From contig RPFO01002065.1 of the NCBI GenBank assembly GCA_009746045.1, positions 1 to 64,000 on the forward strand: a stretch of 64,000 nt of DNA. The letters run 5' to 3'. This stretch comes from Mesostigma viride. Lineage: Eukaryota > Streptophyta > Mesostigmatophyceae > Mesostigmatales > Mesostigmataceae. A program made the position numbers and the translations under genes. The notes under the pieces were generated by a model. It had not been told where the DNA came from and did not search any database. It saw only the letters and a list, made by a program, of their open reading frames with translations. Positions 1-64,000 of the stretch are shown here, one piece after another (position 1 is the stretch's first letter; each line of letters begins with the position of its first letter).

Positions 1-1326
1 TTTCAGAACCAGATACAGCTTCTGCACTGATGATACTCACCTGTGCTTGGGTGTCTACAGCCAAAATACTAGGATCTTGACCTGCATCCCCTACAGCATT
101 GACCTGTGCTGTACCTGTTGCCACAACTGCTTTAGTGTTGTGTGCCTTGTGCAAGGCCTTAAGAATCTCAGCAAATGACTTCCTGGGAACGACAGGATCT
201 GCTCTATTTTGTGACTCCTCCAGGTGTGAGGGAGGTGCTACCTGCTGCTCACCCTGTGCACCGTCCTCCTGCCCAGGTGGACTATTGGGTTGTAGTGGGG
301 CTGCACTACTGAGGAACACAGGAGCTTCTACTGTGGTACTAGTGCTTGCATCAATGACGTCCTTAGCCAATTCATTGGGTGAGATCAATCCACCAGACTC
401 CTGCTCTGAATCCATGTCCAAGAATTCTACCCCTGACACGTCTGCCAGTGGTGGGTAATAAAGCTTGAGTCTATGCTTGCTGACCACACGCTCTCTGTCA
501 TGTTGTATAGTGACTGCAGTCCCTTCTTCATGAATTTTGGTGACTACAGCTGGACCGTGCCATCTGGCAGAGTGTGCTCTTCCTCTGTCACCCTCTCTGA
601 AAAACAACACATGGTCCCCCACTTCAAACACAGGCCTGGCATTATTTTTGTCTTTCTTTGCCAGCAACTTGGCTAAGTGCTGCCTTTGTGTGTTGTAGTG
701 AGTGTGTACCTCTGAAGCATAGCTGCCTGACTGAAGGCCAGTTGGGGTGATTTCCCCAAAAGGTGAGGACATTATTGGTTTGGCGTTTAGCTGGGTAGTC
801 ACCCCTGCTGCCCAAGATGCCCTGTCAGCATAGCTACCAGAGTCAGCCAACCTGGATGGCATTTTTCTTATCACATCCCTGATGGCTCTCATGGTACGTT
901 CTACCAACCCCTGACGTTCATGATCTTGAGCCCCAGACACTTCTATCTTGGGCAGGTCATTCCTGTCCTGGATGCAGAGAAACTGCTGATCCAGCATTAC
1001 TTTTTCAATGGGGTGAAAACGTGCCAAGGCTATCTGTAAAGCTCTGTGCAGCTGCTCTTTATCCATCCCAGGCAGGGCTCCACTACCACAAACCTTGACC
1101 AGGCATCCTTTATGACTAGGTAGTATACCGTGTCCTTCACCACGTGTATAACATCCCCAACCAGTTTGCCTCTAGCCAGTGGTGGTGTGGCCACATGCCA
1201 TTTTCTGGGCTTAGGAGCATATAGCTGACATTGCTCACAGTGCTTACGTACGTGCCTGCACATCTGTTCCAGATCATGGCCTTGTATTTTATTGGCTAGC
1301 CTTTCAGCCACAGCCTCATGGCCCAT
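1..1326 (-). pseudogene. Gypsy-type integrase, partial and frameshifted
   Basis: Integrases insert LTR-retrotransposon cDNA into the host genome. Read on the minus strand from 1326, the frame gives an HHCC zinc-binding module (GHEAVAERL, later KHCEQCQ), then the start of the catalytic core with a first Asp (GDVIHVVKD) and a DAWSRFVVVE stretch. The frame closes at 1030. Homology continues in another frame from about 1080 down to base 1, with a second acidic site (VMLDQQFLC) and the Glu region (DHERQGLVERT), so the DDE triad is represented. A basic C-terminal region follows (FEVGDHVLFFREGD, ARWHGPAVV), like the usual integrase tail. The element runs off the left edge of the window. At least one frameshift makes it a relic. 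It lies directly downstream of the gag remnant, with no reverse transcriptase between. Confidence 0.75.
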
Positions 1327-1364
1327 AACCTTGTGCAGTTGCTCTGCTAGAGCACCATACGTGA

Positions 1365-2625
1365 TTACCTTTTCTGCTGCTGCACTAAGGGAGCTATGGT
1401 TGGGTCACGCATCATGTGTGACAGTGTCATGTCATATGCCACTTCCCAATCCACATCATCACACTCAGGCAACACTTGGCAGACAGAAGGTAACAGGAAA
1501 CCATTTGTGAAAAATGGTGAGGGTAGCTTACAGGTGTCACCCTGGTCGCCGCCCCGCGCGGTTGTAGCGCCCTGGCGTGTCTTGTTGTGCCTGGGTGCCG
1601 TGCAGCGCGCTCCTGCTGCAATGGGGTGACGTGTTTTCCAGCATCCAGGACAAACATCAACGTCAGAACCATAGTCGGGTTTGCCTTTCCAGCAGTCATC
1701 TTTTAGGTGCCCCTTACAAAGGCACCTAGTGCAATGCTTGGTGGGGTCATGAGGCAACCTCTTGTCCCCCCCTGCTGGCTTAGCACCCCCTGGCTTGCTA
1801 GCTCCCCCACTTTGTTTTCTGTTTTTATTGTTATTGTTCTTTCCCCCCCCTTGTTTCCACCTCCCCCACTTTTGTTGTTTTTGTTTTTATCCCCCCCCAT
1901 TACCGCCTTTACCTGGGCTACCAGCGACTGCATCTGCTTCTTGGAGAGCCCCGTACCTGAGGCTTCCTCCCCCTTTACCTGCTTCACCTTTCCTCCTTGG
2001 CTGCAGCAGCAAACGGCTCTAGGCATTGCTGCACATAGGCCATTGCCTTCCTAAAGTCCTCCCACTTATCCTTTAGACCTGCCAGGATTACTGACAGGGT
2101 GGTGGGGTCCAGTTCTGCCTTTTGTAGCCATAGGTGTACTAGGTACTTGGCATTGAGCTTCTTCAGCTCCTCATCTCCCTCTATGTACATGACATATTTT
2201 TTGTTGTCACTCACATAGTCACGCTTATTGACCTTATAGGCCTCTATCCACTGGAAGCCCTTAAGCACTTCTAAGTGCTCCCCCGTGGTAACAAGTGCCC
2301 TAAGATCAACCATGAACTGCGCCCACAACACATTTTCTGCCACGTCTACCCCGCTGCTGGCACGCTTTTGGTACAATTGTACCAACTGCTGGATAGGCTT
2401 GGCAGATTGATGGATGGGTGTGGACGCACGTAGAGAGGCAAACCAATCACGGACATTGTCGCTAGCATATGCATGTGACAACTTAAACAACCACTCCCTA
2501 GCTTCGTCCTGGGTGTGGCCCTCTGGCAAAACCCGGAAACACTAGCTTGTCCTCTTTCTTTTTTGGATCAAACCTGGGCCTGTTCAAGGCCATATTGGAG
2601 GTTGTGGTCGTTCCTGCTGGTTGTG

Positions 2626-2659
<34 letters not shown>

Positions 2660-4295
2660 CTGCCGCTCCCCGCCCTCGTGCCGTGTTGGTGCAGACTCCT
2701 GGGTGCCGTGTCCACCCCCGCCCTGGTTGCCCCCCCTCTTCCCGTCATCCTCCCCCTCGTCCCTCTCGTCCCTCCTGCGTTTTTGCTGTGGCTGGCACGC
2801 CTCCCCGGTGCCCTTCGTTTTGTTGGCTTCAGCGAGGCCACCAGCCTCGCCACCGTGTCTGCTAGGCGGCCATGCTCGCCCGGGGTGAGCTCCCGCCCCT
2901 CGTCCAGCATCTGCTGGGCCAGTTGGAGTTGCCTCCGGATGTCTCCCGGTGCGACAAGGTCGCTGGACCGGGTTCGCCCCGGTGCGTGGTCCTGGCCGCT
3001 GTGCCATCTCGGTTTGAGATGGTATGCGTTGGCTGAGACAAAAAATGGTAAAGCTGCTCAGTAGAAATGCGTTCATCCGGCATCAAACCAAATTCAGCTC
3101 TTACCGCCTCCCCCATGCATCCCCTCACAGCAGCCTTCTTGATATTCTTCGACATACGGCGTCGCTGCTTCAACATACGCCTCTCCAGGCGTCCTACGCT
3201 TGCCTCCCAGGCGGCCAGCTTCCGGCGATACCGGTCCTCGGCCTCCCGGCGAGCCGGCCCCTGCAATGGTGCTATCTCCGCGACCTTCCGGTACTTCCAG
3301 CTCTTCAGGTCGCGGTTGAGACGCTCACACCTCACCTTGGTGTGAGACATCTTGACCCGAATCCTGGCCGCGAGCGCCTCCGCCCTGTCACGCTCCTGCT
3401 GCTCACGCAGCTTCCTCTGCGCGATCACGTTCCGCCTCCGCTGCTTCTTCTCCCGTTCAGCCTTGAAGGCCGCGAGCCTCCTCTGTGCCTCCTTCTCTCG
3501 CGCCTGCATAGCCGGCGTCATCTCCACCAGGTCGTCCGCTTCGGACGCCGACGGACCCGTCAAAGAAAACTCCGACTCCTGCAGTATCCCATCAATCTCC
3601 CTCGGGATCGTTGCCGACCGTCGAAGGCGCTGGAAACAGGCCAGGTCCGCCCTCCTCACCACGTCATAGGTCGGAGACTCTGACCTCGGCGACGCTGACC
3701 TTCTCATCAATGCCGCGCGGACCTGAGCAGCATCCTCCATTTGTTGTGCGCGCTCACGTGCACGCACAGCCAACCTCCGCTCTTCTGCGGACTCCTGCTC
3801 CTGCAGGCTCTGCGCCATTGCAGCATCCGCTGCCACCTGTGCACTGCGCGCCTCGTCAGCCGACGATGGCTGCAGGCCGAATAAACCCAGCGAGCTGGTT
3901 TCCGACACGCTGCCGGACTCACCACTCGCCTGCTCATCTGACCCGGAAGGCCCCGCCCCCGCACCGCGTGGTGCATATGGTGGTCCCCTCGGCCGCACCA
4001 CCGGGGTCGACCCTCGCACCCTACGCATCAGGGGCACGCGCACCACGTCGTTCTCCACAATGTCACGGTACGTTGGGTCCGCTGCCTCCATGGCCACATC
4101 CTCAGGATGCATGGGATCCTGCTCATCCCTGTTCTCGTACTCCTGGCGCATGCTCGCCAAAATCGAATCCGACGTCCCCGAGTCATCGGACATCGGGGAC
4201 GACGAGGACGACTGGTACTTCGTCACCGACGGCGACTCCTCCTCCGAGGAAGTCGCTCCCATCAGTGCCTTTCCCTTGTTGTTCTTGGGAGCCAT
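1365..4295 (-). pseudogene. Retrotransposon Gag, frameshifted remnant
   Basis: Gag-like structural polyprotein of the same minus-strand element. The first frame (4295 to 2862, 477 aa, starting MAPKNNKGKAL) is acidic then strongly basic and coiled-coil-like (EREKKQRRRN, RRMLKQRRRMSKN). Homology continues after shifts near 2.95 kb and 2.83 kb through a poly-Gln tract (about 2627-2661) and a capsid-like region (2529-1984, AREWLFKLSHAYASDN), then a Gly/Lys/Asn-rich linker (2026-1703). It ends with a CCHC knuckle at about 1725 (CTRCLCKGHLKDDC, C-X2-C-X4-H-X4-C) and more Cys pairs. At least three shifts break it. After the knuckle region the sequence passes within about 300 bp into integrase, so protease, RT and RNase H are missing. 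I assign it to a Gypsy-like element because the integrase is at the 3' end, but domain order cannot prove this with RT absent. Confidence 0.7.
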
Positions 4296-4776
4296 TGGTT
4301 CGAAAAATGGGTAAGAAATGGAAATGGGTGTTTTGCGAACTGAACGTTTCGCACGCTCGTCGTCTCTCGTGTGTATTGTTTTTGGAGTTTTTAATGCAAG
4401 TTATGCAACACGAAGCTTGGAATGCTCGGGCACTGCCAAATGGCGAGTGTGTGCTTGAACGACGAGACACCTTGGCATTAGGATAATGTGGCACATATAC
4501 TGCTGGCCAGCCGTCAACTATGGCTGGCCAGACTTTGCGTAAGTTAAACTAACTTACTGATCCTGGACGGACTAACCTATCAGTTACAACCTGATCTAGT
4601 CAGTCCTAACATGACAACTACAGTCCCGGTACTGAGGTACCGGCTCATCACATACTGAGTACAGCCACGTGTCCATGCCACGACTACTCTAGTCCAGCAC
4701 CGTCCCAGTACCCAATTGGGCGCCGGCGGTGCTGGCACGTGTCCACTTAGGCTACAGGCGGGAGACTTAGACTAAC
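4296..4776. other. Leader/possible LTR of the gag element; no gene
   Basis: This stretch lies just upstream of the gag ATG in element orientation and just before the satellite. It contains short inverted motifs such as GCTGGCCAG repeated around 4503-4533 and no coding frame worth calling. It is where the 5' leader and LTR should be, but the partner LTR lies outside the window, so the boundary cannot be set. Confidence 0.3.
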
Positions 4777-7700
4777 TATGGTGTCTCCATGGCTGGCCTA
4801 CGTACATGGATGTCAAGGAATAGTAAATGATGAGGATTCAGGCTCCCATGGTGTCATCATGGCCTGTCTACGTACATGGATGGCATGTATGTAATTAATG
4901 AGGAGGGATTTAGGCTCCCATGGTGTCATCAATGCCCGTCTACGTACATGGTTGGCATATATGTAATTAATGATGAGGATTCAGGCTCCATGGTGTCATC
5001 ATGGCCCGTCTACGTACATGGATGTCAAGGAATAGTAAATGATGAGGATTCAGGCTCCCATGGTGTCATCATGGCTTGTCTACGTACATGGTTGGCATTT
5101 ATGTAATTAACGAGGAGGATTCAGGCTCCCATGGTGTCTCCATGGCTGGCCTACGTACATGGATGTCAAGGAATAGTAAATGATGAGGATTCAGGCTCCC
5201 ATGGTGTCATCATGGCCCGTGTACGTACATGGATGGCATGTATGTAATTAATGATGAGGATTCAGGCTCCCATGGTGTCATCATGGCCCGTCTACGTACA
5301 TGGATGTCAAAGAAAAAAAATGATGAGGATTCAGGCTCCCATGGTGTCATCATGGCTGGCCTACGTACATGGATGTTTCATAAAAAAAATGATGAGGATT
5401 CAGGCTCCCATGGTGTCATCATGGCCCGTCTACGTACATGGTTGGCATTTATGTAATTAATGAAGAGGATTCAGGCTCCCATGGTGTCATCATGGCCCGT
5501 CTACGTACATGGATGTCAAGGAATAGTAAATGATGAGGATTCAGGCTCCCATGGGGTCATCATGGCTTGTCTACGTACATGGTTGGCATTTATGTAATTA
5601 ACGAGGAGGATTCAGGCTCCATTGGTGTCATCATGGCTGGCCTACGTACATGGATGTCAAGGAATAGTAAATGATGAGGATTCAGGCTCCCATGGTGTCA
5701 TCATGGCTTGTCTACGTACATGGTTGGCATTTATGTAATTAATGAGGAGGATTCAGGCTCCCATGGTGTCTCCATGGCTGGCCTACGTACATGGATGGCA
5801 TTTATGTATTAATGATGAGGATTCAGGCTCCCATGGTGTCATCATGGCTTGTCTACCTACATGGTTGGCATTTATGTAACCTGAATCCTCTCATTAAGAA
5901 AATGAAGAGGATTCAGGCTCCATGGTGTCATCATGGCTGGCCTACGTACATGGATGTCAAGGAATAGTAAATGATGAGGATTCAGGCTCCCATGGTGTCA
6001 TCATGGCCCGTCTACGTACATGGATGTCAAGGAATAGTAAATGATGAGGATTCAGGCTCCCATGGGTCATCATGGCTGTCTACGTACATGGTTGGCATTT
6101 ATGTAATTAATGATGAGGATTCAGGCTCCATGGTGTCATCATGGCTGGCCTACGTACATGGATGTCAAGGAATAGTAAATGATGAGGATTCAGGCTCCCA
6201 TGGTGTCATCATGGCTTGTCTACGTACATGGTTGGCATTTATGTAATTAATGAGGAGGATTCAGGCTCCCATGGTGTCATCATGGCCCGTCTACTTACAT
6301 GGATGGCATTTATGTAATTAATGATGAGGATTCAGGCTCCCATGGGGTCATCATGGCTTGTCTACGTACATGGTTGGCATTTATGTAATTAATGAGGAGG
6401 ATTCAGGCTCCCATGGTGTCTCCATGGCTGGCCTACGTACATGGATGTCAAGGAATAGTAAATGATGAGGATTCAGGCTCCCATGGTGTCATCATGGCCC
6501 GTCTACGTACATGGATGGCATTTATGTAATTAATGATGAGGATTCAGGCTCCCATGGGGTCATCATGGCTTGTCTACGTACATGGTTGGCATTTATGTAA
6601 TTAATGAGGAGGATTCAGGCTCCCATGGTGTCTCCATGGCTGGCCTACGTACATGGATGTCAAGGAATAGTAAATGATGAGGATTCAGGCTCCCATGGTG
6701 TCATCATGGCCTGTCTACGTACATGGATGGCATGTATGTAATTAATGATGAGGATTCAGGCTCCCATGGTGTCATCATGGCTTGTCTACGTACATGGATG
6801 GCATGTATGTAATTAATGATGAGGATTCAGGCTCCATTGGTGTCATCATGGCTGGCCTACGTATGTACATGGATGTCAAAGAAAAAAAAAATGATGAGGA
6901 TTCAGGCTCCCATGGTGTCATCATTGCCCGTGTATGTACATGGTTGGCATTTATGTAATTAATGATGAGGATTCAGGCTCCATTGGTGTCATCATTGCCC
7001 GTGTATGTACATGGTTGGCATTTATGTATGTAATTAATGATGAGGATTCAGGCTCCATTGGTGTCATCATGGCTGGCCTACGTATGTACATGGATGTCAA
7101 AGAAAAAAAAATGATGAGGATTCAGGCTCCCATGGTGTCATCATGGCCCGTCTACGTACATGGATGTCAAGGAATAGTAAATGATGAGGATTCAGGCTCC
7201 CATGGTGTCAGATGTCATGGCCTGTCTACGTACATGGATGGCATGTATGTAATTAATGATGAGGATTCAGGCTCCATTGGTGTCATCATGGCTGGCCTAC
7301 GTATGTACATGGATGTCAAAGAAAAAAAAATGATGAGGATTCAGGCTCCCATGGTGTCATCATGGCCCGTCTACGTACATGGATGTCAAGGAATAGTAAA
7401 TGATGAGGATTCAGGCTCCCATGGTGTCATCATGGCCTGTCTACGTACATGGATGGCATGTATGTATTTAATGATGAGGATTCAGGCTCCCATGGTGTCA
7501 TCATGGCTGGCCTACGTACATGGATGTCTCAGAAAAAAAATGATGAGGATTCAGGCTCCCATGGTGTCATCATGGCTGGCCTACGTACATGGATGTCAAA
7601 GAAAAAAAAATGATGAGGATTCAGGCTCCCGTGGTGTCATTATGGCCCGTCTACGTGTTGTTGGCATGTATGAAATTAATGATGAGGATTCAGGCTCCCA

Positions 7701-8647
7701 TAGTGTCATCATGGCTGGCCTACGTACATGGTTGGCATTTATGTAATTAATGATGAGGATTCAGGCTCCCATGGTGTCATCATTGCCCGTGTATGTACAT
7801 GGTTGGCATTTATGTAATTAATGATGAGGATTCAGGCTCCATTGGTGTCATCATGGCCCGTCTACGTACATGGACCGTGGCATTTATGTATTTAATGATG
7901 AGGATTCAGGCTCCCATGGGGTCATTGATGATCATGGCATTTATGTATGTAATTAATGATGAGGATTCAGGCTCCATTGGTGTCATCATGGCTGGCCTAC
8001 GTATGTACATGGATGTCAAAGAAAAAAAAATGATGAGGATTCAGGCTCCCATGGTGTCATCATGGCCCGTCTACGTACATGGATGTCAAGGAATAGTAAA
8101 TGATGAGGATTCAGGCTCCCATGGTGTCAGATGTCATGGCCTGTCTACGTACATGGATGGCATGTATGTATTTAATGATGAGGATTCAGGCTCCCATGGT
8201 GTCATCATGGCTGGCCTACGTACATGGATGTCTCAGAAAAAAAATGATGAGGATTCAGGCTCCCATGGTGTCATCATGGCTGGCCTACGTACATGGATGT
8301 CAAAGAAAAAAAAATGATCAGGATTCAGGCTCCCGTGGTGTCATTATGGCCCGTCTACGTGTTGTTGGCATGTATGAAATTAATGATGAGGATTCAGGCT
8401 CCCACAGTGTCATCATGGCTGGCCTACGTACATGGTTGGCATTTATGTAATTAATGATGAGGATTCAGGCTCCCATGGTGTCATCATTGCCCGTGTATGT
8501 ACATGGTTGGCATTTATGTAATTAATGATGAGGATTCAGGCTCCATTGGTGTCATCATGGCCCGTCTACGTACATGGGTGGCATTTATGTATTTAATGAT
8601 GAGGATTCAGGCTCCCATGGGGTCATCATGGCTTGTCTACGTACATG
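4777..8647. repeat. ~70-bp satellite array with alternating tails
   Basis: About 55 head-to-tail copies of a ~70-bp unit. The constant part is roughly 50 bp (GATGAGGATTCAGGCTCCCA, then a TGGTGTCATCATGG block, then CTACGTACATGG). It is followed by one of several ~17-21-bp tails: a TGTCAAGGAATAGTAAAT type, a TTGGCATTTATGTAATTAAT type, and a TGTCAAAGAAAAAAAAT type. Tail types often alternate, giving dimer-like higher-order units. The left part mainly uses the first two tails; the A-rich tail is frequent from about 6.88 kb onward. A longer segment around 7.07-7.25 kb recurs at 7.99-8.17 kb, including an odd CAGATGTCATGG insertion. Because some units are multiples of three, long open frames with repeated NDEDSGS-type peptides appear; I regard these as repeat artefacts. 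No function is evident. Confidence 0.95.
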
Positions 8648-8917
8648 GAGTCATATTGATTCATGGAACAATGAGATACCATTCTTAATTGAAAATTGTT
8701 CTTGATACTTTCACATGCATGCCCGGAATCGTGAATTTGTGCGGGTTTCCATGATGACAATCCTCATTGAATTCTTGAGCACACAATATTGAGCAATTTA
8801 GGGGCACTTCGGCAATGTTGACCATTTTCATTCATGATAAAATTAACATTTAATGCAATAAATACATATTCCACTCATTTTAATAAACCATGCAAAAACT
8901 TTACAAGCACGCTCAAG
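8648..8917. other. Spacer between two tandem arrays; nothing recognised
   Basis: About 270 bp of moderately AT-rich unique sequence between the 70-bp satellite and the 29-bp minisatellite. No coding frame or RNA gene seen. Confidence 0.6.
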
Positions 8918-9412
8918 CTAGGGGTGGGCTGGCATGCACGCGTGGGTGTGGGGGTGGGCTGGCATGCATGCGTGGGTGTGGGGGGGGGCTAGCCTGCATG
9001 CGTGGGTGTGTGGGGGGGCTGGCATGCATGCGTGGGTGTGTGTGGGGGGCTAGCATGCATGCGTAAGTGTGGGGGGGGCTGGCATGCATGCGTGGGTGTG
9101 TATGGGGGCTGGCATGCATGCGTGGGTGTGTGTGGGGGGCTAGCATGCATGCGTGGGTGTGTGGGGGGGCTGTCATGCATGCGTGGGTGTGGGGGGGCTG
9201 GCATGAATGCGTGGGTGTGGGGGGGGCTAGCATGCATGCGTGGGTGTGGGGGTGGGCTAGCATGCATGCGTGGGTGTGAGTGTGGGCTAGCATGCATGCG
9301 TGGGTGTGGGGGGGGGCTAGCATGCATGCGTGGGTGTGTGGGGGGGCTAGCATGCATGCGTGGGTGTGGGGGTGGGCTAGCATGCATGCGTGGGTGTGGG
9401 GGGGCTAGCACG
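8918..9412. repeat. ~29-bp GCATGCATGC minisatellite
   Basis: About 17 tandem copies of a 27-31-bp unit built from GGCTAGCATGCATGCGTGGG followed by TGTGGGGG. Length variation comes mostly from the G-run and TG steps. Each unit carries the palindrome GCATGCATGC and an alternating purine-pyrimidine stretch, so the strand is G-rich with self-complementary islands. Open frames across it on both strands (Cys/Met/Gly-rich or His/Pro-rich) are repeat artefacts. Confidence 0.95.
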
Positions 9413-11633
9413 CCCCACCCCTCCATCGGCACAGCCAGCCTTGTGAGTCTACCCTTAACAACAAGGCTGGTAGGACGACACGCCTGAGCAGCATATGTCA
9501 TGCCTATCTCAGGCTAATAATGTGTGATTTTGTGCCAACAACCAAGTTGTTCCACCCAACAACACATTATAAACCCTCTTCCAAAATGCCCAACAAGCCG
9601 GACACGTGGAGGACCACACACGCAGTATATAAAGAGAAAATAAGCTGACTTTTTATCCAGCCAACCTGTGGCTAGCTGCTCTGGTTAGCATGACAAATGC
9701 TAACATTTACTCAGTGGGAAAGGTGAAGAGACCATTGGAACAGCCTACCTGACGCATGTGCCACCAAAGCATTGTGTCCCGCAAAATGCACACTGCCTCC
9801 TTTCTAACAAGCACGAGCCGCTCTCTTTAGGAGACAGGTGCCAGCTCGTCAGTGTCTGGGGAAAATGATGCCGCTGCTTAGGAAGACCGCGTGAATTTCC
9901 TCGAACACAACTGTCTATAAAGCAAAAGAAATTTCAGAGAAGCATGGAAATAAAAGCATTACACCTTCCCGACAGGTTGCGGGCCACGCGCTGCAGAAAG
10001 CCAGCCACGTCACAGACGATTAACTAGCTAAAAGACACCCAGGAATCCAGCGATGCAGCGCCAGGACCCGCAACTTTCTGGCTGCATCTGGCCGGAAAGA
10101 AGGCAAAAAGCTTACGCTCAACGAGGTAAGAAAGCAGGAAAACGCAAGCTTAAGACGTTTAACACAATAACGTACCATAACGGGCATTTATTCGTGCCCA
10201 GGCGCACAAGAAAGTCCACCCTTTCATGGAGTGGTTGGGCAGTACGCATCGCGCAGGGCTAATGTTATCTTACCGCAAAATGACGGGAAAGGTAAAGATA
10301 GCAGCGGGAATTTTTACGGCTTTAGAAACATCATTAAACTAGCTTTCCTTACGACCATCAAAACTGGCAACAATCGACAATCAACCCGGCAGGCATCCAA
10401 TATACTTTATTCATCCCGACAGAAATTCAGGCCGGACCCCCCCTGCCGATGGCAAAGAAAAAAAGCCCGCGACATTATAGATCGCAACCATCCCGCCATA
10501 AATTAGAATCAGTAACTAATTTTCTCCAACAATCGAGCATTTCTGCTTTCCGCGTGCCAGATTTGTCACGTTTCGTCTAAAGGCAGTCGCCATGGCCCCT
10601 ACCGCAAGGGGTGCGCGCACCATGCCGACATAGCTTTTGGGCCTCAATTTGCACCGAAATTTGGTCCGTACCGTCCAGCTCAGTCGGATTATGTATGTGG
10701 ATCGGCCGTGTTGGTTGCATACGCAGGTATATTAATTCTTGCATTCGCCCCGGACCTTCCCCAGGACAGGTCAGGATATAACAATAATTCTTGCATTCGC
10801 CCCCGCCCTTTCCTATGGCCTGGTCAGGTTTGGGCGCGACGCCACTAGCGCGGCGCCCGCGACAGAGTGGCCAGGCTCGAGCACGTTTTCTGGATCCCAA
10901 GCACCGGATTGGACACTGTCCGAGGACTGGACAGGAATTGGCTGACCAATCGGATGCTTGCTCGTCGTCTCCAAAAACATATATAAAGAGCCAAATCGCG
11001 CGAACTACGCAATGATCCTTTAAGCAGCGTTACTCTGCCGAAATGTCAACCTAGGCCGGTCAAGTGACGCCGAGGTGTTCACCGATAGTTCAGGTCAGCC
11101 ACAGCGCGCCTTCGAATGTAGGCACGGTCGCATTTTTTTTTAGGAAATGTAGAATTGTTGTCGACCAGCTACCAACGCCCGACCGGACCCATACAACGGA
11201 AACATCAAGGCGATGTGATGTAGGTGTGTCTGATATGTCATTAATACACAGAGCATCGTGAATATAATATATAATATAAATTATATAATATACTATAATT
11301 AATATATAATTTTAATTTTATGTTAATTTTAATGTTATTTCATATAACATAATATAGCATAATATAATATAATATAATATTATATAAAGTAGTATAAAAA
11401 ATTAAAATGTAAAAGAAAAATATCTACCTTATTGGGGTTTAATGTTCCTTTCCAGTTCAGCATAAGTACACTCTTGAGTGTGTGCAATGTTTGGTTATAC
11501 GCCATTGTCTTAAAATAGCAACCAATGTAAACCTCCGTCCTAACCACATTTGGATACAATAAAGACATTGATGCCTGACACATAGCATTCATTGCTTGAA
11601 ATACCATGCATATTTTGTGTCAATGTTCTGCAG
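9413..11633. other. Intergenic; no gene recognised
   Basis: No convincing coding exon, tRNA or rRNA seen. Two TATAAAG-like strings occur at about 9628-9634 and 10981-10987; without a gene after them they are not called promoters. A very AT-rich tract of TATAATATA-type sequence occupies about 11255-11405. Short open frames here (for example 10053-10262 and 10577-10900) have no recognisable domain. Confidence 0.5.
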
Positions 11634-11700
11634 ACCACAGCTTCAAGTGGGCATACTTCGCTTTCCTCAATATAATGGCGACATGGCATTTGGTGAAAGT

Positions 11701-12008
11701 GGTGAGTGCCATGAAGTTGCGCCGGCCGTCGTTATCCATGACGAACTGAATGGGTTTCGTGCAAATCAAGTTTTTTGTTTTGGTGTTCCAGTTGCGCCGG
11801 CCGGCGTTTCCAATGGTATCTTGCGCGCACTTGCAAAAGCTTGCACGCTTATCAACATTTTGTGTTGGTAAACATTTTATCACCTCTGGGATTTCCGCCT
11901 TCACTACCTGAGTTGCTTCTTTGTGGTTTTCAAATGCAACCGAGTTACGCCGGCCGTCGTTACTCATGACAAATTGTAGGGGTTTTGTGCAAATCACTTT
12001 TGTATGGT
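11701..12008 (+). repeat. ~229-bp tandem repeat with 18-bp palindromic module (left part)
   Basis: Left part of a short tandem array interrupted by the LTR element at 12,014. Three copies of an 18-mer lie at 11716-11733, 11791-11808 and 11944-11961. The two forms are GTTGCGCCGGCCGGCGTT, whose centre CGCCGGCCGGCG is a perfect palindrome, and GTTACGCCGGCCGTCGTT. The copies sit in a longer conserved context (about TATGACAAA..TG...TTTTGTGCAAATCACTTTTGTATGG). Taking out the LTR element, equivalent points repeat every ~229 bp. See the right part at 14784-15060 and the intron copy at 17674-17691. Confidence 0.8.
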
Positions 12009-12013
12009 TTATG
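12009..12013. repeat. Target-site duplication TTATG (left)
   Basis: TTATG immediately left of the LTR element matches TTATG at 14779-14783 immediately right of it, the 5-bp duplication expected from an LTR-retrotransposon integrase. Confidence 0.85.
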
Positions 12014-12757
12014 TGTCAGAAACCGGGGCTCGGAGGAAAGATCTTTTGCCTGTTATGACCCAGATATTGCACAAGTGTATGGAAAAGACTTCTTGTATTA
12101 AAATACGTTTACTGAGAGTGGAAAACACGGTGCGGCCAACACTGGGCGCAGTCTACCATAGCCAACACTGGGCCAGGGCAAATGACAATGCCAACACTGG
12201 GCAGGGTCACACGACCAACACTGGGTCGGGGCCACACACGGCTGGGCAAGCAAACGACTCTAGGCACACAAAGTAGTGGCGGCTAATGCATTATGCACCG
12301 TTGATTTACATCTGACGGCACTGCAGCTTAGCGTCTCTACAACCACGGAAAGAACACTAGATAATAACGACTTTGCAGCCTGTAATCTATTGTCCACATC
12401 ATGGTACATTGTGTGTGTGGTCTGATAGGCTCAAAGTCCTATCGCCTCCAGGGCGGCACCACAAACTGCGGACCTGATCTGATCCGGAGAGAGCCGATGT
12501 AAATTACGGCACCTGTAACGGTGCTGACAGGTAACGCTTGCTGTATTCCGAGCAACATCATTCGGATTTTAGTACACTCAAACATTGTATATGATATTAA
12601 ACTAGTCAACGACCTGTGGGTGCAATTAATAGGGATGCAAACCCAACAACAAGTCGTGTAAATAAACACCTAGCTGACGGCGTCAATTTTCCCCGCATAT
12701 AATGCGTGATAACATAATGCGTGACAAAAGTAGAGAAACATCGCTAGATATTTGACA
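12014..12757 (-). repeat. 3' LTR (left copy) of gag-only element
   Basis: 744 bp, starts TGTCAG and ends TTTGACA, so the ends form TGTCA/TGACA inverted repeats. It contains four spaced copies of CCAACACTGGG at 12136, 12162, 12191 and 12215, which could be promoter or enhancer elements. Same length as, and apparently identical to, 14035-14778. Confidence 0.9.
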
Positions 12758-12770
12758 CACCCCCGTACTG
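12758..12770 (-). promoter_or_regulatory. Candidate polypurine tract
   Basis: On the minus strand CAGTACGGGGGTG runs directly into the LTR start TGTCAA. A short G-rich purine run in this position is where plus-strand DNA priming normally occurs. Confidence 0.5.
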
Positions 12771-12787
12771 CATGTCACGTATTCCGG

Positions 12788-13672
12788 CTACTCAATGAAA
12801 AAACCAGCAGGAACATCTGCCACGTCGTCAGCCAGTGGCTCGCCGTCCATGGTGAAGTGCGCCTCAGGTTTCTTGGACTTGTTCTCCGCCTTCTTGGACC
12901 AGCAGCGATCCTCAGTGTGACCGGTACGGTGGCAGTGCTTGCAGGTCAGCACTTTCCCACCCTTGGTGAGGAAGACTGATTCGTCGATAGTACCCGCACA
13001 GTGGGGGCAGGCAGCAGTATGATACACTGGTGCACTGGAATCTGAGCTGCCAGCTTGGGCCGCGCGGTGCACACGCAGATGGTCGTCCACTTTCAGGACG
13101 GCGGTCTTGTAGTCTTTCCACGTCAAGTCGGGGGGAAGGTTGTACGCCGCCAGGACGGGGCCATACTGGGCAGGAAGTCTGCGGCGGTGTGATGTCACCA
13201 GGATGGAATCATGGAGTTTATTGTTGCTTAATTTATTATATTGCAGGTACAATCGTTCGGTGAGATTGACATTTGCAGGAACAGAATCCATGGGAATCTG
13301 CTCAGCTGACAGCAGTTCCTCAAGTGTCGCGGCCTGATGGGTGGATGTCGTTTCGTCACGTCCATAGACGTCAACCAGGACGGTCCACGCCTCGTGCATA
13401 TACTTGTTGGGGGCCGTAGCGGCATGCAGTAGCGCGTTGCCGTCGAGGCCAGCAATCAGGGCAGCGTAACCAATTTTTTGCTGCTTTACCACGATCGGAT
13501 CCTTTCCAGCTAGTACATCTGAATATCCGAGGGCGTCGAATTGCCCTTCCGCCTTGATTCGGAATCCGGTGAATTTCTTGGGGTCGCTCCCATCAAAGTT
13601 GAGATTCTTGAGAGCACTAAGAACGCTGCTCTCCTTGACTTCTCGTGCCACAGCTGGCGCACCTCCCGACAT
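12788..13672 (-). CDS. Gag-like protein with CCHC zinc knuckle
   Basis: 294-aa frame on the element's coding strand. The N-terminal two-thirds is a predicted helical capsid-type region of the kind seen in Copia-related Gag (begins MSGGAPAVAREVKESSVL; includes FDGSDPKKFTGFRIK and HEAWTVLVDVYGRDETT). A first Cys/His cluster (ACPHCAGTIDES) precedes a classical knuckle, CKHCHRTGHTEDRC (C-X2-C-X4-H-X4-C), and a Lys-rich stretch that would bind RNA. It stops 30 bp from the 3' LTR. Its role would be packaging element RNA. It overlaps the upstream 133-aa frame by 56 bp in a different frame; frameshifting, re-initiation or splicing could link them. Copia affinity is inferred from general Gag layout only. 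Confidence 0.75.
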   Translation of the reverse strand: MSGGAPAVAREVKESSVLSALKNLNFDGSDPKKFTGFRIKAEGQFDALGYSDVLAGKDPIVVKQQKIGYAALIAGLDGNALLHAATAPNKYMHEAWTVLVDVYGRDETTSTHQAATLEELLSAEQIPMDSVPANVNLTERLYLQYNKLSNNKLHDSILVTSHRRRLPAQYGPVLAAYNLPPDLTWKDYKTAVLKVDDHLRVHRAAQAGSSDSSAPVYHTAACPHCAGTIDESVFLTKGGKVLTCKHCHRTGHTEDRCWSKKAENKSKKPEAHFTMDGEPLADDVADVPAGFFIE

Positions 13673-14018
13673 GTTCTTGATTGCGTTGGAGATTTGTAAT
13701 GTGAAGTAAAGTGTGATTTAATCTCTCCAGAGATACTGCGTTGTTGTCGAGCAGATCCTGTAGATTTCTGATTGAAAAGTCTGGAAGTTCGCTGAAACAC
13801 ACACAGTTGAAAAATTCTTGTCGAATGCCACGCAGGAGCCAGCGGCAGTAGGCAGATTCAGGAAACACGCCCGGGAAGATGTCTTCAACTTGGGCAAAAA
13901 GCAGATTTGCTCTTGCGAGGTAGTCTGGGCAAGATTCTTCGGGAAATTGAAAAAGCTCAATTCCAGATCTCAGGTTGCGGTCGTTGGGAATTGGAAAATA
14001 TGGGTTCATAGGCATCAC
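13617..14018 (-). CDS. Upstream Gag-type ORF of the gag-only element
   Basis: 133-aa frame starting 17 bp from the 5' LTR. It contains a stretch resembling retrotransposon Gag helices (FQFPEESCPDYLARANLLF, YCRWLLRGIRQEFFN). It overlaps the start of the 294-aa Gag frame. Whether it is an independent leader protein or the N-terminal part of a frameshifted Gag cannot be decided from sequence alone. Confidence 0.5.
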   Translation of the reverse strand: MMPMNPYFPIPNDRNLRSGIELFQFPEESCPDYLARANLLFAQVEDIFPGVFPESAYCRWLLRGIRQEFFNCVCFSELPDFSIRNLQDLLDNNAVSLERLNHTLLHITNLQRNQEHVGRCASCGTRSQGEQRS

Positions 14019-14020
14019 TC

Positions 14021-14034
14021 GCTACTCGATACCA
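14021..14034 (-). promoter_or_regulatory. Primer-binding site, tRNA-iMet-like
   Basis: Minus-strand TGGTATCGAGTAGC begins immediately after the right-hand LTR. The TGGTATC start matches the initiator-Met tRNA 3' end (GATACCA) used by many Copia elements; the next bases differ from the plant consensus TGGTATCAGAGC, so the primer tRNA is not certain. Confidence 0.65.
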
Positions 14035-14778
14035 TGTCAGAAACCGGGGCTCGGAGGAAAGATCTTTTGCCTGTTATGACCCAGATATTGCACAAGTGTA
14101 TGGAAAAGACTTCTTGTATTAAAATACGTTTACTGAGAGTGGAAAACACGGTGCGGCCAACACTGGGCGCAGTCTACCATAGCCAACACTGGGCCAGGGC
14201 AAATGACAATGCCAACACTGGGCAGGGTCACACGACCAACACTGGGTCGGGGCCACACACGGCTGGGCAAGCAAACGACTCTAGGCACACAAAGTAGTGG
14301 CGGCTAATGCATTATGCACCGTTGATTTACATCTGACGGCACTGCAGCTTAGCGTCTCTACAACCACGGAAAGAACACTAGATAATAACGACTTTGCAGC
14401 CTGTAATCTATTGTCCACATCATGGTACATTGTGTGTGTGGTCTGATAGGCTCAAAGTCCTATCGCCTCCAGGGCGGCACCACAAACTGCGGACCTGATC
14501 TGATCCGGAGAGAGCCGATGTAAATTACGGCACCTGTAACGGTGCTGACAGGTAACGCTTGCTGTATTCCGAGCAACATCATTCGGATTTTAGTACACTC
14601 AAACATTGTATATGATATTAAACTAGTCAACGACCTGTGGGTGCAATTAATAGGGATGCAAACCCAACAACAAGTCGTGTAAATAAACACCTAGCTGACG
14701 GCGTCAATTTTCCCCGCATATAATGCGTGATAACATAATGCGTGACAAAAGTAGAGAAACATCGCTAGATATTTGACA
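14035..14778 (-). repeat. 5' LTR (right copy) of gag-only element
   Basis: 744 bp, TGTCAG to TTTGACA, apparently identical to 12014-12757. In element orientation this is the 5' LTR and would carry the promoter. Four CCAACACTGGG motifs recur at 14157, 14183, 14212 and 14236. Confidence 0.9.
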
Positions 14779-14783
14779 TTATG
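14779..14783. repeat. Target-site duplication TTATG (right)
   Basis: Matches TTATG at 12009-12013 on the other side of the LTR element. Confidence 0.85.
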
Positions 14784-15060
14784 TACATGCATCCAGTTGC
14801 GCCGGCCGGCGTTTCCAATGGTATCTTGCAGTTGCGCAATCAGGCCCCATTACCAAAAGTGTGTTTGTACATCTTTTTTACACCTGAAGGATTTCTGCCT
14901 GCATATCCTGAGTTGCTTCTTAATGGTTTTTAATTGCGCCCGAGTTACGCCGGCCGTCGTTATTAATGACAAACTGTATGTGTTTCATAAAATCACTTTT
15001 GTATGGTTTACATGTATCCAGTTGCGCCGGCCGGCGTTATTAATGACGCTTGTCGTTCTT
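14784..15060 (+). repeat. ~229-bp tandem repeat with 18-bp module (right part)
   Basis: Continuation of the array at 11701-12008 after the LTR insertion. Modules are at 14796-14813 and 15021-15038 (GTTGCGCCGGCCGGCGTT) and 14944-14961 (GTTACGCCGGCCGTCGTT). The intervening sequence (GAGTTGCTTCTT, then AATCACTTTTGTATGG) is diverged from but clearly homologous to the left copies. Confidence 0.8.
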
Positions 15061-15184
15061 GTTTGATGCCCATCGTTTTCGTCGTGTCTTTAATGGTGAT
15101 TATTTATCATTACTCATCCTCAGGGCTTTCGGTGCCGCGGGATTAAGAGGCGAAAAAAATCAGCTGCCGTCTGACCAAAGTCTG

Positions 15185-18100
15185 ATGGCGCGATCGGGGC
15201 GGGGGGCCGTTTCCGACGGTTCGCGTCCCTTGTCCAATGACGACCGGGAGCCTGCACTTCGCGGTCTCTGGAGCGACAAGTACATCGAGAACAAGGGGTA
15301 CAAAATTGCCAATGACATCTTTCCTATCATGGCGGAACGCGTGAAAGCAAACAACCACAGGACGCCAGAGATGAGCGCGGAGGTTCTGTCTTGCGCAGCT
15401 TCAAGACTAAATGCCATGGTGGCGGAGAGCAACGGCATTAAGAAGAGGAAGAACTGTGACGACGGGCTTCCTGAAAGTTGGGCGGAATCTCTTCGGGATA
15501 CCATCAAGAAGGCTTTTGGCGACTTGGGAACATCTGAGAAGGATCGTGGGCTTAGGTGGGCCTTGTGTGGACTTGTTACGAAGGCAATGGAGGGCGTCCC
15601 GGACAGGATTGTGGAGCGCGCGTTCGGGATTGACAGGCGCTTTGTCGCAACTGTTCGGGGTCACAGGGATGGAATGGAAGAAGGGGAGGACGACCTTTTG
15701 ATGAGTGCGCCAGAGAGGAGGAGGAGGAAAGACGAGCTTCCGACGGAAGTCATTGCCCTGATACAAGCGTGCTGGAGGGATGATAACTTGACGCGGGCGT
15801 CTCCGAACATGAAGGATGTTCATTGTGAATGGACAAGAAAGGATTACAAACATACACTAGCGTTTTCGGAGGGTGCGCGCTACTATACTGTCTCCAAGTC
15901 GAAGATTTACGAAGTGTTCATTTCCCGCCATCCGGAGTTGAAGCCACCGCGGCGGATGGACAGTAGGGAGGGGGGGGGCTGGAGGGAGAGGAGGGCGTGA
16001 GGGGGGGAAATCAGGTGATTATGGAGACGGAGGAGGGGATGTCAATGCCTCGCACGAATCAGAAGAGCACAGTTCATGTGGGATACACTTCTTTTTGCAA
16101 GCATATGCCCGCATGCGTGAAGGGGCGGTGGAAAATGCGGAACTTGTGCGCATGCCAGCACCACACTACCATGCAGTCCATGGTTGGGGGGTTGGCCAAA
16201 TTTCGTGCAACTTTTCATGCCAGATGCGAGTGCGGACCTGAATGCCACGCGTGCGATCATGGTAGCCAGCTCGACGTGGGGTCGTCCGTGCCCACATGTT
16301 CCATTTTCAAAGCCACTCACACGACAGAGTGGGTGAACAAGTTTACTTGTGAGGTGGAGGGGATGAGGGAGGGGGGAGGTTCGAGGTCGTCTGTGGGGTC
16401 GTCGCGGCCGCAGGTTCAGCCTTTTCAGGGCGAACTTGAGGATCTGCCCATGCATGGGAGGGTGCTGGACGACGAGGAAGGGGTGCCCGATCATGACCTG
16501 GGCGAGGAGTTGGGGGTTTGCTCGATCCGGCGTAAGGCTTGTGTGTTGGGCACTTGCCTGGCTCCCAAGTGTGGAATTCGGAACTTCATGTTATGCGAAC
16601 GGGAGGAGGCTTCCAACCACCTGATTTCATGGACCAGATACGAGATGCAGGATGTGCCGCCGGGTGCGGTTCTTGGGCCAGAGGTAATTTTTAGTGGAGT
16701 GGTTGCGCCCCAAGGCGTTTCTTTTGCAATGTTTCCTGAAGTTCTTGGGCCAGAGGTAATTTTTAGTGGAGTGGTTGCGCCCCAAGGCGTTTCTTTTTCA
16801 ATTTTTCCTGAGGTCCTGTCTTTTTTCTTCCTACAGGTCATTGGTGGGTCGAAGTTGATGTCTTTTCTGTATGTGCACACTGCGCATATGCAGGACGACT
16901 GTGACGAGATCGCAAAGGCTGGTGGGCAGCGATTGACGCAAGTCGACGTCAAGTCCACACCAACGGAGCTAAAGGAGGCAATTGTGGACAAGTGGCCGGA
17001 CTTCATCCAGCATTGCTTCAACGCGTGGTGGCAAGCGGACGCCTCCAAGGAATGTCTCTCAAGGATGCGGGTGGGGGACCTTGTATGCCACACAGATTAC
17101 GCCGAGAACTACCAGTCTTACACCTATCACAATCTCCAAGCACAGTATTGGCATCCAGTCACATTCGTCCTTATGCCCTGGATCGTGCGCTACTTGGATC
17201 CAGCGTCGGGAAAGGTCGTGAGAAGGGAGTTTCACTTCATCGGACAGGGCGGAATGAAAAGGGACGGGCGGGCCCTCCGTTTTGCTATCCTCAAAATCCT
17301 GGCGACACTACGGTCAGAAGGGGTAGAGGTGAAGCGCTTCATTGGGTGGTCGGACAATTGCTCCATGCAGTTCAAGTCAAGGAATGTGATCGCGGAAGTG
17401 GCCCGGCTGCTGACGGAGGATCCGCACCTGGAGTCATTTGAGTGGAATTACTTTGGGGAGCAGCACGGAAAGGGGGAGGTGGATGGAGCTGGTGGGACTG
17501 TGAAGTGCATGTTGAGGAGGTGGCACATCAGGGAAGAGAACCAGGACAAACAGACGGCCGCCCAGTTGGTGGAGAATCTGGCGTCGGGGGCGGTGGGCGG
17601 GACCACAACGACCAGGCGTAACTTCTTCGAGTTCCCCGAGGTAATTAAGTGTACAGTCCTCGTTCAGGGAATAGTTACGCCGGCCGTCGTTTCTAGGGCG
17701 TTCTTGGAGTCCTGGCGATCAGGAGTGCTTAATAAAACACAACTAGCTCGATGGTCTCGTAACTTCAACTTTCCCTTGTGCAAATCTTGTCTTCGACGCG
17801 CAGGTGCTTCCTTACAGCCCAGGGCGCGGCGAAATCAAAGGAGTGAAGAAGGCGCACTGGTGGCGCATGGACAAGTCGAATGTGACGCGCTTAATGCTGC
17901 GCCAGTATTCCTGCTATTGTGGCGGTGCGTGCGCCGAGGAAAGGTGGTGGGATTGTCGAAAGGAGTGGACCGACATGGACGGCTGGAATGTGGGAGGTGC
18001 TCGGATGAAGCTCCACAAACTGGGGGAGCCAGTGCAAAGGAACCCAAACGGACAAGGGGGGCACGCAGGGACGCGACTGAACAGACTACAGGCAGAGAGG

Positions 18101-18535
18101 ACGATGATGGGAAGGAGACTGAAGCTGCGAGACATTTTTGCCGTCGAGTCCTACTCTGGTGATGAGTCCCACGATCCAGATCATCCATATTGGCTAGCGG
18201 AAGTCTTGCAGGAGCCTTATCAGGTGGCCGCTACTTTCGTGAGGCGAGTGGCCGACAGAAACGGCAAGGTCGATAGGGAGTTGTTCCGTAAGGGACAATG
18301 GGTGGTGGGGGTGCGCTACTGGGACAGATTTCCGGGTATGGCGACGATGTTCAAAATGGACGCCGATGCGCAAGCTGAACAGCCAAACTTGGTCAATTGC
18401 TACCTGTGCATGGACGCGGGGTTCGAACACACCATTGTTGTCAACCCAGCTAACAATCGCCAGGCCATCTTGACCATTCCGACAGACGTCGAGAAACGGC
18501 TCACGAACTTGGCCAAGAAGAGACCTGTTCAGTAG
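15185..18535 (+). CDS. DDE-transposase-like protein, spliced
   Basis: Proposed exons 15185-15962, 16073-16683, 16837-17640 and 17804-18535 (974 aa). The last intron is well supported: GAG|GTAATT to CGCAG|GTG, phase 0. The second (16684 or 16756 to 16836) is in frame and could be retained. The first is inferred to reconcile two frames that otherwise overlap at 15997-16000. The N-terminal part is helical (WSDKYIENKGYKIANDIFP); Cys/His clusters follow (CACQHHTTM, CGPECHACDHG). The catalytic-like core has HTDYAENYQ, then SDNCSMQFKSRN, then FGEQHGKGEVDGAGG, spaced like an RNase-H-fold DDE/D transposase. This HGKGxxDGxGG signature occurs in eukaryotic transposase-derived proteins, but I cannot name the superfamily. 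The C-terminus has HPYWLAEVLQEPYQV and KGQWVVGVRYWDR. No terminal inverted repeats were found, so it may be immobile or domesticated. The upstream frame stays open to 15050, possibly from an acceptor at 15121. Confidence 0.65.
16669..16812 (+). repeat. 72-bp tandem duplication across an exon end and splice donor
   Basis: Copy 1 is 16669-16740 and copy 2 is 16741-16812, differing at about 3 positions. Each contains the exon end TTCTTGGGCCAGAG, the donor GTAATTTTT and an 18-mer GTTGCGCCCCAAGGCGTT, so there are two equivalent donors (16684 and 16756) for one acceptor at 16836. Two of the differences in copy 2 are G-to-T changes that strengthen the pyrimidine tract before the acceptor. Confidence 0.85.
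17674..17691 (+). repeat. Intronic copy of the 18-bp palindromic module
   Basis: GTTACGCCGGCCGTCGTT inside the 163-bp intron 17641-17803, identical to the modules at 11944 and 14944 in the intergenic array. Confidence 0.85.
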
Positions 18536-19119
18536 GCCAGCTCGCCCGGGCTTGGTTGGACGAGGTGGACAGCCTTGAGAGCACGTGCTTCGTTGTGAGC
18601 ACTTGCCTTTCAGCCGTGATTTGCAAACGAGTTCCTTGTCCTGAATTGTAAAGCTCGATTCATGCTCTTTTAAGGAAGTGTATAATATTATCCAGATCAT
18701 GTATATATTTAGATCTAGACCTGAGTTCAAATAACATTTCTTAGAGGGCTGAGATGCGCGAGGTCCAGCATACATGTATATATCCATGGAGACATGTTAC
18801 AAACTCAAATGTTTCATTGTACGTACCACTAGCTCGTCGACGGGGGTATCCCATGTAATGTATGATTTATGAATTAATTAATCGCTTAATTGTACAATTT
18901 AAATGGATCATGAACTTGTCAAGTGGCCTAATTTGGTTTATTTGGTTCATCATTTATTGATCTCAATCATTCTTAATTGAATCTCGAGCAATAGCAATCG
19001 TGAAGCAGATCCTAATCATGTGATTCGCATAATGAGAATAGGCAACAAGTGCTACTTTGAGGAATGCGGGGTTGGTCAGGTTATTATAGAGCTAGAGCTA
19101 CAAACGGCACATATATTGC
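18536..19119. other. AT-rich 3' flank of the transposase-like gene
   Basis: No coding signal. Rich in TTAATTAAT and similar short motifs. No terminal inverted repeat pairing with the upstream side of the gene was found. Confidence 0.5.
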
Positions 19120-19692
19120 AAACTTTGCGCTCCAGGCATGGAATTTCAAAAGTACCAAAATTGGAGCAGTAGATGTTGGGGACGCCCAGGAAGGTGAGAA
19201 TTCCGAGAAGATTACGCGTGCGTTTGAGAGAGAAATCCTTGGTCGCATGGGCCTGAAGGGTGCATGAGATCGAGCTGGTCGCCCACCGCCTTCCGCGGCC
19301 CCGCGCGCGGGGTACTTAAGGCAGGGGCGCCCCCGCCGCTCCTTCTCACCGGCTTCCAGAACCCGGCGGACAAGATTTCTTTTCTCAGACGCCGCAAGCG
19401 GCTCGAGAAAACTCACTTCACCCTTGACGACGACCTGACCCTGGCGCAGCAACAACGGCGACGGGAGCTATGGCCGACCTACCTCCAGCTCCGGCAGACC
19501 AAGGCGGGGCAGCCGGTGTACTGGAAGGGGGCGGCCATCTACGTCGGCCACAAGCCCTGGCAGGTGACCCCCGCGGCCCCAATGACTCCAGACGCCCCAG
19601 CTTAGGGGATCGAATACAGCAGTAGTAGTGTAGAATAGCTAGACCGTGGTCATGTACATCTAAGCCTCCTACAGGCACTATACCAGCTGATG
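19120..19692 (+). pseudogene. LINE ORF1 3' fragment plus start of 3' UTR
   Basis: Homologous to the C-terminal part of the ORF1 at 44263-45679. Visible blocks are GENSEKITRAFEREIL, a frameshifted middle (DKISFLRRRKRLEKT), FTLDDDLTLAQQQRRREL and GQPVYWKGAAIYVGHKPW, ending in TAG at 19603-19605. L1-type ORF1 proteins are RNA-binding chaperones with this RRM-plus-CTD layout. The 3' UTR begins (AATACAGCAGTAGTAGTGTA) but is cut at about 19692, where an inverted LINE end abuts it. Confidence 0.7.
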
Positions 19693-20165
19693 AATTAAAT
19701 TATAACATGCCTCCGTTGGGAGATCATGTAGCACATATTCCATGATGGACGGGTGGGGTGGAGGAAGCCGCGTAATCGAACTATACTAACTCTAAGCTAT
19801 CTAGACTAGAAAATCCTAACTACACTACTCATCAAAACGCCTCCTCCGCTTGGGGGGAGGGGGCTTGCCCACAGGGTCGGGCGTGTGCGCCTTGACAATC
19901 TTCTGCCATCGCGTCTTGTCCTGCATGGCAGTCCAAAGACGGGAGAGACAACTGTGGATGCGGTGCTCAAACTGGGCTGGGACCACTAGGTCGTCCAGCA
20001 ACATCTGGATGTAGTTCGTGACAGGTTTCCCTACCCTTTTGGGAATGCCCTTGGGGCCAGGCCAGGTCAGAATGTGTTGCCCTGGCTGGCCAAGCCGCTG
20101 GGGGCCGGCCAGACCAAGGGCGGTGTCGACCTGGCTGGTGCGAGCAAGGTGATACCAGCTGATTC
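19693..20165 (-). pseudogene. LINE ORF2 C-terminal fragment and 3' end
   Basis: Read on the minus strand: the ORF2 tail (ARTSQVDTALGLAGPQRLG, LTWPGPKGIPK, HRIHSCLSRLWTAMQDKTRW, then PPPPKRRRRFDE and stop), followed by a short 3' UTR, a TCTCCCAACGGAGG hairpin and an AT-rich tail at the left edge (19693-19705). 5'-truncated copy of a non-LTR retrotransposon; the same tail recurs at 20281, 34421, 48230 and 58305. Confidence 0.75.
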
Positions 20166-20280
20166 ACGACCATTATTTAGCCATGTACATGTGTGCCTAT
20201 GACGTGCCACACTCGGACCAGATGATGCATAGCTTTATTTAGTTATGCTGTGCCCATGCAGAGAGCTGCTCTCTGCTGAG
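20166..20280 (+). repeat. LINE 3' UTR fragment
   Basis: Matches 45770-45885 in the complete 3' UTR (CATGTACATGTGTGCCTATG, then TTTATTTAGTTATG and CTCTCTGCTGAG). Sits between two inverted LINE ends. Confidence 0.7.
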
Positions 20281-20637
20281 ATTAAATTAAATTAAATTAA
20301 ATTATAACATGCCTCCGTGGGGAGGTCATGTAGCACATATTTCATGATGGATGGGGTGGAGGAAGCCGCGTGATCGAACGATCCTAATTCTATCTAGAAA
20401 ATCCTAACTACACTACTCATCAAAACGCCTCCTCCGCTTGGGGGGAGGTGGCTTGCCCACAGGGTCGGGCGTGTGCGCCTTGACAATCTTCTTCCACCTC
20501 GTCTTGTCCTGCATGGCAGTCCAAAGACGGGAGAGAGAGTGGATGCGGTGCTCAAACTGGGATCTGCTGAGATGCAATGCCCTAGCTCTTGTATTCTGAT
20601 TTTCTGATTTATAGCCATGATGATCTTCCCCCACATG
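20281..20637 (-). pseudogene. LINE ORF2 C-terminal fragment and 3' end
   Basis: Second minus-strand copy of the ORF2 tail (FEHRIHSLSRLWTAMQDKTR, PPPPKRRRRFDE, stop near 20418), then the 3' UTR, a CCTCCGTGGGGAGG hairpin and a tail of repeated TTAAA/TTTAA units at 20281-20306. Confidence 0.75.
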
Positions 20638-21345
20638 ACATGCTCCCCCTTAGCTGGGCATAGCGTGATAGATCATGAGGGTGCAGGTGCCCTGGTGCAC
20701 CTAGAGCAAGGGTAGCTTACATTCCCACCCTTGCAGGAAGTATAGCTTAGAATGTAAATTAAAAGCCATACATATGCGGTATACTGGAGGGGGGCGGTCA
20801 TCCACGTTGACCACAAGCCCTGGCAGCCCCCTCCTGCCACCTCAGACTAGGAATATCTATACCAGTAGCGTAGATTAGTAAGGCTTAGCCTAGCATGTGG
20901 CCCACGCGCATGTGCGCCCATAATGGCCCCCATGGATGATGCCTTCAACATTTAGCCATGCTTTGTCTATAATGGGACCCCCCATGGATGTTGCATTAAG
21001 AATTTAGCCATGCTATGCCATGCAGAGAGATGCTCTCTGTCGAGAAGCCATGTCCTAGCTCTTGTATAGCCATGATGATCTTCCTCCCTCACAGGCATGC
21101 TCCCCCCTTACCCGGGCATAGCGTGATAGACCATGAGGGTGCAGGTGCCTTGGTGCACCTAGAGCAGGGGTAGCTTACATTCCCACCCGTGCATGAAGTA
21201 GCCTAGAATGTATTAAAAGCCATCTGCCCCTTCTCAGGGCTATGTGCTACATCTACTCCCAACGGAGTGATGTTGATAATTAATTAATTAATTAATACAT
21301 ATGCCCTTTCTCTGGGATATGTGCTACAGATACTCCAACGGCTCA
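20638..21345 (+). repeat. Nested LINE 3' UTR copies ending in TTAA tails
   Basis: At least two plus-strand copies of the LINE 3' UTR (TGCAGGTGCCCTGGTGCACC at about 20681 and about 21141), with an ORF1 scrap at 20777-20850 (GTATACTGGAGGGGGGCGG). The full 3' end is at 21230-21298: GTGCTACAT, hairpin ACTCCCAACGGAGT, then a TTAA tail (21274-21297). A further partial 3' end follows (to about 21345). Confidence 0.7.
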
Positions 21346-21625
21346 GTTATCAAGGAGACAACCAGCGCAGGCCAGAAATCGGGAGAATCCGGACCATGGT
21401 AGCTCGAGCCTGCCGTTATCTTTTCCGCGTTTTCGAGTCGTTCAGGATGATGAAGATGAATGGTGATGGAAATGTGTATCCTTGTGCATTGAAATTATGG
21501 CTGGCTTACGTGTAGAGCGACTAGAGGACCTAGACGGTGGGGCCGAAAACAGCTTGCTCGATAAGGGTGTGTGTTTCAAGCCTAGTTCTGGCCGGGAGTG
21601 TCTAGTGGTGAGCAACATGTTTTGA
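21346..21625 (+). repeat. Dispersed repeat AGGAGACAACCAGCGCAGG
   Basis: About 280 bp, nearly identical to 38470-38745, diverged in inverse orientation at 34195-34405, and a short piece at 61410-61465. Found next to LINE tails each time, so probably part of a LINE 3' region or a SINE-like passenger. No coding content. Confidence 0.75.
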
Positions 21626-22549
21626 GGCCTCAATCATGTTTCAGCATTGTGCAAATGAATTACAAGTGATATCAGCATATGTCAAAATTTAAGGGCTTTG
21701 GGGTGCCAACTCCCCTTAATGCAATTAAAAGGCTCGCCATCCGACCCAAGGTGATGCCCACAAACCAGCCACTTGAACTGAAACGAGTTATCTCTCATGT
21801 GGCACTGTCTCACCTATTTCCGACTAAAAGAAATTCCTATCAATGCTCGCGGAGGGGCGGGATGGCGGCACTTGGTGCGTGGGTGCAGGATGTAGGGACA
21901 ATCGTGGGACGGGGTAAGGGAAGGGACGAGGGACCGTCCGGGGGGGGGGGGGGGGGGGGGGGGGGCAGGTGTTCCAGCCCTATTCCTGACCCTATGGCGA
22001 ACGGGCGAAGACAGGCGGATGGAGCCCGCCCTACCCTCGTCCAACGTGGCACCATCCGGACCCATGCCTGCAGCTACAACACAACCAACAAGGCATGCGG
22101 CACAACGCAGGTAGCTGCCAATGCGGCGCTCCATCCCAGCGCGTGCCCAGGTGCACATCCTGCGAAACAATACTATACAGTAGATCTCGTGGACAGAGCA
22201 CACGCGTGCAAGGCCTGTGAGCCCGCCGTTGTGGCTTCCCTCCCCAGCGGGGACCATCCTGAGGGGACCCAGGGGCGACACCATATCTCACGGCCAACAT
22301 ACGCGGTAGCATGGAGCTGTACCAACATAAGGAGGTTTTGCGCGCTCCCTACCCGGGACGTGTTGGAAAGGAGTGCCTGCACCACCTTCACCAGGCGGCA
22401 CGTCTCCCACCCTATCCCCCGCCATCCTGACAGTAGCAATCGCGCTGCTACATGAGGCGGACGTGTCCGCTACCACCCCGACGTGGACCAGCCTGGTTGA
22501 ACAGGGCACTTCCAGGGACTCAAAACGCAGGACCTGGGGCATGCGTCCG
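21626..22549. other. Downstream flank of WDR26; pure G run
   Basis: No gene recognised. A near-pure run of about 27 G lies at 21940-21966. Open frames overlapping 22.5 kb are antisense to the WDR26 last exon. Confidence 0.5.
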
Positions 22550-25500
22550 CTATGATCCCAGCTCCGCGCTCCCATTCTCTCGCCCCTGCCCACCGTCACC
22601 GTCACTACTGCCACGCGCCACCGCGTGCGGGCCCAGTGTCAGCGGAACATGCCGTTCCGCCTCCCCATCCTCCCTCCTTGCCCCCGCGCTTGCACCGCTC
22701 CCCCCACCGACAGCCCCATTGGCACCGCCCCCACTGGCCCCATCCGCCGTACTGCCACCCGCGCCGTTGCTACCGCCCCCACTGGTTGTATTGCTGGCGC
22801 CCACCGTGCGTGCTGACACGAGCTCGTCCAGAACCGATTGGTTGCGAGCGTCCTCGGCCGCCTCCCGCTCCTTGCGCGCACTACTATTGGCTGCGAGGCC
22901 CCACAGCCGCACGGTGTGGTCATCCGACGCGGACGCAAACTGGTAGGGGTTTTTCGGGTTCCAGCTGACCGCGTTGACGGTGCCCGAGTGACCGGGCAGC
23001 ACCTCGAGCAGCTCGCCATTGTTGCGGTGCCACAGGTACACCTGGCGAACGTGGCGCAAGTAGTCAAGCAAGGAGGCGGGCACCGTCCGAGCACGCGAGC
23101 ACACCAATAAGCATCCAGGGGTGCAGGTGGGCAAGCAGGCAAGCAAGCGAGTGGGCAGGAAGGGCAAGCGAGTGGCCAAGCAAGTAAACCAAGGCACGGA
23201 GATTATTTGGTGCATTTATGTGTCCACATGGGGAATGCCATCCCATGAAATTACCTGCGAGTCCTCACTCCCACTGACGATGAACGCCTGGTCGGTCCCC
23301 CCGAAGCAAGACCGGATCACATACCGCCCCTGCAAGGACAGCGAAAGACACGATGACGCAAAAGCGGCAGCATAACAGAGACAAGGCGCGCTCAGGCACA
23401 TGAAGGACATGGGGGAAATGCGACGCACGAGGGAAGTAAGCCACCGCCTCGTGGGGGGCACTACGGGAACAAGGGTGCACATGCAGGGAGTGTTCTCACA
23501 TATACCAGGGTGCACGCCAGGCACACACATATAGCCTTGCATTACGAAATCTTGTGCTAATTATCTAACTGCCATTACACCCTGTGCTGTGCTTGCCCGG
23601 CGCGGGCACCGGCCATGCCACCAGACAAACCCTACAACACATTAAACAAACTACGCAGTGCACAAGCAAGTCGACCAAGGAGTCTCCTGCCCAACGACGC
23701 AATGCGCGCCGTATATGTGCTACCAGCCCCTGCCCTGGTCCACCGGCTTCTCCTGCGCCGCTGAGCCCACCCATGGGCCCCACGCGCCTGCTTCGGCCTT
23801 TCTTTAAAGAAAGCGACTGTTTCTTCCCTGCTAAACCAATGGCTTCCACCCCACTGCTGCTGCCCCGCCCACCCACTGCCCTGCTGCACCCCACCCACAT
23901 GCGCCTATCGCACCGGCTTCTCCCCAGCAACCCACTCACTTGTAGCCCACCTGCTTCTGCCCCTCTCATCACTTGAGCCCACTCACCTGCTTCTGCCCCG
24001 TGTAGGTGAACGCAGGCTCCGACGGCAGCCGGCTCTCACACAGGTCCCACAGGTGGATCTCCTGGCTGGACAGGTTGACCAGGAGGTAGCGCGAGCACGA
24101 GGAGAGGCAGAGGGATGTGATCGACTCCACCTCGTTGATGCTCTCCTCCGTCTTGTCGTGGAAGCGGTACACCCGGATGCGCTTCTCGCTGGTAATAGAG
24201 ACCATGTGGCGGCCGTCCTCCGAGATGGCTAGGTCGTTGACGCGTGAGCCTGAAGGGGGGAAGGGGGGGGGGGGGCGGGAATAGTTAGTTGACTGGTAAG
24301 CATGCGCCCATTGAAGGGCGCCCATTTGGGGGGAGGGAAAGGGGGGAAGAAAATACAATATTCGTTAGTTAAATGGAAACCATGCACCCATGGAGAATGC
24401 ACCCATTGAGATGCATGAAGTCCAAAAACACATGATCATCTACTTCTTGCCGATTCCTGATCGACCGAGTCACAAGGCAACCACTTCAAACGTTGAATTC
24501 CCTGTTTTACTGTTTAAAGTCCTACCTTTCCTGCTCCAGATCCTCGCCCTATCCGCTTCGACTTAGAAGTGCGTTGCCTTCGCTAGCTATACCTTGCCAG
24601 TCTACCTAAGGACATATGCCTTACCCCATTTGCCCTACCTTTCCACTGCTCCAGCTCCTTGCCCTCGATGTCCCACAGGAACATCGACTTGTCAAACCCG
24701 CCCGACACGAAATGCTTGCCGTCCGGGAACCACGCGCACGCGGTCACACTATCCGTGTGCTTGGTGTACGTCTGCAAGCACACCCCCGTGGTCGTGTCCC
24801 ACAGCTTGACCAGCATGTCGTTGCCACAGGTGAGCAGCTTGGAGTCGTCCGGCGACCACGATATGAAGGACAGCGGTTTCTTGTGGCCCCGCAGGTGGTG
24901 CCGCACGCGGTTGCCGACCTCGCCGACAATTTCCCAGATGATCACCGTCGTGTCCTTGGACGCGCTGGCCAAGTAGCGCCCGTTGTGTGAGAACTGGAGG
25001 TGCCAGACCTCGTCCGTGTGGGCCTCTAGCACCTGGCAAGGGGGGCAAGGGGGGCAAGGGGGCAAGGGGGGCAAGGGGGCAAGGGGCAAGGGGGGGGAGG
25101 GGAGGGGGAGGGGGGGAAGGAGGGCGAAGGGGGGAAGGGGAGGAAAGGCTGGGGGAGGGGGGGGGGAGGGCGGAGGGGGCGGAGGGGGGCAACAGGGGCA
25201 AGGGGGGCAAGGGGGGGGCAAGGGGGGCAAGGGGGGGCAAGGGGGGCAAGGGGGGCAAGGGGGGGCAAGGGGGGGCAAGGGGGGGCAAGGGGGGGCAAGG
25301 GGGGCAAGGGGGAAAGGGGGAGGGAGGGGGGGAGGGGAGAATCAAAGGGGAGTCACGCGAGGCAGAAATTGCAGGCAGGAGGAAAAAGCAAGAAACAAAC
25401 TTTGTTCAAGGTGCCAATAAACACCCAAACGGTGATGACAACAACTGTTACGGTTTAAACCCCCCAAAGCTCAGTAAAGTGCAAACAAAAATCGGCATGC

Positions 25501-27853
25501 ATGCTCGTAGTGCGTTGCTGTACAGGTCTGGCAGCTGCTCTCATCTCAGGGTCGCATACAAACGCAACCAGGTCAATCGGAGACCCCTGAAAAGGCTACC
25601 GGTTCCATTCTGAGACCGGACATGCCCCTCTCCATCAAACCCCGCTGTTCATAGAATACACGCCAGCCGTCAACTTCCCCGTATTCAACTCAACCAGACC
25701 ACAAACGCTCCTGACAGCCCCCCGGTGTCCCCACTCACCCCACCACATGTTGTTCCACTCCCTCGCCCATGCCACAGGCCCACTCACACACAATACAGGC
25801 CCAGTGCTCCTCCCACCTGCATGGTTTCCCTCGTGACGGCTCACCTGCGTGGTTTGCGTCGGTATGACGTCCCGCCCGCACGAATGGTTGTGGAAGAGCG
25901 AGAAGGTGCGGTCGGGCGTGTTGTGGTATGTACATGCGTGCCTCTGCACCGCCAGCGCTTGCTCCAAGAGCGCCTCCAGCCGGCGCTCTGGGATGAGGAA
26001 CCAGGAGGGGAGCAGGTCCTGCAGGGACAAGAGCAGCTTGTACCTGCAAGGGGGGGGGGGGGAGAAAAACAAAAGAGACCGGGGCGGGGGCCGGGGGGAG
26101 AGGGGGAAAAGCACCAGGGGGGGGGGGGAGGAGGGGGGGGGGGACGGGACAGTTCGGCAGACAGACCAAGAAGTGAGCAATGGAGGAGAAAAGGCAGGGC
26201 TCAACCCACAAGGAATAGAAAAAGGGGGGTTGTAAATAGGGGCTGGGATAATACTACGGTGGCAACAAATTCACCCACCCACCCACCCACCCACATATAT
26301 ACATACGCACTCCACTCACGCATCCGTATAGTCTGCAGCAGGCAAGCTAGCAGCAGGGAAGCACTGCTGAGCATAAAGAAGCTGGCATCAGAATATAGAA
26401 ACCCATGCTCACACAACACCGAGTCATTGCATCCTTCAAACTCTCATGCCCCCCCAATCCACCGATGACCCAGACCCCATCGCAACAAAGCCATGTGCAT
26501 GAGTTCAACGGCTTCACAAGGCAGACCCAACGTTGTTGCAACACAGTTGTTAGCCACCACCCACCGTCACGTTGCTACACCCCACTGACCTACCTCTCAC
26601 CTCGAATCAAAGGCACGGCATTTTCAGACATGCTCACCTAGCAGCAAGGTTTCCTACCTTTCATCAACCTCCCAGCTAATTCAGAAAAACAGGTTGCCTA
26701 CCTGTACAGATTGGCTATCTATACAGATAGGCTATCTATACAGATTGCCTATCTCCGTTGCCTTGCCTACCTCAAATCAACCGCCCATTATACCACAGAG
26801 TGGTTACTCCATCTGCTTGGCATGTGTCGCCTAACTACCTGCCTCGTCTATCACCCCCAGTCCCCCGCGCCCCCTCCCTCCTCCCCTCCAGTCCCCCCCC
26901 CCCCCCCTGTCCCCTCCCTCCCCTCCAGTCCCCCACCCCACACACCATCCCCTCCCTCACCTCCAGTCCCCCCCCCACACACCATCCCCTCCCCTCCGAT
27001 CCCCCCCCACACACACCATCCCCTCCCTCACCTCGAGTCCCCCGCCGCGCCGCTCCACTCGGCGCGCGCGAGCAGGTCCTGCTTCCCGGAGCACATGATG
27101 AGCGAGGCCAGCTGGTGCAGCCGCGCCGTGTCCACCTTGAGGGGGGCCATCTCGCTGCGCAGGCACTTGAGCGCGCCTGGGGGAGGGAGGGCGGCCAAGC
27201 GGGAGAAGAGGAAGGTAGAGGGGAGAGGGGAGGGGGGGGGGAAGCGGGATTTCGTTCAACCCAAACTTTTTCTGATGAGTTAGAGGATCAACCAACGAAA
27301 GACCGACGAAGAAAGGGCGGGAAAAAAACAGCCTGCTCAACGCAGCAGACTGCAGCAAACTGCCTCGGTTATCTGCTGGAAAAGAGAGCCTCTCAAATGG
27401 GGATCGAACTAGGATGCATGACCAGACCTACCTCTCCCAAACACCAATGCACGTGGCACGACCCCCCCATCGCTCATGTAACATAGCGGGCCAGTTTGAA
27501 ACCGGGCCGTACTTCCCAGTTTCCCCCCAACTCATAAGTGCGGGTAGCTAGGCACTGATGAATACGCCTGCCCGCCGCTGATGACTCCCACAGGTACAAT
27601 GCTTGAAAGCACCTGTACATCTTGGCGAGCTCCCTGATGAGGCACTGTTTAACGACTTTCTGTTTTAACGATTTTAACTCCGCATGAACCCCAGCCCCCA
27701 GCCCCCACCCCCCACCTCCACCCCCGACCCATGACATAGCTGGCCACTCTGCGCCCTCAAAAGCATAAGACTGGTCACCTTTCCCCCCCCCCTCTCCAAA
27801 AAAAAGGTTGCCAGTCAAGAAACGATACCACCCACCCACCCACCCACCCCGCG

Positions 27854-27936
<83 letters not shown>

Positions 27937-28384
27937 ACTACCCACCAGTGACGTCGCCTGTTTCAAACATCTCCAGAAACTTCTGCTGCAACACCAGGAA
28001 GCGTGCGCGCCGCAGCTTGTCCTTGTCCCTCAGCTGCAGCCGGGCCAGCAGCGACGTGACCAGCTCCCAATCCCCGTCCAGCACGCCATTCCGAAACAGC
28101 GTGCTTGCCTGCGACTGGAGGGGAATCCCGCTTTCCTTTTCGAGCAGTGCCGCCGATGACGAATACCCGAGCGAATAGAGCGACTGCTGGATCAGCCGCA
28201 CCAGCTCGGGCCGCGATATCTGGCCCTTGTTGCCCACGAAATCCGAGCGGGTGTCCGCGGCCGCATATTGAGGGTACCGGTGCGCCAGCGGCGCGTGAGC
28301 TGGCTGGCCCTTGCCGTCCCTGGCCTCGTCACCCGCACCGTTGGGCAGCGCGTGCGTGCTGGCCGCAGCAGTGGAGCCCCGATC
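22550..28384 (-). CDS. WDR26: WDR26/GID7 homologue: LisH-CTLH-WD40 protein
   Basis: Subunit type of the GID/CTLH E3 ubiquitin ligase. Coding exons, minus strand: 28384-27946, 27176-27032, 26043-25845, 25032-24639, 24249-23987, 23329-23255, 23041-22550 (2,007 bp, 668 aa). All joins keep frame and use GT-AG. LisH lies at about residues 45-75 ([19 protein letters not shown]) and is followed by CTLH ([17 protein letters not shown]; exon 2 [19 protein letters not shown]). Exon 3 has [22 protein letters not shown] repeats follow: [81 protein letters not shown], then [13 protein letters not shown] and [13 protein letters not shown]. Motif order and spacing match animal and plant WDR26. The C-terminal ~120 residues are a Gly/Ser/Ala-rich tail. 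The first exon is unresolved: exon 28384 opens at an acceptor (CCCCGCAG). A candidate ATG exon at 28891-28847 ends in phase 0 at GAG|GTAGTG. Confidence 0.92.
25036..25345. repeat. GGGGCAAG-type G-rich repeat inside a WDR26 intron
   Basis: Irregular tandem GGGGGGCAAG units begin within 5 bp of the intron's acceptor. On the gene's coding strand the tract is C-rich and directly precedes exon 4, so it doubles as the pyrimidine tract. Confidence 0.9.
27836..27930. repeat. CCCA then AC-dinucleotide microsatellite in WDR26 intron
   Basis: A short CCCA block (27831-27848) and CGCGCG, then about 34 AC units to 27930, ending 16 bp from the donor of the first recognised WDR26 coding exon. Confidence 0.95.
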
Positions 28385-28411
28385 CTGCGGGGTGGCGACA
28401 GGTAGCGCGAT

Positions 28412-28523
28412 GTGGGTGGGTGGGTGGGTGGGTGGGTGGGTGGGTGGGTGGGTGGGTGGGTGGGTGGGTGGGTGGGTGGGTGGGTGGGTGGGTGGGTGGG
28501 TGGGTGGGTGGGTGGGTGGGTGG
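28412..28523. repeat. GGGT tetranucleotide array in WDR26 intron
   Basis: About 28 perfect GGGT copies just upstream (in gene sense) of the acceptor of the exon starting at 28384. On the coding strand it reads ACCC. It separates the recognised exons from the unresolved first exon. Confidence 0.95.
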
Positions 28524-28891
28524 CAACATGGGGAGAGGGCAAAGTTGAGCATGGGGCAGAGATCAGAAAAAAACAAAAGGCAGGGCAAAGATCAGAAAAA
28601 CAATGGAGGTAAGACAAAGGTCGAGGCAGGAAAAGAGGAGTGCTTTGAAGAGAGCAGACAGGAACACAGAGCGGAGGCAAGAAAGGGTAGGCATGAAGGA
28701 AAGAGAGGAGACAGGGGTGGGGGAGCTGGAGGAGCGAAGATGCCATTTGCAGGACACGGGTTGCAGGCACCCTGGATACCAAATGGGACGTGGGAAACGG
28801 GGCCAGATGATGGGAACCTCTTGCCTGGTGACATAATCACCACTACCTCGCCACGTATGCTACCGGTACCACTACCGCAACCCCCACCCAA

Positions 28892-31800
28892 CCATTTCCA
28901 CTACTGGTGTACCTATCTTTCAAATCATTTAGCCCTTTGGTTCATGTTGCCGAGGTTCATTCTACGTGGTTGTTTGTGTTGCCTTTGGAGGGCGTCGGCA
29001 TGTAATAAAGTCAGGCAGTGATGTAAGGCAGTGACGTTCTGGGCATGGATGTGCGGCGCACAGAACGTAGTAGATCCTAGTTCAGTTCAGTTCAACCGGT
29101 TTCACCAACAGTTTAGCAAGTAGAGCCTAGAAAATTGTGGCGCAGACTAGTGCAACATAGTAAAAACGAGGACATGGTCAAGCAATCCCGGACAACAACA
29201 CTACGCTACCATTACACTGGTTTATTTTATCATTGTAAAAAGATTTTTTAATTAAAAAAAAAAACAAAATTTTAAAAAATAATAAACTGGCCATTGTGGA
29301 GCACTACTACGCCACTAGAAAGGCCACTACTACAGTTGTATAGCTACCAATACAACAAGTACCACAAGTGATACTAAAGCCACTACTACAATTATATAAC
29401 TACCAATACAACAAGTACCACAAGTGATACTAAAGCCACTACTACAATTATATAACTACCAATACAACAAGTACCACAAGTGATACTAAAACTACAACTG
29501 TAAAAACTGCCAGTGATATAATGATCAAGAATTATATCACCGCATGTAAGTACAACCACTAAAAGGCATTTAAAGAAATGACCAACTATTACAACTACCA
29601 GTACTACTACAAGTGACACTACTACAAAAGTAATACAACTCATGCAACAACCGAACGTAGTACTGACAGCACAACTACTACTCTAGGGTACTGCTTACCA
29701 GTCCTACTTGGTACTGTTTACTAGTCCTACCACCATCAAGGACATAATCAGCTGCAGTGACGACCCTTACCACTGGAAAATAAGCAACACTGCCACACGT
29801 CATTACCCCTCCGATATCAACTTTCCGTCTGAGATGCAACGCGCAAGCACAGACAAGGCAACCTCCGCCCCCATAGCAAACGCAACATCCTCTTCAAAAA
29901 CCTCCAAAATGACTGCTTTGAAGTTATTTTCAACCCCCACTGCCCCTCAATGGCAGTGCAACCAAATCGGCCGCATTGAAGTAGTGCAGGGGGGGAGGCC
30001 TATCAAAACGCTGAGCCGAATACTTGATAAGGGGCTTGCCAACCTGGGCACATCATAGTGAAGGTGACATCACGCTCCACCTACCCGGCCGACGAAGCAT
30101 CAAACGCTCACATTTTGGTTCCCAACTCATGTCAAACATATACCCATACATCTAGCATAATATCTCCACAACACCTATCCATGGTCCTCTAGTGTTATAC
30201 CTGACCCTGAAACGGCCTACCATCAATATCGAGACTGATAACGCTAACCAAAGTATCGTAAAATGCTAAAAAATAAAGTACTAGCCGGCCAGTAAAATAA
30301 GAAAGATAACGGGAAAGAATAGCCTGCATAGGCACACCTGCGGCATGTCCCTTTACCCCTTCAGAACACCCACCACTACGAACAGGAAGAACAAGCACAT
30401 CTTTTAATAGACAGCATAGCATCACATAATAAACAGCATAACAAGACGTGCTCAGGAAAACATGGCCAAACCCTAGCCTATGCTGCCCGACTCAGATAGG
30501 GTCAGGCAGTACTGTGGAGTTAAACAACGGCGTCTTTGGCACGCGGTTTTATGGAAATGCGATTGTGACAGCACAAGTGCATTACCAAGGAAGCTTGACT
30601 CCGACTTTGAGTGCATCTAGTGGTGCCAGAGGACAATTTGTTTTCTTTTTTATTGTTTTGGCACCATGCTGCCATAAGGGTGCTGCCAACCGTAAAGAGG
30701 GTGGAAGAATATACTATTCCTCTGGCAGGGGGGAAGTAATAATTGCAGTAGCCTGTGACTGCACGTGCAGTCCATCTGTGCAGCCAGCTACCCCTACTCT
30801 TGCTGGTGCCGAAAAAGCTCTATGATTAGCTCTACAAGCTTGTCATGGCCTGTGGTGCCTGTAACAAAATACCCTACAGTGTCATACAAGACACCAACAC
30901 CTGGGCCACACAATCATAGCCAACCATTGTTTTCTAATAATCAACGTCTCAATCCCCCCCCGCATTACAGCAAATTAGAACATGATGGTCATCAATTGCC
31001 CTATCAAAAAATGCCACTGCTGCTAGCACACCTGAGCAAATGTGGTCAAACCTGGGTGAGTATTGCCAAGTGAATATGACTGTGGGATTCGAATTAAGTG
31101 GGGAAAAATTACTAATTATTTACCAGAGAGCCAAAGCCCGTAAACAGGAAAATCCTATCACAGCCACTTGTCAAGGCCTGTGCCGCATGACATGCCAGTA
31201 GTTACAAACTGGACAACCAATTATACGCTTCGTGGGGTCTTCGTGCTTGGACTACCAGAGGTGAGCGACGAAATGACACCGTGCACTCAAATTAAGAAGC
31301 ATCATTGAAGCGAACTCAGCTACCCAAGCAGTGCCAAAGTACGCCAATGCCCTCGGCAACCCCCCGCACCGAATTCCGCGCCCTTCAACAATCAATAATA
31401 CTCTTTCGACATGTAGAGATAAAGCGTGAAAACAAACTACGACCAAGCCATTCTACGCCAATTGGAGTAGTTTCCACATTCAAATTCACAACCGGCGTAC
31501 CTGAGTGGGCGCCATAGCTGGAGGCAGGGCAAGTGTTTCTTCTACTGTGCCAGGTTCGGCTGTTTCAACTGATGCCGCTTCTGTTCTCCAATTGTCCGAG
31601 CAGCCCAGCTGATGCCAATCAACTAGGCGTGGTCGCTTTCGGGGCGGGGAGGCCACGTCTCCCACCATATGCAGCACAGGGGGGCGCCTTCACCGCATCT
31701 GCAACGCCTTTCCAGGTCGGTCTTCCCTCTTCGCCAAGCCCAGCAAGATGCAAGAAAAAACTACGCGTACTTACAGATGACCGCTCTGTAGCGGTACAAT

Positions 31801-33894
31801 CGAACACCATAGGCTGCTAAAACCCAGGCAGCAACCAGTGCCGGCAGTGCGACGCAATCCGGACCAATTCCCACGTGCGCTTCATCATTGCATAAGCTAC
31901 ATCTGTCCAAATTCAATCTAATGGTCTGACAACAAAATTGGTATCCTAATGCACTCTCCAATTTTTTTTTTTTTAGGAATTGGCGCGCTTGCCAATGAAC
32001 GCCGTCGGCACACACTCACGCGCACTTTCATCGCTGCATATTAAGCCGGAGCCGCAACCGTGGCCGCAATGGGGAATTTTGGCGCCGCTCTTGGCGCGGC
32101 GCACGTTGCACGTGGCTGCAAACTATGACTAAAGTAGCAGACACAGACTTGACCGGATGTGGTGAGTGGTCAGATTAGCGTTTCCCCGGTAGATTGTAGA
32201 TTCCGAGATTCCCGGATCGTTGCCACGATTTCCGGCATTTGCCGGGCTTGATTTTCCCATCCAAAAGCACAACACCGAGCGCGCGCCGCGGCTCTCCAGT
32301 GGCGTCTCGGAACTTGGAAGGCGGCTCCGATGCTTCGTTCATTTGTGCCACGAAGGCGAAGACGTGGTGCCTTCAAATCCTGGCGAAAGTACTTACGTGG
32401 CGGCTACGGGCCGATGGAAACGCCACGAAAGTCGACTGGGAAAGTCCCCTTTATTTTTTCCTTGGTTTCACATTCGGAGTCTTCACGTCTGATCAGTCAT
32501 CAATATCTTGAACTGAACTGTCAGATCAACTGAACCTTGTTTTATCCAAAGCTGATAGATTTACATTCCTATTCTAGTGAAGTTGAGGCCCGGAAGTTAC
32601 TGCTATGTTTGCCAGACAGGTGTTGTCTATTACAGATCAGTCCAGGATCAGTCGGGGATTCTTTGTTCGATACGTCAGATACGTTCAGAATGCGGTTTTC
32701 TTGATCCAAATCTGATTCGTTTGTCAGATTCCGTGTTGCCGTTTCGTGGACGGCACAGACGGGACAGTTGGGGCTTTTTTCGCGCCCACAAGTTCGCGCG
32801 GTATCCTACCCCGGAGGACCGTGAGGCTCGCGGTGTGTGGTGTGGTGCACGATCCTAACAGGCGATGGTGCCGTGAGTTCCGTGAAAGCTTGCCTAATTT
32901 GGCAAGCAAGTGGCCAAAAAACTATGCAGATGGTTTTTTAAAAAGTTCCAGTACGAGGTTTCATAGCTCAGTATGCACTGTTGCTTCATGATACACCCTC
33001 GCATGTGGGTTTAAGCAATTCTGGGCGCGATGAATAATTTAGGATGCATGCCTGCTAGCAAGCAGATGTCGCGGGTTGAATCGAAGAAGGAAGAGGCATT
33101 TAGCAATGGAAACAAAGAAAATAACCTTGTTGGGTCTGGTATGCAGCCATTTCTTGTAAGATATTGTGCAGGCCTGCGCGATCCGCGAAAAGCCTTTCAT
33201 GGATGACGGGCGTTCTTTGCTCGCCTGGGTGGGAAGGAATTCAGACCACGTTCGCTTGCCCCATGCGGCCGTGCCCCCTCCCAAACTGTGCTCGCTCTAC
33301 AAGTCCGTAACGGGAAACTGTTTGAGTCCTTCCCGGTATGTCCTCGTGAATTTGTTCGCCGCTTGTTTCAGTTGCGTCTCAAGATTTACCGCAGCTTTCA
33401 ATATTGGTTTGGCTTACGCTGCATACGTGATGCTACTTAATTTTTCCTAGAATGGGTCGGGAAAATATCGGACCTACACTTGCTTTATTGAAGGTGTAAC
33501 ATCGTAGACATTCTATATATTGCGTAGTCAAGAACCCTAACTGCCTGGCGGCATCGCCGTTGCACGGATCTGGCGAGCTCGTGAACGCCTCCAGGGTCTG
33601 CACCGTCGTTGAAAACAAGGTAGTCAGCTTGCACGCCATGCTGCACATAACTTACATGTTGCATTTATCTATATATGCATGTGTTTTATTCAGCCCTTGT
33701 AGCTCAACTCCTCCATTCAGGTGGTAGGCATCATCCATGTATTGTTAGCAAGGGAGCTAGCCATGGTTATGGGGCTGATTGCAAGCATTTTCTATTACAC
33801 ATCTGCTTTGTGTCTTGACGTTCATAGTCCTTGTTTGCTGGGCATTGTAGATAGGGTTCTGTGTTGAGGGTGTTCTTGTGTTGTGATGCTTGGG
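28892..33894. other. Intergenic upstream of WDR26; no gene recognised
   Basis: Moderately AT-rich. Contains a 56-bp tandem repeat (29318-29490), poly-A/T runs at about 29245-29285 and 31962-31976, and several short open frames (30448-30825, 32220-32492, 33166-33450) with no domain I recognise. No tRNA or 5S rRNA found by eye. Confidence 0.45.
29318..29490. repeat. 56-bp tandem repeat, three copies
   Basis: Unit begins CCACTACTACAATTATATAA and ends with AAGTGATACTAAAG; copies start at about 29322, 29378 and 29434. Surrounding sequence is rich in ACTACTAC motifs. Confidence 0.85.
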
Positions 33895-34020
33895 TTAATT
33901 AGTTAACTAACTAAATACGTGCTCCTGTTCGGGAGTCACGGAGCACCAGAGTGTGAATCACAGATCTGTGAGTGTGAACCACAGCCGGAAGGGGGCAGAG
34001 AGATGCTGGGGTTACTTGAC
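33895..34020 (-). repeat. LINE family A 3' end, degraded
   Basis: GTGCTCCTGTTCGGGAGTCACGGAGCAC region next to TTAATTAGTTAACTAA. Inverse orientation of the 3' end at 62370-62503; matching GGGGGCAGAGA sequence follows. Confidence 0.6.
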
Positions 34021-34194
34021 TGAGGTTTATACAGTAGACTTTTGAACAAGTAATAATGCCATTTGCGCATCTATGTTTAAAATATACGTGTGTTGACAGT
34101 GGCGGGATCTAGGTAAGGCAAGCATGTGTGAGCTACTTTATATCTCCTCCCCACCCATGACAGGTTCGCAATGTCTCGTGCGGATGCTTACATG

Positions 34195-34405
34195 ATGCCG
34201 GCCATAATGATCAAGCAACATGTTTCCAGACCCACCGTCTAGTGTTGTTACTAGGTCATCTAGCCTCTCTTACCGTTTGCAAGCCATAATTTCAATGAAC
34301 AAGGCTACACATTTCCATCTCCATTCATATCCATCTGGTTGTCTCCTTGATATCCATCATCCTGAACCACTCGAAAATGCGGATACGGATAATGGCAGGC
34401 TCGAG
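34195..34405 (-). repeat. Dispersed AGGAGACAACCAG repeat, diverged, inverse
   Basis: Inverse-orientation, diverged copy of 21346-21625 (shares GGTTCAGGATGATGGATATC and GGAAATGTGTAGCC on the minus strand). Abuts the LINE tail at 34406. Confidence 0.65.
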
Positions 34406-34738
34406 CTACGATTAAAAAAAATTAAATTAAATTATAACATGCCTCCGTTGGGAGATCATGTAGCACATATTCCTTGATGGTGGGGTGGGATGGAAGGAGC
34501 CGCGTAATCGAACTAACCTACTCTAATCTAGCTAGTCTAGAAAAATCCTAACTACCCTACTCATCAAAACGCCTCCTCCGCTTGGGGGGAGGTGGTTTGC
34601 CCACAGGGTCGGGCGTGTGAGCCTTGACAATCCGCTTCCACCGCGTCTTGTTCTGCATGGCAGTCCAAAGAAGGGAGAGAGAGTGGATGCGGTATTCAAA
34701 CTGGGCTGGGACCAGTAGGTCCTCCAGCAACATCGAGC
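34406..34738 (-). pseudogene. LINE ORF2 C-terminal fragment and 3' end
   Basis: Minus strand: FEYRIHSLSLLWTAMQNKTR-like tail, PPPPKRRRRFDE, stop, 3' UTR, TCTCCCAACGGAGG hairpin and repeated TTAAA/TTTAA tail at 34411-34436. A 5'-truncated insertion like those at 19693 and 20281. Confidence 0.7.
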
Positions 34739-37700
34739 TACGATGGTCCGGAAATTCTCCAGATTTCTGGCATGCGCTAGTTATGTCACTGATATTAGGT
34801 GGTCTTCGCGCCTTTCCTCTCAGACAACTACCCTAGTCCTTCACATCACCTAAAATCGGTCCGTCCGGTTACATGAGATCCTGGGAATTTTGGCGCGAAC
34901 GCGTCGCGAAGACGGGACCAGAAAAATTCCACCTCGCATGGCTGTCGACCCTATGTCCGCCGGAATATCAGTCGAAAGTCAATTATGCATGTTAAGTCGC
35001 TGCGATGGATGCAAACGACGCGTAAACTCTCCTGCTTTGCGATGATGCATGGTAGATATTATTCGCGTATGTTCATGCGTCAAAATAATTCGCAAACTGA
35101 GACGCTGTTTTTTTGTGTCGGCCAGATCTGGAATTGGCAGCGAAAATGCATGTTTATTAATTGTGGGGGAAACTTTTTTGTTGGAAGCTCACAATTCCCA
35201 AAAGGTCGAATCCGAATGGGCTTCAAGTCTACTTTCACGAGCGCTAATCAGTTTTTCGAGAAACGAATCACATTTTCCAGGCTGTCGCATTACCTGCCGG
35301 CAGGTCAGATTTTGCTGTTTTCAGTGACGTTTACGACCGTCCTTGCTTGATGCGTTTCTTCCTTTTTTTCGGCTCACGGCATGGCGGGGCTTGTTCCAAC
35401 ATGCCTGCGGAGGTGTAAGCTGTGTAGCCATGATTTAAAAGTCACATATTGCTCTCGCGCCACCATCTGTTACTGCTCGACACTGCAAGAAACACTGGTT
35501 GCCTGCTCGCAACGCAAGCACAAGCACGACAACGGTGCCCTAATCCACATCCAGGCGTGTATTTCCGAGAAAAACTTCAGGCTTTTGTCGCGGCATACCT
35601 TCGGTGTTCCAAGCCGTTCACCGCTCCCCGAAATAGTCTTATGACTCGCTTTTATAGCATTGTGGGTTCGCGTCCGCCATCTCCGCCGGGTGCTGACACG
35701 AGATGTTCGCGCTGAACCTGGACTGCAAGGTCGCCCGCTACCGGTTAGCTGTACGTATTTAGCAAGCTCTGGATGATATTGTCATGGTTTTGGTGCAGGA
35801 AGGTGCTGTGGGGGGGTCTATCTCACCTCTTTACCTAGCTTTCCTCCTCCTAGCTTGACAGCTAAGTTTGCATCAGGAAGTCATGCTTGTTGACAAAGCT
35901 CGATGGATGTCAACCTTGGGATGTGCTGTGAAGGTGTTAGCATGCTTGCTTGAAGAATTGAATGCGTATGTGTGCAAGCATCGACATTTTTTTTAAGGGC
36001 AGTAGGTAGCAGCCACGTTCTTATTCAATTGTGTCAGGACGTCTATGTTGCCTTTACTGCACTCTGTCCTAGAGGAGTTTGATGCCACTGTAGATGACTA
36101 TGACCAGTGGGGTGGTGAGGATGGGCCGGTGTGCTGGGGTGAGCCTGAAGGGCATCTTGGATCACGTGACCCTTAGGCAATCATGCCAGGCTGTGCAGTT
36201 TATGGCTTGTGATGTATGGATGCAGCGGGTGAGCAGGTTGTCGTTGCCGTGGCCTGTGTTAGTGAACTCTATCATCTTTTAACTTACCCAAAGCCCCCCT
36301 AGACCTAAACTGCCTCGCCTTCTTTGAGGGGTTGCCTTCTTTGAGGAGTGCCATGTCTTGAAAGGTTTGTTGGGGCCCTGGCTTTCAGAGTAGGTTGAGG
36401 TGGAGAGGGGTGGCACACTGCTAGGTGATGGCAGGGCCATCATGTGATGCACCTTACGTTGGGATGGGGACCATGCATTTGTTCTTGTTGCTAGCATGGG
36501 CAGGGTGAGCGGCTGGGAGTAAGGTGTAAGTGCTACTTGTGCCACTGTCCGAAAGGGGAGCTCCATGCGGTGGGCAAACAGCGTTGCAAGCGTACACTTA
36601 ACACAAATGTGGTCTGATGCACTCAGCTGACCTGCCATTTCTCTTGATGCACCAAACCACACTAAAGGCTTGATATAGCCGGTAGGAAATGCATGTGCAT
36701 GCAGTGTCAAAAGCAGAGAGGGACACTGTTAGCACATGAGTGTGATTGTAAACCGATGAGTGTGAGCCTCCCCGTGCCATCCCATGCATTTTACACCTAT
36801 TTTTGGCAATCCCCCATCACGCCGCAGTTATGCACCGCCTATGCAAGGGGGATGAATAGACAGTTCTAGGTGTGTTGAGGGATGAGATAAGGTAAACATG
36901 AGGAGCCATGCAGGCTAAAAAGGAAGGGCGATGTCAACAGTGTGTTTGCCCAGATTTTGATGTCAGGAGGGGCTGAAAGATCAGTGGCCACGATAAACCT
37001 AGGTGGATTACATGAGAGATGACACGACCATGAGAGGGTGGTAGATGAGTTCAACTGAGAAGAGCTAGCATTACATGCACAGATTCTTAATGACCTATGG
37101 ACTGTCCAAGGGTTGGAGTTCAGTGCACGTTCCAAAGACTATGATGAGCATGACGATGATGGCAAGGGGGCGGGGGGGCGCAATTAGGACAGGCACTGAT
37201 GCAGAATTATGTTGTACAGCAGCTAGGTGCTGAGCTCAATTGAATAGCAGCCCAAGCCACTGCTGTCCTTGATTGCGCTTTGTATTTCCATGTAGCAGAG
37301 AGGCACCTGGCAGATATATATTTGGATTAGCTGCTATAAGACACGCACAGCAGGGGTGCCCAGCAGAGTGGGCCAAGTACTGCAAAGGAGATTGTGTGTG
37401 CTGCCGAGCGGGGCCCGTTTAGAAAAGAGACTGGTCAGCCGACAGGCACGACTGGTCAGCCAAGCTCCCCTTCTTGAGGCTTGTAGGCACTATGGTGCTT
37501 GTTCCGAATGCCAGCATCTACTGTGATTGATGGTGATTTTGTCCCTTGATGATCGCTTTTTTAGTCTGTGTTGGCTAATGTATCCAGCCCCAGTGGCATG
37601 TATATGAATCCCATGACAGCCATGACGATAATTGAGTGAAGAATGCAAAGTTTTCCAAGACAATGGCGCAGAATATGGAGTATTTTGGCAAAAATCGCTC

Positions 37701-38425
37701 TATTTCTGCTTGCATCCGTCACTTTTAGTGGGCCGGCAGTGGTCCTAATATGTCCAACTTGTGTTCTAGTGTAAATTCAAGTATTGTGCTATTAATGTGA
37801 CGAATTCTGGCATGATTGTGCCACATATGTGCTGGCAGGGGCTTCATAAGTTTGAAAATAATGCACTAAAACGGTGTTTTGGCTCATGTATGCCAGAATT
37901 ATAGCACATAGTTTGGTCCTACATTGCATACTTAAGGGCGGTTTTTGTCTTTGGATGTAAATTAATTAGCATGACCATTTCCAGCTGAACTGGACTACAT
38001 TTACTACTTGTGTGTGGCTGCTATGCCTCCTTATGCCTGGAGAACATCGTTTTTTGCACTTTTCCACGTCACGGTTTGATGCTAAAAATAGGTCAGTTGG
38101 CCCCCCAATTTATGTGATGTGAACAGGGTCCTAGGGGGACCTTAAGTCCAGAAAGGCACCCCGATCTGACTATATGTGTGGGAGATATGACCCCATGTAA
38201 CAAAAGAGGCCATTTTTAGGTGATGTGTTCGATCCTGCCACGGCGTTTGATATCGCGATGCATCCACGATCGAATAGTTGTCTCAATAATATGCTTTGAC
38301 CTGTAAGGCCGCCTTACCATATGTGAGTCAATGGCGATGGCGTTGGCGTGGATGCGCTTGTCGATGTCGAGGAGCTCCTCGATGTCGAGGAGCTAGCTGG
38401 GCCTTGATGTCGGCAGTCACCCGAT
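34739..38425. other. Intergenic; no gene recognised
   Basis: No frame here shows a recognisable domain. The longest (36279-36710 minus, 143 aa; 34985-35350 plus, 121 aa) look non-coding. Sequence is unique and moderately AT-rich. Confidence 0.45.
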
Positions 38426-38427
38426 GG

Positions 38428-38452
38428 ATGGATGGATGGATGGATGAGGACA
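38428..38452. repeat. Short GGAT microsatellite
   Basis: About six GATG units followed by GAGGACACACAATCC; a minor version of the TGGA array at 46133, also flanked by LINE-associated sequence. Confidence 0.8.
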
Positions 38453-38469
38453 CACAATCCTATACCGGT

Positions 38470-38745
38470 CTAATCTCAAGGAGACAACCAGCGCAGGCCA
38501 GAAATCGGGAGAATCCGGACCATGGTAGCTCGAGCCTGCCGTTATCTTGTCCGCGTGTTCGAGTCGTTCAGGATGATGAAGATGAATGGTGATGGAAATG
38601 TGTATCCTTGTGCATTGAAATTATGGCTGGCTTACGTGTAGAGCGACGTACTAGATGACCTAGACGGTGGGGCCGGAAACAGCATGCTTGATCAGGGCGT
38701 GTGTTTCGAGCCTAACTGGCCGGGAGTGTCTAGTGGTGAGCACCA
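38470..38745 (+). repeat. Dispersed repeat AGGAGACAACCAGCGCAGG
   Basis: Near-identical to 21346-21625, with a 6-bp GTACTA difference near 38648. No coding content. Confidence 0.8.
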
Positions 38746-39044
38746 TTGCTGCGATCGCTCTCCCACCATTTACGAGGAAATACCCGCAAATGGAAAACCA
38801 CTGAAAAGGTAGCTAGTCAGTCATCGTTAGCCATGCCATGATTCCAAACGTCCAAGAACTGCACACGGTGCAAAGGCAAAAAGCCGGAGGACAGCACTTT
38901 CAAATGTGCGGCGGGAACCAAAAGCCCGCGGATGCCAGAAAACATTGTGTTGCTGCAGCGACGCGACGATGTGGACAACGAATCCAGTGCCAAGCTCGGA
39001 ACGGCCGCAAAGGAGATCTGGCATCACAGGGTTCAGATGTGCGG

Positions 39045-41250
39045 AGATACTATGCGATCCAGCCGGTCCACGACCTGTTTGTAGAGCTTGTGCCAAGGGG
39101 CAGCACCGAACAGATGTGGGTGACGTTGGAAAAAACATCGGACTTGACGGAGCATAATGTCTCGGTCATAGTCTTTGACCAATAAACGCTGCAAGAGTTC
39201 AACAAGAGTCGTGATGAAATCAACACGATAAGAACAAACAAAGACGGGAAAAACGATGTAACTGAGAAAGAACAACACCATATTTTGCTGTGTGGGAAAG
39301 GAGACTGTGAATATCGGGGTAACGAATAAAAGGAATTTGCTGGTATTTAGGATCCTTGCGCTTATCATAGACAGCCGTACGCCAGCCCTTCTTGTTATGG
39401 TGGGTAATGTTAAGATCGAGGTAATTGCAATGAGTATCCTCCGACGTGAGCTTTAATGTGAGGGACGCTTGCGGGTAGATGCCAGGCAGACCAGCGGTGA
39501 TATACAAATGGGTTGCGAAATCAGGGTTGTCGAAAGCGATGACATCATCAATGTATCGACATGTATGGATAAAACGCCTGATGAGAACATCATCGTTTGA
39601 GGCAATGAGATTCTCCATGAATGCAAGCTCATAAGTGTATAGATAGAGGTTTGCAAGGAGCCCGGCACAGTTAGTGCCCATAGGGATGCCGATAGCTTGT
39701 TGGTATATATTGCCCGCAAAACAAATGAAGGTGTTATCAACAAGATAAGAGATCCAATGAACAAGGTCAGCCTTCGTGATAATATAATTATAACCATCCC
39801 GCACGATAGCACCTGCCGCGATCCCTGAGAGCCACGTTGCCGTGGGCTTGGTCGATCTGAGAAACACGCACGTGCAGGTGGTTGCGCCCGTGAGGCCTAC
39901 GTGCATATACAGACGAGTAAGGAGGCTATATCTAAACGAGCTTTCAAATCGTGCAAATCTAGTGTGGTATATAGAGTGGTGAAATCATAGGTGGCTATGG
40001 GCGTAGGTATACGTTTCTCTGCTGCTGTCTTAGAACAGCTAAGGGCGGCAAGGCGTAGGCGTACTTGGGCTGAGTCTATGACGATCCAACTACCAGCGCA
40101 TTCATACCCGGCATGAACGACAGCACCTCCACCCATAATGCATTGGCTTCGGGGAGAAGAGCATTCAAAGCATGGCAGATGAGTTTCGAGAGAGGCATCA
40201 GTGGGGCTGAATGCGACGCAGCAATGGTGCGCACAGCAACAGGAGTTTTGTGCAGCTTAAGAGTGAGATACAGCTATGGGAACGTAGTGGTGGTGGCGCG
40301 TCGCTGCAAGCCGCTTAAGGAATGCCCGAGCAACAATGTTTTGGCTGTCGGTGCAGAAAAGCCCGATGAGCAGCAGTGATACTGGCGGTGGACTGTGCAC
40401 GCTGAACATAGGTAGGGCTGGACGCCAACTCGTGTTGCAAAGTAGCAAGGTAGTGCTTCTTGCATATAAAAGCAAAGTTGTTGGCACTCTTGTCAACACA
40501 CGTGATGATAAAGTCCTGCTTGAAGTGGTCAAGAAGTGCTTTATCTGTGGTGTTGAGCCAGGTGGTGCGGTGGACCTGCTGGAGACGGTAATCAAGCCTG
40601 GTGAGACGCGTGCATTGCATTCGTGAATGACGGCGCGAAACCACGGTTCCATGGCAAGGGGAGCAAGCTGTAGGTCCGTGCACATGGCATTGCAGAATTT
40701 GCGCAGTGATGTTGAGAGCATGCAGTGCATGCATTCACCTCTTTGGCACACGTGCGCTGGACCCACGGCCGAAACTTGGTGCCTTTGGCAAAAAGGTCTA
40801 CAAGCGTGTGGCTCGGCAGGATGCTGAGGTCAGCGGTCATGACGTGCTGTGAGGTGGGATCAAGGTACTTGAAATACCGTTGTTGTTGGCAGCCGGGCAG
40901 GGCCCTGCCAAGATGGTGGCCAGCTCGGTGGGCGTTGTATCGCGGCTGACCTTCCCGTTGCTGAAAACCATTTGTCCCAAGGTGGGAGAGTAATGCCAGG
41001 CGGCCATGGGAGTGCCGAAAGTGTTGCGCACCACGAGCGGCATCGCAGCCTGCACTTGTGGCAAATGCAGAATGTGTGGCAAACACAGTGTTACGCCGCG
41101 GGTATCTACCACTACCTCTACCTCTACCTGGCCTGATGCTACCTAAACTAGTCAAGCCACCTCTAGTTAATCCTCTAGCGAAAGACGAACGAGACGATCC
41201 AGATCTCAATGCATTAACGTAAGTGTTGCTATTGAATACGCCATAAGCCA
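39045..41250 (-). pseudogene. Penelope-type reverse transcriptase, frameshifted
   Basis: The RT copies element RNA to DNA at a nicked target. Blocks in order on the minus strand: GPCPAANNN and KYLDPTSQHVMTADLSILPS with LVDLFAKGTKFRPWV (about 40.9-40.7 kb); FIITCVDKSANNFAFICKK (about 40.5); LTLKLHKTPVAVRTIAA and PLMPLSKLICHALNALL (about 40.25-40.15); PIATYDFTTLYTTLDLHD (about 40.0; catalytic Asp); QQAIGIPMGTNCAGLLANLY (about 39.7); CRYIDDVIAFDNPDF (about 39.55; the YIDD catalytic pair); CNYLDLNITHHNKKG (about 39.4); and a thumb-like LVELLQRLLVKDYDRDIML (about 39.15). IGIPMGTN and the other blocks are typical of Penelope RTs. The blocks fall in at least three frames, and an in-frame TAG interrupts the segment near 40.07 kb. 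Confidence 0.85.
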
Positions 41251-41816
41251 TTTATACAACCCGTTTATTCCAGGAATAGAGGAAGGAAACACAACTACAC
41301 TGCCGTGACCCAAGCCTAAATGTGTTAATTCATTTAACACACGCCGAGTGCACACACGAGGGGTAGAACGTGCATAAATGGTCACCAACGGTCCAACACG
41401 CTCGGGCCGACATGGCCCTCGCCTACAGAAGCACGCTGGTCCACTACATCTACAGATGCACGCTCAGTGGTCCACTACATTCTACCAAAGGATCAGGACC
41501 ACTAGTAAAGTACGCGGCGCGGCGCCCAACGGCACCCAATGTACCACAGTACTGTTACGAGGACAATAATGTCCCGGTAGGAGCTTACACGTAAACCTAG
41601 GGACAACCGAGGCAAAAGACCTAATTTACGTCCGTAACTACAACGAATTGTTACGCGACGTAACACACAGCTCATCCATCGCAGCATGAATTAATGAAAG
41701 GTGAGATCAGTAAACGGCGCGGACGCAGTGCATCTGCATGCCCATTGACACGGTGCCGAATGATACATGAGAGAAGGCCTCGCAGACTAGTGGCATGGGA
41801 GCGGGGGACTTGCAGA

Positions 41817-42460
41817 TCAGCTGGGGAGCACGACCCGACGGCAATGTGTAAGCTGGTAAGCTTCTTCAAGCTGCAGGCTTCGAGATAGGATGCATGAAAG
41901 TTGCCGCGTTGCATATATAAGCCGAGACATGTGACGTAAGCAGCGGAGACTGGTGGAGTAAAGGGAAGGATCGGTGGACACATGTGTGGAAGGTGGAGGG
42001 GCTGGGGTGACGCTGGGGGGATAGGGGCGATATGGGTGGAGATTGTGCTTCAGAGGCCAGGCACGGATGAACATAAGAGGGCGGGGACGGGGGGGAGGCG
42101 GGCGGCGGCGAGACCGAGCTTTGAAGCTCTTGCCTTCAATGCAAAAACCGTGCGGCAGAAATGCATGTAACATTCGTTTCCAAAACGTTTCCCGATGCCC
42201 TGCGGCTTTGCGAAAAGCGGCGCCGGTAAAGGTGCCGGGGACATGTTCCAAGGGTACGACTCGCCAATCCCACCACCCGTATTGGGCCATGGCGCCATGT
42301 AGGGGGGTGTCGTCGTTGGCGGCAGGGCGGCCAATATGAAGGCGGCGTGCCGCTCGGACATGTTCCTGAAAACGCGTCCAGGCATCCCGTTGCGTCTGGC
42401 CAACGTAGATACGCTGAGGGTACCTGCGGTTGTAAATGGCATAAATGACGCGACGGGTGC
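41817..42460 (-). pseudogene. GIY-YIG endonuclease domain of the Penelope-like element
   Basis: The GIY-YIG nuclease nicks target DNA to start reverse transcription. One frame open on the minus strand from about 42460 to 41817 contains RRVIYAIYNRRYPQRIYVGQ (GIY and YIG strands), then AWTRFQEHVRAA (with the expected catalytic Arg region), DDTPLHGAMAQYGWWDWRVV, and GHRETFWKRMLHAF (the Glu-containing helix). It lacks an obvious start codon in this frame; upstream sequence (QAWRKRCRINTRHNHHCKDD) is in another frame. The domain itself looks intact, unlike the RT. Confidence 0.8.
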
Positions 42461-42720
42461 TTTCGGGGTGTGGGCGATCGTGGAGTTGGTAAGCGACAAA
42501 TGCGTGCGCTGTAAGCGCCAGAGGCGACGTAGAGTATGGTCATCCTTGCAGTGATGGTTATGGCGCGTGTTGATGCGACAACGCTTCCGCCATGCCTGTG
42601 AGGAGATACGATAGGGGAACTGCCGAGAAATAGCAGTGTACTTCCGGTAATCAATGCCACTGGATTGCCGTATTCTGTGGAGGGTAAGAGCATGCCAGAA
42701 AGTCATAAGGTGTTTCATGA

Positions 42721-43645
42721 TGATTCAGATGCACTGAGAGCTAAGACATCAAACAGAACCAGAGCGGAGCATATTGAGGTAAGTCAAATAGTCAATATTC
42801 ACGGCGTAACACCCGTTACGCGATAGCGGTGGTCCATGATGCATCTCCCCGGGGCAGGATGTGGCTAACAACCCAGCTGAATGGACTCGGAACATGTGGA
42901 TTCCCAGTGGGGGGGCCTTCCAATTGTCATACTTGACACCTCTTTCCTGTAACGAAAAGATTTCCCTTCTTCATGTTCCAGATGAGTCACCGTGCTCCTG
43001 CCTTTGTGTTTTTTTGGCGTTTGTAAAGAGATATGGGAGGGTAAACAAAAGCAAAGGCTGATATTGCCGTGTGGGGGGCCCGATCCTTGGTTAGTCTCTC
43101 AACAAGTGCCCATGCACAGAAAAACACGAGAGTAGCACACACGGTCTAATCTATCTACAACATCAAGCCAACTCTATTATTCTAAGCTCTCTACGCTACT
43201 AGGGGTCCTGTCCAGCGTGCTTGCCACGTTTGCAAACACGCGGGCGCTTCCCCACTAACATGTATATATTCATCGAGAATGATAGATTACGGAGGTGAGA
43301 TGGGCATGCAACATAATAAGGAAAAACCCGAAAAGGAGAAGAACCCTGAAGATTAATAGGAATCTGACACGGACATCCAAGGATCACGCCAGCTGCACAA
43401 TTAAGGTACATGCAACTAACTACATCACAAAACTACGACACGCAGCAACATCGCTGCCGGCCCACCATGCAGGCCTGGGAGGGATCTAGACCGTATGGGT
43501 CGCGACAAAGTCGGCCCGGGTGCGGCGGCCGGAATAGCACATCAGCCACGAGTGAGGGCGAGGGACAGGCGCTGCCGCCAATACGAGGACCACGTGCAGG
43601 CAGACCACGGGGCGGTCTGACCCTCGAGGTCGAGGCGGTATAATT
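42721..43645. other. Intergenic; no gene recognised
   Basis: Open frames at 42861-43061 and 43199-43411 have no recognisable domain. From about 43.48 kb composition becomes GC-rich, approaching the LINE fragment. Confidence 0.45.
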
Positions 43646-43649
43646 CACG

Positions 43650-44000
43650 GCGCTGTCAGCACTCGTGGAAAAGCTCCGCTGTCTTAACGAACTCGATCCT
43701 CAAGGACAAAGGGGATGACCCGGTGGGGCCCCACGTTGCCGTAGGAGGCAAACTTGTCGCGCTCAGCCACAGCGGCAGCGGCGCCGGCATCCACAGCCGC
43801 CCGGAGGATGTGGCGACCGTAGAGCGGCCGAGCCACGGAGACATCGATGAGCAGGTGGCAACCCTGCCCGTCGTATAGTCAAGCACGGTAATGTCGGGGC
43901 GGTGGGTGGGTGATTAGAGGGCGGCCCCATCCGCGTCCTCGCACTTGATGGTGGAGTGGGGAAAGACCGACCGAACCATGGCACACACCACCCGGAGGAG
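43650..44000 (-). pseudogene. Non-LTR retrotransposon C-terminal domain fragment
   Basis: In a composite minus-strand reading: RPDITVLDYTTG, CHLLIDVSVARPLYGRH, DAGAAAAVAERDKFASYGNV, HRVIPFVLEDRVR. This is the pattern of the conserved C-terminal domain found after RT in many algal LINEs. Frames change at least once. Belongs to a different LINE family from the PPPPKRRRRFDE copies. Confidence 0.6.
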
Positions 44001-44004
44001 AGCG

Positions 44005-44075
44005 GTATTAATTAATTAATTAGACTCGTGCTCCCGTTGGGGAGTCACGGAGCATTAACCCCGATGCATTAGCCC
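44005..44075 (-). repeat. LINE family A 3' hairpin and TTAA tail
   Basis: TTAATTAATTAATTAG followed by CGTGCTCCCGTTGGGGAGTCACGGAGC. Inverse orientation of 62440-62500. Confidence 0.75.
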
Positions 44076-44262
44076 CGACGAGCCACGAGCCACGAGGTAG
44101 CCATGGCTGACGGCGGAGCTCAGAACTTTCGCGTCTGAGCCCCAAATTCCGTCAGATCACTTGCAACCGATGCATCTTTTCTAGGCGCATCTGCTACTAT
44201 AAACGGTTACAGCTGTAACGCAGTATTGTGACCAGCCTGCAGCTATTACGCGAACTGCTATT

Positions 44263-45679
44263 ATGACGAGCAAACGCACAACAACGCAACGCAGCCTGGC
44301 GAATGCGTTAGGCAATGAAAATACGTCTGCAGCTCCGGCTGCAGCTTCGCCATCAGGGCCGGAAGGCAGTGGTGACACTAGTCGCGCACTGGTGGTCGCC
44401 CAGAACCCTCCCGGGCTCTCCTCACCCTCTGCATCGCCTGACCCAAAGCGCAGTCGCCCAGGCGAACCTGGCTGGTCTGAGCGTGATTTTGACGTCGATA
44501 GGCTCTTTACCACCGCCTTTGACGTCAACAGGCCTGCCTTTTTCGACATGCCACCCATCAAGATACTGGAGCTCGTGTTTTACGGGTCACACGCCTCACT
44601 GCTGGCCCTGTGCCAGCAACTCAATTTCCACACCCAGTTTTTCCGCAACGGAGTTGACGGCCGGCATTCCCACCGCGTCTCAGACTCGTCGACCAACCTG
44701 GCCGGCTGGTCTCGCCCCCGCCTTCAGCTCGCAGCTCTCTTTACCCTCACTAAGCGCTCGGCCGAGGACCTTCTGCACCCCGCCCCCATTACCGAATCCA
44801 CCTTCGTCCACCACCTCCACGCCGCCCTCTCACAGCACGTGACGCCCCTCGCTGCAGATGGATGTGGCAGCTGTGGGTCGCACGCTGGCTGCTGAGCTCC
44901 CCACCATCCCCACCGCCACCGCCGCCCTCCTCGCCTCCACCCCCCCCCCCTCCGCCTCCACCGACTCCATCACCACCCAGCTCCGCGACATCGACCAGCG
45001 TCTTAATAAGGACAACGCCATCGCTATCGAGGTTCTGCAGAACACCGCAGGCCTCACCGCCCAGGCGGTGAAGGACATTGCCGCCAAGCCAGCCCCGGCT
45101 GGCCTGGCCGGCGATGCTCCTCCCATCACCACCTGGGCGGACATGCTTAAGCAACACACCACATCCACCACCTCCGCCGTCGCAGCCCAGCTCCAACGGC
45201 AGACGCTTGACCTCCGCGAGGAGGCCGAGCTCGCCAAGCGCAGCCTCAACGTCATTGTCAAGAACCTCAAGATGGAGGAAGGTGAGAATTCCGAGAAGCT
45301 TGCGCGTGCTTTTGAGAGAGAAATCCTTGATCGCATGGGCCTTTTACTGGTGAGATCGAGCTGGTCGCCCACCGCCTTCCCCGCGCGCGGGGTAAGGCAG
45401 CCTGGGCGCCCCCGCTCCTTCTCACCCTTAAGACCCCGGCGGACAAGATTTCTTTTCTCAGACGCCGCAAGCGGCTCGCCGAAGACTCTCTTCACCCTTG
45501 ATGACGACTTGACCCTGGCGCAGCAACAACGGCGACGGGAGCTATGGCCGACCTACCTCCAGCTCCGGCAGACCAAGGCGGGGCAGCCGGTGTACTGGAA
45601 GGGGGCGGCCATCTACGTCGGCCACAAGCCCTGGCAGGCGACCCCCGCGCCCCCAGCGACTCCAGACGCCCCAGCTTAG
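44263..45679 (+). pseudogene. LINE ORF1 (L1-type RNA-binding protein), two frameshifts
   Basis: Best-preserved ORF1 in the window. ORF1 proteins coat LINE RNA and chaperone target-primed reverse transcription. The first frame (44263-44895) starts MTSKRTTTQRSLANALG and holds a Pro/Ser-rich region and GWSERDFDVDRLFTTAFDV. After a shift near 44860 the second frame (44858-45679) has ATLR-type helical sequence (TQLRDIDQRLNKDNAIAIEV, a probable coiled coil) and AELAKRSLNVIVKNLKMEE (start of an RRM-like fold), then ENSEKLARAFEREILDRMGL. The next ~130 bp read correctly only in another frame (GEIELVAHRLP, LLLTLKTPADKISFLRRRKR) before FTLDDDLTLAQQQRRREL and YWKGAAIYVGHKPW return to the end. Degenerate copies lie at 19120, 59130 and 60860. 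Confidence 0.8.
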
Positions 45680-46132
45680 GGGAATACAGCAGTAGTAGTG
45701 TAGAATAGAAAGACCGTGGCCATGTACATGTACGCCTCCTAGAGGCACTATCCCAGCTAAGCCACGCGCTTTATTTAATCATGTACATGTGTGCCTATGA
45801 TGAGCCACACTCCAGATGATGCCTAGCTTTATTTAGTTATGTTGTGCCCATGCAGGGAGTAACTCTCTGCTGAGACGCCATGCCCTAGCTTCTTTGTATA
45901 GCTATGCTGATCTTCCCCCCCATGACAGGCTCCCCCTTTGCTGGGCATAGCTTGAAGATCATGGGGATGCAAGTGCCCTGGTGCACCTAGAGCAAGGGTC
46001 CTTTACATCCCCACCCTTGCAGGAAGTAGCTTAGGATGTATGATAGGCCATATGCCCCCTCTCAAGGGCTATGTGCTACATATACTCCCAACGGAGTTAT
46101 GTTACAATTCAATTCAATTCAATTCAACCCCG
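45680..46132 (+). repeat. LINE 3' UTR, full length, with tail
   Basis: Follows ORF1 directly; ORF2 is absent, so this is an internally deleted copy. Ends GTGCTACATATACTCC, hairpin ACTCCCAACGGAGT (46085-46098), TATGTTAC, then an AATTC pentanucleotide tail (46107-46128) running straight into the TGGA array. Confidence 0.75.
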
Positions 46133-46859
46133 ATGGATGGATGGATGGATGGATGGATGGATGGATGGATGGATGGATGGATGGATGGATGGATGGATGG
46201 ATGGATGGATGGATGGATGGATGGATGGATGGATGGATGGATGGATGGATGGATGGATGGATGGATGGATGGATGGATGGATGGATGGATGGATGGATGG
46301 ATGGATGGATGGATGGATGGATGGATGGATGGATGGATGGATGGATGGATGGATGGATGGATGGATGGATGGATGGATGGATGGATGGATGGATGGATGG
46401 ATGGATGGATGGATGGATGGATGGATGGATGGATGGATGGATGGATGGATGGATGGATGGATGGATGGATGGATGGATGGATGGATGGATGGATGGATGG
46501 ATGGATGGATGGATGGATGGATGGATGGATGGATGGATGGATGGATGGATGGATGGATGGATGGATGGATGGATGGATGGATGGATGGATGGATGGATGG
46601 ATGGATGGATGGATGGATGGATGGATGGATGGATGGATGGATGGATGGATGGATGGATGGATGGATGGATGGATGGATGGATGGATGGATGGATGGATGG
46701 ATGGATGGATGGATGGATGGATGGATGGATGGATGGATGGATGGATGGATGGATGGATGGATGGATGGATGGATGGATGGATGGATGGATGGATGGATGG
46801 ATGGATGGATGGATGGATGGATGGATGGATGGATGGATGGATGGATGGATGGATGGATG
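46133..46859. repeat. Perfect TGGA array, about 181 copies
   Basis: About 725 bp of GATG/TGGA without a visible interruption. It begins 5 bp after the LINE tail and ends at CACAGTCCTACC. Three long open frames (WMDG or HPSI peptide repeats) are artefacts. Confidence 0.98.
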
Positions 46860-46869
46860 CACAGTCCTA

Positions 46870-47235
46870 CCCCGGAGGAGAGCGGTATGGAGATAGAGGA
46901 ACCAGTTCTGGTTCTGCTGGCCACCCATGCACGCGATGTAGTGCGTCCCCGCAGTATCCAGAGCAAGCCCGCAGCTGCCGCAGGACGCGCCCGTCGTGAT
47001 GAGAGGTTGCGGGCAAACAGCTGGTGGCGGAGAGCGATGGCGTAAAGGACCGAAACCAACGTGAACAAAGGGCTCATGGGGAGGGCGCGCAGGAATGCGG
47101 ACCCCGCGCTCCCCTCAAGGGAAACGGAGTGAAGCCAAGCCTTCCCCTGATCGTTCAAGCTCGCATGCTGACCCATCCAGTCGGCACAGTGTAGAATACC
47201 CGCGTAGGTCAAGATTTTGTTGTTTTTCATGAACG
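46870..47235 (-). pseudogene. LINE RT downstream-region fragment
   Basis: Minus strand from about 47230: [70 protein letters not shown]. This resembles the AWL...FL.ALP...ALR pattern after RT in a LINE family common in algae. The C-terminal Cys-rich region is not resolved. Truncated on the left at the microsatellite junction. Confidence 0.55.
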
Positions 47236-47997
47236 CAGGCCGAGGGGGACTATGCCGAGGTCAACTGCCCTCCTTCAGGCCGCTTCAAGCTGCTCGGCAG
47301 TTGGCTTCCCGACTGCGAGGACGACATGACGACACGGATCGGCATGGCGTGGGCGCACCTCCATGACCACCGCCGCTGGTGGAGCAACCCCGCCCTACCC
47401 CGGATCGTCAAGCGTGACCTCTTCAAGGTCGTCATTCTGATGATCCTGACCTACGGCGCCGAGACCTGCTGGACACTGACGCAGGAGCTGGAGCAACGAC
47501 TCGACGGCGCCGTCACCAAGATGCTGCGCAAGGCCCTTAACATCCCCTTTGGTTTGCACATTAGTAATGAGGATTTTGTACGCTGATTTGCCCTATGTTT
47601 CCCACATTATTAGGCACACGCGCCTGGGCCTAGCCGGGCACCTGGCACGCACAGATCAGGTAGATACATCAGATAGACTAGCTGGCACCAAGCCCGCCCA
47701 GCGTGGGCGATATGTCCTCACCTGGCGTGCCCCCGGCCGCGCGCGGCAGGGCCGCCACCCGTGGACTTTTCGTGATAGACTCGGCATGGACATGTCCTAC
47801 ACTAGACGTGACGGGCTCACACCCGGGCAGCCTCCTGGTTTGTCTGTAATATGGAGGCAGATGGTGCGCAAGGATAGATGGCAAGTAGTGATGAAGGAGA
47901 CCACCCCCAAGCCAGTGGGGGCTCCGCGTGTGACCAAGTATGGCATTCATAGCGATTCGGGCCGCGGTGCCCACACCCCTGTAACTAGGACCTAGAT
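47236..47997 (+). pseudogene. LINE ORF2: end of RT and C-terminal region, frameshifted
   Basis: Plus strand: GRFKLLGSWLPDCEDDMTT, RIGMAWAHLHDHRRWW, KRDLFKVVILMILTYGAETC, LEQRLDGAVTKMLRKALNI, the usual segment just after the RT palm in L1/Tx1-like LINEs. After a shift near 47580 the other frame continues RHTRLGLAGHLARTDQVD, WRAPGRARQGRHPWTF, WRQMVRKDRWQVV, homologous to the tail at 19693-20165 (GHLARTSQVD-type block). No catalytic YADD is included. Confidence 0.7.
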
Positions 47998-48084
47998 ATA
48001 GCTTATAATTACACCATCCATTCCATCCCATGTTCGGGACCCTCCCACTGAGGACTTATGCTCACGTGACGCAGTACGTAACGT

Positions 48085-48230
48085 GTCTATTAATTAATTA
48101 ATTAATTAATGAACGCAGGCAGGGAAGACACTAGGACTGACGACAGTGGACACGCCGGGCGTTCCCCGCCCGGGGCAGGCGACGGTGGACGGCCTGAACG
48201 GGGCAGACGAGGCCGCAAGCCTGTTGGATT
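48085..48230 (+). repeat. TTAA tail and short flank
   Basis: A TTAA run at 48088-48110 followed by GC-rich sequence (CGCCCGGGGCAGGCGACGG). Looks like the terminal tail of another LINE insertion. Confidence 0.55.
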
Positions 48231-48625
48231 TTAAAATATTAAATTAAATTAAATTATAACATGCCTTCGTTGGGAGAACATGTAGCTCATATTCCCTAGC
48301 TGGATGGATGGAGGTGGGCAGAGCCGCGAAACCGAACTAATCTAACTCTAAGCTAACTAATAATCTAATCTAGAAAACCCTTACCTATTCTACTCAGCAC
48401 AGCGCCCCTTCGGCTTGCGGGGAGGGGGCTTGCCCACAGGGGGCCTGCTGGATCCCGTGGTAAGAATCCTGCACAGGCTGCACACAGGGGAAGGGGGATG
48501 GGGTGACCAAGTCGGGAATGGCGCTAACGGCGTTGGGGACCAACCGGCGGATCTCCGCCCAGGCCTGAGCAACTGAGCCAAGGCGGCGGGGGCGAGGCGG
48601 TCGGCGCGGGTGAGCCCACACTAGG
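48231..48625 (-). pseudogene. LINE 3' end with degraded ORF2 tail
   Basis: Minus strand: degraded C-terminus ending PPPRKPKGRCAE, 3' UTR, TCTCCCAACGAAGG hairpin and TTTAA-type tail at 48234-48256. A diverged subfamily relative to 19693. Confidence 0.6.
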
Positions 48626-48669
48626 TATATGTAACTGAGGTCATTCCCATGTGCGAACCTTGGTCGACG

Positions 48670-48722
48670 GGGGGGGGGGGGGGGGGCGGGAGGGGGCGGG
48701 GGGGGGGGGGGGGGGGGGGGGG
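48670..48722. repeat. Near-pure poly-G tract
   Basis: About 53 bp, almost all G, with a few C/A interruptions. Strong G-quadruplex potential and also a common assembly trouble spot. Confidence 0.9.
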
Positions 48723-50631
48723 TATCTATCGGGCGTTATCTCCGGGACTGTCGCAAATATGCTGTTAGTACAGTTTCGTATTTACGTTGGCATTTAAAAT
48801 TTTGAGCACGAACAATGAACATCGCTTGAACAGCAGTGGCAAGCTGTTATTAACGGGTTGATCCTGGATTGAGGACAATGTAGCATGCCTGCGAGAAAAA
48901 TGGCATTCGCGCAGATGCCTCTCCCTTCACACAACGTAAAAAAAAGTTTCCTCTGTGAAGCTTAGAAATACTAGCTTAGCTTATCATGCCTACTGCGAAA
49001 TAGATTGGTCTACTGTGTATGTGAAAAGCCTACACGATTCCCATGCTCCCTCTAGTTTATTTTGCGAAGCCACCCGAAAGACTGCGTAGTTGGTGCTGTG
49101 CTCTGAAGCAGTCGCCATTGTAACCTCTGGATAACATAAGGACTTTTCAACCAAGGTTCTCGCATATCTGTTTTCGAGACGGACAAGGAAAGGACGTTTT
49201 CTTATGGCCGGCTTTTGGTATTAACAAAGGCCACCTTATTTTTGTGGACTTACGCTTTTCCGAGGGATTTCTTCCGAAATATATGAAATTGGCGATAGGG
49301 AAGCTCAACTGGACTACGTTTTGACAGCTTCGTATCTAATGGAAGTACCAAGGTGTCATCGCTTTTAACGGCCGTTGCATTCCGGTATTTATACTAGGAA
49401 TTTTGTTAGCGGTGACCAATTAACGCCATGGACGGGGCAGCCGGAGTTTTAACGACAACCCGTTACCGAAGTAGGTCTTCCTGTTGCCATGCGCGATGCC
49501 ATGCCTCGTTTTCTTTTCAGTAGACCTCTTACATAGCAATATCTTTTCGTTCCCTCGTATTAGTTGTACACTCCCTCGTCTTAGAAACTCCACACCGGGC
49601 CATGTCACAGCAGGGGTCCTATCACAATTTTTTTTACCTCCTGCGCTGACACCGACAGAGCGTGCATGCGTGTGTGCATGCGCATGTGTGTTCGTGCTTG
49701 CGTTATCCTTGGCAGTTCTTGATGTTTACGCGTCAAGGGAGGGTTACCGCCGGCTGAAGACGTTGTATTGCTCCATCCTGGTCTGCTTCTTTGTGGCTGT
49801 TATGGCAGCACTGTATCCTTTGAATCAGCTTGCTGCAATTTGTTTAAATGAAGCATCTTATGAGCTGACACGGAACCAGAAAACAAAAGAATTGCATGAT
49901 GCGCAAGTTATGCTCTTTAATATGATCTGCCTCCATGGGTTCCCTTCAGCTGTTAGCACCTCAAGCTACGAATTCCGCCCCCCCGCTTCCCTAGAAGCTC
50001 AACTGCGTAGTGTTCGCAGACTTAATTGCTGACTGAGTTGTGTCACACAGCATACCACCTCAGCCGCCCGCTGCACCACGTCCACTTGTGCAGGTGACCA
50101 GACAACCAGGGGTAAGATGCCTTAACTCAATCAGGCCGTGGTGTTCCATCCATCCCGGGTGTTCGATATAGTAGAGGAAATCCAGGCGCTCACCAGTAAC
50201 CCACGCTGTGCATGAAGCTGAGGAGCCATTTGCGACGGCCCCCAGCAGACCTCCCAATGGAGGCACACACAAGTAATTAATTTTCACCTGACAGCTAGGA
50301 TCAGTCTTGCTGTCCAACTTTTCCGTCCCACCCCTTCCGTTTTCTCAGAAACCTCACCGTGGCCTAATGCGTCCCTCTTGCCCAGCCATTTCTCTTCTCT
50401 TAACGTCAAAGTGTGCACGCCGTTCACCAAGTTCTTCTCTTGCAAGTTGGGATCCTCGGGAAAGCACATCCCAAACACTTCTGTAGTGGTTGCCTTTACG
50501 GAACCCCGGTCTGGATAAAAGATGTCCTTGACTCGCCCGCGCGCCACTCTCCACCCAACCTCCTGTACGCCACCACCCTGGTATCCCAACCTCCTGTTAC
50601 CCCAACCTCTTGCTATCCTTGCGCACGCCAG
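48723..50631. other. Upstream region of the glycoprotein gene; exons unresolved
   Basis: The first exon(s) of the gene starting at 50632 should lie here, since 50632 opens at an acceptor in phase 2. A frame at 49484-50032 has two hydrophobic stretches (CVFVLALSLAVLDVYA and CSILVCFFVAVMAALYPL), and an AG|TTCTTGATG acceptor-like site is at about 49709. I could not link it to the downstream exon with a sound donor. No other feature recognised. Confidence 0.35.
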
Positions 50632-57788
<7,157 letters not shown>

Positions 57789-58304
57789 CGAGGCCATGGC
57801 TTTGGGAAGCAGACGGGGCCACCAGGGACATGAGCGAGATTCAAGGGCATTCTGAAGAGATATACCGGACAGAAATTTCTGAAGATCTGATTTGACAAGG
57901 CCTAGTTCTGCCCTAGCAGCATGTCATGTGTTATGGGCGTACAGGCAGCTGCCACAATATCTGCTTTGCCTGCGCTGCCTGCAATTGTCGTTTGGATGCA
58001 AGTTTGTCCGGCCAGATGTCATCGCATTGCCCAACAGATCCAGGCTACATACCATGCATTCCGGCCGCTTCTGGACTCGTGTGCCAAACCAATATGCATC
58101 TGTAGTGGTACAATGGTGTGGTGGACGCTGGCAAAAGTGATCTCATGCCGCCCTTTTGGGCGGGGCTGGGAAAGAATCAAGAGCATGTGCCCAACAATGC
58201 CTTTGGATGCTGTTTTATTCAAACGGGCGACTGTGGATGGCAACCACATCGGCCGCTGTACATTTTAAATTATGATAATTCACCTGTATTTAGTTTGATT
58301 CAAA
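57789..58304. other. 3' flank of the glycoprotein gene; no gene seen
   Basis: About 500 bp without a recognisable exon. The 3' UTR of the upstream gene should lie here. An AATAAA string at 58304-58309 coincides with the LINE tail and may not be a real signal. Confidence 0.45.
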
Positions 58305-59106
58305 ATAAATTAAATTAATTTATAACATGACTCCATTGGGAGATCATGTAGCACGCATTCCGTTGCTGGTGGATGGGGTTGAGCGAAGCCGCGAAACCTA
58401 ACTAAGCCAACGCTAAACTAATCTGTAGACAAGAATCCTAGCTACTCTACTCATGCAGCAAAGTGCCCCTTCCTCCTGGGGGGGGAGGCTTGCCCAAAGG
58501 GGTTGGCGTCATGCATGGGCCTGGACAATGGTCTGCCACCTCTTCTTGTCCTGCATAGCATTCCAAGGCCCAAGCAAGAGATCTAGGAAGGAAATGCAGT
58601 GTTCAAACTGGGCTGGGGCCATTAGGTCAACCAGCGACTGATCTGTGTAGTTCATGGCCCAGGTCTATATACCAACCCGTCTGGGTTTGTTCTTGGGGCC
58701 AGGTCAGGATATGCATGCACCCTGGCTGGCCAAGCCGCTAGCCGGGGGCCGGCCAGACCGGGGGCGGGGTCTACCTGACTGGTTCGAGCAAGATGTCCTA
58801 CAAATGCTATCCTACGCTGTATAATCACATCCGTAATACGAGGCATATACCCTTATACAAAGACTCTTACGTCCTATGAGTGGAAAATCCTACGTTCAGG
58901 ACCTGTCGGAGCATCCTGTAAACCATGCCGTTCAGCCGGGTGACCAGCTTGTCCGTGAGTGTCCAGGCCGCGGCGCCGTAGGTGAGCACCGTGAGGACCA
59001 GGACCGCGCTTGCCGGGTCCTCGCCCAAGTCCTTCGAGTGGGCCAGTAGGGTTTGAGCGAACGGAGCCTGGCCCAGGCCAGGCCGATGCGGGCGGCCGGT
59101 CCACAT
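58305..59106 (-). pseudogene. LINE ORF2 C-terminal region and 3' end, degenerate
   Basis: Minus strand from 59106: post-RT block (LVLTVLTYGAAAWTLTDKL, RLNGMVYRMLRQVLNVG), then in another frame RRIAFVGHLARTSQVDPAPG, then degraded tail, 3' UTR, TCTCCCAATGGAGT hairpin and TTTAA-type tail at 58305-58325. Longer than the 19693 copy; homologous to 47236-47997. Confidence 0.7.
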
Positions 59107-59129
59107 CGTCGGCGGCCGGTGTCAGGGAG

Positions 59130-60010
59130 CATGCTCCCCAGCATGCATATATGCATGCAGTTTGAAGCGATCATGGAACGGGACCTCCATCCCGTCGATC
59201 TACGGAGCAGCACGTGGCCCCCCTCGCCGCAGATGTGGCAGCCACATAGTGTGGGAGGCACGCTGACTGCCGAGCTTCCCCTCCTCTCCTCGATCCACCA
59301 TACATGTACAACGTACCGCCAGCCGCTCCATGCTCCTCGCCGCCACCGGTCGGTGCCTGGCACCGCCACCACGTACCGACGCCATCACCGCGGCCCAGCT
59401 CGATCAGTCCTCAAGCTCGACAAGCGGCTCGATGGGACCACGTGTGGCCATCGCCATCGAGTGCCTGCAAAACACCGCGGGCCTCGATCATCGCCCATGC
59501 AGGCGGTGAAGGGCAATGGACATTGCTGCCGGCCCGGCCGGGCCAGCCCCTGTGCTGGCCCAGGCTACTATGATGCACCTCCCACCCACACAGGCGCCAT
59601 GCTACAAAACCATGCCACCTCAGTCCACCGGCGGCCTCCGCCCGTTGCTGCAAACGCTCGACCTGAGTCCGCGCTCAAGAGGCCTTGAGCTCAACAAGCC
59701 GGTCAAGCGCAGCCACAACGTCATCGTCAGGCACTTCGACTGCAGCTGCCCTGCAGCTGCATGCCTGAGGTGAGAACTCCGAGTCCCTTGCCGAGGCGTT
59801 TGAGAACTGAGCATGTCCTTGGGCCCCATCATTGGCCTCACTGGTGAGGTCCGGCTGCCGCCGGGAGGTTCTCCGCCTTTCCCGCTCGCAGGGCAAGGCT
59901 GGACCGCGGCGCCCCCGCTGCTCCTCCGACTCTGACCTTTGAGTACCGATCGATGGCGGACAAGCTGCTGTTTATTTTAAGCGTCACAAGCGGCTCGATC
60001 GTGGGGATCG
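59130..60010 (+). pseudogene. LINE ORF1, heavily degraded
   Basis: Aligns by eye with 44810-45480: GCAGATGTGGCAGCCACATA, then GCTGACTGCCGAGCTTCCCC, AAAACACCGCGGGCCTCGA, and a GTGAGAACTCCGAGTCCCTT block matching the GENSEKL region. Many indels and inserted ATGCATGC-like bits. No usable frame. Confidence 0.6.
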
Positions 60011-60059
60011 ACCTCCGGCTACACACTGCATTATTACTACGTGTGCCTTAAACACGTGC

Positions 60060-60170
60060 ATATTGTTGGGGAGGGCACGGAGCACCTATGTAAGTGCTTT
60101 TAATCCCTGAAGAGTACGTGTGCACAACGGGTAGGGGGCAGAGACTTCCCCCCAGTTCCCTCGCGCCACA
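60060..60170 (-). repeat. LINE family A 3' UTR piece
   Basis: GGAGGGCACGGAGCACC, then AAGTGCTTTTAATCCC and GGGGGCAGAGACTTCC; inverse of 62370-62460. Confidence 0.6.
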
Positions 60171-60850
60171 GGCATGCTACAACAACTTAGGTGCTCTTGA
60201 AATATCAGACTCTAACTAAAAACGATCGATCCGGGGCCCATCCCCTGTGGGCGCAATACGTCCCGTGTGAGTGCATTGCATTGCGATGGAGACGCCGCCG
60301 GTGAGCAAACAAGCCGGTGCTAAGCGAAGCGCATATAGCTATAGGCTCAGGCTGATGATATGTCTGTTGGCTATACGGCTGGTTAGGCTATATGCATGGC
60401 CTATACTTTCTATACCCTGGCAGCTGCATTGGCATTGCGCTAGACTATGGGATGGCGAATCATGTCAAGGCAACTTGCGTCACCCGAGCACTGGTGCCTA
60501 TAAATGGCTATTATCTAGCCCGTAGGGCGGGCCGAGCTAATCGGCACAGCTGGTTGTTGACGATCAGGGGCCGGGCCGGCGCCCCGCCCCGCCAGAACAC
60601 CTTGGGCTTGATCTTGGGGTCTCAGTTGCTTGTGGTGGAGGTACTCCGGCCACTGGTCACGTCGCTAGCGCTGCTGTTGAGCGAGGGTCAGGTCGTCGTC
60701 CAGCATCCAGGAGAGGTCGTGCAGCTTCTTGCGGCATGCACGAGAGGGGCCGGGCAGCCGCTTATCTTCAATGGAACGGAAGGTAACGGCAGGAGTCCTG
60801 GTGGGGGTGCCGCCTTGCATGTCCCGTCAAATTAGTGGGACACGTTGCGC
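60171..60850. other. Unassigned, probably LINE-derived
   Basis: No gene recognised. Short LINE-like scraps at the right end lead into the ORF1 fragment at 60860. Confidence 0.35.
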
Positions 60851-60859
60851 ATCATGGCA

Positions 60860-61870
60860 TGGACGACCACTTGACCCTGGCGCAGCAACAAGAGCGACGG
60901 GAGCTATATGGCCGATCGACCTACTAGTTACCTCCATGCAGCTCCGGCAGACACTGAGCAGGGAAGAAGCCGGTATATGTATTATAATAATATAATTACT
61001 TACATGCAGCAGAGTGAAATCACTCAAACCAAAGCAAACGCCCAGCTATAAACCTCTATACAGAGCCATGTCAAATCTCTATACTACGATAAGACCAATG
61101 GAAACTCCTAACGGGAGGAACCTAATAGCCCTGCTGCACCGCAAAATCAGCCCGCGTACGGCGGAGCATGATGTCAGCCATGGCCCGAGTCAGCGCCACC
61201 GACAAGCGCTGACGCCAATATGACGTCCGGTATATGTATACTAGCTAGGGAGGGGGGCGGTCATCTACGTCCACCACAAGCCCTGGCAGGCGACCCCTAC
61301 CGCCCCAGCTAGCAACCCCAGCCAGCATCCCCAGCCAAGAGGAATACAGAATTAGTGTAGAATAGAATTAAGCTGACGTGGCCCAACCCAAGCCGGCCCA
61401 TGTGCATGTATCAAGGAGACCCGAGACAACCAGCGCACTGCCAGAAATCGGGAGAATCCGGACCATGTATGCCTATGATGGGATCTGACACGGCAGATGA
61501 TGTATTAATGAATAGCCAGCATGCCGTCAGTTGGCCATGCTTTGCCCGGCATGCATGCAGAGAGTCACTCGATCTCTGCTGAGACGCCATAACATAGCCA
61601 TATAATAATCATCTTCCAGACTTCCACGGTCCCATGCCAGGCCTCTTTAGGTATGATACATATCATGGTACGTGGTTATCATTGTCAATGAATACATATC
61701 ATGGTGGTGCAGCTGCACCATGTACGCGTACTGGATTATGGTGCATGGCAGTTTACATCCCCCATGCACCTCAGTGCAGGTTGTAGCTCAGAACGAGCCA
61801 TATATGCCCCTTCTCAGGGTCCGATATGTGTTACATATGCTCCCCACGGAGATATGTTCTTAATTAATTA
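60860..61870 (+). repeat. LINE ORF1 scraps and 3' UTR with TTAA tail
   Basis: ORF1 end pieces at 60870-60980 (TTGACCCTGGCGCAGCAACA) and 61235-61300 (CCACAAGCCCTGGCAGGCGA), a piece of the AGGAGACAACCAG dispersed repeat at 61410-61465, then 3' UTR and a degraded CTCCCCACGGAG hairpin (61838) with tail TTAATTAATTAATTGA (61860-61875). Confidence 0.65.
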
Positions 61871-62369
61871 ATTGATAAGTAAGTAATATTAAGTAAGTAG
61901 GTGAACTGATGCACTGAAGGCCATCCATGCCACGTACGGAGTACCCTATGAGGTACTTTTCCACGCGGATACCTCACCCATACCTCCGCCATAAGCAGGA
62001 CCCCCAGAAGCCCAAGGTGTACTGGAGGGGCGGGGACCTGATGATCAACCACAAGATGTGGACGCCCCCAGCGGGCTAGAATAGCAATAGCCCTAGCTTG
62101 TAACCATTGGCGTCACTGCCGCTAAGGCAGCCATGCCTAGATGTCGCCTAGCTGTGCCAACACACCTAGTCACGTGCCGCCAACGCACGGTACACAACCA
62201 GCCATAGCCTTAGCCTAGTCCTAGTACAGCCATGCTACGCCCTGGCTATGTTCAGATTACTTGCCCACGCTCCTTGCTATGATATGCTCACATGGGTCTT
62301 ATTGCACCCACAGTTTGCCGGATCGTTAGCCTGTCCTTTTAGCTAGCCGCGCCCGATTGCAGCTGTGGC
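61871..62369. other. Degraded LINE-like sequence
   Basis: An ORF1-end-like scrap at 62010-62070 (GTGTACTGGAGGGGCGGGGA) then CTAGCC-rich sequence. No gene recognised. Confidence 0.4.
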
Positions 62370-62503
62370 ATGCCGGCTCTGGCATGAAGGAGACTGGGGG
62401 TCTCTGCCCTTTCTCCTGTAGTGCACACACAGGGATTAAAAGCACTTCGGTGCTCCGTGACTCCCCAACGGGAGCACGAGTTTAATTAATTAATTAATTA
62501 ATA
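62370..62503 (+). repeat. LINE family A 3' end with hairpin and TTAA tail
   Basis: GATTAAAAGCACTTCG, GTGCTCCGTGACTCCCCAAC, GGGAGCACGAG, then TTTAATTAATTAATTAATTA. The GTGCTCC/GGAGCAC arms can pair. Best copy of the family A terminus. Confidence 0.75.
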
Positions 62504-62591
62504 CCTCACCCGCGAGGGCAAGTGGCGCGACTCACTCGCCCACGTCTGGATTAATAGATAGAATAGATATAGGTAAGATTGTGTGAACCCA

Positions 62592-64000
<1,409 letters not shown>

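Follow-up and report, generated by a model that had tools for sequence, protein, structure and literature searches.

Does a 64,000-nt stretch of the Mesostigma viride genome (contig RPFO01002065.1 of assembly GCA_009746045.1, positions 1 to 64,000; herein referred to as the window) hold a Penelope-like element (PLE) in which the GIY-YIG endonuclease (EN) precedes the reverse transcriptase (RT)? The canonical PLE order, as given in passages of one paper, is nucleic-acid-binding, RT and C-terminal GIY-YIG (PMC11167929), and the locus considered here presents its two recognizable domains the other way round. Our preferred reading, to which we assign a probability of about 0.7, is that the locus is a dead PLE copy with an N-terminal EN, of the Chlamys/Naiad type and more likely Chlamys. 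The features are collected in table 1.

Table 1. Features of the locus and its downstream flank, in window coordinates
Feature	Positions	Strand	Basis or remark
Open segment before the EN, possible N-terminus	42497..42724	-	Open frame (codon start coordinate mod 3 = 1), assigned by openness and not by homology; codon signal, 14/500 shuffles as high
ORF of 240 codons holding the GIY-YIG domain	41817..42539	-	TIGR01453; phage EN likeness; codon signal in the right frame, 8/500 shuffles as high
Stretch devoid of coding signal between EN and RT linker; either an intron, an insertion or what is left of a decayed linker	41050..42050	-	Five sub-stretches, 70 to 482 of 500 shuffles as high
Two-frame linker preceding the RT; CxC-like stretch where the frame shifts (~40899-40889); HVMTADLSIL...FAKGTKFRPW	40763..41049	-	Translations
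RT, split over several frames (DFIITCVDKS, KLHKTP, DFTTLYT, GIPMGTNCA, YIDD, CNYLDLNIT)	39250..40762	-	Translations; group II RT model; likeness to contig L019
C-terminal part of the RT, in another frame, with a stop at its end	39033..39221	-	Translation; expected frame supported by a weak codon signal, 57/500 shuffles as high
Repeat downstream of the RT, ~271 bp	38476..38746	-	93.8% copy at 21350-21618 (minus orientation)
(CCAT/ATGG)n microsatellite, 27 nt, adjoining the repeat on the side far from the RT	38420..38446		Repeat search

Two domains on the minus strand

A GIY-YIG EN (approximately 42449-42130) lies upstream of a Penelope-type RT (approximately 40596-39036), both on the minus strand; the two domains, their order and their shared strand are direct observations. 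The EN carries IYAIYN (42446-42429) and IYVGQT (42410-42393), and the RT carries YDFTTLYT (39989-39966), IGIPMGTN (39693-39670) and RYIDD (from 39558). Motif search thus recovered the RT motifs named in the original prediction together with the two GIY-YIG motifs, all on the minus strand, and the proposed order of EN then RT on a single strand was borne out by matches to the NCBIfam model TIGR01453 and to a phage EN upstream of the RT motifs. Searched as a degenerate DNA pattern, IGIPMGTNCA has a single occurrence in the window, and none of 100 shuffles contains it; we take both GIPMGTNCA and KLHKTP to be PLE-type motifs.

Profile searches, which had been suggested as a check on the two domains, did return GIY-YIG and RT models, those of NCBIfam and Pfam scoring below their cut-offs. 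The EN matched TIGR01453 (group I intron endonuclease) at E=0.001 over residues 15-121 (19.2 bits, against a cut-off of 56.05) and Pfam GIY-YIG at E=0.085 (below cut-off), with no match in PHROG and none among PDB sequences at E<=1. A single RT ORF (39984-39220) matched the NCBIfam group II intron RT model at E=3.2e-5 (far below cut-off), DRT1 in the PDB at E=0.0025, a PHROG RT at E=0.014 and, weakly, Pfam RVT_1 at E=0.065 (below cut-off); the X-joined linker and RT matched 0 Pfam families and, in the PDB, DRT1 at E=0.012 plus one unrelated entry. Single-sequence structure models were poor for both the EN (mean pLDDT 47.5) and the RT (mean pLDDT 35.7), and none of the eight Foldseek matches to the EN model was significant, the top one being a T4 EndoII mutant (E=6.9) to which we give no weight.

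Among 50,697 phage records, tblastn with the EN matched four at E<=1; the top two (E=6e-3) are annotated as GIY-YIG homing endonucleases. Alignment to a phage enzyme of this kind extends over the greater part of the domain, with identity at 34 of 99 aligned positions. When the phage enzyme was used as the query, a single one of the 908 ORFs in the window (six-frame, at least 40 aa, whole window) was matched, and this was the EN ORF (E=7.3e-5). Read by eye, the GYN that follows the conserved Glu of the phage enzyme corresponds to GFC in the EN, a Cys for the late Asn, which we take to be the catalytic Asn of GIY-YIG enzymes. Phage and group I intron GIY-YIG homing endonucleases are thus like the EN in their catalytic domain, but they are free-standing genes without an RT.

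The main rival explanation, which we judge unlikely although it has to be reckoned with, is that the locus consists of two neighbors: an EN-less or 5'-truncated PLE RT and, lying upstream in the same orientation by chance, a GIY-YIG gene or homing-endonuclease element unrelated to it. That the EN's detectable relatives are phage homing endonucleases and a group I intron endonuclease model fits such a juxtaposition, as does the difference in GC content (0.60 in the EN vs. 0.46 in the RT); however, the sole GIY-YIG match among the 908 ORFs shares the strand of the RT and directly precedes it, an arrangement that a known permuted clade would predict. The frequency of G at third codon positions also argues against two neighbors, being similarly low in the EN (0.20) and the RT pieces (0.19). 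Since the host WD40 exons stand at 0.51 by this measure, the EN has little resemblance to a host gene. A copia-like ORF of the window is likewise low (0.25), which counts against resting the preferred reading on this measure. The WD40 exons occur at 22553-28591 on the minus strand alongside a LisH motif of the WDR26 type (Pfam LisH_WDR26, E=3.1e-20), and this region probably represents an intron-containing WDR26-like gene of the host.

A codon-position model trained on two RT pieces and scored against 500 shuffles chose the expected frame in all six held-out pieces, the EN included. Scores as high were reached by 57, 47, 6, 26, 8 and 14 of the 500 shuffles for pieces P9, P2, P1, P6, EN and pre-EN, respectively. 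The test is not specific, because an unrelated, non-coding comparison repeat (38740-38480) was equaled by 17 of 500 shuffles, and we regard it as weak.

A broken copy and the stretch between its domains

The linker and RT can be read as nine pieces from 41046 to 39036, amounting to 657 codons with no internal stops and with eight frame changes; YDFTTLYT and IGIPMGTN themselves lie in different frames. The piece borders were set by eye from motif and openness, and the absence of stops is therefore partly a matter of choice. The broken state of the copy is observed directly, and the earlier term intact-looking is too strong: it does not suit the whole element, given the frame changes across linker and RT, and the EN has a Cys replacing the phage Asn. 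Elsewhere in the window, long ORFs run open for hundreds of codons, and general sequencing error is therefore disfavored, whereas local error may still contribute. The CxC-like stretch of the linker consists of C-P, a frame change, a C and then HVMTADLSIL; it may correspond to the CxC linker of PLEs with an N-terminal EN.

Because approximately 1 kb without coding signal separates the two domains (42050-41050; five sub-stretches equaled by 392, 244, 70, 482 and 381 of 500 shuffles), we infer, rather than read from the DNA, that the EN and RT were once one protein. The same stretch counts in favor of two unrelated neighbors. In one version of our preferred explanation, the EN and RT would be exons of one PLE gene, joined across a spliceosomal intron of approximately 0.54 kb (41588-41050); we consider this version distinctly unlikely, and its probability is not additive to that of the preferred reading. 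In the scanned ranges one 5' site alone (41588) fits GT[AG][AC]G, CAG/G at 41049 is the nearest to the linker among 14 candidate 3' sites, the two sites are both in phase 0 (by eye), and passages of one paper describe a Penelope copy whose ORF is interrupted by an intron (PMC3846280). However, agreement in phase has a one-in-three chance of arising at random, there is another CAG/G candidate at 41127, and the sequence upstream of the 5' site (42050-41590) is also without coding signal. Overall, the splice-site evidence for this putative intron, which is drawn from sequence, is weak. A PLE variant whose EN and RT are separate units and not one continuous ORF strikes us as quite improbable, whether the units are two genes belonging to a single element or exons joined via a spliceosomal intron of approximately 0.5 kb.

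Placement among Penelope-like elements

Relatives of the RT were sought in genome contigs, where a first scan gave 0 stretches and a scan with a loosened motif gave 25, two of which (L019 and L020) match the RT at E<=1e-3. The identity to the RT is 52% over 50 aa for L019 (E=3.15e-16) and 58% over 31 aa for L020. Both contigs come from MAGs, named Thiodubiliella and Thioglobus, L019 belonging to a Bathymodiolus symbiont, and we infer that their RT pieces are host (mussel) contamination in symbiont MAGs. The L019 RT, which also has DFSTLYT and GIPMGTNCA and whose frames are likewise broken (decayed), may derive from a mussel PLE. A tblastn search with the EN found nothing on L019 or L020, scans of viral contigs gave no confirmed relative and the RT had no match to phages at the protein level. 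Within the window no further PLE piece was convincing; the tblastx matches were few and short, the strongest at E=1.36e-4.

The defining paper for the Chlamys and Naiad clades is said to be Craig et al. 2021. In PLEs with an N-terminal EN, a single ORF encodes the EN, a short linker bearing CxC and the RT, whose fingers carry an insertion located between motifs A and B'; such elements show an insertion bias to microsatellites, and no hammerhead ribozyme is known from them. The EN of Chlamys elements is without the CCHH motif; Naiad elements are animal elements and their EN retains it. The locus resembles Chlamys elements in having GIY-YIG upstream of a PLE-type RT, an EN without the Cys pair, a CxC-like linker and no hammerhead found, but differs in being broken in many frames, in the noncoding-looking stretch of approximately 1 kb between its domains and in having no pseudo-LTR pair that we could find. 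With Naiad, the locus shares an EN before the RT, and its RT motifs resemble those of L019; Naiad ENs, however, presumably keep CCHH, whereas no Cys lies between IYAIYN and IYVGQT here (of the CCHH motif, the Cys pair alone was examined). The EN is therefore not of the canonical Cys-bearing type. The original assignment to a permuted PLE of the Chlamys/Naiad type is thus partly supported: the domain order is real, and the missing Cys, the CxC-like linker and the hammerhead result agree with it, whereas its treatment of EN and RT as one element stays conditional. From RT motif A to B' the spacing is 296 nt (~99 aa) here and 262 nt (~87 aa) on L019.

Searches of the surrounding sequence gave 0 Rfam matches up to E=5 in 37500-43700, and so no hammerhead, although a decayed ribozyme could escape detection. 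No pseudo-LTR pair was found in 37800-43600, which holds no long direct repeat and four repeat families of 16-34 nt, although not every PLE copy keeps pseudo-LTRs, which derive from tandem insertion. Pseudo-LTRs, an intron in one copy and 5' truncation are described for Penelope in passages of two papers (PMC3846280, PMC8969392).

Canonical Penelope/Poseidon elements also combine an RT with a GIY-YIG EN, but theirs is a C-terminal EN accompanied by a hammerhead motif, according to passages of PMC11167929, whereas here the EN lies upstream and no hammerhead was found. That the locus is a canonical PLE whose own EN, once following the RT, was lost or rearranged is conceivable insofar as the copy is broken and rearrangement thus possible, yet we regard it as highly improbable: the phage GIY-YIG query matched no ORF downstream of the RT, where the canonical EN would lie (its single match among 908 ORFs being upstream), Cys is absent between the GIY and YIG motifs of the EN and no hammerhead was matched.

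Flanks, surroundings and significance

Downstream of the RT, the repeat of 271 bp may be the 3' region of the PLE, an independent repeat or a short non-autonomous element; weaker partial copies of it occur at 34208-34412 (71%), 34733-34798 and 61423-61467. Elsewhere, the window holds a large tandem array (4778-8649, unit ~70/141 bp), long four-base microsatellites ((GATG)n at 46132-46859 and (CCAC)n at 62627-63998) and a plus-strand open frame of 731 codons (15967-18159) with no Pfam match at E<=0.01. Two 744-bp direct repeats (12014-12757 and 14035-14778), 100% alike, flank a gag-like ORF (12791-13717), perhaps as parts of a young LTR retrotransposon. No tRNA and no Rfam family at the gathering threshold were found in the window.

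The element had also been put forward as the best taxonomic hint in the window. However, passages of a 2025 paper describe Chlamys PLEs, three families of them, from the brown alga Ectocarpus and state that PLEs were previously unreported from TSAR (PMC12477816). As Chlamys PLEs thus occur in a brown alga too, the clade is not confined to one lineage and the hint is weak.

In intact relatives, the GIY-YIG domain would nick target DNA and the RT would copy the element RNA from the nick, which would amount to the target-primed reverse transcription suggested for PLEs in passages of PMC11167929. The element is itself most likely an ordinary one, because the arrangement of EN before RT has already been reported for such elements. 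If our reading of a dead PLE copy with an N-terminal EN holds, the locus would be one more decayed PLE copy with permuted domains, which alone changes little, and would offer a starting point for recovering sister copies from its genome and for asking whether an intron joins the EN and RT.
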